A DNA stretch of 64,000 nt from Comamonas sp. BIGb0152 (GTDB lineage Bacteria > Pseudomonadota > Gammaproteobacteria > Burkholderiales > Burkholderiaceae_C). The position numbers and the translations under genes are program-made. Positions 1-64,000 of the stretch are shown piece by piece. The stretch is from positions 248,001 to 312,000 of the forward strand of contig NZ_JANUDY010000005.1 in the NCBI RefSeq assembly GCF_024809975.1. Reading direction: 5' to 3'. Every line of letters starts with the position of its first letter. The first letter of the stretch is position 1. The notes under the pieces were generated by a model. It was not told the DNA's origin. It searched no databases and saw only the letters and a program-made list of their open reading frames with translations.

Positions 1-529
1 AGTAGACCAGCTTGTCCTTGACGATCTCGCCCAGCAACTCGTGGTTGGGCAGCTCTTCTTCCAGCAGTTGCTGGTAGGCCAGCTCCTCGATCTGGCGCAC
101 GCCATGTACCACGACGACCTTCTCGAAGTGGTCATAGGTCTCGGGGTCGCGCGCCACCGACAGCCAAGGTGCCAGGCCCGTGCCTGTGCCGATCAGGTAC
201 AGGTTCTTGCCAGGCAGCAGGTAATCGACCAGCAAGGTGCCCGTGGGCTTTTTGCCGACGATGATGGTGTCACCCACCTGGATGTGCTGGAGCTTGCTGG
301 TCAGCGGGCCGTCATCGACCTTGATCGACAGGAACTCCAGATGCTCTTCGTAGTTGGGGCTGGCGATGGAGTAGGCGCGCAGCAAGTTCTTGCCATCGAC
401 CTTCAGGCCAATCATGGTGAAGTGGCCGCTGGAGAAGCGCAGCGCAGGGTCACGGGTGGTCGTGAAAGAGAACAAACGATCGGTCCAGTGGTGAACAGAC
501 AGGACACGTTCTTCGAGAAAGGCGCTCAT
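1..529 (-). CDS. fpr: Ferredoxin--NADP(+) reductase, C-terminus cut by window edge
   Basis: Flavoprotein that moves electrons between NADPH and ferredoxin or flavodoxin in the cytoplasm. The first 176 residues are visible. They show the FAD-binding RAYSIAS motif (about residue 50) and the glycine-rich NADP-binding motif GTGTGLAPW (about residue 115), both typical of bacterial Fpr. The family is usually about 257 residues, so roughly the last third lies outside the window. The ATG at 529 is the first start in frame and gives the usual N-terminus (MSAFLEERVLS). No strong ribosome binding site is visible. The AT-rich 530-688 stretch upstream is the likely promoter region. Two ferredoxin genes occur far away in the window; there is no evidence that they are its partners. 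Confidence 0.9.
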   Translation of the reverse strand, partial: MSAFLEERVLSVHHWTDRLFSFTTTRDPALRFSSGHFTMIGLKVDGKNLLRAYSIASPNYEEHLEFLSIKVDDGPLTSKLQHIQVGDTIIVGKKPTGTLLVDYLLPGKNLYLIGTGTGLAPWLSVARDPETYDHFEKVVVVHGVRQIEELAYQQLLEEELPNHELLGEIVKDKLVY

Positions 530-688
530 AGCAGTGCAGTACTCAGTTAGTCTTGTGTATATCTATAAACGCTATTGTTCACTATTCATACAACTTAAAC
601 GTCATATGGACATATCGGCGCGTTGTGAACGGGGTTTTTCAGCAGAGGGCTGCGTTTTTTCGTCGCCCCGCAGATGAATGGCACGGAC

Positions 689-1513
689 TTAGAAATTATC
701 GAGGATGTTGGAGATGGACGTGGCGGCCAGCAGCACATGGGGCAGTAGCTCGGCCTCGGCCTTGGCCGTGCCCCAGCGGGTGGAGGGCGCCGAGATGGTG
801 ATGGCGCCAATGGGCACGCCGCCCCGGCCGGTAATGGCGGCGGCCACGGAGATATCGCCCACCACGGTCTGGTTTTGCACGATGGCATAACCGTCGCGCT
901 CGGCCGCCTCAATGCTGCGCAGCAGCTCTTCGGGGTCGGTGACGGTTTGCGCGGTGATTTTGACCAGCGGCGTGGATGCGATCAGGCGCAGGCGCTCGTC
1001 CATCGGCAGCTTGGCCAGCATGGCCCGGCCCGATGCGGTGTAGGCGGCGGGCAGGCGCGAGCCCACGGCAAAGTCCGAGTTGTAGATAAAGCGGCCCGGC
1101 ACCTTGGCGATAAACACCACCTCGTTGCCATCCATCTCCTGCAGGTTCGAGGTCTCGCCCAAGGTGTGGGTCATCTCGATCAGATATGGGTAGGCGCGCT
1201 CGACGATGCGCTGCGAGCGCAGGTAGTTGTAGGACAGGCGCAGCACCTCGGGTGCGAGCGTGTAGAGGTTGGAGTCGGGCAGGCGCCGGATGTAGCGCAG
1301 CTTCTCCAGGGTGAAGATGATGCGCTGGGTGGCACTGCGGTCGAGCTGGGCGGCGCGCGCAATCTCAGCGAGCGACATCTCACGGTGGGTGTCGCGAAAC
1401 GCCTCCAGCACCTGAAAGGCCTTGGCCAGGGAGCCGACAAACAACGAAGATTCACGGGCGGTGGGTTCAACGCTTGCTACGGGCTCGGCAATGCTGTGTG
1501 TGGTTTTAGGCAT
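689..1513 (-). CDS. IclR-family transcriptional regulator
   Basis: A 274-residue DNA-binding regulator. A winged helix-turn-helix occupies roughly residues 28-90 (LAEIARAAQLDRSATQRI is the recognition region), followed by the IclR effector-binding domain (about 100-270). It is the last gene of a minus-strand run that also encodes two 2-hydroxyacid oxidoreductases, a DapA-family lyase and an ABC importer, and starts 30 bp after the hydroxyacid oxidase stop. It is therefore the probable local regulator, responding to the transported organic acid or a breakdown product. Target and ligand are inferred from position only. Confidence 0.9.
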   Translation of the reverse strand: MPKTTHSIAEPVASVEPTARESSLFVGSLAKAFQVLEAFRDTHREMSLAEIARAAQLDRSATQRIIFTLEKLRYIRRLPDSNLYTLAPEVLRLSYNYLRSQRIVERAYPYLIEMTHTLGETSNLQEMDGNEVVFIAKVPGRFIYNSDFAVGSRLPAAYTASGRAMLAKLPMDERLRLIASTPLVKITAQTVTDPEELLRSIEAAERDGYAIVQNQTVVGDISVAAAITGRGGVPIGAITISAPSTRWGTAKAEAELLPHVLLAATSISNILDNF

Positions 1514-1542
1514 CGTAAAAAGCGGCTGTCTCGGGTCACTGT

Positions 1543-2679
1543 CTAATGGTTTTGCAGAAAGGTCGCGTTCAGGCTTGTGGCCTGCGGGGCGCCCAGCAAT
1601 CGGAGGGTGGTCTCCAGCTCGGTGCGCAAAATCTCCAGAACCTCGGCCACGCCCTGGGGCCCGCGCGAGGCCAGTCCGTAGAGCGGCGCGCGCCCCAGCA
1701 AGACGGCATCGGCCCCCAGCGCCCGGGCTTTGGCCATGTCACTGCCTCGGCGCACCCCGCCATCGACAAAGATATGCATCTTGCCATGAACGGCGTCGGC
1801 AATCTGCGGCAATTGCGCCATGGGCGCGGGCGCGCATTCCAGCTGCCGCCCGCCGTGGTTGCTGACCACGATGCCGTCTGCGCCCGCCTGCAGCGCGCGC
1901 TGGGCATCCTGGGCGCTGAGCAGGCCCTTGACGATGACAGGGCCCTGCCAGTGGCGGCGCACCCAGGCCAGGTCTTCCCAGCGCAGGGCCATGTCCATCT
2001 CGCGGCTCATGGCGGCAGCCTGCTTTTGGATATTGCTTTCCACCCCGGCACTGCGCGCCAGGTTGACCAGTTGCGGCGAGCCGCCCTGGCGCAGCATGCG
2101 CAGGCACCAGCGCGGGTGGCTGAGCAGGTCGGCCAGCAGCCGGGGCGTCCAGGGCACGGGCATGCGAAAGCCGTTGCGCACATCGTGGTCGCGCTTGCCG
2201 TGCACCATGGTGTCCACCGTCAGCATCAGCGCGCTAAAGCCCGCCGCCTGCGCGCGCGCCATCATGCTCTGCGCAATGCGCCGGTCCTTTTGCACATACA
2301 GCTGCAGCCACAGATCGCCTGGGCTGGCGGCGCGCACATCTTCCAACAGCGACGTGGACGCGGTCGACATCACAAAGGGCAGGCCGGCGGCATGGGCCGC
2401 GCGGGCCAGCACCTGCTCGGCCTGCGGCCAGTACAGGCCGTTGAGCCCAGTCGGGCCCACAAAGGCCGGCATGGCCTGCTTGCGGCCAAACAAGGTGACG
2501 CTGGTGTCCACCTGGCTGACATCGACCATGGCGCGCGGCAAAAAGGTGACATCGCCCCAGGAGGCGAGGTTGCGGGCCATGCTGCGGCCGTCTTCCGCGC
2601 CGCCTTCGAGGTAGTCAAAGGCAAAGCGGGACAGGCGCCGGCGCGCCAGCGCGCGGTAGTCTTTGATGGCGGGCAGCAT
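1543..2679 (-). CDS. FMN-dependent L-2-hydroxyacid oxidase/dehydrogenase (LldD/glycolate oxidase family)
   Basis: A 378-residue TIM-barrel flavoprotein that oxidises an (S)-2-hydroxyacid to the 2-oxoacid. The signature SNHGGRQLE near residue 272 carries the catalytic His and the substrate-binding Arg. The N-terminus (DYRALARRRLSRFAFDYLEGGAEDG) and the C-terminal FMN-phosphate region (DGGVRRGSD, LGRAPLYG) fit the lactate/mandelate dehydrogenase and glycolate oxidase family, and the length is normal. It starts 13 bp after the DapA-family gene. The substrate cannot be read from sequence. Because a second oxidoreductase for 2-hydroxyacids lies at the head of the same run, the pathway may handle both enantiomers of one compound. 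Confidence 0.9.
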   Translation of the reverse strand: MLPAIKDYRALARRRLSRFAFDYLEGGAEDGRSMARNLASWGDVTFLPRAMVDVSQVDTSVTLFGRKQAMPAFVGPTGLNGLYWPQAEQVLARAAHAAGLPFVMSTASTSLLEDVRAASPGDLWLQLYVQKDRRIAQSMMARAQAAGFSALMLTVDTMVHGKRDHDVRNGFRMPVPWTPRLLADLLSHPRWCLRMLRQGGSPQLVNLARSAGVESNIQKQAAAMSREMDMALRWEDLAWVRRHWQGPVIVKGLLSAQDAQRALQAGADGIVVSNHGGRQLECAPAPMAQLPQIADAVHGKMHIFVDGGVRRGSDMAKARALGADAVLLGRAPLYGLASRGPQGVAEVLEILRTELETTLRLLGAPQATSLNATFLQNH

Positions 2680-2692
2680 GGCGGGTGCCCGA

Positions 2693-3607
2693 TCAGGCCA
2701 GCTGGCGCTCGGCCTGCAGCCGCACTGTCAGCGCCTCGCGCAGGCGGGCCGACAGCTGTGGGTTGCAATCGACCAGCGGGGCCAGCAGGTGTGGCGCTTG
2801 CACGCCCACCAGGTCCCAGACCGACTTCATCGGGCCGGGGTTGGTCTCGGCAAAGGCCAGGTCCAACAGGCCAATCAGTTCCTGGTGCAGGGCCAGCGCC
2901 TCTTGGGTCTTGCCGCTGGTCAGCAGCGCGTACATGCGGGTCCACGTCTTGGGCAGCAGGTTGGCCGTGACGATGATGCCGCCCTGGGCGCCGCAGAGCA
3001 TCTGCGCGGGGAAGATGGTGTCCTCACCGCTCAGCACCGCAAAGCTGGCATCCACGCCCTGCACCACCTTGAGGAAGTGGTACATGTCGGTGTTGCAGGC
3101 CTTCATGCCGATGATGTTCTCGTGGCGCGAGAGCTCGTGCAGCACTTCGGGCGCGATGGAGATGCGCGTGCGGTAGGGGATCTCATAGATCACCACGGGC
3201 AGCGGCGAGGCATCGGCATAGCGCATGAAGTAGTCGCGAATGCCTTGCTGCGATGGCGTGGTGTAGTAGGGCGTGAGCACCATCAGCGCGTCCGCACCCG
3301 CATCGGCCAGCGCCTGGCCGGAGGCGATGGCGTCGTAGTAGCCCGGGTCGAGCACGCCGGCCAGCACCGGCAGGTCAGCGGCCTGGTGCTCGCGCACCGT
3401 GGCCACCATGCGGGCCCGCTCAGCGCGCGAGAGGGCGCCGTATTCGCCAGTGCCGCCCAGGGGCACGCTGCCGCTGATGCCGCTGCCTTGCAGGTGGGCG
3501 AGCAGGGCGCGCACGGCCTGGGTGTCGATCTGGCCGTCGGCGGTGACGGGCGTTGCCAGTGCCGGGAAGATGCCGCGGAGTTGCTCAGAGGTAATACGTG
3601 TAGTCAT
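2693..3607 (-). CDS. DapA/NAL-family lyase or synthase
   Basis: A 304-residue class I (Schiff-base) aldolase-family protein. The catalytic Lys lies in GMKACNTD (about residue 167) and the conserved Tyr in YEIPYRT (about 140). The N-terminal GIFPALATPV and the GGTGEYGALS phosphate/carboxylate loop are typical of dihydrodipicolinate synthase and N-acetylneuraminate lyase relatives. Its place between an ABC permease and a hydroxyacid oxidase argues against a lysine-biosynthesis role. A catabolic aldolase or dehydratase acting on a 2-oxoacid is more likely. It begins 6 bp after the permease stop, so it is probably cotranscribed. Confidence 0.85.
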   Translation of the reverse strand: MTTRITSEQLRGIFPALATPVTADGQIDTQAVRALLAHLQGSGISGSVPLGGTGEYGALSRAERARMVATVREHQAADLPVLAGVLDPGYYDAIASGQALADAGADALMVLTPYYTTPSQQGIRDYFMRYADASPLPVVIYEIPYRTRISIAPEVLHELSRHENIIGMKACNTDMYHFLKVVQGVDASFAVLSGEDTIFPAQMLCGAQGGIIVTANLLPKTWTRMYALLTSGKTQEALALHQELIGLLDLAFAETNPGPMKSVWDLVGVQAPHLLAPLVDCNPQLSARLREALTVRLQAERQLA

Positions 3608-3613
3608 GGTTCA

Positions 3614-5377
3614 TCAATTCAAAGAAGCGGCGGAGCGGCGACGCAGCCAGTCCGCACAGGTGATCAAAATGCCGATGAAGGCGAACAGGCAGGTCGAGAC
3701 GGCGGCGATCACCGGCGAGATCTGCAGGGTCACTTCATCCCAGAACTGCTTGGGCAGGGTGGAGCTGAGGCCACCAGAGGCAAACAGCGAGATGGTCAGC
3801 TCGTCAAACGAGGTGGCAAACGCGAACAGGAAGGACGAGGTCAGGCCGGCGGCAATGATCGGGAAGGTCACGTAACGCAAGGTCTGCCAGGGGCGGGCGC
3901 CCAGGCTTTGGGCGGCCATGTCCAGGCGCGTGTCGTAGTTGCGCAGCACGGCCATCATGGTCATCACCACATAGGGGATGGCGATAACGGTATGCCCCAG
4001 CACCAGGCCCAGCGAGGTGCCCACCAGGCCCACCTTGGAGAAGAAATAGAACATGCCGACGGCAATGATCATGCGCGGGATGATCAGCGGTGACAGCACA
4101 AAGGCCAGCAGCAAGGCCTTGCCGCGCATCTGGCCGCGCACCAGCAAAAAGGCCACCGGCGTGCCCACGGCCATGGCCGCCAGCGCGGCAAAAAAGCCCA
4201 CGACAAAGCTGCGCACCGTGGCGTTGATCCACAGCGGCGAGGCCAGCATGTCCTGGTAGTGCTGAAGGGTAAAGCCCTGGGGCGGCCAGTTAAGCCCCGA
4301 CTTGTCGGCAAAGGAGATCGGGATCATCAACAGCGCAGGCACGCTCAAGAACACCAAGAGCGCCACCACACTGGCGCGCAGCACGAAGGAATCACCCTGC
4401 TGCAGATCGCGTTTGCGCGAGCGCGGCACCAGCGCAATCAGGCGGTCGCTGATGCTGCCGAGCAAGCCCAGCAGCATCTCGGACAGCTGGCGCATCACGC
4501 CGCTGCTGTGGTTGCTTTTATCCGACTGTGCGCCCGTCATCGTCGACAGACCCAGCACCTTGTCATAGACCGCAAACACGATCAGCACGACGACCAGCAG
4601 CAGCACCGAGATGGCGCCGGCAAAGCCCCAGTTCATCACCTGCATCACCTGTTCGATGATGAGTTGGGTGATCATGGTTTCTTTGCGGCCGCCCAGGAGC
4701 TGCGGCACGATGAAGAAGCCCACGGCGGTGACAAAGACCATGATGGCGCCCGCTGCCACACCGGGCATGGACAGCGGAAAGTAGACGCGCCAAAAAGCAG
4801 TACCCGGGCGCGCACCCAAGGTGAGCGCGGCGCGCGGCAGGTTGCGGTCAATGTTCTCCATCACCGACAGCATGGTCAGCACGGCCAGCGGCATCAGCGC
4901 ATGGACCATGCCCACCAGCACGGCACCAAAGCTGTAGAGCATGTTCGAGGGCGCATCCTGCAGGCCCAGCGCCAGCAACAGCTGGTTGGCCAAGCCATTG
5001 CGGCCCAGCACGACGATCCAGGCAAAGGCGCGCACCAGAAAGCTGGTCCAAAACGACAGCAGAATCCAGAACACCCAGCGGCTTTTCTTGTCCTTTTGCA
5101 AGGACGAGACCAGGTAGGCAATCGGGTAGCCGCCGACGATGGACAGCAGCGCCGTGACCAGCGAGATCTTCAAGGTGATCCACATCGTGTCCAGGTAGAC
5201 CGAGGAGCTGAACAGCTGGCTGTAGTTGTTCCACTTGAAGCTGCCGTCGCTGTAGATGCTCAGCAGCAGCAACTGACCCACGGGGTAGACCAGCAGCACC
5301 AGAAACAGCATGACCAGCGGGGCGGCCATCATCAGTGGCTTCACCCAGGCTGCGCGGGGGGTGGCGGCGCTGTTCAT
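3614..5377 (-). CDS. ABC transporter permease, PotB-PotC-type fusion
   Basis: A 587-residue inner-membrane protein containing two complete permease domains that are usually separate proteins in spermidine/putrescine-type importers. Each half carries an EAA loop that contacts the ATPase: TLGARPGTAFWRVYFPLSMPG near residue 190 and SLGARPWQTLRYVTFP near residue 500. About six membrane helices can be seen in each half. A charged, poorly conserved linker (about residues 280-335, rich in S, K and R) joins them. The start codon overlaps the ATPase stop by 4 bp. The fusion fixes the two subunits at 1:1. Confidence 0.92.
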   Translation of the reverse strand: MNSAATPRAAWVKPLMMAAPLVMLFLVLLVYPVGQLLLLSIYSDGSFKWNNYSQLFSSSVYLDTMWITLKISLVTALLSIVGGYPIAYLVSSLQKDKKSRWVFWILLSFWTSFLVRAFAWIVVLGRNGLANQLLLALGLQDAPSNMLYSFGAVLVGMVHALMPLAVLTMLSVMENIDRNLPRAALTLGARPGTAFWRVYFPLSMPGVAAGAIMVFVTAVGFFIVPQLLGGRKETMITQLIIEQVMQVMNWGFAGAISVLLLVVVLIVFAVYDKVLGLSTMTGAQSDKSNHSSGVMRQLSEMLLGLLGSISDRLIALVPRSRKRDLQQGDSFVLRASVVALLVFLSVPALLMIPISFADKSGLNWPPQGFTLQHYQDMLASPLWINATVRSFVVGFFAALAAMAVGTPVAFLLVRGQMRGKALLLAFVLSPLIIPRMIIAVGMFYFFSKVGLVGTSLGLVLGHTVIAIPYVVMTMMAVLRNYDTRLDMAAQSLGARPWQTLRYVTFPIIAAGLTSSFLFAFATSFDELTISLFASGGLSSTLPKQFWDEVTLQISPVIAAVSTCLFAFIGILITCADWLRRRSAASLN

Positions 5378-6468
5378 GCGGGCTCCGGTACGGCGACGGC
5401 GTCGCTGCTGGACCAGCCAAAGTCCAAAGTGCTGCCCAGCGCGTGGTCATGCTTGGCGATGGAGGTCGGGAAGGACAGCACCACCGGCTCGGTGCTGAGC
5501 GCAGGCGCCTTCAGGTAGAGCTTGGTGAGGCTGCCGGTGATCATGGTGTCCATCAGCTGGCCGCTGAAGCGCTCGCTGGCGCCCTGGGCCGCTGCGGCGG
5601 CTGCCATGTTTTGCGGGCGCACCATCACGCAGACCTTGGCGCCGGTAGCCAGTGGCTGGTCGGCCGAGGCCAGCAGCTCGGTGTTGGTGCCGGTCAGGGC
5701 CACGCGGGCCTGGCCCGCCTGGCTGGCCACCACCGTGCCCTTGAATAGATTGCTCTCGCCCAGAAAGTCGGCCACAAAGGGCGTGCGCGGGCGGAAGTAC
5801 AGGTCAGCAGGCGTGCCCAGCTGTGCAATGCGGCCGCCATCCATCAGGCAGATGCGGTCCGACATGGTCATCGCCTCTTCCTGGTCGTGGGTCACATAGA
5901 CGATGGTGGTGCCGGCCTCGCGGTGGATGCGCTTGATCTCCAGCTGCATGTGCTCGCGCAGCTTCTTGTCCAGGGCGCCCAGGGGTTCGTCCATCAGCAC
6001 GATCGAGGGCTTGTAGACGAGGCAGCGCGCCAGTGCAATGCGCTGCTGCTGGCCGCCCGACAGCTCCTTCGGAAAGCGCTGCGCCACATGGGGCAGGTGC
6101 ACCAGCTCCAGCGCCTCCATGGCGCGCTTCATCGCGGTGGCGCGGTCGAGCTTGCGCATCTTCAGCGGGAAGGCGATGTTCTCGGCAATCGTCATGTGCG
6201 GGAACAGCGCATAGTTCTGGAACACCATGCCGATGTCGCGCTCATAGGGCGCGCCATAGGTCACGTCCTTGCCATTGATCAGCAGCTGGCCGCCATCGGG
6301 CACGGACAGGCCGGCGATCATGCTCAGCAAAGTGGTCTTGCCCGAGCCCGAGGGGCCCAGCAGGGTCAGGAACTCGCCCTCAGGCACTTCCAGGTTGGTG
6401 GGGTGCAGCGCGACAAAAGAGCCATAGCGCTTGGTCAAGCCCGCAATCGACAGTTTTATATTCTTCAT
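5374..6468 (-). CDS. ABC transporter ATP-binding protein (PotA type)
   Basis: A 364-residue ATPase driving the adjacent importer. It has Walker A GPSGSGKTT, the signature LSGGQQQR, Walker B IVLMDEPLGALD, the switch His in THDQEEA, and a C-terminal TOBE-like domain (about 240-355) typical of the spermidine/putrescine/iron class. The reading frame extends to 6498, but the ATG at 6468 (MKNIKLSIAGL) is chosen because GGAGAAG sits about 6-12 bases ahead of it. It lies about 110 bp downstream of the binding-protein gene and overlaps the permease gene. Confidence 0.92.
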   Translation of the reverse strand: MKNIKLSIAGLTKRYGSFVALHPTNLEVPEGEFLTLLGPSGSGKTTLLSMIAGLSVPDGGQLLINGKDVTYGAPYERDIGMVFQNYALFPHMTIAENIAFPLKMRKLDRATAMKRAMEALELVHLPHVAQRFPKELSGGQQQRIALARCLVYKPSIVLMDEPLGALDKKLREHMQLEIKRIHREAGTTIVYVTHDQEEAMTMSDRICLMDGGRIAQLGTPADLYFRPRTPFVADFLGESNLFKGTVVASQAGQARVALTGTNTELLASADQPLATGAKVCVMVRPQNMAAAAAAQGASERFSGQLMDTMITGSLTKLYLKAPALSTEPVVLSFPTSIAKHDHALGSTLDFGWSSSDAVAVPEPA

Positions 6469-6581
6469 TTCAATCTTCTCCATTGCACCGTGCTGCAACG
6501 AATCAACCTGGTGGTGCCTGTGCTGAGGCCGGTACGGTGTGCCGCGCCTCAGCAGGCTTGGTCATCGCTGGCGGGCAGCGC

Positions 6582-7658
6582 TTACTTGAGCACCCAGCCG
6601 TTGAACTTCTCGATCACCGCGGCCTGGTTGGCCACCCAGTACTTGGCATCGATCTGCACGCCGTTCTTGATGTTCTCGGGATAGGTGGGCGAGTCCTTGG
6701 CCACCTCGGGCTTGATGTACTTGAAGGCCTCGGGCTGGGTCACGCCAGCGGCAAAGTACTGGCTGAGCGAGGCCATGCGCTGGGGCTCGGAGGCGAACTT
6801 GATGAACTCGCGGCAGGCATCGGCATTGGGCGTGCCCGCCAGGATGGACCAGCTGTCCACGCCCCAGATGTTCTGGTTCCAGACGATGCCGATCTTGGCG
6901 CCATCGGCATTGGCCGACTGCGGGCGCGACACCCAGGTGGCGATCATGTCCACTTCGCCGGACTTGAGCATCTGCTCGACCTGGGCACCCGAGTTCCACC
7001 AGACATCGATCTTGGGCTTGATCTGGTCCAGGGCCTTGAAGGCGCGGTCCAGATCCAGCGGGTACAGCTGCGCGGCCGATACGCCCGAGGCCATTGCCGC
7101 CTGCTCCATCGTGTCAAACGGGTGCTTGCGGATGCCACGGCGGCCGGGGAAGTCCTTGACGTTCCAGAAATCGGCCCAGGACTTGGGCGCTGCGCGGCCC
7201 TTGAAGGCCTCTTCGCGGTAGGCCAGCACGGTGCTGTAGACATTGGTGCCCACGCCGTAGGGCGACATGTACTGCGCCGGGATGGTCTTGACGAAGGGGT
7301 CGTTTTCCAGGCCGTGCTTTTCCAGCAGCACCTTGCCGCCTTCGGTCAGCAGCAGAATAGCCGGCTGGCTGATCTTGGCCATGTCCCAGGTGTAGTTCTT
7401 GGTCTCCACCATGCTGCGGATCTGGGCCACGGGCTCGGCCGTTGCCTGCACGCCCACCACTTCGATGCCGGTCTTCTGCGTGAAGGGCTTGTAGTACACC
7501 GCACCGTAGGCCTTGGTGTAGATACCGCCGTCATCACGCACCACGATACGCTTGGACGTGGCACGGGCATAACGCAGTACGGCAGGTGCAGCAATCAGGC
7601 CTGCGCCAGCCACGGCCGCCTTCAGTGCGGTGCGACGGGAGGTAGTGATCTCAGTCAT
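6582..7658 (-). CDS. ABC transporter periplasmic substrate-binding protein (PotD-like)
   Basis: A 358-residue solute-binding protein for the fused-permease importer. The N-terminus has a twin-arginine-like signal (TSRRTALKAAVAGAGL followed by a small-residue cleavage region), suggesting Tat export. The mature part has the two-lobed layout of bacterial extracellular binding family 1/8 proteins. The open frame reaches 7766, but that extension overlaps the upstream gene. The ATG at 7658 has AAAGGA at a good distance and gives the signal peptide. The ligand is unknown; the neighbouring enzymes point to a hydroxyacid or related carboxylate rather than a polyamine. Confidence 0.9.
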   Translation of the reverse strand: MTEITTSRRTALKAAVAGAGLIAAPAVLRYARATSKRIVVRDDGGIYTKAYGAVYYKPFTQKTGIEVVGVQATAEPVAQIRSMVETKNYTWDMAKISQPAILLLTEGGKVLLEKHGLENDPFVKTIPAQYMSPYGVGTNVYSTVLAYREEAFKGRAAPKSWADFWNVKDFPGRRGIRKHPFDTMEQAAMASGVSAAQLYPLDLDRAFKALDQIKPKIDVWWNSGAQVEQMLKSGEVDMIATWVSRPQSANADGAKIGIVWNQNIWGVDSWSILAGTPNADACREFIKFASEPQRMASLSQYFAAGVTQPEAFKYIKPEVAKDSPTYPENIKNGVQIDAKYWVANQAAVIEKFNGWVLK

Positions 7659-7713
7659 AAAGTGTCCTTTCAAAGGAAGAGGCAGGGAAGTGGAGGGAGG
7701 GGAACAGGGGGGA

Positions 7714-9144
7714 TCAGGGGGCGGGCGGCAGCAGGCGCCCGGGGTTGAAGCGCTGCTGCGGATCAATGGCGCGTTTGATGGCCTGCATCAGGTCCAGCTC
7801 GACGGCAGGCTTGAACAGCGCCATCTCATCGGTCAGCACCTGGCCGATGCCGTGCTCGGCACTGAAGGTGCCCGCCAGCGCGCAGGCCACTTCATTGACG
7901 GCCTGCTTGACGCGGTGCGAGAGCTGGTCCTGCTCGGCGGGCGTGAGCGCCTGCCACTGCGCAAACTGCAGCTGCGGGATGAAGTGCACATTGCCGTCGC
8001 CCAGGTGGGCCACGATGATGATGGGCGCGCCCGGCACTATGCCGTGCGCCGCGGCCGTCGCCTGGCTGATGAAGGCTGGGATGGCCGACAGTGGCACGGC
8101 CGGGTCGGTGTTGATGCCGATGCCGGCCTTCTTGTTGCCCTCGGAGACGCTGTGGCGCACCTCCCACCAGTCGGCCTGTTGCTTGCCATTGGTGGCGATG
8201 GCCGCATCCAGCAGCAGGCCCTCTTCGGCGGCGGTCGACAAGGTCTCTTCCAGTGCGGCGGACAGCAGCGCCTCGTCGCAGGTATCGGTCAGCTCCACCA
8301 GCACATGCCAGGGGTAGCTGGGGCTGAGCGGTGCGCGGCGGTCGGCCACATGGTTCAGCACAATGTTCAGCTGCACATCGTTGACCATCTCGAAAGCTGA
8401 CAGCGAGGCGCTGCAACGGCTCTGGAACCGGGCCAGCATGTCGATAGCGGCCTGTGGTGATTCGACCGCCAGCCAGGCCATGGCACGAGCCGTAGGCAGC
8501 GGGTGCAGCTTGAGCGTGGCGCCGGTGATGATGCCCAGCGTGCCTTCGGAGCCGATGAACAAATGCTTGAGATCAAAGCCGGTGTTGTTCTTGCGCAGAC
8601 CGTAGAGCCCGTCCCAAATGCGGCCATCGGGCAGCACCACTTCCAGGCCCAGCACGTTCTCGCGGGTATTGCCGTAGCGCAGCACGCCTGTGCCGCCGGC
8701 ATTGGTCGCTATATTGCCGCCCATCTGGCAGGATCCCTCGGCGCCCAGGCTCACCGGGTACAGGCGCCCATGGTTGCGGGCCGTTTCTTGCACGGTCTGC
8801 AGCACGCAGCCGGCATCCACCACCATCGAGTTGTTGGCCGGATCAACCGAACGCACATTGCGCATGCGCCCCAGGTTGATGACCACGGTCTGGGGCAGAT
8901 CGGCACGCGGAATGGCGCCTTCGCACAGGCTGGTGTTGCCACCCTGGGCCACGACCGGCACCTGGGCCGCATGGCAGAGCTTGACCACCGCTGCGACCTG
9001 CGCCGTCGTCGACGGGAACAGCACGCACTGGGCCTGGCCCTGGTAGCGCCCGCGCCAGTCGGTCACATGGCCGGCCAGGTCCTGCTGGCTGCGGAGTACT
9101 GCGCTTTCACCGAGCAACGCGATGAAGTTCTGAATCAAGTCCAT
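7714..9144 (-). CDS. FAD-linked 2-hydroxyacid dehydrogenase (GlcD/D-lactate dehydrogenase-like)
   Basis: A 476-residue flavoprotein of the vanillyl-alcohol-oxidase fold. It has an N-terminal FAD-binding PCMH domain (about 35-215, with VVAQGGNTSLCEGA and GSCQMGGNIATNAGG) and a C-terminal FAD-oxidase domain (about 220-470) with the metal-site motif HLGDGNVHF and the closing GIGQVLTDE. Relatives oxidise D-lactate, D-2-hydroxyglutarate or glycolate and pass electrons to an electron-transfer partner. It is the first gene of the minus-strand run, 55 bp ahead of the binding-protein start. It resembles GlcD, yet sits 44 kb from the glcE-glcF pair in this window, so a role as their partner is unproven. 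Confidence 0.9.
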   Translation of the reverse strand: MDLIQNFIALLGESAVLRSQQDLAGHVTDWRGRYQGQAQCVLFPSTTAQVAAVVKLCHAAQVPVVAQGGNTSLCEGAIPRADLPQTVVINLGRMRNVRSVDPANNSMVVDAGCVLQTVQETARNHGRLYPVSLGAEGSCQMGGNIATNAGGTGVLRYGNTRENVLGLEVVLPDGRIWDGLYGLRKNNTGFDLKHLFIGSEGTLGIITGATLKLHPLPTARAMAWLAVESPQAAIDMLARFQSRCSASLSAFEMVNDVQLNIVLNHVADRRAPLSPSYPWHVLVELTDTCDEALLSAALEETLSTAAEEGLLLDAAIATNGKQQADWWEVRHSVSEGNKKAGIGINTDPAVPLSAIPAFISQATAAAHGIVPGAPIIIVAHLGDGNVHFIPQLQFAQWQALTPAEQDQLSHRVKQAVNEVACALAGTFSAEHGIGQVLTDEMALFKPAVELDLMQAIKRAIDPQQRFNPGRLLPPAP

Positions 9145-9205
9145 ATGCCCACGGGTCCCAGTCTGGAGGAGAGGACTCGATGATCGCTAATTCTTAATAA
9201 GATTA

Positions 9206-9221
9206 GTATTAGATGAAATAC
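9206..9221. promoter_or_regulatory. Inverted repeat upstream of the hydroxyacid operon
   Basis: GTATT and AATAC flank a 6-base spacer, 62 bp upstream of the first operon gene, in an AT-rich stretch (9181-9235) that looks like the promoter region. A second AATAC follows at once. It is a candidate site for the IclR regulator encoded at the end of the operon; the assignment rests on position. Confidence 0.35.
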
Positions 9222-9633
9222 GAATACATGTGATTGCAATGCGATTGGACAAGCATGGTTGTTATCGCTGGTGCGGGCATGGCTGACGATCATTGCCGAC
9301 GCTGGGGCCAGGTCTTGAGAGGAATGTGGAGGGGGGTTCGAAGGCGCACTGCAGCGCGCATGGTGGGTTGGGCGCTGTCTGCCTCTTTGAGGCGCCGTGG
9401 AAAGCTTGTGGATCTTCAAGCCGAGCATGTGGGTTTGATTGCGCTGATGAACCCCATCTAAGACATGCGCAAGCCTTGGAACAGCGTTGCTTGGTCAGCA
9501 TCACTTGGGTAGTTTCAATGCCGATTTGCTCAAGGAATGAAATGTATTTCCAGCTTGTGATGCGCTATGAAAGAACGAAACAATCTTAATGAAGAAGCCC
9601 AAGAAAAACAGTGATGGATTTATCTGGCCATTG
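9222..9633. other. Intergenic stretch between the hydroxyacid operon and the Rhs island
   Basis: About 400 bases. Short frames occur here (for example 9293-9589, plus strand), but they have no ribosome binding site, no recognisable motif and a composition like random GC-rich DNA. I see no RNA gene. Base composition shifts from GC-rich to AT-rich near 9600, which marks the distal edge of the Rhs island. Confidence 0.5.
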
Positions 9634-9912
9634 TCATTGATCAAGTTCTTCGGAATTCGATTGAATACGATTTGCTATTTTGTATAGTTGTTCCATGAGG
9701 ATGAGACTAATTAAATAGCATGGAAGTATGAGTATAATTTTCCATGAAATATAAAAAGAGAAAATAGACTCATTGCCTCCAAGTATTTTTGGTAAAACAC
9801 TAATTAATAATGCGAATATGCAAAATCCAATTAAATAAAAACAATGTCTTAGATATTTCCGCATATTAATCTCTGATCGTGAATTGGATGGGGTCTTCAC
9901 TGTCAGATCCAT
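9634..9912 (-). CDS. Small membrane protein, possible orphan immunity gene
   Basis: About 92 residues if started at the ATG at 9912; an ATG at 9864 is equally possible, and the frame opens further to 10059 over the next gene. Two hydrophobic helices are evident (HCFYLIGFCIFALLISVLP and IILILPCYLISLILM), with a charged tail ending SNSEELDQ. It is AT-rich, unlike the flanking metabolic genes. It is the last gene of the AT-rich tail behind the Rhs toxin, where displaced toxin-immunity cassettes accumulate. No family was recognised; the immunity role is inferred from location and membrane topology. Confidence 0.5.
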   Translation of the reverse strand: MDLTVKTPSNSRSEINMRKYLRHCFYLIGFCIFALLISVLPKILGGNESIFSFYISWKIILILPCYLISLILMEQLYKIANRIQSNSEELDQ

Positions 9913-9986
9913 GAGATCTGGTATTCGAGCAATGTAGCTTTTACAATATACTTGTAAAGCGCGATTAAAAATACGTGACTTTTTAT

Positions 9987-10265
9987 TTAGGTGTGGCTGC
10001 TCTTTTTGTGAATAAAGTGATGGGCAATGCTGTGCGAAATGCCGGGCACACTGCCCCAATCAAGCACAAATGCTAGCCATGCCCAGCTATTCATGGAGTT
10101 GTTTGGGAAGAAATAAAAACCAACTGAGACTAGAATTCCGCCTAGAAACGGTATCCAAGATGGTGACGGCCGCCTTTTTATGAATGCCACATAAAAGCAG
10201 TGCCAGTTCATTACTGTTAACCATACACCAGTTAGCAGCAGAAGGGCGCAAAAAACTGTCGTCAT
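9987..10265 (-). CDS. Small membrane protein next to rhs fragment, candidate immunity protein
   Basis: About 92 residues from the ATG at 10265, or 111 from a TTG at 10322 that directly abuts the stop codon of the rhs fragment. Hydrophobic segments are FCALLLLTGVWLTVMNW, FLGGILVSVGFYFF and WAWLAFVLDWG, and the tail is His/Lys-rich. Sitting immediately downstream of a broken copy of the rhs 3' region matches the usual place of an Rhs immunity gene. No family was recognised. Neither start has a strong ribosome binding site. Confidence 0.6.
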   Translation of the reverse strand: MTTVFCALLLLTGVWLTVMNWHCFYVAFIKRRPSPSWIPFLGGILVSVGFYFFPNNSMNSWAWLAFVLDWGSVPGISHSIAHHFIHKKSSHT

Positions 10266-10322
10266 GGTGGATAGACATCTTTCTAATATTTGTTGAAGAC
10301 TGAAATATTTTGATAATTTCAA

Positions 10323-10620
10323 CTAAACGTTGGCATCGGTCAAGGCCAGCGGGGTGCCCAGGTGGTCGCAGTGGTAGTAGTGGGTGGCGATGCGGGCATG
10401 GGCTTGCTGTAACTGCAGCTGCTCGCGCATACCTTGCAGCAGCTGGGCGCCGCGTTGAGCGGTCTCGCCCATGAATGCGGAGGCAGCTGGCATGGCGGTG
10501 CTTTGCAGCGCCTGCTGCATGTTCTGCTCGGCCTGCTCTTGCATGCTGGCGGGCATGGCGCTGAGCATAGATTGCATCAGGGCCAGCGCTTGGGTGTTGC
10601 TGTCATCGTTTGCATTACCG
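10323..10620 (-). pseudogene. Rhs fragment B (displaced copy of the rhs 3' region)
   Basis: About 280 bases (10334-10612) closely match 13054-13340 inside the intact rhs gene. The encoded residues run from SNTQALALMQSMLSAMP to HCDHLGTPLALTDAN, after which the frame ends in TAG. The match stops before the RHS core, so no toxin tip remains attached. The upstream part of the frame (to 10763) does not match rhs. Two differences (LQLQQAH against RQQQQAH, and PAASAF against PASSAF) show divergence after duplication. It is best read as the scar of an older C-terminal cassette that was pushed downstream. Confidence 0.85.
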
Positions 10621-10805
10621 CCAGCAGCATTGCTGCAGTTTGTGTCGGCCAGGCACCTTTGCAGCGAATACCATCGAGTGCGGCTGCTCAACTCGAAGCA
10701 CCGCACTGTTTGCCGCATGCGGCATCTGTCAAAGTGGCAGAAGCTGTGCGCGCGTCCGTGCATGTCGAGAAGAATTGGCTGCAGAAGGAGGAGCGAGGCG
10801 TGTTA

Positions 10806-11024
10806 TCACTTCTCTTTGCTTCTCCAACGCTTCACCCACAGCAGGATGGGAACGATCAGACAGAGAACCGCTCCCCCCAGCTCTAGCCCAGCCCATGTCG
10901 CGTACTTCAGCTTGTCCTTTCCAGGAAAGGAACCCAGCCAGGTAGTTTGTACCGCCCACATGAGCAAGACGAGTGCAGCTAGCAGTAGCACGATCGTTAG
11001 TGGCCATAGGACCCATTTGCGCAT
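10806..11024 (-). CDS. Small two-helix membrane protein
   Basis: 72 residues starting at ATG 11024, with GGAG about 9 bases upstream. Two hydrophobic segments (VLWPLTIVLLLAALVLLMWAV and GGAVLCLIVPILLWV) are separated by a short polar loop, and the C-terminus is basic (KRWRSKEK). It is more GC-rich than its neighbours. It lies between rhs fragments A and B, so an immunity role is possible, but it could also be an unrelated passenger. No family was recognised. Confidence 0.55.
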   Translation of the reverse strand: MRKWVLWPLTIVLLLAALVLLMWAVQTTWLGSFPGKDKLKYATWAGLELGGAVLCLIVPILLWVKRWRSKEK

Positions 11025-11243
11025 AATTATTTTCTCCGCCTGGCGTACGGATAGCGGATGTACGGCTTACCAAGGCGCAACTCGTTATTGACGCACCTAC
11101 GTTGGGCAACGAATTGCTGGATCAACGAGGCATGGATCAGGTGACCTGCTGGCTGCAAGTGCGTTTGTCGTGAACTCATATGTGCAAGTCACGTGAGATT
11201 GATGTGTTGCACTTCAAATCCGAGGAGACGATCCAAAAAGATT
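11025..11243. other. Non-coding spacer in the Rhs tail
   Basis: About 220 bases of mixed composition without a supported gene, RNA or clear hairpin. It probably contains the promoter of the small membrane protein that starts at 11024. Confidence 0.4.
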
Positions 11244-11606
11244 TTAATTTCTAAGAAACTCACTGCCATACCAAATTAGTGGCATATTAAAAAAAATGAC
11301 AAATAAAAAGCTGCAGAAATCGATCAATATATCTTTCATGGAAAGAGATCTGAAATTTAAGAAAGATATTTTTATTTTGAGAATTAAAAATACAATAAGA
11401 CAGCACATTCCAAGTGTGTATATTGTTGACCATACATTATCGAAAAAAATATTGATTGCTAAATTGAAGTAAGCTAAAGTCGATATTACAAGAAAGGTCG
11501 CTCCTATAAATTCAATTATCACCATTGAATTTATTTTTCTATTTTTCATATCATCATAAAACGACCATAGTGAGAATGTTACATAGATAGCAAGGTATAT
11601 TGCCAT
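11244..11606 (-). CDS. Four-helix membrane protein, candidate orphan immunity protein
   Basis: About 120 residues from ATG 11606; a TTG at 11633 would add nine. Strongly AT-rich. Hydrophobic stretches are MAIYLAIYVTFSLWSF, IEFIGATFLVISTLAYF, IYTLGMCCLIVFLILKI and FCSFLFVIFFNMPLIWYG, giving about four membrane helices. It lies about 70 bp downstream of rhs fragment A, the place expected for the immunity gene of a former toxin tip. No family was recognised; the function is inferred. Confidence 0.6.
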   Translation of the reverse strand: MAIYLAIYVTFSLWSFYDDMKNRKINSMVIIEFIGATFLVISTLAYFNLAINIFFDNVWSTIYTLGMCCLIVFLILKIKISFLNFRSLSMKDILIDFCSFLFVIFFNMPLIWYGSEFLRN

Positions 11607-11678
11607 CCAAACTGATATTTTCTGAGCAGCCAAAATAATTTAACCTAGGTTGTTGGTACACACATTCGAAGAGATTTT

Positions 11679-11867
11679 TCATATTCTTCGTAATTTTCGA
11701 ATGGTGTTCCGGGTCCATAATGCGATCTGGCCTTTGCTATCGGTCAAGGCCAGCGGAGTGCCCAGGTGGTCGCACTGGCAGTAGTGGGTGGCGATGCGGG
11801 CATGGACTTGCTGTAACCGCAGCTGCTCACGCATGCCTTGCAGCACTTGGGCGGTTTCGCTCATGGA
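11679..11867 (-). pseudogene. Rhs fragment A (displaced copy of the rhs 3' region)
   Basis: About 150 bases (11718-11867) match 13034-13200 of the intact rhs gene, covering residues from ETAQ and LQGMREQL to DHLGTPLALTDSKGQIA. The copy carries small differences and an internal deletion near its start (QVLQG where the parent has QRGAQLLQG). After GQIA the frame runs into unrelated sequence and stops. It has neither the RHS core nor a recognisable toxin tip. It lies directly upstream of a four-helix membrane protein gene, so fragment plus gene look like a decayed cassette. Confidence 0.85.
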
Positions 11868-11932
11868 AGTTATATCGCGATATTTTCTATAATGTAAAAT
11901 GTATTTTATAAATATATATCAATTGGTGATGT

Positions 11933-12397
11933 TTATTTATTTTTTAATTTTAATAAAAGTATTTTCCCAAGTGAGTATATGCCGCAACTTAAAAATAATA
12001 TTATTAAGGATGGCATTACGCGAGAAAAAATCACCAAAGCCTCAAATGTTAATAATTTAAAAAACGTCATGAAATTTAAGGTGTTTATTTCTTTTAAGAG
12101 GGTGATGATGTTGATCCAGATGAATTTAGGAATAACAAATGTAGGAGGGAAATAGAAAGTGGCGAAAATATAAGCTATTGTACTAGCGTAGGTTTTTGCT
12201 ATCTTCTTTGATGAATAAATTGTTATACTGAGACCCAAAAGGAAATTTGATCCCGCTATTACTAGGCGAACTATTTCATCGTTGATAGATATAGTGGTTG
12301 CAATAGTTGTTGAAATCATGGCGGTGCATAAAATCAATGACGCTAATGAAGAGATAAATATTATTTTATAATGTGGCATTCGTATAATACGCATCAA
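11933..12397 (-). CDS. Membrane protein, predicted immunity to the Rhs C-terminal toxin
   Basis: 154 residues, very AT-rich. It starts 5 bp after the rhs stop codon, so translation is probably coupled, which is the classical toxin-immunity arrangement. About four hydrophobic helices are visible (IIFISSLASLILCTAMI, LVIAGSNFLLGLSITIY, AYIFATFYFPPTFVIP and VMPSLIILFLSCGIYSLG), with a basic tail KLKNK. An inner-membrane immunity protein suggests that the toxin acts at or across the membrane. Starts at MMRIIRM or MPHYK are both possible. No family was recognised. Confidence 0.75.
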   Translation of the reverse strand: MMRIIRMPHYKIIFISSLASLILCTAMISTTIATTISINDEIVRLVIAGSNFLLGLSITIYSSKKIAKTYASTIAYIFATFYFPPTFVIPKFIWINIITLLKEINTLNFMTFFKLLTFEALVIFSRVMPSLIILFLSCGIYSLGKILLLKLKNK

Positions 12398-12402
12398 TTA
12401 AT

Positions 12403-15400
12403 TTATTTGAAAAAATCAAATGTAGGATGTGTTGATTGGAGTAAATCAACGCAATTTCTTGAGGGCGATGTGTAGTAGCCATAAGAAATTTGAGAATTGA
12501 CAATAAATCCAGATTGAATATTCTCAACCGCCGCCGATATTGGGCCGTCTGCATAGATCGATAATTTCTTGGCTGCTAAAGCTAATTTAGCTGCTTCTGG
12601 TGTCAACTGATCATTTTCCACGCGATCAGAAATTTCTTTTTCTGCCTTGCACATGAGGATATCCTGCTCTTTTTTAATCTCTCTACCTTTTTCTACATTT
12701 TCTTTCCAACTCAGTATGTCTTGCGCCTTATCCCACCAGTCCTTCGTTTTTCCGAGGTCTGGCCCTCTTGCAGGAGGCTGTGTTGGGTCAAGCCCTAAAG
12801 GATCTATCCACATCATGGGATTGAGTGGGTATTTTGATTTGTTTGTTCCTCCCGCCAACCCAATCGGATCCTGCGTGATATACCCCCCAACCTGCGGGTC
12901 GTAATACCGGTGCCGGTTGTAATACAGCCCCGTCTCCAGGTCATGGATCTGCCCCGGTAAACGCATCGGCTGCCCAATCCCATGCGGGTCGTACTCATCG
13001 AGCACATTGCCCCAGGGGTCTAGCCTGGCGGCCCATGCGATCTGGCCTTTGCTATCGGTCAAAGCCAGCGGAGTGCCCAGGTGGTCGCAGTGGTAGTAGT
13101 GGGTGGCGATGCGGGCGTGGGCTTGCTGTTGCTGTCGCTGCAGCTGCTCGCGCATGCCTTGCAGCAGCTGGGCGCCGCGTTGAGCGGTCTCGCCCATGAA
13201 TGCGGAGGAAGCTGGCATGGCAGTGCTTTGCAGCGCCTGCTGCATGTTCTGCTCGGCCTGCTCTTGCATGCTGGCGGGCATGGCGCTGAGCATGGATTGC
13301 ATCAGGGCCAGCGCTTGGGTGTTGCTGTCGTCAGCTTCACTGTTACCACCGCTTCCACTGTCTCCATCGCTGCTGTCCCCTCCGGCCATCCCCGCCTGCA
13401 GCGCGCGCAGCAGCAGGGGCGGCTGTTGGTGCTCGCTGAGCTGGGCGGTGGTGCTGAGCCGCACCAGCGGGGTAAAGCTGCCGTCTTCGTAGATGGTGTG
13501 TTCAATGTGCCGGCAAGGTTGACCATCGGGGCTATCGGGGCCGGGGCGCAGGTGCTCGGTGTGGATGAGCCGCTCTCCGTCCCAGCCGTAGTAGCTGGTG
13601 TGTTCGGCCGCTGCGGTACTGCTTTTTTTGCTCAGGCGGCGGCCCAGCGCGTCGTAGGTGTAGCGCAGCTGCTGCGCTGGCCTGCCATCGCTGTAGGCGG
13701 TGTGGACCTCGATGAGTTGGTGGTTGCCGTCGTAGCGCAGTTCTTGGCGGCTGCGCTGGGGCTGGCCTTGCGCGTTGGTGGCTAGCGATTGCAGCTGCTC
13801 GATGCGCCTGCCGAATTCGTCGTAGCGCCATACGCAGTCACTGCTGTAGCCGATGCGGTTGTCGTCCCATTGTTTGACTGGGCCACGTTGGTAGGCGGCC
13901 AGGTGGCCCAGGCCGAGCAGGTTAAAGCTTTCTTGCCGCCAGTGGGCGTGCACCTGGGCGGCCCATTGCTGGGAGTCACTGCCGGGGTTGTCTGCGCTGG
14001 GGGCGGGGCCGGGCAAGCGGTTGCCGGCGGGGTCCGTGCGCCACTCTTGCATGCTGGTGGGGCGCAGGCCTTCTGCGGATGCGCGCAGGCGACCGGCGGT
14101 GTCATAGGCATAGCGCAGCAGTTGTGCGGGCTGGCCGCCGGCCCCCGCTTGCTCGATGTCGCTGAGCTGGCCCAGCGCATCGTAGCGGTAGCGTCTGCCG
14201 GCGATCTGGCCGACCAGGTGCAAAGCCAGGGGCGGGGCGGCGGGGTCTGCCGATGTGGGTAGCTGCAGGCCCTGGGTGGCCGTGGTGGACAGGCGGCCCA
14301 GGCTGTCCCATTGGCGTTGTACCTGGATGGGGGTGGGGCCGTCCGCCTGGCCGGGGGCACCCAGGCTGCGCCGGGTTTCTCGGTGCAAGGCGTCGCGCTC
14401 CATGTCGACGAGGGTATTGCCGTTGTGCTGCAGCCCATGCACATGGCCTGCGCCATACCGCTGCCAGGCAATGGTGCCCAGGCCTTGTAGATGGCTGTGC
14501 TGGCGGTTGCCCAAGGCGTCCAGCCCGTGGCTGATGCGGTGTTCGTACTCCAGCGCGGCCGAGGGCGCGGGGTGGCCGTTGCTATCGCTGCGGTAGAGCT
14601 GTTGCACTTCGCCGGTGATGCGGCCCAAGGCGTCGCGCTGCAAGCTAATTTGGCTTTGCAGCTGGGCGGGCAGAGGCTGGCCGGCATCTTCAGCCGATAC
14701 GGGCTGCAGCCACACGCTGGCAGCGGTCAGTTGCCCGGCAGCGTTCCACTGGTAGTGGTGGGTTTGCGCGGGTGCATGCGCGGTGGCGGGCCATTGGCGT
14801 TGGGCCAATCTGGCGCTGCTGTCCCAGGTGTAGCGGGTGGTGCTTTGGTGCATGGCATTGCCGTCGCTGCTGGTGCGCAACTGGCCGGCTGCATCCCACT
14901 GGTAGCGCTGCAGCCGTTGGTCAAAGCCTTCTTCCAGCACCAGGCGGTCTTGTGTGTCCCAGGCAAAGCGGCTTTGGGCGCCGTTCTCGTTCACCAGCCG
15001 GGTCAGGCGACCAGCGCTGTCGTATTCCAGGCTTATGCTCAGGCCCCCCTGGCTGCGTTGCAGCAGCCGGCCCCAGAGGTCATAACTCAGATGAATGCTG
15101 TGGTCTGCAGGGCCTGCCTGGTCAGCATGGCCCGCGGATGGGGGGCTGTCCGTCTTTTGGGCGGGGTCGATGCGTACCAGGTGGCCGGCTTCGTTGTAGT
15201 GGTAGCGCTCTACCAAAGGGCCTTGCCACTCGATGGCAACCAGGCGGCCCTGTTCATCTCGCAGGTAGCGTTCTGGCACGCCCCTGGCGTCGGTGGTTTC
15301 TGCCAGCGCGCCGTAGCGGTCGTAGCGGTAGTGGCTGGTATGGCCGGAGCAGTCGGTGTAGGACAGCAGTTGGCCCGCGTTGCTCCAGCTCAGGCGCTTG

Positions 15401-17010
15401 CTGGCCCCGTGGGCGTCTTCGATGCGCAAGGGGCTGTCGCAGTGCAGGGGTGACTCGCTGGGGCTTGGGTAATGGTAGCGTTCGTAGCTGCCATCGGCCT
15501 GGGTGGTCTGCGTCACTCTGCCCCACTGGTCGTACTGGTAGCGTGTGCAGGCACCGGCCGCATCGGTGCTGTGCAACAGCCGGCCGGTCGCGTCGTCGTA
15601 GTGCTGCTGGGTGCTGCCGCCACCGGGCAGCTGCATGCCGGTGATGCGGCCCTGGCCGTCGCGGCGCAGGTAGGTGCTGCGCGCTAATGGATCGGTGCTG
15701 CAGGTCAGGCGCCCAAAGGCATCGTAGGCCTGCAGCCAGCGGCTGCCGTCTGCCTTGTCGTGGGCCACCAGGCGCGACAAGCCCGGAGCGCCCTCGAAGT
15801 GGTAGGTTTCCACGCGGCCCAGGCTGTCGCTGACGCGGGTGCTGGCGCGCGGCAGGCCTTGCGGGCTGTCAGGCAACGGCTGGTAGTCAAAACGGTAGCC
15901 CAGGCCCTCTTGGTTGCTGTGCTCGATCACGCGCGCACCAGGCGCTTTGCTTTCGTAGCGGTAGTGGTGCCAGGGGCCTTGGGCAATGCGGTGGGCGCTG
16001 ATGCGGTGGTGATCCCACTGGAAGGTACGCACCAGGGCGTTCGCGCGGTTGTGTACGGTCACCAGGTCACCTTCGTCGCTGTAGCCGTAGCGCACCAGGG
16101 TGATGGAGCCGCGCAAGGGGGTGACAGGGTCTTGGAAGAGCTCCACCGAGACCAGGCGCCAACCGTCGTCTGCCCCCCAAAGCGCATGGGGGTCTTGCGC
16201 CTTCTTGCCGTTGTGGATGCGTTGCTGCCGCAAGCGGTAGTGGCGCCCCGCACCATCGATCAGCGCGACCAGCATGCCCAGCGGCAGAGGGCGGCTGTGG
16301 GTGGCGTCGCGCTGGCTGCCGTCGCTGTACTGGTAGCGCTGGATGCGCCCCAGGCGATCTGAGACGGCCAGCAAACGCCAGCGGTCTGTAGCGCCGCCCG
16401 GGGGGGCTTGGGTGGGCACGGTGCCCAAGTGCCAGAGGGTATCGCCATTGCCGCTGGCCGCGAGGATGGTGTCCGCACTGCGCGCCAGCGCGGGCGCGAT
16501 GTGGCGCCAGCGTGCATCGCTGGCCCAGGGCGCGGTGCCTGCGTCTTTGCCATCGCCGCCACTACCACCCCCGCGCAGCAGCCACAGCCCTTCGCTGGCG
16601 CTGTAAAGCTGGCCGCCTGGGGGCAGGGGCTCGTCAAAGGTGATGACCCGGCCATTGGCATCAAACAGCAAGGTGCTGTCTTCTTGCAGCGCCACGCTTA
16701 GCTCATGCCACAAGCGCCAGCCGTAACCTAAAAGCCCGCAGGCGGCGCCGTGGCTGGGGTTGACGTAGCTGCTGTAGCGGCGCTGCCAGACCAGGGGCAG
16801 CGCGCCAGGCAGCGCAAAGTCCAGGTCTTCTTCGCCCAGCAACACCTTGGCGCCGATTTGCGGATTGACGGGCGAGCTGACGGTGATGCCACCGGGGCAT
16901 TCGGAGCAGGCGATGCCGCCTTGGCTGCCGATAAGCACGGTGCGTGAGCCTTGAACGATCTTGCCTTTGGCGACGCGATCGCCCTTGCGGGCTGCGGGTT
17001 GGCCACTCAT
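12403..17010 (-). CDS. rhs: PAAR-Rhs polymorphic toxin (type VI secretion effector)
   Basis: 1535 residues. The N-terminal 60 or so form a PAAR-like tip (MSGQPAARKGDRV, then SQGGIACSECPGG) without the leading membrane helices that need an EagR chaperone. The next region (LPLVWQRRYSSYV onwards) is a DUF6531-type start of the shell. Many YD repeats (about 230-1200) build the beta-cocoon, including YDxxGRL and YDALGRR motifs. A low-complexity Ser/Gly/Asp segment (about 1205-1230) precedes the core GLYYNRHRYYDPQVGGYITQ. The core closes with DPIGL and DPLGL, the self-cleavage region, and a variable tip of about 128 residues follows. ATG 17010 has GGAG nine bases upstream. The gene lies 61 bp after vgrG. 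Confidence 0.95.
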   Translation of the reverse strand: MSGQPAARKGDRVAKGKIVQGSRTVLIGSQGGIACSECPGGITVSSPVNPQIGAKVLLGEEDLDFALPGALPLVWQRRYSSYVNPSHGAACGLLGYGWRLWHELSVALQEDSTLLFDANGRVITFDEPLPPGGQLYSASEGLWLLRGGGSGGDGKDAGTAPWASDARWRHIAPALARSADTILAASGNGDTLWHLGTVPTQAPPGGATDRWRLLAVSDRLGRIQRYQYSDGSQRDATHSRPLPLGMLVALIDGAGRHYRLRQQRIHNGKKAQDPHALWGADDGWRLVSVELFQDPVTPLRGSITLVRYGYSDEGDLVTVHNRANALVRTFQWDHHRISAHRIAQGPWHHYRYESKAPGARVIEHSNQEGLGYRFDYQPLPDSPQGLPRASTRVSDSLGRVETYHFEGAPGLSRLVAHDKADGSRWLQAYDAFGRLTCSTDPLARSTYLRRDGQGRITGMQLPGGGSTQQHYDDATGRLLHSTDAAGACTRYQYDQWGRVTQTTQADGSYERYHYPSPSESPLHCDSPLRIEDAHGASKRLSWSNAGQLLSYTDCSGHTSHYRYDRYGALAETTDARGVPERYLRDEQGRLVAIEWQGPLVERYHYNEAGHLVRIDPAQKTDSPPSAGHADQAGPADHSIHLSYDLWGRLLQRSQGGLSISLEYDSAGRLTRLVNENGAQSRFAWDTQDRLVLEEGFDQRLQRYQWDAAGQLRTSSDGNAMHQSTTRYTWDSSARLAQRQWPATAHAPAQTHHYQWNAAGQLTAASVWLQPVSAEDAGQPLPAQLQSQISLQRDALGRITGEVQQLYRSDSNGHPAPSAALEYEHRISHGLDALGNRQHSHLQGLGTIAWQRYGAGHVHGLQHNGNTLVDMERDALHRETRRSLGAPGQADGPTPIQVQRQWDSLGRLSTTATQGLQLPTSADPAAPPLALHLVGQIAGRRYRYDALGQLSDIEQAGAGGQPAQLLRYAYDTAGRLRASAEGLRPTSMQEWRTDPAGNRLPGPAPSADNPGSDSQQWAAQVHAHWRQESFNLLGLGHLAAYQRGPVKQWDDNRIGYSSDCVWRYDEFGRRIEQLQSLATNAQGQPQRSRQELRYDGNHQLIEVHTAYSDGRPAQQLRYTYDALGRRLSKKSSTAAAEHTSYYGWDGERLIHTEHLRPGPDSPDGQPCRHIEHTIYEDGSFTPLVRLSTTAQLSEHQQPPLLLRALQAGMAGGDSSDGDSGSGGNSEADDSNTQALALMQSMLSAMPASMQEQAEQNMQQALQSTAMPASSAFMGETAQRGAQLLQGMREQLQRQQQQAHARIATHYYHCDHLGTPLALTDSKGQIAWAARLDPWGNVLDEYDPHGIGQPMRLPGQIHDLETGLYYNRHRYYDPQVGGYITQDPIGLAGGTNKSKYPLNPMMWIDPLGLDPTQPPARGPDLGKTKDWWDKAQDILSWKENVEKGREIKKEQDILMCKAEKEISDRVENDQLTPEAAKLALAAKKLSIYADGPISAAVENIQSGFIVNSQISYGYYTSPSRNCVDLLQSTHPTFDFFK
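12406..12789 (-). other. Variable C-terminal toxin domain of Rhs
   Basis: The part of rhs after DPLGL encodes about 128 residues and is clearly more AT-rich than the shell, the usual sign of an exchangeable toxin tip. A charged helical first half (WWDKAQDILSWKENVEKG onwards) is followed by a compact end with SGFIVNSQISYGYYTSPS, then RNCVDLLQS. The single Cys there could be catalytic, but I cannot assign a nuclease, deaminase, peptidase or pore-forming family. The adjacent membrane immunity candidate favours a membrane or periplasmic target. Confidence 0.7.
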
Positions 17011-17071
17011 GAGAGGGGTCTCCTGGAGTTGGGTGAATAGCGATGTCGAGATGGGGGGCGCTGTGAACGCA

Positions 17072-19417
17072 CTAGCAGTTCAAGCGGTCTTCGGGCGACA
17101 GAATCTCGATGCGGCCGGGCGTTATCTTGAGGGTGCTGTCGCCGCAGCTGAAGATGATTTCTTGCTGCGCTTCCAGGCGGATATTGGCGGCGGTGACGGT
17201 GACGTTCTGGCCCGTCATGCTGATGTTGGAGGCTTTGCCGCCACCACCACTACCGCCGCCTTCACCGCCGGGACTGACGATGTTCATGGAAGCGCCTGCA
17301 GCGCCACCCCCTGCGCTGCCGCCACTACCACCACCACCTCCGCCGCCGACGGTGAGCGAATACTGCTCGCCTACCTGGGTGGTCTGCTTGCTGCCGACCT
17401 TGGTGCTCTGGTTCTCGCCCACGCTCAGGCTTTGGTTCATCCCCACGTGGGTTTGCATGAACATGCCAATGTTCTGCATGTAGTTCACGCCGATGTTCAT
17501 CATCTTGATGGCGCCGACGTTTTGCAGGTAGGCCATGCCGATGGTTTGCGTTTTGAGCACGCCGACGTCGATGGTCCAGTTGTTGCCGATGCTGTCGGTC
17601 TCGTTGCGGCCCACGGTCTTGTCACGGCTGATGCCGATGTCTACCGACTCCTTCAGATCGACGCGGCGTTTGCGGTTTTGGTGGACGGTGAGGGTTTCAT
17701 CGAGGTCCACCTCCTCGGTGCGCCAGCCATGTACATCGATCTTCTCGTTGCGGTCCACCACTTCGGTACGGTCGCGGTGGATGGTGTTGAATTCGTCGCG
17801 GTCGATGACCTTGCGCCTGTCGTTGCCCACCCACTTGTCTTCGTCGTTCTCGACTTCGGTGAGCTGGTCTTTTTGCGCATGCAGCCACAGTTGCTCCTGG
17901 CCCTTTTTGTCTTCAAAGCGGATGGCGTTGGCATCGCCTGCACCGTCTTTCTCCCCTGCGCCGGGGGCACCATCCTTGCTGGAGTTGGTCTTGATGCCGG
18001 ACTGCGTTTTATTGGCTGGCAAATCCCAGGGCGGCATCTGCATGGCGTTGTAGACCCGGCCGGTAACGATGGGGTGGTCGGGATCGCCATTGAGAAAATC
18101 GACGATCACCTCTTGCCCGATGCGCGGGATGTGCATGCTGCCGAAGTTGCTGCCGGCCCAGGTTTGGGAGACACGAATCCAGCAACTGGAGTTTTCGTTT
18201 TTCGTGCCATAGCGGTCCCAGTGGAACTGCACTTTGACGCGGCCGTATCGGTCTGTGTAAATCTCTTCGTTGGGTGGCCCGGTCACCACAGCAGTCTGGG
18301 GGCCTGTGGTGCGGGGCTTGGGGGTGCTGCGCTGGCTGCGGTAGGCAGTGCTTTTGGGCACGGCAGAAAAGCGGATGCGGTAGCTGGCACCATGGTCTGC
18401 ACCGCCTCCGTCACTTCTGCGCACATTCTCTGCAAAGCGGTAATAAGCGGACTCGATCAGGTAGTCCTTGTTCTGGTCGCTGCGCGGGTATTTGCTGAAG
18501 GTGAACAGATAGCCTGGTGCGATGTTTCTCGCATTTCCGTCGCCTTGCACCACTTCACGCTGGGCGTGCTGCTGTTCGATACGCACGCGGGCATAGTTTT
18601 CTCCATCGGTGACATCGGTGTAGCCACCGGGCCAGTCGTAGCGCTCGCGGCTGTCTTCGGTATGGCCAGCCGGCTGATGCTGCCGGGTGTCCAGTATCGC
18701 TCTGGGGCGTTCGAAGTCGTAGTCATCGGCAGCAAAGTGACCGGATGCGATGTCTTCGGCGAACACCCAGGTGTCCAGAAAATCTTCGTCGTGCACATGG
18801 GCGGCACGATCGCCTGCGTAGTAGGGATGGGTGCTGGGGCCGTGGGGCAGCGGGCTGTGGCTGCCAATGTCATCGGCCAGCACCAAGCTATGGCTGCCGT
18901 TGCGGTGTTCGAAGAAGAAGTAGGCGCCTTCCATCTCCAGCAGGCGCGAGACGAAGTTGAAGTCGCTCTCCCCGTACTGCACCATGTAGTCCCAGCTGCG
19001 GTAGTTGCCGATGAGCTTGTCGTCGACGAGAAAGCCATACGGTGCCAGTACTTCCTTGACGATGTCTGGCACTTTCTTGAACTGGAAAATCTTGAAATCC
19101 GTGCGCCGGCTGGCGTGCCATAGCCAGGGACGCAGTACCGCTTCATAGGCGTAGAACGCGCCCTCTCTGCCGGTAAAAGTGAACTGGGTGATTTGCCCAG
19201 AGAGAAAGCGTATGTCGCTGCCATGGATCTTGGTGGTCAGATCGATCTCGATGCTCATGTCCTGACCCAGAAGGCTTTTGGCAGAGATTCCCTGAGATTC
19301 GCTGATGAGCCGGACCCGGTACTCAAACAAGCGGGAGATCTGCTCACTGCCCTCCAGCGAGCGAAACTGCAATTGCTCGCCCAAGGGGCTGTGCGCCACA
19401 AACGTACGGTTAGACAT
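17072..19417 (-). CDS. vgrG: Type VI secretion system spike protein VgrG (Vgr family)
   Basis: 781 residues. Forms the trimeric needle tip on which the PAAR-Rhs effector sits. The gp27-like base occupies about 1-370, the OB-fold gp5 region follows (DRYGRVKVQFHWDRYG, SFGQTW-like QTWAGSNFGSMHIPRIG, then GDPDHPIVTGRVYN), and a DUF2345-like beta-helix continues with repeated GxN/xVG strands. Two glycine-rich tracts near 680-730 break the helix before the last strand (TGQNVTVTAANIRLEAQ). The frame opens at 19468, but ATG 19417 (MSNRTFVAHSPLGEQL) matches the family. No adaptor gene (DUF4123, DUF1795) lies between vgrG and rhs. No T6SS structural genes are in the window. Confidence 0.95.
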   Translation of the reverse strand: MSNRTFVAHSPLGEQLQFRSLEGSEQISRLFEYRVRLISESQGISAKSLLGQDMSIEIDLTTKIHGSDIRFLSGQITQFTFTGREGAFYAYEAVLRPWLWHASRRTDFKIFQFKKVPDIVKEVLAPYGFLVDDKLIGNYRSWDYMVQYGESDFNFVSRLLEMEGAYFFFEHRNGSHSLVLADDIGSHSPLPHGPSTHPYYAGDRAAHVHDEDFLDTWVFAEDIASGHFAADDYDFERPRAILDTRQHQPAGHTEDSRERYDWPGGYTDVTDGENYARVRIEQQHAQREVVQGDGNARNIAPGYLFTFSKYPRSDQNKDYLIESAYYRFAENVRRSDGGGADHGASYRIRFSAVPKSTAYRSQRSTPKPRTTGPQTAVVTGPPNEEIYTDRYGRVKVQFHWDRYGTKNENSSCWIRVSQTWAGSNFGSMHIPRIGQEVIVDFLNGDPDHPIVTGRVYNAMQMPPWDLPANKTQSGIKTNSSKDGAPGAGEKDGAGDANAIRFEDKKGQEQLWLHAQKDQLTEVENDEDKWVGNDRRKVIDRDEFNTIHRDRTEVVDRNEKIDVHGWRTEEVDLDETLTVHQNRKRRVDLKESVDIGISRDKTVGRNETDSIGNNWTIDVGVLKTQTIGMAYLQNVGAIKMMNIGVNYMQNIGMFMQTHVGMNQSLSVGENQSTKVGSKQTTQVGEQYSLTVGGGGGGGSGGSAGGGAAGASMNIVSPGGEGGGSGGGGKASNISMTGQNVTVTAANIRLEAQQEIIFSCGDSTLKITPGRIEILSPEDRLNC

Positions 19418-19829
19418 ATGCGTGATCCCGCCTTGGATTAAATGAATGAATTGATGATATTTAAACAATAGTCAAAGGCAATAAATAACATAAAAATGAT
19501 TTGATTTTTCAAATAGATAACCAGGCTGGTGCGAGAGGGGATGCTGGGTCGCGCTACCTGCTGCGGGGATGAGCGGTGTGGACATTTGGCAAACTTTAGA
19601 GACGACTATCGGCCGCCTCTGGTACCTGAGCCGCTGTTGCAAACGCGTTGGCGCTTGGCAGATGGCCGCAAAACCTGTTGCACCAAGCGGTCAAAACCGG
19701 GGCCGACGCCGCAGGGCGGCTGCCCTTTGCGGGCATGGGCGCTGGCCGCGCGCGGAAGCCGTCACAATAGCGGCCTGAATGTCAGCGCCTGCCTCTGCTA
19801 GGAGGCCGGTCCCACCTGGAGACTTTTGC
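19418..19829. other. Divergent intergenic region between vgrG and the Liv-type binding protein
   Basis: About 410 bases. The first 110 (19418-19525) are AT-rich and probably hold the vgrG promoter. The rest is GC-rich and carries the leader of the plus-strand transporter genes, with GGAGA at 19818-19822 as the ribosome binding site. Short frames here have no support as genes. Confidence 0.4.
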
Positions 19830-21047
19830 ATGCGTATTTCTGCCCGCTACCGTCTGTTGTCCCGCACTGCCAGCGCGCTGGTGCTTGCTGGTTTGGGGGC
19901 CTCGGCTGCCCAGGCCGCTGGTGTCATCAAGATCGGTGAGATCAACAGCTACAAGAACCAGCCCGCGTTTCTGGAGCCCTACAAGCGCGGCATGGAGCTG
20001 GCGGTGGACGAGGTCAACCGCGCAGGGGGCGTGAACGGCAAGAAGCTCGAACTCATCACCCGCGATGACAATGCCAACCCGGGCGACACCGTGCGCGTGG
20101 CCGAGGAGCTGATTGCGCGTGAAAAGGTCGATGTGCTGGCCGGCGGCTTTCTGTCGAACACCGGCATGGCGCTGACCGACTTTGCCAAGCAGCGCAAGTT
20201 CTTCTACCTGGCCACCGAGCCGCTGACGGACAAGATGGTCTGGAGCAATGGCAATGCCTACACCTTCCGCCTGCGCCCCTCCACCTACATGCAGGTGTCC
20301 ATGCTGGTCGAAGAGGCGCTCAAGCTCAAGAAAAAGCGCTGGGCCCTGGTCTACCCCAACTACGAATACGGCCAGTCGTCGGTGGCCACCTTCAAGGCCC
20401 AGATGAAGGCGGCGCAACCTGATGTGGAGTTCGTCACCGAGCAAGCCACCGTGCTGGGCAAGGTCGATGCCGGTAGCGTGGTGCAGGCGCTGGCGGACTC
20501 CAAGCCCGATGCGATCTTCAACGTGCTGTTTGCCACCGACCTGACCAAGTTTGTGCGCGAAGGCAATACGCGCGGCCTGTTCAAGGAGCGCGCCGTGGTC
20601 AGCGTGCTCAGCGGCGAGCCTGAGTACCTGGACACGCTCAAAGACGAAACGCCCAATGGCTGGATCGTCACCGGCTACCCCGTGCACAGCTTGAAGACGC
20701 CCGAGCACAAGGCCTTCTTTGACGCCTACCAGGCCAAGTACAAGGACTACCCGCGCCAAGGCTCGGTGGTCGGCTATGCCGGCATCAAGTCGTTGGCCGA
20801 GGGCATCAAAAAGGCCGGCAGCACCGACACCGATGCGCTGATCAAGGCCTTTGAAGGCCTGCAGTTGATGTCGCCGTTTGGCCCCATCACCTGGCGCGCA
20901 CAGGACCACCAATCGACCATGGGCGCCTATGTGGGCAAGCTCAAGAACGTGGGCGGCAAGGGCGAGCTGGTGGACTATGTCTACCGCGATGGCAAGGACT
21001 ACCTGCCCAGCGACGAAGAAGTGCGCAAGATGCGTCCGCAGCCATAA
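19830..21047 (+). CDS. Branched-chain amino acid-type ABC substrate-binding protein
   Basis: 405 residues. A signal peptide (MRISARYRLLSRTASALVLAG ending ASAAQAAG) leads into a type I periplasmic binding fold of the LivJ/LivK class (IKIGEINSYKN, ELAVDEVNRAGGVNGKKLELI). ATG 19830 is chosen over the upstream frame opening because of GGAGA 8 bases ahead and the clean signal. Ligands of this class range from amino acids to amides and aromatic acids; none can be assigned. The fused permease gene follows after 90 bp. Confidence 0.9.
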   Translation: MRISARYRLLSRTASALVLAGLGASAAQAAGVIKIGEINSYKNQPAFLEPYKRGMELAVDEVNRAGGVNGKKLELITRDDNANPGDTVRVAEELIAREKVDVLAGGFLSNTGMALTDFAKQRKFFYLATEPLTDKMVWSNGNAYTFRLRPSTYMQVSMLVEEALKLKKKRWALVYPNYEYGQSSVATFKAQMKAAQPDVEFVTEQATVLGKVDAGSVVQALADSKPDAIFNVLFATDLTKFVREGNTRGLFKERAVVSVLSGEPEYLDTLKDETPNGWIVTGYPVHSLKTPEHKAFFDAYQAKYKDYPRQGSVVGYAGIKSLAEGIKKAGSTDTDALIKAFEGLQLMSPFGPITWRAQDHQSTMGAYVGKLKNVGGKGELVDYVYRDGKDYLPSDEEVRKMRPQP

Positions 21048-21137
21048 GCGGCGCTGCCGGGCCAGTCGCAGCGGGTGCAAGACCCGGCGACTGGTGACTG
21101 GCGAGAGACAGGGTTTGCAACACGCGCAGGGAGCCGC

Positions 21138-23039
21138 ATGAGTTTTTCAGGTCTGCTGGTGCAACTGCTCAACGGCCTGGCCGGCGCCTCGTCGCTGTTC
21201 CTGGTGGCCGCCGGGCTGTCGCTGATTTTCGGGGTCTGCCGCATCGTCAACTTTGCGCATGGCTCCTTCTACATGGTGGGGCTGTACGCGGCCTACGCGT
21301 TGGCCGAGGCGCTGGCGCCGCTGGGCGGCGGCTGGGGCTTTTGGCTGTCGTTGCCGCTGTCGGCCATCGCCGTCGGGTTGCTGGGCGGCGTGGTCGAGGT
21401 GCTGCTGCTGCGCCGCATCTACAAGGCGCCCGAGCTGTTTCAGCTGCTCGCCACCTTTGCGCTGGTGCTGGTGATCAAGGATGCCGTGCTCTGGCTCTGC
21501 GGGCCCGATGAGCTGCTGGGCCCGCGCGCGCCAGGGCTGGGCGGCGCGGTTGATATTCTGGGCCGCGCTTTTCCCACCTATGACCTGTTTCTGATCGCCG
21601 TGGGCCCACTGGTGCTGGGTGCCACCTGGCTGCTGCTGCACCGCAGCCGCTTTGGCATGCTGGTGCGCGCTGCTACGCAAGACCGCGAGATGGTGGGCGC
21701 CCTGGGTGTGCGCCAGGCCTGGCTGTTCACGGCGGTGTTTGCGCTGGGCGCCGCCTTGGCCGGCCTGGGCGGCGCCTTGCAGCTGCCGCGCGAGCCCGCC
21801 ACCTTGGAGCTGGATCTGCAGACCATTGGCTCGGCCTTTGTCGTGGTGGTGGTGGGCGGCATGGGCTCACTCACTGGGGCTTTTGTGGCGGCGCTGTTGG
21901 TGTCTACCGTGAAGGCGTTGTGCATCTGGCTCGGCGTGGTGCAGATCGCGGGCATCGATATCGCGTTTCCGCAGCTGACCCTGGTGGCGGACTTTTTGGT
22001 GATGGCCGTGGTGCTGGTGCTGCGCCCCTGGGGCCTGCTGGGCAAGCCCCAGGCCGCCAGCCGCAGCCATGGCCTGCGTGAGCAGCCGCTGCGTGCGCCA
22101 CCGCCCGCTTTGAAGGCGGTCGGTGCCGCCGTGTTGCTGGCCTTGCTGGCCCTGCCCTGGGTGGTGGATGCGCAGTCCTACACCTTGGTGCTGATGGTGG
22201 ACCTGGTCATTGCCGCGCTGTTTGCCACCAGCCTGCATTTTTTGATGGGGCCGGCCGGCCTGCATTCCTTTGGTCATGCGGCCTTTTTTGGCCTGGGCGC
22301 CTATGGCGCGGCGCTGCTGCTGAACGCCGCAGGCCTGCCGATGCTATGGGCGCTGTTGCTGGCGCCGCTGCTCGCGGCCTTGGGCGGCCTGCTGACGGGC
22401 TGGTTCGCCGTGCGGCTGACGGGCGTGTATTTCTCGATGCTGACCCTGGCCTTTGCGCAGATCATCTGGGCCACCACCTTTCAGTGGGATTCGGTCACCG
22501 GCGGCAGCAATGGCCTCACTGGCGTCTGGCCGGCCAGCTGGCTGGAGGACAAGCGCTGGTTCTACCTGCTGACCCTGCTGCTGGCCGCCGCTGGTGTGCT
22601 GGCGCTGTGGCGGGTGCTGTATGCCCCCCTGGGCTATGCGCTGCGCGCCAGCCGCGATGCGCCACTGCGCGCCGAGGCCATCGGCATTGCGGTGGCCCAA
22701 GTGCAGTGGATGGGCTTTGTGCTGGCCGCCACGGTGGCCGGGCTGGCGGGGGCCTTGTTCGCGTTCTCCAAGGGCAGCATCTCGCCCGAGACCATGTCGG
22801 TGGCCAAGTCGGTCGATGGCCTGGTCATGGTGCTGCTCGGCGGTGTGCAAACCTTGGTAGGCCCGATTCTGGGCGCCTTCAGCTTTACCTGGCTGCATGA
22901 CGCCATGGCGCGCAACACCGATTACTGGCGCGCCACCCTGGGCGCGGTGATCTTGCTGCTGGTGCTGCTGTTCCCCCAAGGCATTGCCGGCTACGGCAAG
23001 CGCTGGTGGCAGTGGCTGGCGCAGCGCCGGGGAACATAA
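21138..23039 (+). CDS. Fused LivH-LivM branched-chain amino acid-type permease
   Basis: 633 residues, combining the two permease subunits of a Liv-type importer. The N-terminal half (about 1-295, starting LLVQLLNGLAGASSLFLVAAG) is LivH-like. A linker rich in Arg/Pro (about 300-325) leads to a LivM-like half (GPAGLHSFGHAAFFGLGAYGA and GVYFSMLTLAFAQIIWATTF). ATG 21138 follows CAGGGA. The usual LivG and LivF ATPase genes are absent downstream, where a convergent small gene begins, and upstream, where vgrG lies. The importer must borrow ATPases encoded elsewhere or be incomplete. Confidence 0.9.
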   Translation: MSFSGLLVQLLNGLAGASSLFLVAAGLSLIFGVCRIVNFAHGSFYMVGLYAAYALAEALAPLGGGWGFWLSLPLSAIAVGLLGGVVEVLLLRRIYKAPELFQLLATFALVLVIKDAVLWLCGPDELLGPRAPGLGGAVDILGRAFPTYDLFLIAVGPLVLGATWLLLHRSRFGMLVRAATQDREMVGALGVRQAWLFTAVFALGAALAGLGGALQLPREPATLELDLQTIGSAFVVVVVGGMGSLTGAFVAALLVSTVKALCIWLGVVQIAGIDIAFPQLTLVADFLVMAVVLVLRPWGLLGKPQAASRSHGLREQPLRAPPPALKAVGAAVLLALLALPWVVDAQSYTLVLMVDLVIAALFATSLHFLMGPAGLHSFGHAAFFGLGAYGAALLLNAAGLPMLWALLLAPLLAALGGLLTGWFAVRLTGVYFSMLTLAFAQIIWATTFQWDSVTGGSNGLTGVWPASWLEDKRWFYLLTLLLAAAGVLALWRVLYAPLGYALRASRDAPLRAEAIGIAVAQVQWMGFVLAATVAGLAGALFAFSKGSISPETMSVAKSVDGLVMVLLGGVQTLVGPILGAFSFTWLHDAMARNTDYWRATLGAVILLLVLLFPQGIAGYGKRWWQWLAQRRGT

Positions 23040-23066
23040 AAAAACCCCGCCAGTGTGCGCGGGGTG
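23036..23066 (-). terminator. Rho-independent terminator of the small secreted protein gene
   Basis: On the minus strand a CCCCGC/GCGGGG hairpin is followed by seven T residues. It ends the gene at 23090-23440 and overlaps the stop codon of the convergent permease gene. Confidence 0.8.
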
Positions 23067-23089
23067 GAGTGTGTTGGGGTGGGGCTCGA

Positions 23090-23440
23090 TCAGCTGTTGC
23101 AGGCCTTGCTGCCCTTGGCGGGTTGAATGCCCTTGGCCTTGGCGTCTGCCACCGTCATGTACTCGCCTTGCTTGGTGGTGCCGTAGTAGCGGTCGCCTTG
23201 GCAGTGGTAGATCTTGGAGCTGGTATTGGCCCAGACCTTGCCGGCACCGCCGCCGGGGGCTGGGGTCTTGGCCTTGGCTTTGTCGGCAGCTGCTGCAGCG
23301 GTGGGGGCCGCCGGCGCGGCCTTGGCGGCAGGTGCCGGTTTGGCCGCCGGTGCCGTGCCCGCTGCCGGGGTTTGGGCAAAGACGGCTGCTGTGCTGCACA
23401 GGGCCAGGCCGCTGATCCAGGCTTTCCAGGTATTGCGCAT
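23090..23440 (-). CDS. Small secreted protein with Ala/Pro linker
   Basis: 116 residues. A signal peptide (MRNTWKAWISGLALCSTAAVFAQ) is followed by an Ala/Pro/Lys low-complexity linker (about 24-65) and a compact C-terminal domain (VWANTSSKIYHCQGDRYYG, then GEYMTVADAKAKG and a final Cys). That domain resembles a short module seen in betaproteobacterial exported proteins in which two cysteines could pair. AGGAGAG lies just ahead of the ATG. Single-gene unit with its own terminator. Function unknown; a cell-envelope location is likely. Confidence 0.8.
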   Translation of the reverse strand: MRNTWKAWISGLALCSTAAVFAQTPAAGTAPAAKPAPAAKAAPAAPTAAAAADKAKAKTPAPGGGAGKVWANTSSKIYHCQGDRYYGTTKQGEYMTVADAKAKGIQPAKGSKACNS

Positions 23441-23582
23441 AAAACTCTCCTGTCGTTATGTTGCTTGAATGCCTGGCCGCATTGCCATGGCATTTCCATG
23501 CTGCGGTGGGCACCTGCAAAAAACAAGCGGGTCAATGCGAATGGAGGTTGCTTACAGCTGATTATTTTGTAATTGCTTGTTT

Positions 23583-25187
23583 TTATTGAATATTTGAATT
23601 AGCACTGGCTGCTGCTCTATCGATGTCCGGGTACAAGCGCTCCAGTGCCTGGTGCAGGCATTCGCCCAGCTGCAGCTGCAGCGCCTGCAAATAGGCGGCG
23701 CGTGCCTCATCGCTTAAGCCCGCCTCCGGCGACAGGCTGCCCAGCGCCTTCCACTGCTGCTGCCACTGCATGGCGCGGTGCTGCACGGCGGCTTGCACGG
23801 CTTCGCTCCACTGCTGCGGTGCGCTGGGGCTGGTGTAGCGCCCGCGCCCCCGGCCAAAGTGCGAGATCACCAGGTACTTGAGCAGCAACTGCCCGGTCAA
23901 GGCGCTCAGGTAGTCGGGCGAGAGGTGAAAGCGCTGGGCCTGCTGGTCAAACATCTTGTTGGCGCTCCAGGCCGCGCCGGCAAAGGTGACGGCGCCCACC
24001 AGCGCGCCCACCAGCGCACCGGCGCCCAAGGTCATGCCGCCGGCGACCATGTCGGCACCCAGGCCCGTGGCGGCGCCGGCCGTGAGTGCACCCCAGAGGC
24101 TGGCCGTCTGCGGGTCCAGCGGCGTGCTGGTTTTCAGGTGGTCCTTGAGCTGCTGCTGGATCTGGCTGGCCGCCTGGCCGTCGAGCTGGTGCAGCGCCAG
24201 CAAGGCCTGGGTGCTGGCCAGGTCGGCCTGCTGCAGTGACTGGGTCAGGCGCTGCATCGCGGCGGTCTGCTCGGGGCTCAGCTCGGCGCCATCCGGGCCG
24301 CTGCCACGGATGGCCTGGGCGACCGAGCCGCTGACCTTGCTCCAGGCGCGCTGCCAGAGCTTGTTGTCGCTGGCCTGCACGGTCTCCTGCGCGGTGGCCG
24401 CCAGCAGCAGCTGCTCGGCCAGCGCTTGCAGGCTGGCCGCTTCGCGTTGCTGCTGGCGCGCGGCGCGGGTTTGCAGCAGGCGCTGGTAGGCCGGCTGCTT
24501 GGCATCGGGCAGCAGCGGGGCGATGGACTGCATGACCTGCTTTTCATGCCACCAACTGCGGGTAAAGGCATCGAGCACCTGCACCGAGCGCACGGTGCCG
24601 GCAAACTCGGCCGTTGCCGCACGCCAGCGCTGCAGGTCGGCGGCGGTTTGCGCGGCCGTGGTGTCGCTGCCAATCTGGTTGAGCAGCACCAGCACGGGCT
24701 TGTCCATCCACTGCAGGATGCGCATCTCGCTGGCCCAGTAGCCCGCGTCGGCCGGGTCTTCGGCGGCGTTGACCAGGTAGAGCATCACATCGGCATGGTC
24801 GCGCGCGGCCTGCAAGGCGCGCTGGCTCATGTAGAAGGGCTTGTCGCGCCAGCGGTCCCAGACATTCGACAGAAACCAGCCCAGCGGGTTGCCCTGCTGC
24901 TTCAAGCGGTTGTAGAGCCGCACCGAATCACCAAAACCCGGCGTATCCCAGAGCCACAGTTCATCGCCCTGTTCCGTGCGCTGCAGCAAGTAGCGCTGCG
25001 ATTGGCTGGTGACATGGGCGGCGTCCTGCACTTCGCCAATGTCCTCGGCCACCAGGGTGCGCGCCAGGGTGGTCTTGCCGATATTGGTGTGCGACAGCAG
25101 GCACCAGGCGATGGTCTGGTCGCTGGCGCCGTCCGCCTCTTGTGGCACGGCGGCGGGGAGTGGGGGCGCGTTGGTCATCTCGGTCAT
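23583..25187 (-). CDS. GTPase with DUF3482-like domain
   Basis: 534 residues. The N-terminal G domain has a P-loop in CLLSHTNIGKTTLARTL, switch/G3 motif WDTPGFGDS and G4-like LLNQIG, so it belongs to the Era/EngA-like P-loop GTPases. The C-terminal half is Ala/Gln-rich with two hydrophobic segments around GAATGLGADMVAGGMTLGAGALVGALVGAV, suggesting membrane association. It starts 13 bp after the DUF2868-like gene. This pair is commonly adjacent in Burkholderiales, but the shared function is not established to my knowledge. The loop reads NIGKTT, with Asn and Ile where many P-loops carry Gly. Confidence 0.8.
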   Translation of the reverse strand: MTEMTNAPPLPAAVPQEADGASDQTIAWCLLSHTNIGKTTLARTLVAEDIGEVQDAAHVTSQSQRYLLQRTEQGDELWLWDTPGFGDSVRLYNRLKQQGNPLGWFLSNVWDRWRDKPFYMSQRALQAARDHADVMLYLVNAAEDPADAGYWASEMRILQWMDKPVLVLLNQIGSDTTAAQTAADLQRWRAATAEFAGTVRSVQVLDAFTRSWWHEKQVMQSIAPLLPDAKQPAYQRLLQTRAARQQQREAASLQALAEQLLLAATAQETVQASDNKLWQRAWSKVSGSVAQAIRGSGPDGAELSPEQTAAMQRLTQSLQQADLASTQALLALHQLDGQAASQIQQQLKDHLKTSTPLDPQTASLWGALTAGAATGLGADMVAGGMTLGAGALVGALVGAVTFAGAAWSANKMFDQQAQRFHLSPDYLSALTGQLLLKYLVISHFGRGRGRYTSPSAPQQWSEAVQAAVQHRAMQWQQQWKALGSLSPEAGLSDEARAAYLQALQLQLGECLHQALERLYPDIDRAAASANSNIQ

Positions 25188-25200
25188 CGTGCGGGTCTCG

Positions 25201-26721
25201 TCAGGTGCCGGTGGTGATCAGCTGGGCGTTGAAGCCGTGCTGCTGGGCAAACTCCTGCCACAGGGCTTCGCGCTCCTGCAGGCGGCGGGGCGCGCCGGTG
25301 TTGCGCGCGGCAAAATCGCTGGCCCAGAGCCAGAGCTGGCCATTGGCACCATAGCGGTTGCGCAGCTGGGTCAGCAGCTCGCCGTGCACCTCGGCCTCGG
25401 GTGTGGCCGACAGGTTGATAAGCGCAATCGCCTGCGCAGCCGGGGCGATATCAACAGCCGGCAGCGGCGCGCCATAGGCCAAGGTCGGCAGCCAGTCGAC
25501 ATGGGCGCCGGCGCCATACAGGCCGATGGCATGGTGGTCGATCGCCGCGCGGCGCTCCGGGGTCACATCCATGCTGAAGGGCAGCAGCACCAGGCGCGTG
25601 GCCAGGCCGCCAAAGTCGCGCTGCAGGCGGGCAAAGTAGGCCTGGTTCAGCGGTAGCTGCAGGTGCTGGCGGCGCCAGCGCGCGCGCAGCCCCTGCCAGG
25701 CGGCCAGCAGCAAGCGGGGCAGCACGACGGTGGCGCCCAGCAAGGCGGTATAGGCCCAGACCCAGCGCTCGCCCACACTGGAGGCGGGGACTACGATGGC
25801 CTCGGCGCCTGCGGCTCCAGCAGCGCGGGCCGCCGGCAGGCTGCTGCTCACCCAGCCCTGCAGCGCCTGGATGTCGGCCAGGCTCCAGGGCGTCGTCCAC
25901 TGCAGCCATTGGGTGGGGGCGAACAGGATGTTGAGCCAGTGCTGCACCTGCGTGGCCGACAGAAAGGTGCTCTCCCAGCCGACCTGGTATTCCTTGGTCA
26001 GGCCCGTGAGCCAGAGCGAGGCCAACGCGCCGACTGCCACCAGCGCAGCACCCAGGTGCAGCCACTGCAGCCACTGGGCATTGCGCACGCCTTCGCTGGC
26101 CAGCCACCAGTTGCGCTCAAAGCGCAGCGCCATCTTGCGCAGGCCGCTGCCGCGCAGCGCGGGCATGGCCTTGCCGCGCAGCCGGGCCAGCCAGCCGGGG
26201 TGCTCGTCGGAAACTGTGGCGCTGGGGGCTGCGCCGCTGGCGGCCAGTTGTGCGGGTTCCCAAGGGGCCACTCTGGCGGGTTGGCGCCGCGCCAGGCGCA
26301 GCAGGCTGCGCAGCAGCAGCACCGCATACATCAGCAGGTTCCACAGCACGATGCCCATCAGGGACAGCGACAGCAGATCGACCCGGTGCGGGTCGGTAAT
26401 GCGGTGGCTGGCAAAGCCAAAGCACAGCGCCAGCAAGCCGATGGCCAGCGGTGCCCAGCGCGCCAGGCCGGGGGCATGCTGCCACAGCTGGCGCACATCG
26501 GCGGGCAGCTGGCTGGCCTGGATGATGCGCTTGGCGCGCAGCTGCAAAAACTGGGCAAAGGCAGCCTGGCCGGCCCTGCCACCCAAGGCGGGTTTGCCCA
26601 AGGTGTGCAGCACCTCCTGCGTGATGGCCTCGCAGCGCGCGGCGCTGGGCAGGGCCTCATGGGGGGGCGAGGTTTCGATGGCGTGGGCCAGGGCGATATC
26701 ACGAACGGCGTCAGCTTTCAT
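25201..26721 (-). CDS. DUF2868-type membrane protein
   Basis: 506 residues. The N-terminal third is soluble and helical. The middle has about four membrane helices ([58 protein letters not shown] and [21 protein letters not shown]), and the C-terminal part (about 340-500) is soluble with Rossmann-like strands. The long open frame starts at 26841, but ATG 26721 ([16 protein letters not shown]) avoids running into the trpB leader. Its partner GTPase follows at 13 bp, so a membrane-anchored GTPase complex is plausible. Function unknown. Confidence 0.78.
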
Positions 26722-26815
26722 GGCAGCTATTGTGGCATCGGGAAAACCTGCAAGGTTTTGCCGGGGGCGCTGTGGTATCAACAAGGCTTTGCCATCACGG
26801 AGACAACGCAGCTTT

Positions 26816-28021
26816 ATGACAACAATGCACTTTGCCGCCATGCCCGATGCCGACGGTTTCTTTGGCGCCTACGGTGGCCAGCTGGTGCCGCCGCACCTCA
26901 AGCAGGCCATGGACGATATCTCTGTGGCCTATGACCAGATCGTGCAGCGCCAGGATTTTCAGGACGAACTCCAGCAGCTGTTCCAGGACTATGTGGGCCG
27001 CCCCAGCCCCATCTTCCATGCCCGCCGCCTGTCGGAGCAGCTGGGCGGCGCGCAGATCCACTTGAAGCGCGAGGACCTCAACCACACGGGAGCGCACAAG
27101 ATCAACCACTGCCTGGGTGAGGCGCTGCTGGCCAAGTTCATGGGCAAGACCAAGGTGATTGCCGAGACCGGCGCCGGCCAGCATGGCGTGGCCCTGGCGA
27201 CGGCCTGCGCGCTGGTGGGCATCCCCTGCGAGATCCACATGGGCCAGGTCGATATCGAAAAGGAGCACCCCAATGTCACCAAGATGCGCATCCTGGGCTG
27301 CAAGCTGGTGCCGGTGACCTTTGGCCAGGCGACCTTGAAGGAGGCGGTGGACAGCGCGTTTGAGGAATACCTCAAGGACCCGACGAACTACCTGTATGCC
27401 ATCGGCTCGGTCGTGGGCCCGCACCCGTTCCCGAAGATGGTGCGCGATTTCCAATCCATCATCGGGCGCGAGGCGCGCGAGCAGTTCCAGACCCGCCACG
27501 GCAAGCTGCCCGACTATGTGGCCGCCTGCGTGGGTGGCGGCTCCAATGCGATGGGCATCTTCACGGCCTTTTTGCCCGATGCCGGTGTGAAGCTGGTGGG
27601 CGTGGAGCCAGCAGGCGAGGGCGTGGACCAGCCGGGCAAGCATGCCGCCACCTTGTCGGTGGGCAAGCCCGGCGCCATCCATGGCATGAAGTGCTATGTG
27701 CTGGAAAACGCCGATGGCAGCCCCGCGGCCGTGCATTCCATCGCCTCGGGCCTGGACTACCCCGGCGTGGGCCCGCAGCACAGCTACTTGAAGGACCTGG
27801 GCCGGGTCGACTACCAGGCGGTAGACGACAAGGCCTGCCTCCAGGCCTTCATGACCCTGTCGCGGGTCGAGGGCATCATCCCGGCACTGGAAAGCGCCCA
27901 TGCCGTGGCCTGGGCCATGCGCATTGCGCCCCAGCTGGACAAGGGGGTCAACATCCTCGTCAACCTCTCGGGCCGGGGCGACAAGGATGCCGATTACGTG
28001 GCCAAGAAGCTGGGGCTCTGA
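26816..28021 (+). CDS. trpB: Stand-alone tryptophan synthase beta-chain paralogue
   Basis: 401 residues, a PLP enzyme of the TrpB family that condenses indole with serine. Key residues are present: PLP-binding Lys in HTGAHKINH, catalytic Glu in ETGAGQHG, the phosphate-binding GGGSNAMG and the C-terminal NLSGRGDKD. No trpA or trpF is adjacent, unlike the usual trpFBA order, and the N-terminus and inserts differ from the classical housekeeping enzyme. It may be a second TrpB used with free indole or another nucleophile, or the only one if trp genes are dispersed. ATG 26816 follows ACGGAGA at 13 bases; ATG 26825 is an alternative. Confidence 0.9.
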
Positions 28022-28072
28022 GCTGCACAGCGGCAGCCACCACAGCCACCACAGCCACTACATCCACACACA

Positions 28073-28094
28073 GGGAGCGCAGGCTCCCTTTTTT
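28073..28094 (+). terminator. Rho-independent terminator of trpB
   Basis: The stem GGGAGC/GCTCCC with a GCAG loop is followed by six T residues, 51 bp after the trpB stop codon. Confidence 0.85.
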
Positions 28095-28208
28095 GCGCCC
28101 CCATTCTCCGTAGCGGCAGACCGGGCTCCTGCCTCTACGCGGGTAAATACGCTTCTGCTATTTGGATATGCTGATTTAGTATTTGTGAATTGCATACTCA
28201 ATGCTTCA

Positions 28209-28227
28209 GAATGCGGTTTTCGCATTC
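28209..28227. promoter_or_regulatory. Perfect inverted repeat in the lysR leader
   Basis: GAATGCG and CGCATTC are separated by GTTTT and lie 7 bases before the chosen lysR start. It could be an autoregulatory operator, or an RNA hairpin that hides the start region. No clear ribosome binding site is visible for the gene. Confidence 0.4.
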
Positions 28228-28233
28228 AATACC

Positions 28234-29235
28234 ATGGAACTTCGCCAGCTTGAGGCCTTCGCGGCCGTGATCTCGACCGGCAGCGTGACGGCCGCCGGCC
28301 GCATGCTGGGCCGTTCGCAGCCGGCGATCAGCCGCTTGGTGCAGGAGCTGGAGCAGGAGATTGGCTACGCGCTGTTCAGCCGCAATGGCCCGCGCATTAC
28401 CCCCAATGAACAAGGATTTTTGCTGTATGAGGACGTGGCCCATGCGCTGCACAGCCTGCAGCAAATCCGCCAGCGCGCCCGCGAGATCGCAGGCGGTAGC
28501 CAGCGCCCGCTGAACCTGCTGGCCACGCCGGCGCTGGCCGCGGGCCTGGTGCCTGCGGCGCTGGCGCGGCTCGAAGGCGCGATGGCGCAGAGCATCTCGC
28601 ACATCCAGCTGCGCAGCGCATCGCCCGAGCAGGTGGCGCAAGGCGTGCTGACCGGTGCCGCCCAGTTGGGCGTGAGCAGCCTGCCGCTGGAGCACCGGGG
28701 CCTGCAGGTGCACTGGATTGGCCGCGCACCCTGCGTGGCGGTGCTGCCCGAAGGCGATCCCCTGGCCGCACTGGACGTGGTGCCACTGCTGGCGCTGGCT
28801 GAGCGCCGCATCATCACCATGGCCAACCCCTACCGGCTGCGCGGGCGCCTGGATGAGGCCTTTGCCGCAGCCCGCCCTGGCGCGCAGCCCGGCCAGACCC
28901 AGTTCATGGAAACCAATGCCTCGGTCAACGCGATGGCCGCTGTGCGCGCGGGCCTGGGCGTATCGGTGCTGGAGCCGGTGACAGCGCTGGGCCTGCCCTT
29001 GCAAGGCGTGGTGGTGCGGCCGCTGGATACCGAAATCCCCTTTTTGTTTGGCGTGGTCAGCCAGCAGGCCACGCCGTGCACGCCGGCCATGGATGCGCTG
29101 TGCCAGGCCCTGACCGAGGTGGCGCAGGCGCTGCTGCCCGGCTTTGTACTGCATGACGCGCGGGCCCATGCCGCGCTGCTGGAAGAGATGCTGCCCGAGG
29201 GCCAGCGGCCCGGCGCGGGCCCCCAAGAACTTTGA
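28234..29235 (+). CDS. LysR-family transcriptional regulator
   Basis: 333 residues. The N-terminal winged helix-turn-helix (MELRQLEAFAAVISTGSVTAAGRMLGRSQPAISRLVQELE) is followed by a periplasmic-binding-like effector domain (about 90-295). ATG 28234 matches the family start; ATG 28201 would add eleven untypical residues. It lies 11 bp ahead of the flavin monooxygenase gene on the same strand and leads the Dpp-type operon, so it probably regulates it. The inducer is unknown. Confidence 0.9.
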   Translation: MELRQLEAFAAVISTGSVTAAGRMLGRSQPAISRLVQELEQEIGYALFSRNGPRITPNEQGFLLYEDVAHALHSLQQIRQRAREIAGGSQRPLNLLATPALAAGLVPAALARLEGAMAQSISHIQLRSASPEQVAQGVLTGAAQLGVSSLPLEHRGLQVHWIGRAPCVAVLPEGDPLAALDVVPLLALAERRIITMANPYRLRGRLDEAFAAARPGAQPGQTQFMETNASVNAMAAVRAGLGVSVLEPVTALGLPLQGVVVRPLDTEIPFLFGVVSQQATPCTPAMDALCQALTEVAQALLPGFVLHDARAHAALLEEMLPEGQRPGAGPQEL

Positions 29236-29246
29236 GAGAACCACGA

Positions 29247-30734
29247 ATGAACGACGACCGTTTACTGCCGCCCCAGGGGCTGGCCGCACTCGAAGCCCGG
29301 GTGCGCCAGGACCTGGCCTGGCTGGACCTGCCCGCCAAGGACTGGCTGCCCGAGACCGCGCTGGAGGGCGTGCCGGTGCTGCCCGTGGCCATCATTGGCG
29401 GCGGCATGTCGGGCCTGGCCGCATGCGCGGCGCTGCGCTTTATGGGCGTGCCGGCCGAGATTTTTGACCAGTCGCCGGCGGGCTTTGAAGGCCCCTGGGC
29501 GACGACGGCACGCATGGAAACCCTGCGCTCGCCCAAGCAGCTCACCGGCCCGGCGCTGGGCAAACCGGCACTCACCTTCCGCGCCTGGTTCGAGTCGCAG
29601 TTCGGCCTGGAGGCCTGGGAGGCGCTCGACAAGATCCCGCGCCTGCAGTGGATGGACTACCTGCGCTGGTACCGCCAGGTGCTGGCGCTGCCGGTGCACA
29701 ACGGCCACAAGGTGCTGGCCGTGCGCCCGCGCGGTGCCGATGGTGTCGTGCAGCTGGACCTGGACACGCCCAGCGGCAAGCGCCAGGTGCTGGCCCGCCA
29801 TGTGGTGCTGGCCACCGGCCGCGACGGCCTGGGCGGCGCCTATGTGCCCGAGATGGCCCACAGCCTGCCGCGCGACCGCTGGGCCCATTCGTCGGACACC
29901 ACGGACTACACCCAACTGGCCGGCCAGCGCATCGGCGTGGTGGGGGCCGGTGCCTCGGCCATGGACAGCGCAGCGACGGCGCTGGAGAGCGGCGCGGCCA
30001 GCGTCGATCTGCTGATCCGCCGCAAGGACATTCCCCGCGTCAACAAGGGCAAGGGGGCTGGCAGCCCGGGCCTCACCTACGGCCATCTGCAGCTGCCCGA
30101 CGACTGGAAGTGGAAGATCCGCCACTACATCAATGTGCAGCAGGTGCCGCCACCCCGGGGCAGCACCTTGCGCGTCTCGCGCCATGCCAACGCCCGCTTC
30201 AACCTGGGCTGCGCGATTGAGCGCATGGAATGGACCGGCGACGAGATCCGCGTACATACCTCCAAAGGCGTGTTCCACCTCGACTTTGTCGTGTTCTCCA
30301 CCGGCTTTCGCATCGACTGGACCTCGCGCAGCGAGTTTGCCCCCTTTGCCGCCCATGTGCGCAACTGGGGCGACCGCTTCCGCCACCCCGAGGGCGAGGA
30401 CGACCAGGAGCTGTCCGACTCGCCCGACCTGGGCCCGGCCTTTGAGCTGCAGCAAAAGATTCCCGGCGCCTGCCCGGGGCTGGAGCGCATCCATGCGTTC
30501 TCCTACCCGGCCGCGCTGACGCATGGCACGGTGTCCGGCGATATTCCTGCGATCAGCGTGGGCGCCGAGCGCCTGGCCCAGGGCATCAGCAGCCGTCTGT
30601 ATGCCGAAGATGTGCAGTGGCACTTCGAAAAGCTGCAGGCCTTCAGCGACCCCGAGGTGTTTGGCGATGAGTGGACGCCAGCCGAGCCGCCTGGCCAGAC
30701 CGCCGCGCTGCTGGACAAGGCGGGCGCACCATGA
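29247..30734 (+). CDS. FAD/NADPH-dependent monooxygenase (FMO-like)
   Basis: 495 residues. Two Rossmann motifs are clear: VAIIGGGMSGLAACAALRFMG for FAD (about residue 50) and IGVVGAGASAMDSAATALE for NADPH (about 235). Between them, RWAHSSDTTDY resembles the FMO fingerprint of N- or S-oxygenating flavin monooxygenases. It probably oxygenates a nitrogen or sulfur atom of the imported compound. The ATG at 29247 follows GAGAACC; the stop overlaps the dppB start (ATGA), so the genes are translationally coupled. A Baeyer-Villiger reaction is also possible. Confidence 0.85.
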   Translation: MNDDRLLPPQGLAALEARVRQDLAWLDLPAKDWLPETALEGVPVLPVAIIGGGMSGLAACAALRFMGVPAEIFDQSPAGFEGPWATTARMETLRSPKQLTGPALGKPALTFRAWFESQFGLEAWEALDKIPRLQWMDYLRWYRQVLALPVHNGHKVLAVRPRGADGVVQLDLDTPSGKRQVLARHVVLATGRDGLGGAYVPEMAHSLPRDRWAHSSDTTDYTQLAGQRIGVVGAGASAMDSAATALESGAASVDLLIRRKDIPRVNKGKGAGSPGLTYGHLQLPDDWKWKIRHYINVQQVPPPRGSTLRVSRHANARFNLGCAIERMEWTGDEIRVHTSKGVFHLDFVVFSTGFRIDWTSRSEFAPFAAHVRNWGDRFRHPEGEDDQELSDSPDLGPAFELQQKIPGACPGLERIHAFSYPAALTHGTVSGDIPAISVGAERLAQGISSRLYAEDVQWHFEKLQAFSDPEVFGDEWTPAEPPGQTAALLDKAGAP

Positions 30735-31705
30735 TCGGCTGGCTGCTGCGCCGCCTTGCGCAGGCCGTGGTGGTGGTGCTGCTGATGACGGTGATCGTCT
30801 TCGTGGGCCTGCATGCCATTGGCAACCCGGTCGATATTCTGATCGGCCAGGACGTGGACCAGGTCGAGCGCGCGCGCATCATCGCCCAGCTGGGTTTTGA
30901 CCAGCCGCTGTGGCGCCAGTACCTGGGCTTTGTCGGCGGTGCGCTGCAGGGCAACCTGGGCGTGAGCTTTGTCTACAACGTGCCGGCCATCGAGCTGATC
31001 TTGCAGCGCCTGCCCGCCACCCTGGAGCTAGCGATTGCTGCGCTGCTCATCGCCGTGGTGCTGGGCGTGCCGCTGGGCCTTTTGGCCGGCTTGTATCCGG
31101 ACAGCTGGTTTTCCAAATCCATCATGGCCGGCAGCATTGTGGGCTTTTCGCTGCCCACCTTCTGGGTCGGACTGATGCTGATCATGACCTTCAGCGTCTC
31201 GCTGGGCATGCTGCCGTCCAGCGGACGCGGCCAGACGGTGGAGTTTCTCGGCGCGCAGTGGTCGTTTTTGACCACTGATGGCCTCAGGCACATGCTGCTG
31301 CCCGCTATCAACCTGTCGCTGTTCAAGATCTCGCTGGTGATCCGCCTGACACGCGCCGGTGTGCGTGAGGTGCTGCCGCTGGACTATGTGAAGTTTGCCC
31401 GCGCCAAAGGCCTGTCGCCCTTGCGCGTGGTGGGCCTGCATGTGCTGCGCAATACCATGATTCCGCTGGTCACCGTGCTGGGGCTGGAGCTGGGCTCGAC
31501 CATCGCCTTTGCGGTGGTGACCGAGAGCATCTTCTCCTGGCCGGGCGCCGGAAAATTGATTTTGGACAGCATCAATGCGCTGGACCGGCCGGTCATCGTC
31601 TCCTACCTGGTGGTGGTGGTCTGCCTGTTTGTCACGCTCAATCTGGTCGTGGATATTTTGTACAAGGTGCTCGACCCCCGCGTGCGCCTGGAAGGCGCAG
31701 CATGA
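30731..31705 (+). CDS. Dipeptide/opine-type ABC transporter permease (DppB family)
   Basis: 324 residues with six membrane helices, starting MIGWLLRRLAQAVVVVLLMTV as in DppB/OppB/NikB. The binding-protein-dependent permease loop lies near residue 215 (YVKFARAKGLSPLRVV). It overlaps both the monooxygenase and the second permease by 4 bp. Confidence 0.92.
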   Translation: MIGWLLRRLAQAVVVVLLMTVIVFVGLHAIGNPVDILIGQDVDQVERARIIAQLGFDQPLWRQYLGFVGGALQGNLGVSFVYNVPAIELILQRLPATLELAIAALLIAVVLGVPLGLLAGLYPDSWFSKSIMAGSIVGFSLPTFWVGLMLIMTFSVSLGMLPSSGRGQTVEFLGAQWSFLTTDGLRHMLLPAINLSLFKISLVIRLTRAGVREVLPLDYVKFARAKGLSPLRVVGLHVLRNTMIPLVTVLGLELGSTIAFAVVTESIFSWPGAGKLILDSINALDRPVIVSYLVVVVCLFVTLNLVVDILYKVLDPRVRLEGAA

Positions 31706-32624
31706 GCAGTACCAACACCCCCGTGGGCACGGCTCCGGCCAAGGCACTGCGCCAACCCTCGCCCTGGCGCGCGCATGTGGCTGATTTCATGGCCTCGCGC
31801 CTGGCGCTGTTTGGCCTGATCGTCGCCGTGGTGCTGATTCTGGCGGCGCTGGTGGCGCCCTGGATCACGCCGCAGAACCCCTATGACCTGCAGCAGCTCG
31901 ATGTGCTTGATGCGCGGCTGCCGCCGGGCTCGGCCAATGGCCTGGACAGCTTCCGCTACCTGCTGGGCACCGATGGCCAGGGCCGCGATCTGTACTCCGC
32001 GATTCTCTACGGCCTGCGCATCAGCCTGGTGGTGGGCGTCGGATCGGCGCTGATTGCCGGCGTGGTGGGCACCTTGCTGGGCTTGCTGGCCGCCTATGCC
32101 GGTGGCAAGACGGACACGGTGATCATGCGCGTGGTCGATCTGATCCTGTCCTTCCCCTCGATCCTGGTGGCGATGATGATCCTGGCCTACCTGGGCAAGG
32201 GCGTGGGCAATGTGGTGCTGACCCTGGTGATCCTGGAATGGGCCTACTACGCCCGCACCGCACGCGGCCAGGCCCTGGTCGAGCGCCGGCGCGAGTATGT
32301 CGAGGCGGCGCGCTGCCTCGATATCCCCAACTGGCGCATCATGGTGCGCCATATCCTGCCCAACTGCCTGCCGCCACTGATCGTGATCGGCACCTTGCAG
32401 ATCGCCCGCGCCATCACCCTGGAGGCTACCCTGAGTTTTCTGGGCCTGGGCGTGCCGGTGACAGAGCCGTCACTGGGTCTGCTGATCTCCAACGGCTACC
32501 AGTTCATGCTCTCGGGCCAGTACTGGATCAGCTTCTACCCCGGCATTGCGCTCTTGGTCACCATCGTGGCGATCAACCTGGTGGGCGACCGCCTGCGCGA
32601 TGTCCTGAACCCGAGGAACACCCG

Positions 32625-32628
<4 letters not shown>
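31702..32628 (+). CDS. Dipeptide/opine-type ABC transporter permease (DppC family)
   Basis: 308 residues. The N-terminal OppC-like segment (LALFGLIVAVVLILAALVAPW) precedes the permease domain. GTDGQGRDLYSAILYGLRIS is the classical DppC signature, and EAARCLDIPNWRIMVRHILPN is the ATPase-contact loop. It overlaps dppB and dppD by 4 bp each, so subunit synthesis is likely coupled. Confidence 0.93.
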
Positions 32629-33631
<1,003 letters not shown>

Positions 33632-33635
<4 letters not shown>

Positions 33636-34672
33636 CTGACACGATGACGAATACACCCACGGCAGACCCCACGTTGCCCACCCCGGTAGTGGAGCTGCGC
33701 CAGGTCAGCAAGCGTTTTGGCGAGCAAAAGCCCGGTCTGGGCGGGCGCCTGCTGCAAAGCCTGGGCCTGGAAAAGCCCCACCCGGTGACCCGCGCGGTCG
33801 ACCGTGTCGATCTGCTGGTGCGCCCCGGCGAGGTGGTGGGCCTGGTGGGCGAATCCGGTTGCGGCAAATCCACCTTGGGCCGCATCGCGGCGGGGCTGCT
33901 GCCACCGTCGGATGGCGAAGTGCTGTTCTCCGGCAAGGCCATGGCCAGCCTGACGCCGGCCGAGCGCCATGCCGAGCGCCTGCGCATCCAGATGATTTTT
34001 CAGGACCCGTACGCCAGCCTGAACCCGCGCCTGCGCGTGGACGAGATCGTCGGCGAGGCGGCCCGCATCCATGGCCTGGTTGACCAGGCTGGTTTTGACG
34101 ATTACGTGTGCGCGCAGATGGAGCGCGCCGGGCTGGACCCGGCCTTGCGCAGCCGCTACCCGCACCAGTTCAGCGGTGGCCAGCGCCAGCGCATTGGTAT
34201 TGCGCGCGCGCTGGCCGTGCAGCCCAGCATGCTGGTCTGCGACGAGGCGGTGGCCGCCCTCGATGTGTCCATCCAGGCGCAGATCCTGAACCTGTTCATG
34301 GACCTGCGCGAGCAACTGCACCTGACCTATCTGTTCATCAGCCATGACCTGGGCGTCGTCGAGCATATCTGCGACCGGGTGGTGGTCATGTACCTGGGCC
34401 GCGTGATCGAGACCGCACCGGTCGAAGAGCTGTTTGCCCGGCCCAACCACCCCTACACCCAGGCCTTGCTGGCCGAGGTGCCCAACATGAACGCGCGCCA
34501 CAAGACCTACTCGGCGATCCAGGGCGAAATCCCCAGCCCGTTGAACCCGCCCAGCGGCTGCCACTTTCATCCGCGCTGTCCGCGTGCCATGCCGCGCTGC
34601 AAAGTGGAGGCGCCCCAGCTCAAGGGCATTGCCATCCAGCACCAAAGCGCCTGCCATTTGAACGACGCCTGA
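33632..34672 (+). CDS. Dipeptide/opine-type ABC transporter ATPase (DppF family)
   Basis: 346 residues. Walker [10 protein letters not shown], signature FSGGQRQR and Walker [13 protein letters not shown]; the usual DEPxSALD is slightly altered. The C-terminal Cys-rich extension ([14 protein letters not shown]) is present. It overlaps dppD by 4 bp and is the second ATPase of the heterodimer. Confidence 0.93.
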
Positions 34673-34673
34673 A

Positions 34674-34697
34674 CGCTCAGCTGAGCGCCGCCTTTTT
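34674..34697 (+). terminator. Hairpin between dppF and the binding-protein gene
   Basis: A 14-base palindrome (CGCTCAGCTGAGCG) directly after the dppF stop is followed five bases later by five T residues. It looks like a partial terminator or RNA-processing site. Because the binding-protein gene follows in the same operon, it could set their expression ratio. Confidence 0.45.
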
Positions 34698-34743
34698 CTC
34701 CGTATTCATTGCCCCGTTTTCACAGTTTCACCAGGAGTTCGCC

Positions 34744-36312
34744 ATGAAACGCATCATCGTCTCTTCCCTCACCGCTGCCCTGATGGGTGCTGGCCTGGCT
34801 GCCCATGCGCAGACCTTGAACATCGGCTTTGCCGACCCGGTCTCGTCGATGGACCCCCAGCTCAACAACCACGCCGGCGACCGCTCGGTGGACCTGCACT
34901 TCTGGGATCTGCTGGTGCAGAACAACCACAACAAGCTGCAGCCCGGCCTGGCCGCCAGCTGGAAGAACCTGGACCCCAAGACCTGGGAGTTCAAACTGCG
35001 CAGCGATGTGAAGTGGCAAGACGGCAAGGCCTTCAGCGCCGAGGATGTCATCTACTCCTACCAGCGCGCCCGCGCCGTGCCCGGCAGCGTGGCCACCTTT
35101 GCCGGCTACCTGCGCACCGTCGAATCGGTCACCGCCAAGGACCCGCACACGCTGATCATCAAGACCACCATCCCCAACCCCGATCTGCCGCTGAACCTGG
35201 CCTCGGTGCACATCGTCAGCAAGCATGTGGGCGAGAAGTCGGCCACCGAGGACTACAACTCGGGCAAGGCCATGGTCGGTTCGGGCCCCTACAAATGGGT
35301 GTCTTACACGCCGGGCGACCGCGTGGTGATGCAGCGCAATGAGGGCTACTGGGGTGACAAGCCGATCTGGGACAAGGTCAACTACCGCTACATCAACAAC
35401 GCCGCATCGCGCACCGCCGCACTGCTGGCTGGCGACGTGGATGTGATCGACAAGGTCTCGGTGTCTGACCTGGCCCGCCTCAAGAGCGCGCCCAACATCG
35501 CCGTCTACCCCTACGACGGCCTGCGCGTGATGCTGCTGCAACCGAGCTTCAACCCGGCGCCCAATGCCTTTATCACCGACAACGCCGGCAAGCCCTTGCC
35601 CAAGAACCCGCTGCTGGACCAGCGCGTGCGTGAGGCGCTGAACCTGGCCATCAACCGGGGCGCCATCGTCGACCGCATCCTGCAGGACGCGGCCACCGAG
35701 GCCAACCAGTGGATGCCCAAGAACACCTATGGCTACAACCCCGACATCAAGAACATTCCTTTTGATGCCGCCAAGGCCAAGAAGCTGCTGGCCGATGCCG
35801 GTTTCCCCGAAGGCTTCAAGCTGACCATGCATGTGCCCAACGACCGCTACCCACAAGGCCCGGAAACGGCCCAGGTGGTGGCCCAGTTCTGGACGCGCAT
35901 TGGCGTCAAGACCCAGGTCGAGGTGGTGCCATGGGCCGTGTACTCGGGCCGCGCCAACAAGAATGAATTTGCGATGAGCATGCTTGCCTGGGGCAATGGC
36001 ACCGGTGAAGCGAGCTACGCGCTGGTCAATGTGCTGGCCACGGTCGATGCCAAGAAGGGCCTGGGCGCCTCCAACTGGGGCCACTACAGCAACGCCGCGG
36101 TGGACAAGGCGCTGACCGAATCCACCGAAGAGTTCGACATGGCCAAGCGCGAAGGCATCCTGCGCCAGTCGGCCAAGGTGGTGTCCGATGACGTCGGCAT
36201 CATCCCGCTGTTCCACTACCGCAATATCTGGGCGGCCAAGAAGGGCCTGAAGGTCACCCCGTTCAGCAGCGACCGCACCACCGCATCGATGGTCACCAAG
36301 GTGGCTCCCTGA
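34744..36312 (+). CDS. Dipeptide/opine-type ABC transporter substrate-binding protein (DppA/SBP family 5)
   Basis: 522 residues. The signal peptide is MKRIIVSSLTAALMGAGLAAHA. The mature protein has family 5 landmarks (SMDPQLNNHAGDRSVDLHFWD, then PGLAASWKNLDPKTWEFKLR and the GSGPYKWVSYTPGDRVVM region). Family members bind peptides, opines, nickel or sugars. The oxygenase and thioesterase neighbours argue for an unusual small amide or peptide-like compound. CAGGAG lies ahead of ATG 34744. The stop overlaps the next gene by one base. Confidence 0.92.
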   Translation: MKRIIVSSLTAALMGAGLAAHAQTLNIGFADPVSSMDPQLNNHAGDRSVDLHFWDLLVQNNHNKLQPGLAASWKNLDPKTWEFKLRSDVKWQDGKAFSAEDVIYSYQRARAVPGSVATFAGYLRTVESVTAKDPHTLIIKTTIPNPDLPLNLASVHIVSKHVGEKSATEDYNSGKAMVGSGPYKWVSYTPGDRVVMQRNEGYWGDKPIWDKVNYRYINNAASRTAALLAGDVDVIDKVSVSDLARLKSAPNIAVYPYDGLRVMLLQPSFNPAPNAFITDNAGKPLPKNPLLDQRVREALNLAINRGAIVDRILQDAATEANQWMPKNTYGYNPDIKNIPFDAAKAKKLLADAGFPEGFKLTMHVPNDRYPQGPETAQVVAQFWTRIGVKTQVEVVPWAVYSGRANKNEFAMSMLAWGNGTGEASYALVNVLATVDAKKGLGASNWGHYSNAAVDKALTESTEEFDMAKREGILRQSAKVVSDDVGIIPLFHYRNIWAAKKGLKVTPFSSDRTTASMVTKVAP

Positions 36313-37619
36313 TGGCCCAGCTGTCCATCACGATTGACCAGGCGGACGCGCTGATCGATGTGGCGCGCCACATCCGCATCGAAGGCGCGCAGCCCGGTGA
36401 GGCGGTGGAGGTGACTGCCGAGACCCAGCGCAGCGGTGTGCTGTGGCGCGCGCAGGCGCGCTTCATCGCCGATGCGCAGGGGACTGTCGATCTGAACCGC
36501 GATGCGCCCGTCTCCGGCAGCTATGCCGGTGTCGATGGCATGGGCCTGGTCTGGTCGCAAAGCCCGGTGCAATCCACCAGCCGCGAGCTGTTCAACCAGA
36601 CAGTGACGGATGCGCTACTGACTGATCTGACGGCTAGCACAGCGGCTGCGCAAGCGCAGGCCAGCTTCAGCCAGCAGCTCGCTGCCCCCGGCGTCACCCG
36701 CCGCGAGGTGCGCGAGGACGGCCTGGTCGGCACTCTGTACCTGCCCGCTGGCCCGGGACCGCACCCGGCGGTGATGATCGTCAACGGCTCCGGCGGCGGC
36801 ATCAACGAGCCGCGCGCGGCGCTCTATGCATCGCGCGGCTATGCGGCCTTTGCGCTGGCGTATTTCAAGGCGCCAGGCCTGTCGCCCTATATCTCCAACA
36901 CCCCGCTGGAGTATTTTGAAAAAGGCCTGCAATGGCTGCGCCGCACGGTGCAACCGGCGCATGACTTTGTCGCGCTCAGCGGCCAGTCGCGCGGGGGTGA
37001 GCTGGTGCTGCTGCTGGGGGCCACCTTTGCGCAGCAGGTATCGGCCGTGGTGGGCTATGTGCCCAGCGCTTTTGTGCACAGCGGCCAGAACGCCTGCGAC
37101 CCCCAGGTCGGCCGCGAAGGCCCGACCTGGCTGCTGGGCGGTAAACCGCTGACCCACATCTGGGAGAACAACCGCACAGCGAGCTGGGCACCGTTTGACG
37201 AAGGCCCATCGCCCCACCGCCATGAGCGTGCAATGCGCACGGCCTTGCGCGATGCCGAGGCCGTGGCGCGTGCGCGCATCCCGGTGGAGCGCATCCAGGG
37301 CCCGGTGATGCTGTTGTCGGCCACCGACGATGGCTCCTGGCCGTCGAGCGCGTATGCGCAAATGGTGCGCGACAAGCTCGCCGAGGTGCAGCACCCGCAC
37401 GATGTGCAGTGGCTGGACTTTGAGCGTGCCGGCCACGCCATCCTGTTCCCCTATGTGCCGACCACCCAGCTGGTCTATGCGCATCCGGTCTCCGGCAAGG
37501 TCAGCACCGGGGGCGGCAACCCGGCCGACAACGCCCATGCCGATGCTGCGTCCTGGCAGGGCGTGCTGCAGTTTCTAGAAAGCGCAGTGGCGGCCAAGGC
37601 CGGCGCTGCACAACCATAA
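36312..37619 (+). CDS. Acyl-CoA thioesterase / BAAT-like alpha/beta hydrolase
   Basis: 435 residues. The N-terminal beta-sandwich (about 1-110) and C-terminal alpha/beta hydrolase resemble acyl-CoA thioesterase/bile acid-CoA amino acid N-acyltransferase proteins. The probable nucleophile is Ser in SGQSRGGEL (about 220), with acid Asp in SATDDGSW and His in ERAGHAI. Serine rather than cysteine at the nucleophile favours hydrolysis over acyl transfer. Start and previous stop share TGATG. It may cleave an acyl-CoA or amide made from the imported substrate. Confidence 0.8.
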   Translation: MAQLSITIDQADALIDVARHIRIEGAQPGEAVEVTAETQRSGVLWRAQARFIADAQGTVDLNRDAPVSGSYAGVDGMGLVWSQSPVQSTSRELFNQTVTDALLTDLTASTAAAQAQASFSQQLAAPGVTRREVREDGLVGTLYLPAGPGPHPAVMIVNGSGGGINEPRAALYASRGYAAFALAYFKAPGLSPYISNTPLEYFEKGLQWLRRTVQPAHDFVALSGQSRGGELVLLLGATFAQQVSAVVGYVPSAFVHSGQNACDPQVGREGPTWLLGGKPLTHIWENNRTASWAPFDEGPSPHRHERAMRTALRDAEAVARARIPVERIQGPVMLLSATDDGSWPSSAYAQMVRDKLAEVQHPHDVQWLDFERAGHAILFPYVPTTQLVYAHPVSGKVSTGGGNPADNAHADAASWQGVLQFLESAVAAKAGAAQP

Positions 37620-37635
37620 ATCCAAGGAGTCATGC

Positions 37636-38154
37636 ATGTCCACTTCCCCCAGCGATGACCTGATCGACCGCCTGGTCGGTCTGGCACCGGGCAGCCGCAC
37701 CTATGCGGCCCGCCACCAGCGCGCAAAAGTCGTTGCCGCCACCCAGGGCAGCTACCAGGCGCTGTTTGATCCGGCCCTGCCGGGCATCAGTCTGGCCGAG
37801 CGCCTGCTGGTGGCGCTGTACGCCTGCCGCCTGACCCCCGCGCCAGAACTGGCTGCCCACTACCGCGAACGCCTGCAGCAGCTGGCTGTGGATGCCGCGC
37901 TGGTTGCCGTGTCCGACACCGGCCAGCCCCAGGATGCGCAAGACCCGCGCCTGGTCGCCATGCTGGCCTTCACCCGCACCTTGATCGAGAACCCGATTGA
38001 GGGCGACAAGGCCGCGCTGCAAACCCTGCCAGCCGCTGGCATCAGCACCCCGGCCGTCGTGGCACTGTCGCAGCTGATCGCGTTTCTCTCCTACCAGGTC
38101 CGCCTCGTCGCCGGTCTGCAAGCCATGAAAGCATCTGAGGAGGCCACCGCATGA
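37636..38154 (+). CDS. Carboxymuconolactone decarboxylase (CMD)-domain protein
   Basis: 172 residues, all-helical, AhpD/CMD-like fold but without the CxxC redox pair. It resembles the small CMD protein that I recall under the name Avi_7170 family (TIGR04029), normally encoded beside an alkylhydroperoxidase-domain protein, as here. CAAGGAG lies ahead of ATG 37636. It overlaps the next gene by 4 bp. Reaction unknown; a two-subunit complex with its neighbour is likely. Confidence 0.75.
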   Translation: MSTSPSDDLIDRLVGLAPGSRTYAARHQRAKVVAATQGSYQALFDPALPGISLAERLLVALYACRLTPAPELAAHYRERLQQLAVDAALVAVSDTGQPQDAQDPRLVAMLAFTRTLIENPIEGDKAALQTLPAAGISTPAVVALSQLIAFLSYQVRLVAGLQAMKASEEATA

Positions 38155-38762
38155 GCACGCCCGCCGCATTCCAACCCGCCCAGGTCATCCGCGCCCACGG
38201 CTTCACCAACGAATCGCTGGAGTGGAAAGCCTGGCTCGATGTCGTTCAGCTCGACCAGGCCACCTCCGACCAGATGGCCGTGCTCGAAGAGAGCCACCCC
38301 AAGGCCAAAACCTCGGACTACTACCTGTTCCTGGTACACCAGCCGCAGATCCTGCGCGAGCGCTCCACCGCCTTCAACGCCATCATGTATGCGCCCGGTG
38401 GCCTCTCGCGTGCCGAGCGCGAGCTGGGCTCCACGGTGGTCTCGCGCATCAACGGCTGTGTGTACTGCGCCTCCGTGCATGCCCAGCGCTTTGAGCAGCT
38501 GGCCAAGCGCAGCGACACCATCGCCCAGGTGTTCGAAGAGCCCGCCACCGCTGGCACTACCGAGCGCGAAAAAGCCATCGTGCAGTTCTCGATCAAGATC
38601 ACCGAGCAGCCCGCTGCGCTGAACGCCGCCGACATCGACGCGCTCAAGGCCCAGGGCCTGAACGACGGCGAGGTGCTGGACTTGTTGCACTCGGACGCGA
38701 TCTTTGCCTGGGCCAACCGCCTGATGCTGAACCTGGGCGAGCCGCTGATGCCTGAGGCCTGA
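38151..38762 (+). CDS. Alkylhydroperoxidase (AhpD)-domain protein
   Basis: 203 residues. The redox-active motif INGCVYCASVHAQRF (about residues 100-114) supplies the CxxC pair and the His of the AhpD fold. It resembles the Avi_7169-type family (TIGR04030, from memory), which travels with the preceding CMD protein. It is the last gene of the plus-strand operon, ended by a strong terminator 27 bp on. It may act as a peroxidase or thiol reductant partner for the flavin oxygenase. Substrate unknown. Confidence 0.82.
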   Translation: MSTPAAFQPAQVIRAHGFTNESLEWKAWLDVVQLDQATSDQMAVLEESHPKAKTSDYYLFLVHQPQILRERSTAFNAIMYAPGGLSRAERELGSTVVSRINGCVYCASVHAQRFEQLAKRSDTIAQVFEEPATAGTTEREKAIVQFSIKITEQPAALNAADIDALKAQGLNDGEVLDLLHSDAIFAWANRLMLNLGEPLMPEA

Positions 38763-38788
38763 AGCGGCTGTCTGTGCTGAAGCAAGAA

Positions 38789-38828
38789 CCCCCATCGCCT
38801 GTTGCCGGGCGATGGGGGCTGTTTTTTT
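38789..38828 (+). terminator. Strong Rho-independent terminator between converging operons
   Basis: A perfect 11-bp stem (CCCCCATCGCC with GGCGATGGGGG) and an 8-base loop are followed by seven T residues. It ends the Dpp-type operon. The opposite strand has no T-run, so it serves the plus strand mainly. Confidence 0.93.
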
Positions 38829-38861
38829 GGGTGATGGTTGAGGTAACCGTCCGCTGCAAAA

Positions 38862-40241
38862 TCAGCGCCGGTAAGCCGCCCCCGGATGGCTGGCCGGCAG
38901 CAGCTTGCCCCCTGCCGGGAACAGCTTTTCGCGCAAGGTCCCTTCTGCGTAGCGCGTCTTGAACAGGCCCCGGTTTTGCAGCTCGGGGACCAGCAGGTCG
39001 ACGATGGCGTCCAGGCTCTCGGGCATGACGGTGCGCACAAGGTTGAAGCCGTCGATATCGCTCTCAGCCACCCAATGGGCCATCTGGTCGGCGACCTCCG
39101 TTGGCGAGCCGATGAAGACTGGCGCCCGCGCGCCGACGGGGCTGAAGTCCAGCAGATCGCGCACGGTGGGCGGCTGCGGCGTGTTGCGGGTCAGGTGCTC
39201 GACGGTGGACTGGATGGCATTGGTCTTGGCAAAGGGCAGTATGTCGTCCAGGTCCAGCTTGGACAGATCCATGCCGGTCCAGCCCGAGACCAGCGCGAGC
39301 TGACCGGCGCTGTCCAGGTAGCGGCGGTATTCGTCGCGCAGATCCTGGGCTTCGGCGGCAGTGGGCGCAACGATCACGGTGGCGCCCAGCAAGGTGAGCA
39401 GATCGTAGGGGTCGCGCCCGGCCATGCGGGCTGATTCGCGCAAGGCCTTGACCGACTTGGCCGCTGCCGCAGGCGTGGGGCCGTTGATAAAGCAGGCCTC
39501 GGCATGGCGGCCGGCAAATTGCTGGCCCCGCGCGGAGCTGCCAGCCTGGTACAGCAGCGGCGTGCGCTGGGGCGAGGGTTCGGCCAGCGCCCGGCCATGC
39601 ACGCGGTAGTAGGGGCCGTCATGGGCGACGGCATGCACGCGCTCGGGGTGCGTGAACACGCCTGTGTCCTTGTCGCGCACGGCAGCGCCCGCCTCCCAGC
39701 TGCCCTCCCAGAGCTGGTAGATCGCGGCCATAAAGTCTTCGGCTACGTCATAGCGCTCGTCATGGTCGCGCAGGCTGTCGTGGCCCAGACCGCGCGCACC
39801 GCTCTCCAGGTAGCCGGTGACGATGTTCCAGCCCAGGCGGCCATGGGTCAGGTGGTCCAAGGTGCCAAAGCGCCGCGCAAAGGAAAAGGGGTGGTCGTTG
39901 CTGAGGCTGGCTGTCACGCCAAAACCGATGTGCTCGGTCACCAAGGCCATCGCCGAGATAAGCATGCTCGGGTCCAGCTGCGGGGACTGGGCCCCCGCCG
40001 CCAGCGCCGCATCGGCACTGCCGGCGTAGACGTCGTAGATGCCGAACACATCGGCGATAAAGATGCCGTCGAGAAGGCCGCGCTCTGCCGTGCGGGCCAT
40101 GTCCGCCCAGTAGCGCAGCTGGTTGTATTGCGCCTGGTTGTCGCGCGGGTGCTTCCACAGGCCCGCCCAGTTGTGGGAGGGCGCAGCCATCTGAAAGCTG
40201 TTGAGGCGCAGTTCACGCCGGGGCTGTCTGCTCATTCCCAT
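38862..40241 (-). CDS. LLM-class FMN-dependent monooxygenase (NtaA/SnaA/DmoA-like)
   Basis: 459 residues. Bacterial luciferase-like TIM barrel of the nitrilotriacetate/dibenzothiophene/dimethylsulfide monooxygenase group: the start LRLNSFQMAAPSHNWAGLWKHP, the core FGTLDHLTHGRLGWNIVTGY and the later TPLLYQAGSSARGQQFA match this group closely. These enzymes use FMNH2 from a separate reductase to oxygenate C-N or C-S compounds; no reductase gene is nearby. It lies 24 bp after the AhpD-like gene and ends the seven-gene Liv operon, suggesting that the Liv importer supplies its substrate. Confidence 0.9.
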   Translation of the reverse strand: MGMSRQPRRELRLNSFQMAAPSHNWAGLWKHPRDNQAQYNQLRYWADMARTAERGLLDGIFIADVFGIYDVYAGSADAALAAGAQSPQLDPSMLISAMALVTEHIGFGVTASLSNDHPFSFARRFGTLDHLTHGRLGWNIVTGYLESGARGLGHDSLRDHDERYDVAEDFMAAIYQLWEGSWEAGAAVRDKDTGVFTHPERVHAVAHDGPYYRVHGRALAEPSPQRTPLLYQAGSSARGQQFAGRHAEACFINGPTPAAAAKSVKALRESARMAGRDPYDLLTLLGATVIVAPTAAEAQDLRDEYRRYLDSAGQLALVSGWTGMDLSKLDLDDILPFAKTNAIQSTVEHLTRNTPQPPTVRDLLDFSPVGARAPVFIGSPTEVADQMAHWVAESDIDGFNLVRTVMPESLDAIVDLLVPELQNRGLFKTRYAEGTLREKLFPAGGKLLPASHPGAAYRR

Positions 40242-40265
40242 AAATCCATCACGCTGCCTCTGCCC

Positions 40266-40829
40266 TTAGACCTGTGCCGCCGCCTCGCTGGCCGCCGGGC
40301 TGGCCAGTGGCGCGGTCTGCACCTGCAGGATGTCGTTGAAGCGGTTGAAGGCGCCGCACAGCGCCGTACGCCAGGTCAGCTCCACAATCTGCGCTTCGCT
40401 GAAGTGCTGGTGCAGGCGCGTGAAGATTTCATCGCGCGTCTGGCTCCAGTTGCGGGTCACGGCGATGGCGTATTCCACCACCAAGCGATCCACCTCGTTC
40501 AGCTCAGGGTGGCTGGCGTAGTCCAGCAGGCTTTGTACGCCTTGCTCTGACAGGCCTTCGACGAGCAGCTTGGGGCCGTGGTGGTCGATGCAGTACTCGC
40601 ATTCATTGAGCAGCGAGACGGTGACGATGGCCAGCTCGGTGTAGCGCCTGGGCAGCACGGCCTCTTGGCCCAGTTGCAGCAGCAGCGCCCAGGTCTGCGA
40701 GAAGATGGGCAGGCGCTGCGCCATGACGCCGGCCTGGTCGGCAAAATCGCCGGCGGCCAGCATGCGGTCCCACAGCGGTTGCTCTGCGGCGGGCAGGTCG
40801 TCGCGGGATTTGCGGGTGATTCGGGACAT
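40266..40829 (-). CDS. AhpD-like CMD-family protein
   Basis: 187 residues. The CxxC-like site lies in NECEYCIDHHGPKL (about residue 75), followed by helices of the AhpD fold (SEAQIVELTWRTALCGAFNRFND). ATG 40829 (MSRITRKSRDDL) is chosen; the frame continues upstream only as a shadow of livM. It sits 2 bp after livM and before the LLM monooxygenase. It probably has a redox or peroxide-handling role for that enzyme. Confidence 0.82.
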   Translation of the reverse strand: MSRITRKSRDDLPAAEQPLWDRMLAAGDFADQAGVMAQRLPIFSQTWALLLQLGQEAVLPRRYTELAIVTVSLLNECEYCIDHHGPKLLVEGLSEQGVQSLLDYASHPELNEVDRLVVEYAIAVTRNWSQTRDEIFTRLHQHFSEAQIVELTWRTALCGAFNRFNDILQVQTAPLASPAASEAAAQV

Positions 40830-40831
40830 GG

Positions 40832-41737
40832 CTATTTTCCTTGAGAGCGCGGGCCCAGCCGGTATTCCGGCAGCAACCCGTTGGGTTTGAAGATCAGCAT
40901 CGCCAGCAGCAGCACGCCCACCAGCGACAGGCGGATGGCAGCCAGTTGCGAGCCATCGAGCCAGGGCACGACGCCGGCCAGCATGCGGCTGCCTTCCAGC
41001 AGCAGGATCACCGTGAAGCCGGCGACCAGCACGCCGGCATGGCTGCCGCGCCCGCCCAGGATCACGGCCATGAAGGCGTAAGCCGTCAAGATGGTGGTGA
41101 ACTGGGTCGGGTCGATATAGGTGTAGTAAAAGGCGTGCAGGCTGCCGGCAATGCCCAGGATGGCACCGCCCAGCGCAAAGCTGCGGGCCCGTACCCACAG
41201 CACGTTCTTGCCCAGGGCCTCGGCCACGCCCGCGTCCTCACGCGTGGCGCGCAGCAGCCGGCCAAAGGGCGAGCGCGCCAGGCGCTGCAGCACCACAAAC
41301 ACCAGCGCCAGCCAGACCAGGCAAAAGCCCAGAAAGAACAGATCGCGCCAGGCGGTGGGCACCAGCTCGGCAAAGGGCCGCACGATGTTGGGGATGCCCA
41401 GGGTGCCCCGGGTCAGCCATTCTTCGTAGCTGATGAACAGCCGCAGCGATTCGGCAAAGCCCAAGGTGACGATGGCCAGGTAGTCCTCGCTAAGTCGCAC
41501 CGATATCAAACTGACCAGCGCACTGGCCGCTGCTGTCAGCAACAGGGCCAGCAGCATGGCGGCCAGCGGCGGCACACCCTGCATCTGCAGCAGGCTGCAG
41601 GCATAGGCGCCCAGCATGTAAAAGCCGAACAGCCCAAAATTGACCAGGCCGCCCAGGCCCCATTGCAGGTTCAGCGCCAGGCCCGACAAGGTGGCAATCA
41701 CCACCAGCACCAGGGTTGCAATCAGATAGCTTGTCAT
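40832..41737 (-). CDS. Branched-chain amino acid-type ABC permease (LivM)
   Basis: 301 residues with about nine membrane helices. WGLGGLVNFGLFGFYMLGAYACSLL and LGFAESLRLFISYEEWLTRG are LivM landmarks. ATG 41737 overlaps the livH stop (ATGA); the GTG at 41749 is less likely. Part of a full five-gene importer. Confidence 0.9.
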   Translation of the reverse strand: MTSYLIATLVLVVIATLSGLALNLQWGLGGLVNFGLFGFYMLGAYACSLLQMQGVPPLAAMLLALLLTAAASALVSLISVRLSEDYLAIVTLGFAESLRLFISYEEWLTRGTLGIPNIVRPFAELVPTAWRDLFFLGFCLVWLALVFVVLQRLARSPFGRLLRATREDAGVAEALGKNVLWVRARSFALGGAILGIAGSLHAFYYTYIDPTQFTTILTAYAFMAVILGGRGSHAGVLVAGFTVILLLEGSRMLAGVVPWLDGSQLAAIRLSLVGVLLLAMLIFKPNGLLPEYRLGPRSQGK

Positions 41738-42597
41738 TTGCGCACCCACTTGGCGCCAAACAGACCGTGCGGGCGCAGCAGTAGCAGCACGGCCATCACC
41801 ACAAAGGCCACCACCGTGCGGTAGTGGGGCGGCAGGAACAGGGTCGCCAGCTCTTCGGTCACCCCCAGCAGCAGCGCGCCCGCCACCGCCGCCATGGGGC
41901 TGCCGATGCCCCCCAGAATCGCGGCGGTAAAGACCGGCAACAGGTAGTTCCAGCCCATCTGCGGGTCCACATTCGAATCCAGCCCGATGAGCACGCCCGA
42001 CAAGGTCGCCATTGCGGCGGCCAGCGCCCAGACCGTGGCCGTGACTTTTTTGCGCGAGATACCGCGCACGTCGGCCAGATCAGGGTTGTCGGCCACGGCC
42101 TGCATCGCCCGGCCCAGGCGCGTGAAGCGGAACACCAGCCACACCAGCGCCAGCGCTACCAGCACGCAGACCAAGGTGATCAGCTGCTCCTGGTTAACGC
42201 GCAGGCCCAGCAGGCGCGCGGGGCGGGCGATCTCCACACCAAAGCCGCGTGGCGCATTGCCGGCGACCAGGCGCACCAGGTTCTCCAGCACCAGGCCAAC
42301 ACCGATCGAGGCCACCAGCAAGGTAACGCCCGAGCGCCCCCGCAGCGGCGCAAACACCAGGCGATTGAGCAGCAGCGCCAGCGCCATGCTGAGCGCGATG
42401 CCGGCGGCCACCGCCAGTGGCAAGGGCCAGCTGAGCGGGCCGTTGAAGGCGTAGACCAGATACGCGCCGGTGGTCACCATCGCGCCAATGGCGTAGTTGG
42501 CAAAGCGCAGCACGCTGAACACCAAGGCCAGCGACAGCGCGGGCAAGGCAATGAGCAGGCCCGATACCAGGCCGTTAAAGATGAGCTGCGCCAGCAT
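41734..42597 (-). CDS. Branched-chain amino acid-type ABC permease (LivH)
   Basis: 287 residues with eight or so membrane helices. It begins LIFNGLVSGLLIALPALSLAL, and MQAVADNPDLADVRGI is the conserved cytoplasmic loop of LivH. GGIGSPMAAVAGALLLGVTEE lies near the end. It overlaps livF by one base and livM by four. Confidence 0.92.
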   Translation of the reverse strand: MLAQLIFNGLVSGLLIALPALSLALVFSVLRFANYAIGAMVTTGAYLVYAFNGPLSWPLPLAVAAGIALSMALALLLNRLVFAPLRGRSGVTLLVASIGVGLVLENLVRLVAGNAPRGFGVEIARPARLLGLRVNQEQLITLVCVLVALALVWLVFRFTRLGRAMQAVADNPDLADVRGISRKKVTATVWALAAAMATLSGVLIGLDSNVDPQMGWNYLLPVFTAAILGGIGSPMAAVAGALLLGVTEELATLFLPPHYRTVVAFVVMAVLLLLRPHGLFGAKWVRK

Positions 42598-43319
42598 CAG
42601 TGCGCCCCCAGATAAAGACTTTGCAGTTGGCCGTTGGCCAGCAGCTCCTGGCTGGGCGCGCGCGCCCGCACCTGGCCGGCGACCAGCACCAGGCCTTGGT
42701 CGGCAGCATCCAGCCCCAGGCGGGTGTTTTGCTCGATCATGAACAAGGTGACCCCGGTTCGCGCCACGCGCTGCACCACCTCAAACAGGCGCGAGGCATT
42801 CAAGGGTGACAGGCCCGCCGATGGCTCATCGAGCGCCAGCAGACGGGGCGAGGGCATCAGCGCCGCGCCCATGGCCACCATCTGCCGCTGGCCGCCGCTG
42901 AGCAGGCCGGCGGCCACGTTCAGCTTGGGAACGATCTCGGGGAACAGCGCCAGCACGGCATCCAGCCGCTGGCGCAGGGCCTTGGCGCCGCCGCTGGCGA
43001 TGAACTCATGGCCGAGCTTGAGGTTGTCCAGCACCGAGAGGTTGCGGAACACATTGGCCTCTTGCGGCACATAGCCCAGCCCCAGGCGTGCGCGGCCCGG
43101 CGCATCGAGGGCGGTGATATCGCGGCCATCCCAGATGACGCTGCCCGACTGTGGGCGGATCAGCCCGGTCACCACGCGCATCAAGGTGGATTTGCCCGAG
43201 CCGTTGGGGCCGACAACCACCAGGCTGGAGGCGGGCGCTACCTCCAGGCTCACGCCATGCAGCACGGCGCGCGCGCCGTAGCCGGCCACGATATGGTCCA
43301 GACGGAGTTCGGCGCTCAT
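42597..43319 (-). CDS. Branched-chain amino acid-type ABC ATPase (LivF)
   Basis: 240 residues. Walker A GPNGSGKST, signature LLSGGQRQM, Walker B LLALDEPSAGLSP, and the LivF-typical VPQEANVFRNLSVLDNL. In place of the usual switch ...VEQN, it reads FMIEQNTRL. Part of the Liv operon feeding the LLM monooxygenase. Confidence 0.93.
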   Translation of the reverse strand: MSAELRLDHIVAGYGARAVLHGVSLEVAPASSLVVVGPNGSGKSTLMRVVTGLIRPQSGSVIWDGRDITALDAPGRARLGLGYVPQEANVFRNLSVLDNLKLGHEFIASGGAKALRQRLDAVLALFPEIVPKLNVAAGLLSGGQRQMVAMGAALMPSPRLLALDEPSAGLSPLNASRLFEVVQRVARTGVTLFMIEQNTRLGLDAADQGLVLVAGQVRARAPSQELLANGQLQSLYLGAH

Positions 43320-44092
43320 GCCACACCTCCCAGATAGGCTTCGACCACCTGCGCATTGGCAGACACCTGGGCAAAGCTGCCCTGGGTCAGCACCTTGCCC
43401 TGGGCCAGCACATACACCGGGTCGCAGAGGGCGGCAATCATGTCCATGTTGTGTTCCACGATGGCAAAGCTCATGCCTTCGGCCTGCAGGCTGCGGATAA
43501 AGTCGGCAATCTCGCCGACCAGCACCGGGTTGACGCCGGCTGCCGGCTCATCGAGCAGCACCAGCCGGGGCTTGAGCATCAGTGCGCGGCACAGTTCGAG
43601 CAGCTTCTTCTGGCCGCCCGAGAGGCTGTCGGCCCGGTCATGCGCCAGGCGCCACAGGCCCACACGCTCCAGCAGGGACTGGGCCTGCGCCATCGCCTGG
43701 GCTTCGTGCTGGCGGGCGGCCGCCGTGTTCAGCAGCGCATGCCAGAGCTTTTCTCCGGGCTGCTGGGGGGCAGCGAGCAGCAGGTTCTCCAGCACCGTGA
43801 GCGCGCCCATCTCGCGTGAGATCTGAAAAGTGCGGGTGAGCCCGGCCTGGGCGCGGCGGTGCACGGACCAGTGCGTGATGTCCTGGCCGTCGAACAGCAC
43901 CCGGCCACCTTGGTGGGCCTGCTGGCCGCCCAGCACATTGAACAAGGTGGATTTGCCCGCGCCATTGGGCCCCACCATGCCGGTGATGCCGCCGCGCGCA
44001 ATGCGCAGGTGGGCACCGTCCAGCGCGGTGAATTCGCCAAAACCTACATGAACATCCTGAACGCTGAGCAGATCGTCTGTCTGCAGGCTCAT
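43316..44092 (-). CDS. Branched-chain amino acid-type ABC ATPase (LivG)
   Basis: 258 residues. Walker A GPNGAGKST, signature LSGGQKKLLE, Walker B LVLLDEPAAGVNP and the switch VEHNMDMI. GLTRTFQISREMGALTVLENL is the LivG-type Q-loop region. It overlaps both neighbours by 4 bp. Confidence 0.93.
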   Translation of the reverse strand: MSLQTDDLLSVQDVHVGFGEFTALDGAHLRIARGGITGMVGPNGAGKSTLFNVLGGQQAHQGGRVLFDGQDITHWSVHRRAQAGLTRTFQISREMGALTVLENLLLAAPQQPGEKLWHALLNTAAARQHEAQAMAQAQSLLERVGLWRLAHDRADSLSGGQKKLLELCRALMLKPRLVLLDEPAAGVNPVLVGEIADFIRSLQAEGMSFAIVEHNMDMIAALCDPVYVLAQGKVLTQGSFAQVSANAQVVEAYLGGVA

Positions 44093-45333
44093 TTGGTGGT
44101 GCCCACCAGCTTGCTCACACCGTTGAGCACGCGGTAGTGGCCATAGTCCAGATCCACCTGGTCACCATTGGACGCAAAGCGGAAGTCTGCCGTCGCGCCG
44201 GAGTAGCGGAAAGGCTTGCCTGCGCGGATCAGCTGCAGGCCCTGCACGGGGTCGTGCACATCCGGGCCCTTGGCGTTGACCACATTGGCGATCTCCTTGC
44301 TGAAGTCCACCGCCTTGGCGCTCTTGGCTTTTTCGATGGCCAGGGCCAGCACATTGATCTCGTCAAACACATTGGCGCCAAAGGCGACGATGGTGCCCTC
44401 GGGCTGCTGGGTTTGCTTGAGGTAGAGCTGGTAGCTGGCGTTGTTGCCCACGGGCGTGGCCTGCACATGGTTCACGCCTTCGGCGGCGGCCTTGCCCACG
44501 TTCTGCACAAACTTGCCGCCGCTGTCAGCCGCATGGCTGAAGGTGTAGAGCTTGCTTTCGTAGCCGCTGCGGTAAATCTCGCGCACGATGGCGCTGAACT
44601 CAGGGATGTAGCTGGGCAGGAAGACCGCATCGGGCTTCTTGCTGAAGATCTTTTCCACCTCGGCCCGGTACGAGGGCTGGTTGGGGTTGAAGTAGAGGGT
44701 GTCGAGCACCTTGCCGCCTTGCTGCGCAAAGCGCTCGGCAAAGGGCTTGACGGTGCTGAGCGTGAACGGCGTTTGCAGCACCAGGATGGAGGCCGTCTTG
44801 GCCCCATCCTTGTAGGCCACATTGGCAAAGGCCTGGCCCCAGTGCTTGCCATTGGTCTGGAAGCGCCAGACCAGGCCCTTGTTGTCGCCCTCGGTCAGCT
44901 CATCGGCCGAGCCCACGGGCAGCAGGGCCACGCTTTTCTCCAACGCCACCGGGCGCACGGCCAGCGCCACGGCACTGCTCCACACGCCGGTGATCGCTAC
45001 CACGCCATCCACATCAATCAGTTTGCGCGCGGCCGACACACCGGCTGTCGGCGTGGTCTCGTCATCGGCGACCACGATCTCTAGCGGCCGGCCCAGCACG
45101 CCGCCATGGGCATTGATATGGGCAGCAGCCGCCTTGGCCGCCGTTTCCTCTTCCTTGCCATAGGCGCCGCCCGATCCGGTCAGCGGGGCCAGCAAGCCGA
45201 TACGGATGGGTGCCCCGCTGGGTGCGTTGGCTGCGCCGGCAGCACTGGCACCGGCCATTACACACAGCGACGCTACCGCCACGCTCAACACCCGCCACTG
45301 ACCCAATTTGCTCACGCCCATATCCACTTTCAA
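44089..45333 (-). CDS. Branched-chain amino acid-type ABC substrate-binding protein (LivK-like)
   Basis: 414 residues. The signal peptide (about 1-35, VLSVAVASLCVMAGASAAGAA) is followed by a type I binding fold (IRIGLLAPLTGSGGAYGKEEETAAKAA). It is the first gene of the operon and overlaps livG. ATG 45333 or ATG 45321 could be the start. The AT-rich stretch 45380-45435 likely contains the promoter. The ligand is probably the substrate of the LLM monooxygenase; it cannot be named. Confidence 0.9.
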   Translation of the reverse strand: MKVDMGVSKLGQWRVLSVAVASLCVMAGASAAGAANAPSGAPIRIGLLAPLTGSGGAYGKEEETAAKAAAAHINAHGGVLGRPLEIVVADDETTPTAGVSAARKLIDVDGVVAITGVWSSAVALAVRPVALEKSVALLPVGSADELTEGDNKGLVWRFQTNGKHWGQAFANVAYKDGAKTASILVLQTPFTLSTVKPFAERFAQQGGKVLDTLYFNPNQPSYRAEVEKIFSKKPDAVFLPSYIPEFSAIVREIYRSGYESKLYTFSHAADSGGKFVQNVGKAAAEGVNHVQATPVGNNASYQLYLKQTQQPEGTIVAFGANVFDEINVLALAIEKAKSAKAVDFSKEIANVVNAKGPDVHDPVQGLQLIRAGKPFRYSGATADFRFASNGDQVDLDYGHYRVLNGVSKLVGTTK

Positions 45334-45450
45334 AAGCCCGCCGTTCGCAGCAGGGCTGCGCGGCGTAAAGCTGGGGATTGTGCGAAGTCAGCGTTGCGGG
45401 AGGAACTAATTTTTTTGACTTACTAAACGCGTTTTCTGCATAAGGGCGGC

Positions 45451-46995
45451 TCACAAGCCCGTATTGCCCAACAGCGCACGCCGGTACTGCACCGCCTCCG
45501 CCACATGCGCCGGGCTGATGGTCTCCGACTGCGCCAGGTCCGCAATCGAGCGCGCCACGCGCAGGCTGCGGTGGATGCCGCGCGCCGACCAGGCCAGCTG
45601 GGCGGCGGCGGTTTGCAGCAGTTGCAGCGCGGCGGGCTCGGCCTGGCAATACGTATCCAGCGCCTGGCCTTGCAGCTGCTGGTTGAGCATGCCCTGGCGC
45701 TGCAGTGAGCGGGTGCGGGCAGCGGCCACCCGCTCGCGGATGGCGGCGGAGGGTTCGCCGGCTGGGGCGGTGAGCAGCTCGTCGGCGGGCAGGGGGCTGA
45801 CTTCCAGGTGCAGGTCGATGCGGTCCAGCAGCGGGCCGCTGATGCGTGCCTGGTAGCGGCTGACCTGGTCGGGTGAGCAGCGGCAGGCGCGCTGGCGCGA
45901 GCCACGAAAGCCGCAGGGGCAGGGGTTCATCGCAGCGATGAGCTGGAAGCGGGCTGGGAAGGTGGCTTGCCGCGCGGCGCGGGCGATGGTGATCTGGCCG
46001 GTCTCCAGCGGCTCGCGCAGCGCTTCAAGGGCGGCGCGGGGGAACTCGGGCAGTTCATCGAGAAATAGCACACCGCAGTGGGCCAGCGAGATGGCACCGG
46101 GCCGGGGCGGGCTGCCACCGCCCACCAGGGCCACGGCGCTGGCCGTGTGGTGGGGCGCCATGGTGCTGCGCTGGCCCCAGTGCTGGGCGTCAAAGGCACC
46201 GACCAGGCTGCGCAGCGCGGCGTTCTCCAGCGCCTCGGCAATGCTCAGGGCTGGCAGCAGGCTGGCAAAGCGCTGGGCCAGCATGGATTTGCCAGCGCCC
46301 GGTGCGCCCAGCATCAGCAGGTTGTGGCCGCCACAGGCAGCGATCTCCAGCACCCGCTTGCTGGCGGCCTGGCCTTTGACATCGGCCATGTCGGCGCTGG
46401 GTGCCTCAGGTGGCCTGGCTTGGGTGGGCATGCGCTGCCATTGGCTGGGCGGTACATCGGGATCGGCGCTGGCGGCTTGGGGCGCAAAGTGCTGCACCAC
46501 ATCCAGCAGATGGCTGGCGCGGTAGACCTCGGCATCGGGCACCAGGGCGGCGTCTTCTGCACTGCCCGGTGGCAGCACCTGGCGTACCTGCTGGCCGCGC
46601 TGGTGCAGGTCCATGCTGGCAGCCAGCGCGCCGCGCACTGGTCGCAGTGCGCCAGACAGCGACAGCTCGCCGGCGAATTCATAGTTCTGGAGCCGGTCCG
46701 CATCAATGGCGCCGCTGGCCGCCAGGATGCCGACCGCAATGGCCAGGTCGTAGCGGCCGGACTCTTTGGGCAGGTCAGCGGGGGCCAGGTTGACGGTGAT
46801 GCGCTTGTTGTGTGGGAACTCCAGCCCGCTGTTTTGCAGCGCCGAGCGCACGCGCTCGCGGGCTTCCTTGACTTCCAGATCGGCCAGGCCGACCAAGGTG
46901 AAGCTGGGCAGGCCATTGGCCAGATGCACCTCCACGCTGACGGGATGGCCGGTGAGCCCGACCAGGGCCCGGCTGTGCACCACGGCGAGACTCAT
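45451..46995 (-). CDS. comM: YifB/ComM-family Mg chelatase-like AAA+ ATPase
   Basis: 514 residues. The N-terminal ChlI/Lon-protease-like domain (MSLAVVHSRALVGLTGHPVSVEVHLANGLPSF) precedes an AAA+ core with Walker A GAPGAGKSMLAQ, Walker B GVLFLDELPEF and sensor MNPCPCGFRGS, then a C-terminal Mg-chelatase domain. ComM is a hexameric helicase that promotes branch migration during natural transformation. The frame extends to 47142, but ATG 46995 has AAGGAAG upstream. It is divergent from the porin-glnK-amtB operon. Confidence 0.93.
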   Translation of the reverse strand: MSLAVVHSRALVGLTGHPVSVEVHLANGLPSFTLVGLADLEVKEARERVRSALQNSGLEFPHNKRITVNLAPADLPKESGRYDLAIAVGILAASGAIDADRLQNYEFAGELSLSGALRPVRGALAASMDLHQRGQQVRQVLPPGSAEDAALVPDAEVYRASHLLDVVQHFAPQAASADPDVPPSQWQRMPTQARPPEAPSADMADVKGQAASKRVLEIAACGGHNLLMLGAPGAGKSMLAQRFASLLPALSIAEALENAALRSLVGAFDAQHWGQRSTMAPHHTASAVALVGGGSPPRPGAISLAHCGVLFLDELPEFPRAALEALREPLETGQITIARAARQATFPARFQLIAAMNPCPCGFRGSRQRACRCSPDQVSRYQARISGPLLDRIDLHLEVSPLPADELLTAPAGEPSAAIRERVAAARTRSLQRQGMLNQQLQGQALDTYCQAEPAALQLLQTAAAQLAWSARGIHRSLRVARSIADLAQSETISPAHVAEAVQYRRALLGNTGL

Positions 46996-47017
46996 GGGCT
47001 TGCTTCCTTGTTGTTTT

Positions 47018-47034
47018 TGCACCTTTTTGGTGCA
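47018..47034. promoter_or_regulatory. NtrC-like binding palindrome
   Basis: TGCACC and GGTGCA separated by five T residues form a perfect palindrome matching the known NtrC pattern (GCACC-N5-GGTGC). It lies about 215 bp upstream of the sigma-54-type promoter, a normal enhancer distance. A second, wider pair (GCACC at 47042, GGTGC at 47060) follows. It also lies 23 bp upstream of comM. Confidence 0.75.
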
Positions 47035-47249
47035 TTGAGAAGCACCTCTTCGAGGCGCTGGTGCAGCCAGCATCGCAAAAGTCCGTTTTGGGGACAAGGG
47101 CGACAGCCCGGGGTGGGCTGGCCGCTTCTGCCCCTGCAGCACAGGTCACCACCGGCAGGCTGGCTGTCCATCAGAACGTAAGCATTTGCAAAAAAATATA
47201 GCGCGTGCTGCTTGTCTGGTGTGGACAACGCTGCAGGTGGCCCGGACTT

Positions 47250-47265
47250 TGGCACGCTCTGTGCA
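47250..47265 (+). promoter_or_regulatory. Sigma-54-type promoter of the porin-glnK-amtB operon
   Basis: TGGCACG-CTCT-GTGCA matches the -24/-12 consensus (TGGCACG-N4-TTGCA) apart from one base. The GG and GC elements are exactly ten bases apart. It lies about 50 bp ahead of the porin start, as expected for nitrogen-regulated transcription. Confidence 0.8.
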
Positions 47266-47315
47266 TTGTGCTTGCCACCAACGGATGGGCGAATTCATCA
47301 ACAAGGAGTGTGGCA

Positions 47316-48053
47316 ATGGCGATGAGCAACAGAGGCTGGATGGTGGTGGCAGGTGCAGCGTTCCTGGCGCTGCCGATGGTGGCAAGCGCGCAGCTGACCG
47401 CCAACGTGAGCGTGACCACGAACTACAAGTTCCGGGGTCAGGACCAGAAGTCCTCTAGTGCCCAATGGGTCAAGCCTGCACTCCAGGGAGGGGTCGACTA
47501 CGCCTTTGGCGACAGCGGCTTTTATGTGGGTAACTGGAACTCCACGGTCGACTGGCTCGACAACAACAAGCTGGAGATGGATTTCTACGGTGGCTACAAG
47601 TTCAAGGCCGCCGATGTGGACTGGGATGTGGGTCTGCTGACCTATGTCTACCCCGGCAACACCCTGGGCAACACCACCGAGCTGTATGGCTCGGGCACCT
47701 TGGGCCCGGTGACCGTGAAGTACTCGCACACCGTATCGAAGGATTACTTTGGCTGGGCCGGCAGCAAGTACGACAGCACGTACAAGGGCCGCAACACCGG
47801 TTACCTGAATGTGGCATTTGCACAAGAGGTGGCCCCCAAGACGACCTTGAAGCTGTCGGTGGGCTACACGCGCTTTTCCAGCGACATCAAGGACCTGGGC
47901 GTGCCCAACTATCTGGACTACAGCGTGGGCGGTGCCTATGACCTGGGCGATGGCTTCTCGCTGGGCGCTGCCTGGGTGGGCGCCAACAAGACCGGTGCCT
48001 TTGGCTTTGTGAACAAGGGTCGGGCGATTGTGTCGCTGACCAAGGCTTTTTGA
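47316..48053 (+). CDS. TorF-family putative outer-membrane porin
   Basis: 245 residues. The signal peptide (GWMVVAGAAFLALPMVASAQ) is followed by a beta-barrel with alternating aromatic strands. The start NVSVTTNYKFRGQDQKSS and the C-terminal GRAIVSLTKAF (ending in Phe, for BamA recognition) fit the TIGR02001 family, from memory. AAGGAGTG lies ahead of ATG 47316. First gene of a nitrogen-regulated operon with glnK and amtB, so it may assist entry of ammonium or another small nitrogen compound. Confidence 0.9.
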   Translation: MAMSNRGWMVVAGAAFLALPMVASAQLTANVSVTTNYKFRGQDQKSSSAQWVKPALQGGVDYAFGDSGFYVGNWNSTVDWLDNNKLEMDFYGGYKFKAADVDWDVGLLTYVYPGNTLGNTTELYGSGTLGPVTVKYSHTVSKDYFGWAGSKYDSTYKGRNTGYLNVAFAQEVAPKTTLKLSVGYTRFSSDIKDLGVPNYLDYSVGGAYDLGDGFSLGAAWVGANKTGAFGFVNKGRAIVSLTKAF

Positions 48054-48072
48054 CGCAGCGCCGCTGCAATAA

Positions 48073-48435
<363 letters not shown>

Positions 48436-48500
48436 CAAACAACGCTCCGCGCTGGCAAGGCGCGCGCAACAAGCCAATTTATCTTGAAGGTGTGAACAAC

Positions 48501-49808
48501 ATGAGACGACTACTTTCCTTGGCAGGGCTGGCGGCGGTGGCACTGGCCACTGCGGGCAACGCGGCTGCGGCCGATGCGGCAGCCCCCGTTCTGAACGCAG
48601 GCGATACCGCCTGGATCATGACCTCAACCATGCTGGTGATCCTGATGGTCATCCCGGGTCTGGCGCTGTTCTACGGCGGTCTGGTGCGCAGCAAGAACAT
48701 GCTGTCGGTGCTGGCCCAGGTGTTCACGATCTTCTCGATGATCACCGTGCTGTGGACCATCTATGGCTACTCGCTGACCTTCTCCGGCGAAGGCAACTTC
48801 TTCGGCGACTTCGGCAAGGTGTTCCTGATGGGTATCACGCCCGATACCTTGTCGGGTGCAATGGCCACCGTGCCGGAGTACGTGTTCGTGTCCTTCCAGG
48901 CCACGTTCGCCGCCATCACCGTGGCGCTGATCGTCGGTGCCTTTGCCGAGCGCATCAAGTTTGCGGCCGTGATGATCTTCGCCGTGCTGTGGTTCACCTT
49001 CAGCTACCTGCCGATTGCCCATATGGTCTGGGGCGGTGGTCTGCTGGGCAAGGATGGCGCGCTGGACTTTGCCGGTGGCACCGTGGTGCACATCAACGCC
49101 GGTGTCGCCGGTCTGGTGGGCTCCTATGTGCTGGGCAAGCGCCTGGGCTTTGGCCGCGAAGCGCTGGCTCCCCACAACCTGACCTTGACCATGGTGGGCG
49201 CATCGCTGCTGTGGGTGGGCTGGTTTGGCTTCAACGCCGGCTCGGCAGGTGCTGCCAACGGTATTGCCGGTCTGGCCTTCATCAACACCATCGTGGCCAC
49301 TGGCGCAGCTTGCGTGAGCTGGTTGGTTTGCGAGACCTTGCACAAGGGCAAGCCCTCGATGCTGGGTGCCGCTTCGGGTGCCGTCGGTGGCCTGGTGGTC
49401 ATCACCCCGGCAGCCGGTTTTGTGGGCCCCATGGGTGCCATCGTGATGGGTCTGCTCGCTGGCGCTCTGTGCCTGTGGGGTGTGTCCGGTCTCAAGCGCC
49501 TGCTCAAGGCCGATGACACCTGCGACGTCTTCGGTGTGCACGGCGTGGGCGGTATCCTGGGTGCCATCCTGACCGGCGTGTTCTGCGCCTCCAGCCTGGG
49601 TGGTGTCGAGCCAGAAGGCTACAACATGGCCCACCAAATCTGGGTGCAGACCAAGGGCGTGCTGATCACCATCGTGTGGTCGGGTGTGGTGGCCTGGATC
49701 TCGTACAAGGTGGCAGGTTTGCTCACCGGTGGTCTGCGTGTGACGGAAGAAGCCGAACGCGAAGGCCTGGACATCACCTCCCACGGCGAAGCGGCCTACG
49801 GACGTTGA
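48501..49808 (+). CDS. amtB: Ammonium transporter AmtB
   Basis: 435 residues. A cleaved signal sequence (MRRLLSLAGLAAVALATAGNAAAA) leads into an eleven-helix Amt channel. Key segments are visible: ALFYGGLVRSKNMLS, the phenylalanine gate region, AGVAGLVGSYVLGKR, and DDTCDVFGVHGVGGILGAI with one of the twin histidines. GAAGGTG precedes ATG 48501, which is preferred to the GTG at 48492. It ends the NtrC/sigma-54 operon. Confidence 0.95.
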   Translation: MRRLLSLAGLAAVALATAGNAAAADAAAPVLNAGDTAWIMTSTMLVILMVIPGLALFYGGLVRSKNMLSVLAQVFTIFSMITVLWTIYGYSLTFSGEGNFFGDFGKVFLMGITPDTLSGAMATVPEYVFVSFQATFAAITVALIVGAFAERIKFAAVMIFAVLWFTFSYLPIAHMVWGGGLLGKDGALDFAGGTVVHINAGVAGLVGSYVLGKRLGFGREALAPHNLTLTMVGASLLWVGWFGFNAGSAGAANGIAGLAFINTIVATGAACVSWLVCETLHKGKPSMLGAASGAVGGLVVITPAAGFVGPMGAIVMGLLAGALCLWGVSGLKRLLKADDTCDVFGVHGVGGILGAILTGVFCASSLGGVEPEGYNMAHQIWVQTKGVLITIVWSGVVAWISYKVAGLLTGGLRVTEEAEREGLDITSHGEAAYGR

Positions 49809-49830
49809 TTCTTGCGGATACTCCTTGGGG

Positions 49831-49866
49831 GGCCGGACGGGTGCACAACCCGGCCGGCCTTTTTTT
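49831..49866 (+). terminator. Rho-independent terminator of amtB
   Basis: The stem GGCCGG..GGGT/ACCC..CCGGCC is followed by seven T residues, 23 bp after the amtB stop. Confidence 0.9.
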
Positions 49867-49884
49867 ATGCCCTGCCCCGTTGGC

Positions 49885-52137
49885 TTATGCCGCTGCGGTA
49901 TCGCACTCGGGCCACAGTGCCAAGCCGCCCGCCAGGCTGAAGGCCTGCGGGTGGCCCAGGCGGCGCAGCGCACGGGCGGCCTGGGCGCTGCGGTTGCCGC
50001 TGCGGCAGTAAAACACCACGGGCGTATCGGCCGCCAGGGCCAGCCACTGGGGCAGCGCATTGAGCAGGCCCGACAGTGGCACGGCCTGGGCCAGGTCTCC
50101 GCCTTCCAGCCCGCGCGCCGTGCCCAGTTGCTGCTCATAGGGCTCGCGCACATCCACCAGCAAGGCGGCGCTGCCGGCCTGCTGCAGCGCCTGGGCGCGG
50201 GCCAGGGGCATCTCTACACAGCTGGGTGCGGCAGCGGCATCTACCCGCGCGCCGCAGGCCATGGTTTGGTAGGCGGTGGGGGCCATGTCTTGCTCCAGGC
50301 TGGCCTTGGCGGCGGCAAAGGCGGCGGCATCCAGCTGGCCCTGCAGCACACCGGCCAGCAGCGGCTGGGCGGCCGATTCCACCGCCAGGGTGCAGGCAAA
50401 GTGGTTGTCGTAGTCATGGCCGGGCAGCAGCAAGGTTTGCGGGCCCACGGTTGCTTCCAACAGGCGCAGGCTGCCCGCATAGGCCAGCGGCGCGCTCTGG
50501 GCAAAATCACTGCGGCCCAGCGCACCGGGCAGCACGGTATCGCCCACCAGGGCCAGCTGCAGCTGCGCGCCTGCATGCAGCAGGTAGGCGGTCGAATCGG
50601 CGGTGTGGCCGGGCAGCGCCAGGCGGCTCAAACGGTAGGCGCCCAGGTCCATCTGCGTGGCGCCTGCGGGCCAGCCCAGCGCATCCACCGCGCCAGCTGC
50701 TTGCAGCGCAGCGGGCACGGCGGCGCGCAGCTCGGCGGCCGATGAGGCGTGGTCGCCATGGCTGTGCGTATCGAGCACGGCAGCCAGCGTGAAACCCCGG
50801 CAGCGCACCCACTGCGCCAGGCGCTCGACCAGCTCAGGCAGCGGATCGACCACCACGCAGCGCTGGCTGGCGGCATCGGCCAGCAGGTAGCAGCAGGCGC
50901 CGTCGACGACAAAGCGGGTCAGCAACGGGGCGGTGCCATGGGCGGTGTCTTGCGGGGCTTCGACCAGGCAGTGCGTGCGCAGCGCAGCGCCGCAGGCGCG
51001 GATGCGGCTGCAGGCCTCGTCGATCATCGCGCTGGCATCGGCGGCGCCAAAGGACATGCGCACCGCTGCGGCCGTTTGCCAGGCCGGCAGGCCCATGGCT
51101 TCGAGCACATAGCTGGGCTGCGCCTTGCTGGCGCTGCAGGCCGAGCCGCCGCTGACGCGCAGGCCGGCGGCGTCAAACAGGTCGAGCAGCAGCTTGGATT
51201 CCAGGCCGGGCACCGCAAAGTTCAGGGTGGTGGGCAGGCACAGCGCAGCGGGCGCGTTGAACACCACGTTGCCAAAGGCATCGCACAGCGCCGATGCAAG
51301 CCGCTGGCGGTGGTCGGCCAAGGTGGCTGCACTGGCAAAGGTGGTGCCATCTTGCAGCGCGTGCAGCACGGCGCCCAGCGCGGCAATGCCGGCCATGTTC
51401 TCGGTGCCGGCGCGCAGTGCGCCTTCTTGCCCGCCGCCCGCCAGCAGCGGGGTAAACGGCGCGCCTTCGCGCACATAGAGCATGCCCACGCCTTTGGGGG
51501 CATACAGCTTGTGGCCGGAAAACGGCGCGTAGTCGATGCCGCGTTCAACGGCGTTGAGCGCCAGCTTGCCCAGCGCCTGCACGCTATCCACCAGCCACAG
51601 TGCGGGGCTGCCGCGCAGCGCAGCGGCAATGCCGTCGAGGTCGCTGATCACTCCCGTCTCGTTGTTGGCGGCCATCGTGCAGACCAGGCCGGCCGATGGC
51701 GCCTGCGTGCGCAGCCAGGCCAGGTCATGGCGGCCATCGTTGCCGACGGGGATGGCGGCGATCGGCAGGTGCAGGCCGAGCACCGCGTTCCAGTGCTTGA
51801 GGGCTTCGGGCACGGCCTTGTGTTCGGTAGCACCGTAGAGCAGCTGCAGCGCGCTGCGGTCACCCGCATCCCGGCGCTGGCGCAGGGCGTTGAGCGCTGA
51901 CAGCACGGCGGTCTGGATACCTTCGGTCGCGCCGCTGGTGAACAGCAGCTGGCCACTGGGCACGCCCAGCACCTGGCGGGCGGCGGCGCGCGCCTCGTCC
52001 AGCAGCGCGCGGGCCTGGAGGCCGCTGCCATGGATGCTGCTGGGGTTGCCATAGGCATCGGCCATCACCGCCAGGGCGGCGGCGCGGGCTTGGGGGAGAA
52101 CGGGGGTGGTGGCGTTGGCGTCGAGGTAGATTTCCAT
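49885..52137 (-). CDS. Cysteine desulfurase - persulfide dioxygenase-like MBL - rhodanese fusion
   Basis: 750 residues with three enzyme domains. About 1-380 is an IscS/NifS-type PLP cysteine desulfurase (PLP Lys in SGHKLYAPKG near 209, sulfur-carrying Cys in SGGSACSASK near 333). About 395-640 is a metallo-beta-lactamase fold with ETHE1/persulfide dioxygenase features: DTHSHGDHAS near 459, PGHTADS, GDTVLPGALGRSDF and LLPGHDYDNH. About 655-745 is a rhodanese with active Cys in FYCRSGNRSAQ near 710. The chain would take sulfur from cysteine, oxidise the persulfide to sulfite and transfer sulfane sulfur. ATG 52137 is chosen; the upstream frame is antisense to the regulator. Confidence 0.9.
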   Translation of the reverse strand: MEIYLDANATTPVLPQARAAALAVMADAYGNPSSIHGSGLQARALLDEARAAARQVLGVPSGQLLFTSGATEGIQTAVLSALNALRQRRDAGDRSALQLLYGATEHKAVPEALKHWNAVLGLHLPIAAIPVGNDGRHDLAWLRTQAPSAGLVCTMAANNETGVISDLDGIAAALRGSPALWLVDSVQALGKLALNAVERGIDYAPFSGHKLYAPKGVGMLYVREGAPFTPLLAGGGQEGALRAGTENMAGIAALGAVLHALQDGTTFASAATLADHRQRLASALCDAFGNVVFNAPAALCLPTTLNFAVPGLESKLLLDLFDAAGLRVSGGSACSASKAQPSYVLEAMGLPAWQTAAAVRMSFGAADASAMIDEACSRIRACGAALRTHCLVEAPQDTAHGTAPLLTRFVVDGACCYLLADAASQRCVVVDPLPELVERLAQWVRCRGFTLAAVLDTHSHGDHASSAAELRAAVPAALQAAGAVDALGWPAGATQMDLGAYRLSRLALPGHTADSTAYLLHAGAQLQLALVGDTVLPGALGRSDFAQSAPLAYAGSLRLLEATVGPQTLLLPGHDYDNHFACTLAVESAAQPLLAGVLQGQLDAAAFAAAKASLEQDMAPTAYQTMACGARVDAAAAPSCVEMPLARAQALQQAGSAALLVDVREPYEQQLGTARGLEGGDLAQAVPLSGLLNALPQWLALAADTPVVFYCRSGNRSAQAARALRRLGHPQAFSLAGGLALWPECDTAAA

Positions 52138-52231
52138 AGCCCAATTGTCGAGCGCGGACGGGGGAATACAGCTGCAAACTTCGCCAGTTATCGGAGAATA
52201 TTGGAGTTCATTTCTAAAAATAGGTAAAAAA
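52138..52231. promoter_or_regulatory. Divergent promoter/operator region of the sulfur locus
   Basis: 94 bases separate the fusion enzyme from the DecR-like regulator. The AT-rich part 52190-52230 (with GAATATTGGAG at 52196) probably holds the regulator binding site and both promoters. No precise site can be defined by eye. Confidence 0.45.
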
Positions 52232-52699
52232 ATGAAATTGGATTCCATTGACCGCAAGCTGCTGGAGTTGCTGCAGGCCGATGCCGAAACCCAGGTCGCC
52301 GAGCTGGCGGCCCAGGTCGGCCTGTCCGCCACGCCCTGCTGGCGCCGCATCCAGCGGCTCAAGGAGGCCGGGGTCATCAAGCGCCAGGTGGCCTTGGTGG
52401 ACCGCGACAAGGTGAATGTGGGCGTGACCGTGTTTGTCGCCGTACGCACCAGCACGCACAGCCAGGAATGGTTTGAGCGCTTCCGCGCAGCCGTAGCGGC
52501 TATCGCCGAGGTGGTCGAGTTCTACCGCATGAGCGGCGAGGTGGATTACCTGCTACGGGTGGTAGTGCCTGATATCGCCGCCTATGACAAGGTGTACAAG
52601 CGCCTGATTGCCGATACCCAGTTGTTGGATGTGTCGTCCAGCTTTGCGATGGAGGAGCTGAAATTCACCACCGCCTTGCCGCTGTCCTATATTCCATAA
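52232..52699 (+). CDS. Lrp/AsnC-family regulator, DecR/CyuR-like
   Basis: 155 residues. The N-terminal helix-turn-helix (IDRKLLELLQADAETQVAEL, then SATPCWRRIQRLKEAG) is followed by a RAM effector domain. The line of SSEWF-like SQEWFERFR, FYRMSGEVDYLLRV, YDKVYKRL and DVSSSFAMEELKFTTALPL closely resembles the E. coli cysteine-detoxification regulator DecR/CyuR (YbaO), as I recall its sequence. AGGTAA precedes ATG 52232. It is divergent from the sulfur fusion enzyme, so it probably induces it when cysteine is high. Confidence 0.85.
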   Translation: MKLDSIDRKLLELLQADAETQVAELAAQVGLSATPCWRRIQRLKEAGVIKRQVALVDRDKVNVGVTVFVAVRTSTHSQEWFERFRAAVAAIAEVVEFYRMSGEVDYLLRVVVPDIAAYDKVYKRLIADTQLLDVSSSFAMEELKFTTALPLSYIP

Positions 52700-52774
52700 G
52701 CCCTGTGTGCTGCAAGCCAGGTGGCACAGATAATGCTTAGGGTTTTCCATGCAATCAATTTCTAAAGGAACGCC

Positions 52775-53731
52775 ATGATCTGGCATACCGTGGTCAGCCA
52801 GCCCTTTGCGTTGGGGGAGTCTCCTTTCTGGCAAGCCAGCGGTGGTGTTCTCTACGGCGTCGATGTGGCTGGCAAACAGCTGTGGCGCACGATGCCCGGA
52901 TCGGGCTATATGGACCGCTGGGACATGCCCGCCGAGCCCGGCTGCATTGCGCCGGCCCGCAGCGGCGGCGCGCTGGACGGCTGGATTGTGGTCTTGCGCG
53001 ACCGCATCTGCCGCGCCACCCACTGGGGCGGCACCTTGCACGACATCGCCCGCCTGCCGATCGACCCGGCCACCGAGCGTGGCAACGACGGCCGCTGCGA
53101 TGCCCAGGGCCGGTTTTGGGTCGGCACCATCCACGAGCCCGCCAGCGGCCCGCGCCAGCCGGTGGCAGCGCTGTACTGTATAGACGGGCTGAGCGGCACC
53201 ACGACGGTGCGCAAGGTGCAGGCGGGTGTCTCCAACGCCAATGGCCTGGCCTGGTCGCCCGACCGGCGCACCATGTACTGGGCCGATACCCCGAGCCACA
53301 CCATCAAGCGCTTTGCCTGCGATGTGAGCGGTTATCCGCAAGGCGAGGGCGAGGTGTTCATCCGCTTTGACAGCAAGCCCGAAGGCTGGACCCCCGGCGA
53401 GCCCGGCTATGGCGGCCGGCCCGATGGTGCGGCGGTCGATGTGGACGGCAACTACTGGTGCGCCATGTACGAAGGCGGCCGGGTGCTGCAGATCTCCCCC
53501 CAGGGCCGCATCCTGGCGATCCACTACACCCCGGCGCTGTGCCCCACCATGCCCTGCTTTGGCGGCAGCGATGGCCGCACCTTGTTCGTCACCTCAGCCC
53601 GCCACGGCCGCAGCCGCGACGAGCTGGCCCAGCTGCCGCTGTCGGGCTGCGTGTTTGCCATGCGCGTGGGGGTGGCGGGCTTGCCTACGCAGCCCTGGCG
53701 GGAAATCAGCCATGGGTTCCAGACGGCGTAA
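52775..53731 (+). CDS. SMP-30/gluconolactonase-family lactonase
   Basis: 318 residues, six-bladed propeller. LGESPFWQASGGVLYGVDV provides the metal-binding Glu near residue 17. NDGRCDAQGRFWVGT and NGLAWSPDRRTMYWADT carry the conserved Asn/Asp ligands; GGRPDGAAVDVDGNYW gives the catalytic Asp. Hydrolyses a sugar lactone or similar ester in the cytoplasm; the substrate is unknown. AAAGGAACG lies ahead of ATG 52775. Confidence 0.88.
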   Translation: MIWHTVVSQPFALGESPFWQASGGVLYGVDVAGKQLWRTMPGSGYMDRWDMPAEPGCIAPARSGGALDGWIVVLRDRICRATHWGGTLHDIARLPIDPATERGNDGRCDAQGRFWVGTIHEPASGPRQPVAALYCIDGLSGTTTVRKVQAGVSNANGLAWSPDRRTMYWADTPSHTIKRFACDVSGYPQGEGEVFIRFDSKPEGWTPGEPGYGGRPDGAAVDVDGNYWCAMYEGGRVLQISPQGRILAIHYTPALCPTMPCFGGSDGRTLFVTSARHGRSRDELAQLPLSGCVFAMRVGVAGLPTQPWREISHGFQTA

Positions 53732-53810
53732 GGCTTTCAAGCAACCCGCGACAGTCCCCCATCTAACTTGAGCGCCCAGCGCCGGCAGCAAGTGCCGCTA
53801 CCATGGGGCC

Positions 53811-54962
53811 ATGGACCAAGCTGTGGCTGCCTCTCTTTCCCCCACCGTGCTCGACTGGCAGGAGCGCGTTCGATCCGCCCATGCCCACAAAGCGCCGCTG
53901 CGCATTAGGGGCAGCGGCAGCAAGGATTTTTATGGTGCGCGCCTGGGCGGCGAGGTGTTTGACACCCGCAGCTACAGCGGCATCATCAGCTACGAGCCCA
54001 GTGAGCTGGTGGTGACCGTGCGGGCGGGCACGCCGCTGGCGGCGCTGGAAGCGAGCCTGGCCGAGTGCGGCCAATGCCTGGCTTTTGATCCGCCGCATTT
54101 TGGCCCGGGCGCTACCGTGGGCGGCATGGTCGCTGCCGGTTTGTCGGGCCCTTCGCGGGCGGCGGTGGGTGCGGTGCGCGATTACATCCTGGGGCTGGAG
54201 CTGATCAATGGCCGGGGCGAGTTGCTGCGCTTTGGCGGGCAGGTGATGAAGAATGTCGCGGGCTACGACGTCTCGCGGCTGATGGCTGGCGCCTGGGGCA
54301 CCCTGGGCCTGCTGACGGAGATCAGCCTCAAGGTACTGCCCTTGCAGCGCGCGCAAGCGACGCTTTATTACGAATGCACGGCCCAGCAGGCGCTGGACAG
54401 GCTCGCCGTCTGGCGCGCCAAGCCCTTGCCCATCAATGCCAGCCTGTGGCAGCAATCCGGTGAGGGTGACCAGGGCCATCTGCTGGTGCGGCTGCGCGGC
54501 GCGGTGGCTGCCGTGCAGTCGGCGCTCGATGGCATGGGCGGCACCATGCTGGACCATGGCCAGGCCGATGCCGCCTGGCTGGCCTGCCGCGAACAGCAAC
54601 TGCCCTGGTTCAGCGACATGGAGCCGGGCCACGCGCTGTGGCGACTGTCCTTGCCGGCCACTACGCCGGTGCTGCCCTGCACGGAGCAAGGCCTGCAGCC
54701 GCTGATGGAGTGGGGCGGCGCGCTGCGCTGGGTGCAAGCCCCCATGCAGCATGCCCATGCCTTGCAAACCTTGGCCGCCAGCGTGGGCGGCAGCGCCGTG
54801 TGTTTCAGGCCCGGCAGCCAGGTAGGGCTGCTGGCATCCGATGATTTTGGTTTTACGCCCGCCTCGCCCGCGCTGCGCCAGGTGCAGCAGCGGCTCAAGC
54901 AGGCGTTTGACCCCAACGGCATCTTCAACCCCGGCCGCCTGGGCGACTGGGCGCTGAACTAA
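53811..54962 (+). CDS. glcE: Glycolate oxidase FAD-binding subunit GlcE
   Basis: 383 residues. Shortened FAD-binding PCMH-type subunit: APLRIRGSGSKDFYG, LVVTVRAGTPLAALEASL and GGMVAAGLSGPSRAAVGAVRDYILG. The end GIFNPGRLGDW is typical of the family. Works with GlcD and GlcF to oxidise glycolate to glyoxylate at the membrane. glcF follows 23 bp on, but no glcD lies immediately upstream; the lactonase gene does. Confidence 0.9.
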   Translation: MDQAVAASLSPTVLDWQERVRSAHAHKAPLRIRGSGSKDFYGARLGGEVFDTRSYSGIISYEPSELVVTVRAGTPLAALEASLAECGQCLAFDPPHFGPGATVGGMVAAGLSGPSRAAVGAVRDYILGLELINGRGELLRFGGQVMKNVAGYDVSRLMAGAWGTLGLLTEISLKVLPLQRAQATLYYECTAQQALDRLAVWRAKPLPINASLWQQSGEGDQGHLLVRLRGAVAAVQSALDGMGGTMLDHGQADAAWLACREQQLPWFSDMEPGHALWRLSLPATTPVLPCTEQGLQPLMEWGGALRWVQAPMQHAHALQTLAASVGGSAVCFRPGSQVGLLASDDFGFTPASPALRQVQQRLKQAFDPNGIFNPGRLGDWALN

Positions 54963-54985
54963 GCTAATCGAGGCACCCCTGCACC

Positions 54986-56251
54986 ATGCAAACCCAATTA
55001 GCCCCCGAATTCAAAGACACCCCCGAAGGCCAGGAGGCCGAGGCCATCTTGCGCAAATGCGTGCACTGCGGCTTTTGCACCGCCACCTGCCCCACCTACC
55101 AGCTGCTGGGCGATGAGCTGGACGGCCCGCGCGGGCGCATCTACCTGATCAAGCAGGTGCTCGAAGGCCAGGCGCCCACGCGCAAGACCCAGACCCATCT
55201 GGACCGCTGCCTGACTTGCCGCAACTGCGAATCGACCTGCCCCAGCGGCGTGCAATACGGCAAGCTGCTGGATATTGGCCGCCATATCGTCGACCAGAAG
55301 GTGGAGCGCCCAGTGGCAGAGCGCCTGCAGCGCTGGGCGCTGCGCAAGGGCATGGTGTCCAAGGCTTTTGGCCCGGCGCTGGCGCTGGGGCGGCTGGCCC
55401 GCCCGGTGCTGCCTGCCGCCATCAAGGCCAAGCTGGCCCGCGCGCCGCGTGCCGGCAAATGGCCGACGCGCACCCATGATCGCAAGGTGCTGATGCTGGC
55501 TGGTTGCGTGCAGCCGGTCATGCTGCCCAACATCAATGCGGCCGCTGCCCGGGTGCTCGATGCCGTGGGCATCCAGACCTTGGTTGCGCCGGCCGCCGCC
55601 TGCTGCGGCGCGGTGCAGCAGCACCTGAGCGACCCGCAAGGCGCGCTGGCGCAGGCGCGGGCCAATATCGATGCCTGGTGGCCCCATGTGGAGAGCCAGC
55701 AGGTCGAGGCCATTGTGACCACGGCCTCGGGCTGCGGCGTGATGGTCAAGGACTACGGCCATCTGCTGCGCCATGACAGCGCCTATGCCGCGCGCGCCGC
55801 TGCCATTAGCGCATTGGCGCGCGATCTGTGCGAGCTGCTGCCTGACATGCTGCCCGAGTTGGAGCAGCGCCTGCAAGGCCAGCTGAACTTGCCTGAAGCC
55901 CCCTTGGCCTACCACCCACCCTGCACCTTGCAGCATGGCCAAAAGCTGCGCGGCGGGGTGGAGACCAGCCTGCGCCGCCTGGGCTTTGACATCCGCGTCT
56001 CGCGGGTGGAATCGCACCTGTGCTGCGGCTCGGCCGGCACCTATTCGCTGCTGCAGCCCGAGATTGCGCACCAGCTGCGCGACCGCAAGATTGGCACCTT
56101 GAACCAGGCCTGCAGCGATGCGCGGCCCGCCGCCATTCTGTCGGCCAATATCGGCTGCATCTCGCATTTGCAATCGGGCACCGATGTGCCGGTGCGCCAC
56201 TGGATTGAGGTGGTGGACGAGGCGCTGGCGCCGCAAAAGCCCCAGCGCTGA
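54986..56251 (+). CDS. glcF: Glycolate oxidase iron-sulfur subunit GlcF
   Basis: 421 residues. Two 4Fe-4S motifs, CVHCGFCTATCPTY (about 27) and CLTCRNCESTCPSG (about 77), precede two CCG domains (AACCGAVQQHL and HLCCGSAGTYSLL). Passes electrons from the FAD subunits to quinone. Normal length. Together with glcE it gives an incomplete glcDEF set here. Confidence 0.93.
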   Translation: MQTQLAPEFKDTPEGQEAEAILRKCVHCGFCTATCPTYQLLGDELDGPRGRIYLIKQVLEGQAPTRKTQTHLDRCLTCRNCESTCPSGVQYGKLLDIGRHIVDQKVERPVAERLQRWALRKGMVSKAFGPALALGRLARPVLPAAIKAKLARAPRAGKWPTRTHDRKVLMLAGCVQPVMLPNINAAAARVLDAVGIQTLVAPAAACCGAVQQHLSDPQGALAQARANIDAWWPHVESQQVEAIVTTASGCGVMVKDYGHLLRHDSAYAARAAAISALARDLCELLPDMLPELEQRLQGQLNLPEAPLAYHPPCTLQHGQKLRGGVETSLRRLGFDIRVSRVESHLCCGSAGTYSLLQPEIAHQLRDRKIGTLNQACSDARPAAILSANIGCISHLQSGTDVPVRHWIEVVDEALAPQKPQR

Positions 56252-56263
56252 CATTGACGCTGT

Positions 56264-57727
56264 TTAGACGGCGAGTGCCAGGCCGTCCTTGCGCTTGTCG
56301 GAGGCGCCACGCAGCTGGCCATTGGGCAGGCGCCAAATCCACTGCGCGCCGCCGAAGTCGCTGCGCCCGCCCAGCTCACCTTCGCCACTGGGCTCGCGGT
56401 AGCCCTGGGCCCGCAGCGCGGCGGTAATCGCGGGCGGCATGCCGGCTTCCACCGCCAGCACCCGGCCGCCTTCCAGGCGCCAGCGCGGCTGGTCCAGTGC
56501 CGCCTGCGGTGCCTCGCCGCCTGCCAGCATGCGGCATAGCAGCTGCACCTGGCCTTGGGGCTGCATGGCGCCGCCGACCACGCCAAACACAGCAAGGAAT
56601 TGGCCATCGCGCGTCGCCGCGCCCGGCACCACCGTGTGGTAGGGGCGTTTGCCTGGCGCCGGCCCATTGATATGGCCGGGCTGCGAAAAGCCATGGCCCC
56701 GGTTTTGCAGCACAAAGCCGCCCTCGGCCACGCCGATGCCCGAGCCAAAGCGCTTGAACACGCTGCTCATCAGGCTGATGGCCAGGCCGTCGGCATCCAC
56801 CACGGTGGTGCAGACGGTGTTGCCGGCTGGGTCGGCCACGGTTTGCTGGGCATGGGCCATGGCCGCTTCCATGGCCTGCACCAGGGCCACCTGGGTGGCA
56901 GCGCTGGCCATGTCGATGGCCTGGTCTTGCATGGCGGCCAGCGCGTGCAGCACAGCCACGCCATGGGTGTTGGGCGGGCATTCGTAGATGGTGGCACCGC
57001 GAAATGGCGTGCTCACCGGCGTGCAGAAGTCGCCCCGGTGGGCGCTGAAATCGGCGGTGCCCAACACGCCACCCGCTGCCTGCACCGCAGCCGCACAGGC
57101 GGCAGGGATGGCGCCGGCATAAAAGGCCTGTGGCCCCTTCGCGGCCACGGCCTGCAGCAAGCGGGCCAGCGCCGGGTTGTCAAAGCGCTCGCCAGCGCGG
57201 GGTGGGGCATCGGCGCGGTACAGGGCAGCGCTGGCGGCATTGCGGGCAATCACCGGCTGGAACAGCGCCCACTCGCGCGCAGCAACCGGGGCCACGGCAA
57301 AGCCCTGGCCGGCGGCTTGCACGGCGGCATCAAACAGCTGTGCCCAGGGCCGCTTGCCAAAGCGCTGGTGCAGATCCCACCAGCCTTGCACGACACCGGG
57401 GGTGGTGACGGACAGCGGGTGGCGCTCGGGGATGCGGTGCTGGGGCAGGGCCTCGACCAGCGTGGCCGTCAAGCCTTGGGGCGCGCGGCCCGTGCCGTTG
57501 TAGGCCAGCGGTGCCCGGCCTGGCGGCACCAGCATGGCCAGCAGGTCGCCGCCCACGCCAGTGGCCATGGGCTCAACCACACCCAGCACGGCATCAGCGG
57601 CAATGGCGGCATCGACGGCGGAACCCCCTTGCTGCAGCTGGGCCTGCGCAGCGGCCGCCGCCAAGGGGTGGCCGGTGGCCACCATGGCCCCCTGGCCCAG
57701 CACGCCCAAGGCATTTGTCTGCTGCAT
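56264..57727 (-). CDS. Gamma-glutamyltransferase-family protein
   Basis: 487 residues of the Ntn-hydrolase GGT family, normally matured by autocleavage before a catalytic Thr. The probable nucleophile is the first Thr of NTVCTTVVDADG (about 302), followed by MSSVFKRFGSGIGV and GGGM-like VVGGAMQPQGQVQ. The usual TTHxS block is altered: a Cys replaces the His. No signal peptide is evident, so it is probably cytoplasmic. It could be a hydrolase of gamma-glutamyl or other amides. ATG 57727 is one base after the permease stop, so the two are cotranscribed. Confidence 0.85.
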   Translation of the reverse strand: MQQTNALGVLGQGAMVATGHPLAAAAAQAQLQQGGSAVDAAIAADAVLGVVEPMATGVGGDLLAMLVPPGRAPLAYNGTGRAPQGLTATLVEALPQHRIPERHPLSVTTPGVVQGWWDLHQRFGKRPWAQLFDAAVQAAGQGFAVAPVAAREWALFQPVIARNAASAALYRADAPPRAGERFDNPALARLLQAVAAKGPQAFYAGAIPAACAAAVQAAGGVLGTADFSAHRGDFCTPVSTPFRGATIYECPPNTHGVAVLHALAAMQDQAIDMASAATQVALVQAMEAAMAHAQQTVADPAGNTVCTTVVDADGLAISLMSSVFKRFGSGIGVAEGGFVLQNRGHGFSQPGHINGPAPGKRPYHTVVPGAATRDGQFLAVFGVVGGAMQPQGQVQLLCRMLAGGEAPQAALDQPRWRLEGGRVLAVEAGMPPAITAALRAQGYREPSGEGELGGRSDFGGAQWIWRLPNGQLRGASDKRKDGLALAV

Positions 57728-57728
57728 A

Positions 57729-59267
57729 TCAGCTGCCCCACAGCGCCACGGCGGTGAAGACGGCGGCAATCAGGCCCAGCACCACCGGTACCAACAAGGC
57801 CCGGGCCAGCTCCAGCACATTGACCCGGGCAAAGCCTGCGACGGCTATCAGCGAGGACCAGGCGATCAAGGTGCCGCCGCCCGTCCACACCGCGCCCATT
57901 TGGCCCAGCGCGGCCAGGGCCGACACATCCATGCCCGAGGCCGGGCCCAGCGCGCCCGACAAGGTGCCGGTCAGCGGCAGGCCGGCAAAGCCGGAGCCGT
58001 CGATGCCGGTGATCATGCCCATCAGCAGCACACCAAACGACACCAGCAGCTGGCTGTCGGGAATCAGGTGCTGGCTGGCCTTGACCAGCTCGAACAGCAG
58101 GTCAGGCACGGGCTGGCCGGCGGCAATGCCCAGGATGGGGCCGGCGGTCTCGTGCGAGCCGATGAAAAAGAAGCCGGCAATCGGCAGCACCGCGCCCATG
58201 GCCTTGAAGGCGAAGACAAAGCCATCGGTGACATGGTCGGCGGCGCCATCGAGCATCTTGCGAAAGCCCCGAGCGGCCGTGGTGGCCCAGATCATCAGCA
58301 GTGCCGCGACGCCGCCAATCAGCATGGCGGCATCGCCGCCTTTGAGTTCGGGCACGGCGGTGGTGAACTTGGGCGCCACCATCACCAAAATCACCACCAA
58401 AAAGGCCAGCGGCGTGACGACGGCAAACAGCTTGGAGGCCGATGCCAGCGGCTGGGTTTTGCGCAGCTCGGCTTCCAGCTCGGAGTTGGTGCCCAGGTCG
58501 CTGTCATGGGCCGTGCCCTTGGCGATCTCGGCCTTGTCAAAGGCGCCTGCGCCCTCGATCTGTGCGTTGATGCCCACGGGGTTCAGCTCCCAGCGCTCCA
58601 GCAGCGCGTTGTCGCTGGGCACGATGAGCTTGCGCACCTTGAAGTACGACAGGAACAGCGCAATCATGCCGACCACCCAGGACAGCAGCAGCGCCTTGTC
58701 GGCCACCGCCACGGCACTGATGCCGCCAGCGGCCTTGGCGCTGATGCCCGGCGCCACACCGATCACATAGTCCGACGACAGCGCCATGCCCTGGCCGGCA
58801 ATCGCAATCGCCATGGCACCCGCGATGGGCGGCAGGCCCGCCGCAATGGCTGCGGGCAGCAGCACGGCCGCTACCAGTGGAACGGCGGGGGTGGGCCAGA
58901 AAAACAGCGAGATCAGGTAGGTGACCAGCGCCAGAATGAAATAGGCCACATGGCCGTTTTTCATCACCGCGCGAAAGGGCTTGACCATGCGGATGTCCGA
59001 GCCCAGGTCCTTGAGCGCATTGAGCAGGGCCGTCATCAGCGCAATGATCAGGAAGATGTTGAACAGCTCCTTGGCCGCCACCATGCTGGCACTGAATATG
59101 CTTCCTATCCCGGTGATGGCGCTGCCGCTCCAGGCGAAGGCGACGACGACGGTGGCCAGTATCGATGGCACCACCACATTGGCACGGAAGGCCATGGTCA
59201 GAATGATGACCAGCACCCCGGCAAGGTAGGCCCAGTGCGCTGGGCCTATAGAGACTGACGGATCCAT
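57729..59267 (-). CDS. Multi-helix permease, ion-transporter type, unassigned
   Basis: 512 residues with about 12 membrane helices (for example WAYLAGVLVIILTMAF, LFNIFLIIALMTALLNAL and VAYFILALVTYLISLFFWPTPAVPLVA). A long hydrophilic loop (about 225-280) separates two halves, each with re-entrant Gly/Ser-rich segments (GQGMALSSDYVIGVAPG and GITGIDGSGFAGLPLTG). The layout recalls the DcuC/GntP/citrate-Mg ion-transporter superfamily, but I cannot name the family. Cotranscribed with the GGT-like gene, so it may import or export the GGT substrate. Confidence 0.75.
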   Translation of the reverse strand: MDPSVSIGPAHWAYLAGVLVIILTMAFRANVVVPSILATVVVAFAWSGSAITGIGSIFSASMVAAKELFNIFLIIALMTALLNALKDLGSDIRMVKPFRAVMKNGHVAYFILALVTYLISLFFWPTPAVPLVAAVLLPAAIAAGLPPIAGAMAIAIAGQGMALSSDYVIGVAPGISAKAAGGISAVAVADKALLLSWVVGMIALFLSYFKVRKLIVPSDNALLERWELNPVGINAQIEGAGAFDKAEIAKGTAHDSDLGTNSELEAELRKTQPLASASKLFAVVTPLAFLVVILVMVAPKFTTAVPELKGGDAAMLIGGVAALLMIWATTAARGFRKMLDGAADHVTDGFVFAFKAMGAVLPIAGFFFIGSHETAGPILGIAAGQPVPDLLFELVKASQHLIPDSQLLVSFGVLLMGMITGIDGSGFAGLPLTGTLSGALGPASGMDVSALAALGQMGAVWTGGGTLIAWSSLIAVAGFARVNVLELARALLVPVVLGLIAAVFTAVALWGS

Positions 59268-59301
59268 CGTGGCTACTCCTTGGTATGATTAAACAGCCAA
59301 T

Positions 59302-59311
59302 TTGTATACTA
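59302..59311. promoter_or_regulatory. GTATAC operator-like site 1
   Basis: TTGTATACTA, 35 bp upstream of the permease start. One of several GTATAC-centred sites in the intergenic regions of this cluster; a probable target of the GntR regulator. Confidence 0.55.
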
Positions 59312-59403
59312 AATACAATAAATGAAAAAACCATCAGGGAATACCAGAAATATTGCATTGCAACATGTGATTGATCCGGGTTAAATTGAGGAAAACAGCT
59401 TTT

Positions 59404-59413
59404 TCGTATACAA
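59404..59413. promoter_or_regulatory. GTATAC operator-like site 2
   Basis: TCGTATACAA in the divergent region between the permease and the small-protein gene. A degenerate relative (TTTGTACACTGGATACAC, 59563-59580) lies just ahead of the small-protein gene. Confidence 0.55.
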
Positions 59414-59614
59414 AAATACGGGTGGTTGTGCCGATACAAGCCAACTGGCTAGCTTGTTTTAGTGCATTTCAGCGGTGCGACAGCTTGAGAATTTTTCTGA
59501 ATTTCGAGGCTAAACAAAGGCTTGGATAGCGAAGGGTTATGGATCCAGATCAAAACCCTTGTTTTGTACACTGGATACACTAGGGTAATTACTAGGTTAT
59601 CCAGGAGCTATTCC

Positions 59615-59845
59615 ATGAAAAACACGCTGATCCAAACCGTTGCCGCCCAAGAGGCGGATCTGCTGGCCTTGCGCAAGCCCCGCCAAGCCCTGTTGCCCGC
59701 GTCGCTGGGCTGGCTTTCGTCGATAGAGAACGCTTTTGTGCGCTGGCAGGCCCAGCGCCTGGCCGAGATGTCCCCGGGGCGCCTGTGGGCCCAGGCGATG
59801 CAAGACACGCGCTCGCTGGCTGAGATCCGCCGTGCTGGCCGCTGA
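59615..59845 (+). CDS. Small protein of unknown function
   Basis: 76 residues. ATG 59615 has a good CCAGGAG nine bases upstream, so it is probably a real gene despite its size. The sequence is soluble, with a basic start and an amphipathic segment (SSIENAFVRWQAQRLAEMSPGR) and the end LAEIRRAGR. The end slightly recalls DUF1127-type small proteins, but too weakly to assign. It is bracketed by GTATAC-like sites and lies ahead of the gntR gene. Confidence 0.65.
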   Translation: MKNTLIQTVAAQEADLLALRKPRQALLPASLGWLSSIENAFVRWQAQRLAEMSPGRLWAQAMQDTRSLAEIRRAGR

Positions 59846-59864
59846 GCGCTGAGTCTTCAGATTT

Positions 59865-59874
59865 TTGTATACAA
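59865..59874. promoter_or_regulatory. GTATAC operator-like site 3
   Basis: The perfect palindrome TTGTATACAA, about 120 bp ahead of the gntR start, consistent with autoregulation. Confidence 0.6.
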
Positions 59875-59992
59875 GGCAAGGCCCAGAGGCTGTAAACCTT
59901 TGCCGGGCATGTAAACTGGTGCGACCTTGGGCGGCTCTTTGGTTGTCGACACAGCGCCCGGGGCAAGCAACGTACCGAACGGATCGACTTTC

Positions 59993-60646
59993 ATGCCCAT
60001 TGCCAACGGAGACAAAAAAACAGGACTGAACCACTCGCCGCTGACCCAGCAGCTGGTGGAGGCCTTGCGCGAGAAGATCATGTCTGGCGAGCTCGCATCC
60101 GGCGAGCGGCTGGTCGAAGAGCGTCTGTCCGAGGAGTTTTCGGTATCGCGCATGCCCGTGCGCGAGGCCTTGCGCCAGCTCGCTTCCAGCGGCCTGGTGA
60201 TCATTGAGCCACGGCGCGGTGCCTCGGTCGCCAAGTTCCACGGCGACTTGCTGCGCGAGCTGGTCGAGGTGCGCGCCACCTTGGAGGCCCTCAATGCCCG
60301 CCTGGCCGCCAAGCGCCACGACCCCGAGCAGATCGCTGCGCTGGAGGCCTTGCTGGCCGAAGGCACCAAGAACGCCCACACCGGCGATGGCGATGTGCTG
60401 GCCGTGCTCAACCAGAAGTTCCACCTGGCGCTGGGCAAGATCGCCGCCAACTCGGTGCTGCAAGAGGTGATGCTGTCCTTGCGCGACCGCACCGAGGTGC
60501 TGTTTGCACCGCGCAGCCAGGCGCGTGCGCCCCAGAACTGGGAAGAGCATGCCGCCATCCTGCGTGCGGTGATCAAGGGCGATCCTGAATTGGCCGGCCT
60601 GCTGGCCGCGCGCCATATCTACAACGCGGCCGGCATCGAGCCCTGA
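59993..60646 (+). CDS. GntR-family (FCD) transcriptional regulator
   Basis: 217 residues. The winged helix-turn-helix (LREKIMSGELASGERLVEE, then FSVSRMPVREALRQLASSGL) is followed by an all-helical FCD effector domain with metal-ligand-type residues (ELVEVRATLEALNARLAA, NQKFHLALGKIAAN and HAAILRAVIKGD). ATG 59993 gives the usual length; the frame opens at 59927. FCD regulators often bind short palindromes; the repeated GTATAC sites around this gene are candidates. The effector is probably a carboxylic acid or amino acid. Confidence 0.88.
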   Translation: MPIANGDKKTGLNHSPLTQQLVEALREKIMSGELASGERLVEERLSEEFSVSRMPVREALRQLASSGLVIIEPRRGASVAKFHGDLLRELVEVRATLEALNARLAAKRHDPEQIAALEALLAEGTKNAHTGDGDVLAVLNQKFHLALGKIAANSVLQEVMLSLRDRTEVLFAPRSQARAPQNWEEHAAILRAVIKGDPELAGLLAARHIYNAAGIEP

Positions 60647-60665
60647 GCGCTGGGCTCCCGCTTTT
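60638..60665 (+). terminator. Weak terminator-like hairpin after gntR
   Basis: GAGCCC and GGGCTC pair around the gntR stop codon with an 8-base loop, followed by CCGCTTTT. The T-run is short, so efficiency is doubtful. Confidence 0.4.
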
Positions 60666-60710
60666 CGCGCGGCACTTCCCCAGCCGGGCGCATCGCCCGG
60701 ATGCGCTCGT

Positions 60711-61637
60711 TCAGGCCTTGCGCGCCAGCTGGTTCTGGTAAGCCACCCCTGCCAGCGCAATATCTTCCAGCCCCACCCCCACGGCCTTGTACAGCCGGAT
60801 GCCCGGCTGCGGGCTGACGGTATACCGGCCGCTGACGATATCCCCCAGCTCCACCAGCTTGCCGGCCAGCGACAGGCCGGGGTCGGCCAGCACCAGGTCG
60901 CCTGCTTCGCTGGTCGCCTGCTTTTTCCATTCCACCGCAATCAGCTGGGCGCGCGCCAGCAGGGCATCGTCCAACTCGCGGGTATGGGGCAGGCTGGAGC
61001 CAATGGCGGCCACAAAAGCATGGGGTGCTACATGCTCGCCGTTGAACAGTGGCTCCTTGGCGCGTGAGGCGGTGACGATGATGTCCGCCTCGCCCACGCC
61101 CTGGGTGTGCGCCACCCGGCGGATCTGCGCTGCGGGCAGGCCGGTCAGCTGCGCCAGGCGCGCTTCCAGCCCTTCGTGCGCATAGGGGTCAAACACATCG
61201 ATGCGCTGCAGCCCGAAGTGCTGCACCAACTGCTGCGCATGGGCCAGGCCCTGCACGCCAGCGCCGCACAGAAAAAGATGGCGTGCATTGGCCGGCGCCA
61301 GGTGCTTTGCTACCAGCACCGTGGTGGCAGCGGTGCGCAGGCGCGTGATGGCATTGGCATCCAAGGTGGCCAGCGGCGCGCCGGTGGCGGTGGAAAACAG
61401 CAGGATGACAAAGTTGAACTGGCCGGCAATAGTGGTGTAGACCTTGGCGCCAGTCACCCCCTGCGCGGGGATGACGGCCCCCAGCGTGGAGAGCTTGACG
61501 CCGCCGGCATCGGTGCGCTCGCGCGCTTGCATGGCCGCTTCGCCCGCGCCAAAGGCGGCAAAGGCCTCGCGCATGGCTTGCAGGGCTTGGTCGGTGGACA
61601 CCAGGGTGTCCACCATGGCATCGGTGATGTGCAGCAT
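60711..61637 (-). CDS. Ornithine cyclodeaminase/mu-crystallin-family protein
   Basis: 308 residues. The NAD(P)-binding motif FLCGAGVQGLAHAQQL (about 130) and flanking segments (FNFVILLFSTATGAPLATLDANAITRLRTAATTVL and ADIIVTASRAKEPLF, in two stretches) match the family, which includes ornithine cyclodeaminase, alanine dehydrogenase and imino-acid reductases. Start ATG 61637 (MLHITDAMVDTL); the longer frame upstream is a shadow of the TSUP and ferredoxin genes. It is the last gene of a five-gene minus-strand operon. The activity could be an imine reduction or amino-acid deamination; substrate unknown. Confidence 0.88.
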   Translation of the reverse strand: MLHITDAMVDTLVSTDQALQAMREAFAAFGAGEAAMQARERTDAGGVKLSTLGAVIPAQGVTGAKVYTTIAGQFNFVILLFSTATGAPLATLDANAITRLRTAATTVLVAKHLAPANARHLFLCGAGVQGLAHAQQLVQHFGLQRIDVFDPYAHEGLEARLAQLTGLPAAQIRRVAHTQGVGEADIIVTASRAKEPLFNGEHVAPHAFVAAIGSSLPHTRELDDALLARAQLIAVEWKKQATSEAGDLVLADPGLSLAGKLVELGDIVSGRYTVSPQPGIRLYKAVGVGLEDIALAGVAYQNQLARKA

Positions 61638-61663
61638 GGGGTGTGGTGGGGTGAGGTTGGAAA

Positions 61664-62410
61664 TCAGAGCCAGACGCGCAGCAGGATGATGCAGGCGCTG
61701 ACGGCGGCGGTGCCCAGCAGCCAGCGGCGGATGGTGGCTTTGGAGATATGGCGGGCCAGGCGGTTGGAGGCCAGAAAGCCCCCCAGCATCCAGGGCAGCA
61801 GCACCAGACTGAGCAGCCACTGCCCGCTGCCCATGCGGCCCACCCAGGCAAGGGCACTGAGCGAGACGATGGTGCCGGCAAAGAACACCACGCCTAAGGT
61901 GGAGCGCATGGTGGCTGGTGCCAGGTGCTGCATCGCAATCGCAAACGGCGGGCCACCTGCGGCGGTGATGGTGCCCATGATGCCGCTGGCCACGCCGGCA
62001 ATCGACAGGTTGGTGGTGCTGGGGGCCACCCGCCAGCCCAGGGTGCTGAGGCAGACGGCGGCCAAGATCAGCACGGCAAACAGAATGGACAGCGCATGGG
62101 TGCTGAACAGCACCAGCAGGCCGGTGGCGGCAAAGGTGCCGATGACGCGGCCCACCAAGGTTGCGGCAGCGACCTGGCGGTTGAGCGCATCGCGCTCGCG
62201 CAGATAGGCCAGCAAGGCCAGCGGCGCGCCCACGGCCAGTAGCGGGCCGGGCACCAGCTCGGGAAAAAAGATCGCCGCCAGCGGCGCGCAAAACATCGCA
62301 TAGCCCAGGCCGCCCACGCCCTGCATGGCCGCGCCGGTCAGCACCATCAGCCCCATGGCCAGGTAGCGGCCCCAGGCCAAGTGCTCGGTGAGTGCGGTCC
62401 AGGCCATCAT
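61664..62410 (-). CDS. TSUP (TauE/SafE)-family membrane transporter
   Basis: 248 residues with about eight membrane helices. Two related halves carry the family motifs GGLGYAMFCAPLAAIFFPE and GTITAAGGPPFAIAMQHL. TSUP proteins export or import sulfite, sulfoacetate or other organic anions. It overlaps the upstream ferredoxin gene by 4 bp and lies 26 bp ahead of the cyclodeaminase-like gene. The substrate is probably an acid product or sulfur anion of the pathway. Confidence 0.88.
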   Translation of the reverse strand: MMAWTALTEHLAWGRYLAMGLMVLTGAAMQGVGGLGYAMFCAPLAAIFFPELVPGPLLAVGAPLALLAYLRERDALNRQVAAATLVGRVIGTFAATGLLVLFSTHALSILFAVLILAAVCLSTLGWRVAPSTTNLSIAGVASGIMGTITAAGGPPFAIAMQHLAPATMRSTLGVVFFAGTIVSLSALAWVGRMGSGQWLLSLVLLPWMLGGFLASNRLARHISKATIRRWLLGTAAVSACIILLRVWL

Positions 62411-62697
62411 GGGCGGGGGAGCCAGCTGACCTTGATGTCGCCGTTGACAAAGGTCTGGCAGGCCAGGCGGTGGCCGGCGGCGAACTCTTCCTCGCTGAAA
62501 TGCTTGCGCTCCTTGGCCTTGATGGCATCGGTGTGGGCCAGGCCTTCCTCAATGCGGCATTTGCAGGTGCCGCACAGGCCGCCGCCGCATTTGAAAGGGA
62601 TGCCCCCTTTCTCGCGCAGCGAGACGCGCAGCAGGTTGCTGTTTTCCGGGGCCTCGACGGTTTTGTTGTCGTTGCTGACAAAGGTGATGGTGGGCAT
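62407..62697 (-). CDS. 2Fe-2S ferredoxin (plant type), first copy
   Basis: 96 residues. Cluster ligands lie in CGGGLCGTCKC (C-x4-C-x2-C) and in LACQTF near residue 80. A cytoplasmic one-electron carrier. The start MPTITFVSN parallels the second ferredoxin start MPQITFHKN, suggesting duplication. It overlaps the TSUP gene by 4 bp. Probably gives electrons to an oxygenase of the cluster. Confidence 0.9.
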   Translation of the reverse strand: MPTITFVSNDNKTVEAPENSNLLRVSLREKGGIPFKCGGGLCGTCKCRIEEGLAHTDAIKAKERKHFSEEEFAAGHRLACQTFVNGDIKVSWLPRP

Positions 62698-62707
62698 AAA
62701 GGGGCAA

Positions 62708-63025
62708 TCAGGCGGCGGGTGGTGCGCTGAGGGGCGCTGCTGTCAAGGTGGAATCCAGCGCGCCGAACTGGCACAGGTGCTGCAGCTCGCTGCGGGCTTG
62801 CTCCAGCGATGCAAAACGCTCCAGAAACTTGGAGGGCACCTGGTTGGTGGTGCCGCCGGGGCCTTCCTCGATCACCTGCACCTTGGTCTCGCGCAGCAGC
62901 TCACCCACCGCAAACCGGGCGAGCAGGCGACCGCAAAAGTGGTAGTCCCAGGCTTCTAGCAGGCGGATATCGGCGTTGGGCTGCGTGTGGTACTGGCCGG
63001 GCTTGCTGGTCAAAACTACGAACAT
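62708..63025 (-). CDS. Small conserved-looking protein between two ferredoxins, unknown function
   Basis: 105 residues. It starts MFVVLTSKPGQYHTQPNA, with strands and an ADIRLLEAWDYHFCGRLL segment, and has an Ala/Pro-rich tail. A single Cys and several aromatic residues are present. No domain was recognised. It lies 9 bp after the second ferredoxin and 10 bp before the first, so it is part of the operon. It may be an accessory subunit of the electron-transfer or oxygenase complex, by position only. Confidence 0.75.
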   Translation of the reverse strand: MFVVLTSKPGQYHTQPNADIRLLEAWDYHFCGRLLARFAVGELLRETKVQVIEEGPGGTTNQVPSKFLERFASLEQARSELQHLCQFGALDSTLTAAPLSAPPAA

Positions 63026-63034
63026 GGGCTTTCC

Positions 63035-63391
63035 TTATGCAGCGGGGGTGGCGGGCGTGGTGCCTGCAGCGCTGGCCGTGTGGGCGGTGCTGGCGGGCAG
63101 CGGCACTTGCGCCAGCTCCAGGTCATGCTCGGGCCAGAGCTGGCACACCAGGCGAAAGCCTTCGTCCAGGTGCGTGCCCAGCTGCTTTTTCTCTTTCCAG
63201 TTGGGTGCCGGCAGGTGCTCGGCCCCCGCCAGCACCTTGCAGGCGCAGGTGGCGCATTTGCCCATGCCGCATTGGTAGGCCAGGTGAGGAAAGGGGAACT
63301 GCTTGATCCCCGCGCGCACCACCAGGTTGGCGCCGGTCTTGACCTCGCCTTGGAAGGTCTGGCCATTCTTGTGAAAGGTGATCTGGGGCAT
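63035..63391 (-). CDS. 2Fe-2S ferredoxin (plant type), second copy
   Basis: 118 residues. Ligands lie in CGMGKCATCACKV (C-x4-C-x2-C) and in LVCQLW near residue 82. A C-terminal Ala/Thr/Pro tail (about 95-118) is unusual for a ferredoxin. ATG 63391 has GAGGAA upstream. It is the first gene of the minus-strand operon, directly behind the tandem GTATAC sites. Confidence 0.9.
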   Translation of the reverse strand: MPQITFHKNGQTFQGEVKTGANLVVRAGIKQFPFPHLAYQCGMGKCATCACKVLAGAEHLPAPNWKEKKQLGTHLDEGFRLVCQLWPEHDLELAQVPLPASTAHTASAAGTTPATPAA

Positions 63392-63412
63392 GGGTTCCTC
63401 CGCATTGCAATT

Positions 63413-63429
63413 ACGTATACTGTATACAA
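63413..63429. promoter_or_regulatory. Tandem GTATAC operator-like sites 4 and 5
   Basis: Two GTATAC cores at 63415 and 63422 are separated by a single base (ACGTATACTGTATACAA). They lie 22 bp ahead of the ferredoxin operon, a position suited to repression. Confidence 0.65.
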
Positions 63430-63615
63430 CTGGATGTTGTGGATGTACTAGGGATAACGTGAGGATGAGGGAGTTTGGCTTGGGTTGCAGCGCATAGATA
63501 TTGAGGAATATCAGGAGCCTGTGACTCTTGAGCGGCCAGGATGGTGTTTGCGATTTGATGGGGCTAGGGGTAAGCACTGAGTTGGAATGGGGTGTGAAAA
63601 CATTGACCTCGTATT

Positions 63616-63625
63616 CTGTATACAG
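63616..63625. promoter_or_regulatory. GTATAC operator-like site 6
   Basis: The palindrome CTGTATACAG is flanked by GTATT and TATTC (63611-63629). It lies about 70 bp ahead of the PqqC-like gene. Confidence 0.6.
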
Positions 63626-63693
63626 TATTCTAATTCTGTCGCTTGGCTAGTTATGACTTGGCGACGACCCCAACATCTTCAGAGGAACCCGCC

Positions 63694-64000
63694 ATGACCA
63701 GCACATTGATGAACCGCGACGACTTCCGCGCTGCGCTTGAAAATGCCATCAAGGGCAAGAGCGCCAACAAGGCCCCTTTCAGCGTGGCCTGGGCCACGGG
63801 CCGTTTGAGCCGTGAGCACCTGGCGCGCTGGGCTGAGAACCACTACCACTATGTGGGCCCGTTTGCCGACTACCTGGGCTACCTCTATGCCCGCACCCCT
63901 GACCATATGACCGAGGCCAAGGACTTTTTGCTGGCCAATATGTATGAGGAAGAGATCGGCGGCGACCGCCATACCGATCTGCTGATCCGCTTTGCCGAGG
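63694..64000 (+). CDS. PqqC-like / haem-oxygenase-fold putative metalloenzyme, 3' end beyond the window
   Basis: The first 102 residues are visible, starting at ATG 63694 with AGAGGAAC upstream. WAENHYHYVGPFADYLGYLY and NMYEEEIGGDRHTDLL are helices with Glu/His residues of the kind that bind metal in PqqC/TenA-like haem-oxygenase-fold enzymes (including diiron oxidases that act on amino or fatty acids). The family is usually about 230 residues, so more than half is outside. Divergent from the ferredoxin operon with shared operator-like sites, it is the likely oxygenase served by the two ferredoxins. Confidence 0.8.
   Translation, partial: MTSTLMNRDDFRAALENAIKGKSANKAPFSVAWATGRLSREHLARWAENHYHYVGPFADYLGYLYARTPDHMTEAKDFLLANMYEEEIGGDRHTDLLIRFAE

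What the first reader, a model, noticed from the sequence alone, without database searches (positions are those of the whole stretch)
56264..64000. Possible undescribed oxidative pathway: PqqC-like enzyme, two ferredoxins, cyclodeaminase-like, GGT-like, TSUP and a permease under one regulator
The sequence shows nine genes plus a small protein around one GntR-type regulator. A haem-oxygenase-fold (PqqC-like) protein is divergent from two plant-type 2Fe-2S ferredoxins, a small unknown protein, a TSUP transporter and an ornithine-cyclodeaminase-family enzyme. A GGT-like hydrolase and a permease are transcribed separately but have a similar operator-like site. Diiron enzymes of the haem-oxygenase fold are known to oxidise amino acids and fatty acids and need an electron donor. 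I infer that a nitrogen-containing, possibly gamma-glutamylated, compound is imported, hydrolysed, oxidised and reduced or deaminated. I know of no named pathway with this set.
Basis: partly seen in the sequence, partly recalled or inferred. Interest (0 to 1): 0.8.

Follow-up and report, generated by a model that had tools for sequence, protein, structure and literature searches.

The report
Undescribed multicomponent diiron oxygenase pathway
A block of genes shared by many bacteria appears to encode an unstudied breakdown pathway built around an iron-dependent, oxygen-using enzyme with its own electron-supply proteins; what compound it breaks down is still unknown.

Summary
The gene set is real, and larger than the window shows. 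The window (Comamonas, near C. koreensis) stops inside the key gene. Past 64000 lie the rest of the haem-oxygenase-fold protein (HDO), an aldehyde dehydrogenase, an HbpS-like protein, a BenC-type NADH/flavin/2Fe-2S reductase and an SDR.

In 80 relative loci (alpha- and betaproteobacteria), HDO, both ferredoxins, the small protein, HbpS and the GntR regulator are each in at least 78, all six in 77, in many gene orders. A palindrome, GTATACNGTATAC, lies upstream of HDO in 75 of 80 (reversed control 0), and also before permease, TSUP, cyclodeaminase and, elsewhere, amidase genes: one local regulon. All six HDO metal ligands are invariant (93 of 93); the self-sacrificing residues of pABA synthases are absent in all.

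Best reading: a catabolic, multicomponent HDO oxygenase, with a small beta-rich protein that may be an effector. A 2026 review says HDOs studied so far need no protein effector; MboAB is proposed as the first dedicated HDO-redox pair. The gamma-glutamyl idea is not supported: the GGT-like enzyme lacks the glutamyl-binding residues and is in 9 of 80 loci. The substrate stays unknown.

The parts
56264..57727 (-). GGT-superfamily Ntn amidohydrolase (487 aa), probable operon with the permease
   Evidence: PF01019 356 bits; below the NCBIfam GGT cutoff, 257 of 358 bits; catalytic Thr kept, gamma-Glu-binding residues not
57729..59267 (-). PERM: permease, 512 aa, no Pfam family; ion-transporter-superfamily fold by model
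   Evidence: no family; AF2 pLDDT 81.5; Foldseek best hits MleN, TRAP-M, NaS1 at E 1e-4 to 1e-3, NaDC/INDY just above; in 74 of 80 loci
59304..59316 (.). operator-like site upstream of PERM (2 mismatches)
59566..59578 (.). weak operator-like site (2 mismatches) upstream of a 76-aa ORF
   Evidence: not reported by the weight-matrix scan
59975..60646 (+). GntR/FCD regulator
   Evidence: PF07729, PF00392; in 79 of 80 loci
60711..61676 (-). OCD/mu-crystallin-family imine reductase or amino-acid dehydrogenase
   Evidence: PF02423; closest solved relative 3hdj, 'probable ornithine cyclodeaminase'; in 39 of 80 loci
61664..62410 (-). TSUP/TauE-type transporter, likely exporter (direction inferred)
   Evidence: PF01925; in 56 of 80 loci
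62407..62697 (-). FDX2, [2Fe-2S] ferredoxin
   Evidence: PF00111; four cluster Cys in 89 of 89 aligned
62708..63025 (-). SMALL: 105-aa signature protein, beta-rich with one helix; candidate effector or coupling protein
   Evidence: no Pfam; AF2 pLDDT 91.9; no PDB fold match at E 0.001; found in 6 of 300 order genomes, all six with HDO
63035..63391 (-). FDX1, [2Fe-2S] ferredoxin
   Evidence: PF00111; four cluster Cys in 90 of 90 aligned
63415..63427 (.). exact operator GTATACTGTATAC (FDX1 side)
63611..63630 (.). two overlapping 1-mismatch operators (HDO side)
63694..64000 (+). HDO, haem-oxygenase-like diiron oxygenase; start only, runs on to L002:9431 (431 bases past the window)
   Evidence: PF14518 127 bits; six ligands invariant. 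Downstream outside the window: ALDH L002:9522-10979, HbpS-like 11006-11482, BenC-like reductase 11532-12560, SDR 12578-13357

Best explanation
It is a locally regulated catabolic regulon whose core is a soluble multicomponent oxygenase of the haem-oxygenase-like dimetal (HDO) superfamily. Inferred order: a small nitrogen-containing carboxylate enters through PERM (in other lineages also through an MFS or an SsuA-type ABC importer). In some lineages it is first freed from an amide or ester by a variable hydrolase (GGT-like, amidase, alpha/beta hydrolase). NADH reduces the BenC-like reductase, which feeds the two ferredoxins, which reduce the HDO diiron site; O2 then oxidises the substrate at a C-H or C-N position, giving an aldehyde and an imine or amine. 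SMALL docks to the HDO or a ferredoxin as coupling/effector protein. ALDH oxidises the aldehyde, OCD (or an aspartate-dehydrogenase-like enzyme elsewhere) handles the imine/amino acid, TSUP exports an anionic by-product, and HbpS may help load or repair the iron site. GntR acts at GTATACNGTATAC sites until an inducer binds. Shown: gene set, conservation, shared operator, ligands, component types. Inferred: catalysis, effector role of SMALL, GntR binding, direction of every transport and redox step, substrate class.
For: Content kept while order is shuffled: HDO 80, HbpS 79, GntR 79, FDX1/SMALL/FDX2 78, ALDH 75, PERM 74, RED 67, TSUP 56, OCD 39 of 80 loci, in 25 gene orders, some of them due to contig ends or missed gene calls. 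Operator with at most one mismatch within 400 bp upstream of HDO in 75 of 80 (reversed control 0 of 80); 141 such sites in 1.58 Mb against 0 for the control. In the weight-matrix scan of 98 loci no site was flagged inside a called gene, and sites also precede PERM, TSUP, OCD and, in Cupriavidus, Paraburkholderia and L009, the amidase. E86, H93, E149, H180, D184, H187 in 93 of 93 HDOs. The reductase has FAD, NAD and 2Fe-2S domains, the reductase type reported for MboB, the dedicated partner of the HDO MboA (PMC13185094, passages). SMALL occurs only in HDO-bearing genomes in the sample searched (6 of 300).
Against: No substrate, expression or activity data. RED is missing in all 11 alphaproteobacterial loci of the 80, so a general reductase must serve there, though two alphaproteobacterial genomes outside the 80 do have it (L103, L137). 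G180 (HDO 78% identical) has no SMALL between its ferredoxins and no operator (L016), and Belnapia and Crenalkalicoccus lack the operator. A 44-47% identical HDO in G533 has, of the cluster genes, only HbpS and GntR beside it, with no operator. ALDH is missing in five loci, one of them on a 6.9-kb contig. Genome-wide, 1-mismatch operator hits are only twice the control (21 against 10 in 8 genomes). The GntR-operator link is by position only. The 80 loci are the best of 490 relatives, chosen by HDO similarity.
Confidence: 0.6

Rival explanations
1. Desulfonation pathway: the HDO system cleaves a C-S bond of an organosulfonate, giving aldehyde (to ALDH) and sulfite, which TSUP exports; uptake by an SsuA/TauA-like ABC importer or PERM.
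For: TSUP in 56 of 80 loci; an operator-preceded ABC importer whose binding protein is nearest to SsuA/TauA in the four Variovorax loci.
Against: SsuA-family score 81 bits, cutoff 163, and such proteins bind many ligands (my knowledge); TSUP absent in 24 of 80. Sulfite-handling genes were not searched for. HDO desulfonation is without precedent known to me.
Confidence: 0.12
2. One reading: a gamma-glutamylated amine is imported, hydrolysed by GGT, oxidised and deaminated.
For: GGT next to PERM on the same strand in 9 of the 9 loci counted as GGT-bearing; GGT plus peptide-type ABC importer genes (recognised by eye) in G1018 and G668.
Against: R114, D433, S462, S463 (E. coli numbering, recalled) are replaced; GGT absent in 71 of 80 at the cutoff used; below the NCBIfam cutoff.
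Confidence: 0.06
3. Biosynthetic or cofactor role (PQQ or pABA type, or a secondary metabolite), as for the characterised HDOs in the parts of the review read.
For: HDO is nearest to CADD/PabS and then PqqC among solved proteins.
Against: Sacrificial Tyr, second Tyr and Lys are Ser, Trp, Gln in 93 of 93; CADD and PqqC NCBIfam scores 96 of 200 and 46 of 240; neighbours are transporters, ALDH and hydrolases.
Confidence: 0.08
4. Detoxification: N-oxygenation or removal of a toxic amine or amino acid from plants or microbes, not carbon supply.
For: Known HDOs N-oxygenate amino-acid-type substrates (PMC13108848, parts 1-2 of 6); patchy distribution, 10 of 399 order genomes with a close HDO; TSUP may be an exporter.
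Against: ALDH, OCD, PERM and hydrolases look like assimilation.
Confidence: 0.14

Closest known systems
MboA/MboB (mangotoxin HDO and its redox partner)
   Same: HDO with 3 His/3 carboxylate site and a dedicated NAD(P)H/flavin/2Fe-2S reductase (PMC13185094 passages)
   Different: MboAB is biosynthetic; no separate ferredoxins or small partner appear in the passages read; here the cluster looks catabolic
CADD / NePabS self-sacrificing pABA synthases
   Same: closest solved relatives by sequence, E 1e-18 to 4e-16; same six metal-ligand positions as 9pj4
   Different: Tyr25, Tyr41 and Lys159 of NePabS correspond to Ser, Trp, Gln
Bacterial multicomponent monooxygenases (e.g. sMMO) - works like
   Same: diiron oxygenase + reductase with 2Fe-2S + possible small effector
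   Different: oxygenase belongs to the haem-oxygenase-fold family, not the ferritin-like one; SMALL matches no known family
BenC/AntC-type dioxygenase reductases
   Same: domain order Fer2-FAD-NAD, best NCBIfam hit BenC 217 bits
   Different: partner is an HDO; score below the BenC cutoff of 430
GGT superfamily (2nlz, 2i3o group)
   Same: catalytic Thr region and KRxxHT-type motif; best-scoring solved relatives
   Different: not a canonical gamma-glutamyl transpeptidase
Iminosuccinate reductase BhcD / ketimine reductases (OCD family)
   Same: family match
   Different: no equivalog cutoff reached, BhcD 92 of 500 bits

Membership tests
HDO superfamily | Haem-oxygenase-like sequence family | tested here: met
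   PF14518 126.9 bits, cutoff 28.9
HDO superfamily | 3 His / 3 carboxylate ligand set | tested here: met
   E86 H93 E149 H180 D184 H187 in 93 of 93; all six aligned with identical residues of 9pj4
HDO superfamily | binds a dimetal site and activates O2 | not testable with these tools
   needs protein chemistry
Self-sacrificing pABA synthase (CADD/PabS) | sacrificial Tyr, second essential Tyr, donor Lys | tested here: not met
   Ser30, Trp46, Gln159 in 93 of 93 (residue roles from PMC11965152 passages)
Self-sacrificing pABA synthase (CADD/PabS) | NCBIfam TIGR04305 cutoff | tested here: not met
   96 of 200 bits
PqqC | NCBIfam TIGR02111 cutoff | tested here: not met
   46 of 240 bits
HDO with dedicated redox partner (MboAB type) | flavin/NAD/2Fe-2S reductase in the same cluster | tested here: met
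   RED in 67 of 80 loci
HDO with dedicated redox partner (MboAB type) | reductase needed for HDO turnover | not testable with these tools
   -
Bacterial multicomponent monooxygenase | oxygenase of the ferritin-like diiron family | tested here: not met
   HDO family instead
Bacterial multicomponent monooxygenase | MmoB-type effector | tested here: not met
   SMALL matches no Pfam family (best E 0.04 over 28 members) and no PDB fold at E 0.001
gamma-Glutamyltransferase | catalytic N-terminal Thr of the small subunit | tested here: met
   T304 aligns with the E. coli position, which is Ala in the chain 2e0w shown (numbering recalled)
gamma-Glutamyltransferase | gamma-Glu-binding R114, D433, S462, S463 (recalled) | tested here: not met
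   T79, G346, H364, T365 by the HMMER alignment to 2e0w; all four conserved in the seven sequences aligned
gamma-Glutamyltransferase | NCBIfam TIGR00066 cutoff | tested here: not met
   257 of 358 bits
OCD/mu-crystallin family | PF02423 | tested here: met
   136.7 bits, cutoff 24
OCD/mu-crystallin family | any single named activity | tested here: inconclusive
   best equivalog PRK06141 125 of 322 bits
alpha-Ketoglutaric semialdehyde dehydrogenase | NCBIfam NF042993 cutoff | tested here: not met
   555 of 770 bits; ALDH family itself met

The most novel reading that the evidence does not exclude
The first catabolic HDO and the first HDO that works as a true multicomponent oxygenase: NADH reductase, two dedicated ferredoxins and a protein effector of unknown fold relationship (SMALL), a convergent counterpart of the methane/toluene monooxygenases, opening a pathway for a plant- or soil-derived nitrogenous acid.
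Probability: 0.45. Interest if true: 0.82.

Novelty: new variant of a known kind. Interest (0 to 1): 0.68.

Why it matters
The review read in part (PMC13108848, parts 1-2 of 6) counts about a dozen functionally validated HDOs, links the superfamily to natural-product biosynthesis, and says those studied need no protein effector; MboAB may be the first dedicated HDO-redox pair (PMC13185094, passages). A widespread cluster that pairs an HDO with two ferredoxins, a reductase and a signature small protein makes the open questions of electron supply and O2 gating in HDOs directly testable, and points to an unassigned catabolic pathway in common genera. It also gives context for unnamed families (PERM, SMALL) and for the solved OCD protein 3hdj, deposited only as a probable cyclodeaminase.

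Tried and rejected
Self-sacrificing pABA synthase and PqqC: rejected by residues and scores. Gamma-glutamyl specificity: rejected for the GGT-like enzyme. Distant regulon members by the operator: 8 genomes, 21 forward hits against 10 for the reversed control. Eight of the hit loci were inspected: L110 lies in the G098 cluster, L116 near the amidase/MFS genes of G325 (site 572 bases from the amidase start as called), and the other six lie near genes that look unrelated, so the regulon appears local. Naming the permease by sequence: no Pfam or PDB match; DUF969 matched one of 24 members at 0.004 and was not followed. SMALL: no family, no PDB fold. Dipicolinate oxygenase (recalled idea): the search gave nothing usable. 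A root-exudate transcriptome paper (PMC5789663, term search only) had no matching text. More distant HDOs in L139-L142 (about 26-37% identity) sit in other gene sets. No paper describing this gene set was recognised in the ten searches; the library holds open-licence PMC papers only. Mirror-tree correlations between components range from 0.18 to 0.78 (HDO-HbpS highest); no control was made and three unnamed-genome loci duplicate named ones (L011/L036, L013/L046, L014/L056, equal contig lengths), so little weight is placed on them. Rows left out of counts: a 38% GGT hit in L081 and a 79-aa GGT fragment in L068 fall below the cutoffs.


Full report
What is there. The window is contig stretch G000:C5:248001-312000 of a Comamonas close to C. 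koreensis, judged from Comamonas loci L020-L022 whose cluster proteins are 87-99% identical. The window ends inside the PqqC-like gene, so I fetched the next stretch (L002; L002 position = window position minus 55000). The complete protein has 245 residues (L002:8694-9431). Behind it on the same strand lie an aldehyde dehydrogenase (9522-10979), an HbpS-like protein (11006-11482), a 342-aa reductase with Fer2, FAD and NAD domains whose best NCBIfam model is BenC (11532-12560), and an SDR (12578-13357). The next gene is a ProQ homologue, found beside the cluster only in Comamonas (4 of 80 loci); the same holds for GlcF on the other side (4 of 80). These two mark the ends of the cluster.

Is it more than chance? 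A scan of named genomes found 490 relatives of the HDO and kept the best 80. Among those 80 loci, 11 with shortened flanks, HDO is in 80, HbpS 79, GntR 79, FDX1, SMALL and FDX2 78 each, ALDH 75, PERM 74, RED 67, TSUP 56, OCD 39, amidase and MFS 21, SDR 13, GGT 9 (tblastn with a per-family identity cutoff of 36-70%). From the missing lists of that call, all six core genes are present in 77 of 80. The loci carry 18 labels, five of them MAGs or family level, including Comamonas, Cupriavidus, Achromobacter, Bordetella, Variovorax, Paraburkholderia, Bradyrhizobium and Belnapia. Gene order differs (25 orders, some due to contig ends or missed gene calls) while content stays. The cluster is patchy: in 399 genomes of the order, 13 have an HDO match at E 1e-20, of which 10, own genome included, are at least 78% identical; two sampled genomes of the same genus have none at that threshold. 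In 398 genomes of the phylum 5 match at E 1e-25, three of them already seen, in 347 of the order of G668 2, in 240 of its class 7, five of them at 32-37% identity. Bias: the 80 loci were picked by HDO similarity and many are from Achromobacter and Cupriavidus.

Regulation. A 13-bp palindrome GTATACNGTATAC lies within 400 bp upstream of HDO in 75 of 80 loci with at most one mismatch and 78 of 80 with at most two; the reversed pattern gives 0 of 80 in both cases. In the 80 loci (1.58 Mb) there are 141 such sites against 0 for the control. The weight-matrix scan of 98 loci flagged no site inside a called gene and placed sites before HDO, FDX1, PERM, TSUP and OCD, before the amidase in 20 of the 21 amidase-bearing loci of the 80, and before the SsuA-like ABC genes of the four Variovorax loci. 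Belnapia and Crenalkalicoccus lack it, and so do L016 (G180), L102 (G533) and the distant HDO loci L017 and L018. Genome-wide searches in 8 genomes show that beyond the cluster such sites are near background: 21 hits against 10 for the control, with apparently unrelated genes beside six of the eight inspected; one of the other two lies near an amidase/MFS pair in G325. So co-regulation is well supported by sequence, for a local regulon; that the GntR protein binds the site is inferred from constant neighbourhood.

The oxygenase. Pfam Haem_oxygenas_2, 127 bits. Closest solved proteins are pABA synthases (E 1e-18 to 4e-16), then PqqC. The six ligands E86, H93, E149, H180, D184, H187 are identical in 93 of 93 cluster HDOs (at least three of these are duplicate loci) and align with identical residues of 9pj4. 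The residues that NePabS sacrifices or needs (Tyr25, Tyr41, Lys159; PMC11965152 passages) correspond to Ser30, Trp46, Gln159 in 93 of 93. The call does not name the organism of 9pj4; an offset of 21 puts Tyr, Tyr and Lys of 9pj4 at exactly these three NePabS positions. So it is an HDO by sequence but not a self-sacrificing pABA synthase, nor PqqC by score. It is the most conserved component: mean identity between differently labelled loci 0.87, against 0.80 HbpS, 0.69 FDX1, 0.68 FDX2, 0.49 SMALL (HDO is favoured because it was the search query).

Electron supply and the small protein. Both ferredoxins keep their four cluster cysteines in 90 of 90 and 89 of 89 aligned copies. RED keeps its Fer2 cysteines in at least 97% of its 73 aligned copies. 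It is missing from the 11 alphaproteobacterial loci of the 80 but present in L103 and L137. SMALL (97-116 aa in the loci read) has no Pfam family in 28 members, no PDB sequence match better than E 0.46, a confident model (pLDDT 91.9, beta strands with one helix) and no PDB fold match at E 0.001. A profile search finds it in 6 of 300 genomes of the order, all six of which carry the HDO. It is absent in L016/G180, whose HDO is 78% identical, so it is not universal. [quoted passage not shown] MboAB is proposed as the first dedicated HDO-redox partner pair (PMC13185094, passages).

The other enzymes. The GGT-like protein keeps the catalytic threonine but has T79, G346, H364, T365 where E. coli GGT has its gamma-glutamyl-binding R114, D433, S462, S463 (E. 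coli roles and numbering recalled; alignment) and scores best with 2nlz and 2i3o. It lies beside PERM on the same strand in 9 of 9 loci counted as having it; two further alphaproteobacterial clusters carry a GGT with peptide-type ABC importer genes, recognised by eye (G1018: GGT 66% identical; G668: 32%). Elsewhere there is an amidase with an MFS carrier (21 of 80; families), an alpha/beta hydrolase (Caballeronia plasmid) or a hydrolase fused to FDX2 (L046, by eye). I infer an amide- or ester-bound precursor. OCD is in 39 of 80; in one rhizobial MAG an aspartate-dehydrogenase-family gene (above its NCBIfam cutoff) stands inside the cluster (L082), and a gene of similar look lies some kilobases from the G098 cluster (by eye); this hints at imine/amino-acid chemistry but does not fix it. 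A choline-dehydrogenase-like GMC gene accompanies the cluster in 7 of 7 Bradyrhizobium loci (family). PERM has the ion-transporter-superfamily fold (MleN, TRAP-M, NaS1, NaDC/INDY; TM 0.4-0.5), suggesting an anionic substrate.

Mechanism and verdict. The best account is a catabolic multicomponent HDO oxygenase system. The architecture, conservation and shared operator are shown; catalysis, the effector role of SMALL, the iron-loading role of HbpS, the direction of TSUP and the substrate are inference. The main rivals are detoxification, desulfonation and a biosynthetic role. Ten literature searches returned no paper that I could recognise as describing this gene set; the library is open-licence PMC only, so a description in a subscription journal is possible.

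Noticed in passing
window 49885-52455 (-): One frame carries class-V aminotransferase (cysteine-desulfurase type), metallo-beta-lactamase and rhodanese domains in a row, a possible sulfur-trafficking fusion next to an AsnC/Lrp regulator.
   Followed up: partly
window 59615-59845 (+): 76-aa ORF without Pfam family between PERM and GntR, behind a weak (2-mismatch) operator; a similar 81-aa ORF lies at the same place in Bordetella genomosp. 2 (L091:5999-6244).
   Followed up: partly
L137:8735-9454 and L137:17623-18342 (G1018): Two HDO copies that look identical over 239 aa lie in opposite orientation in one cluster; C. basilensis (L034) also has two HDO genes.
   Followed up: no
L046:7696-9024 (-): FDX2 is fused to what looks like an alpha/beta hydrolase in a Burkholderiales MAG.
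   Followed up: no
L102:10305-12150 (G533): A 44-47% identical HDO with only HbpS and GntR of the cluster genes, near a Rieske-like protein and SDR genes: possibly an older pairing of HDO with HbpS.
   Followed up: partly
L142:3197-3763, 8031-8741 and 8874-9554 (G1205): Three further HDO-family genes (26-32% identity) near what looks like a molybdenum-hydroxylase gene set.
   Followed up: no
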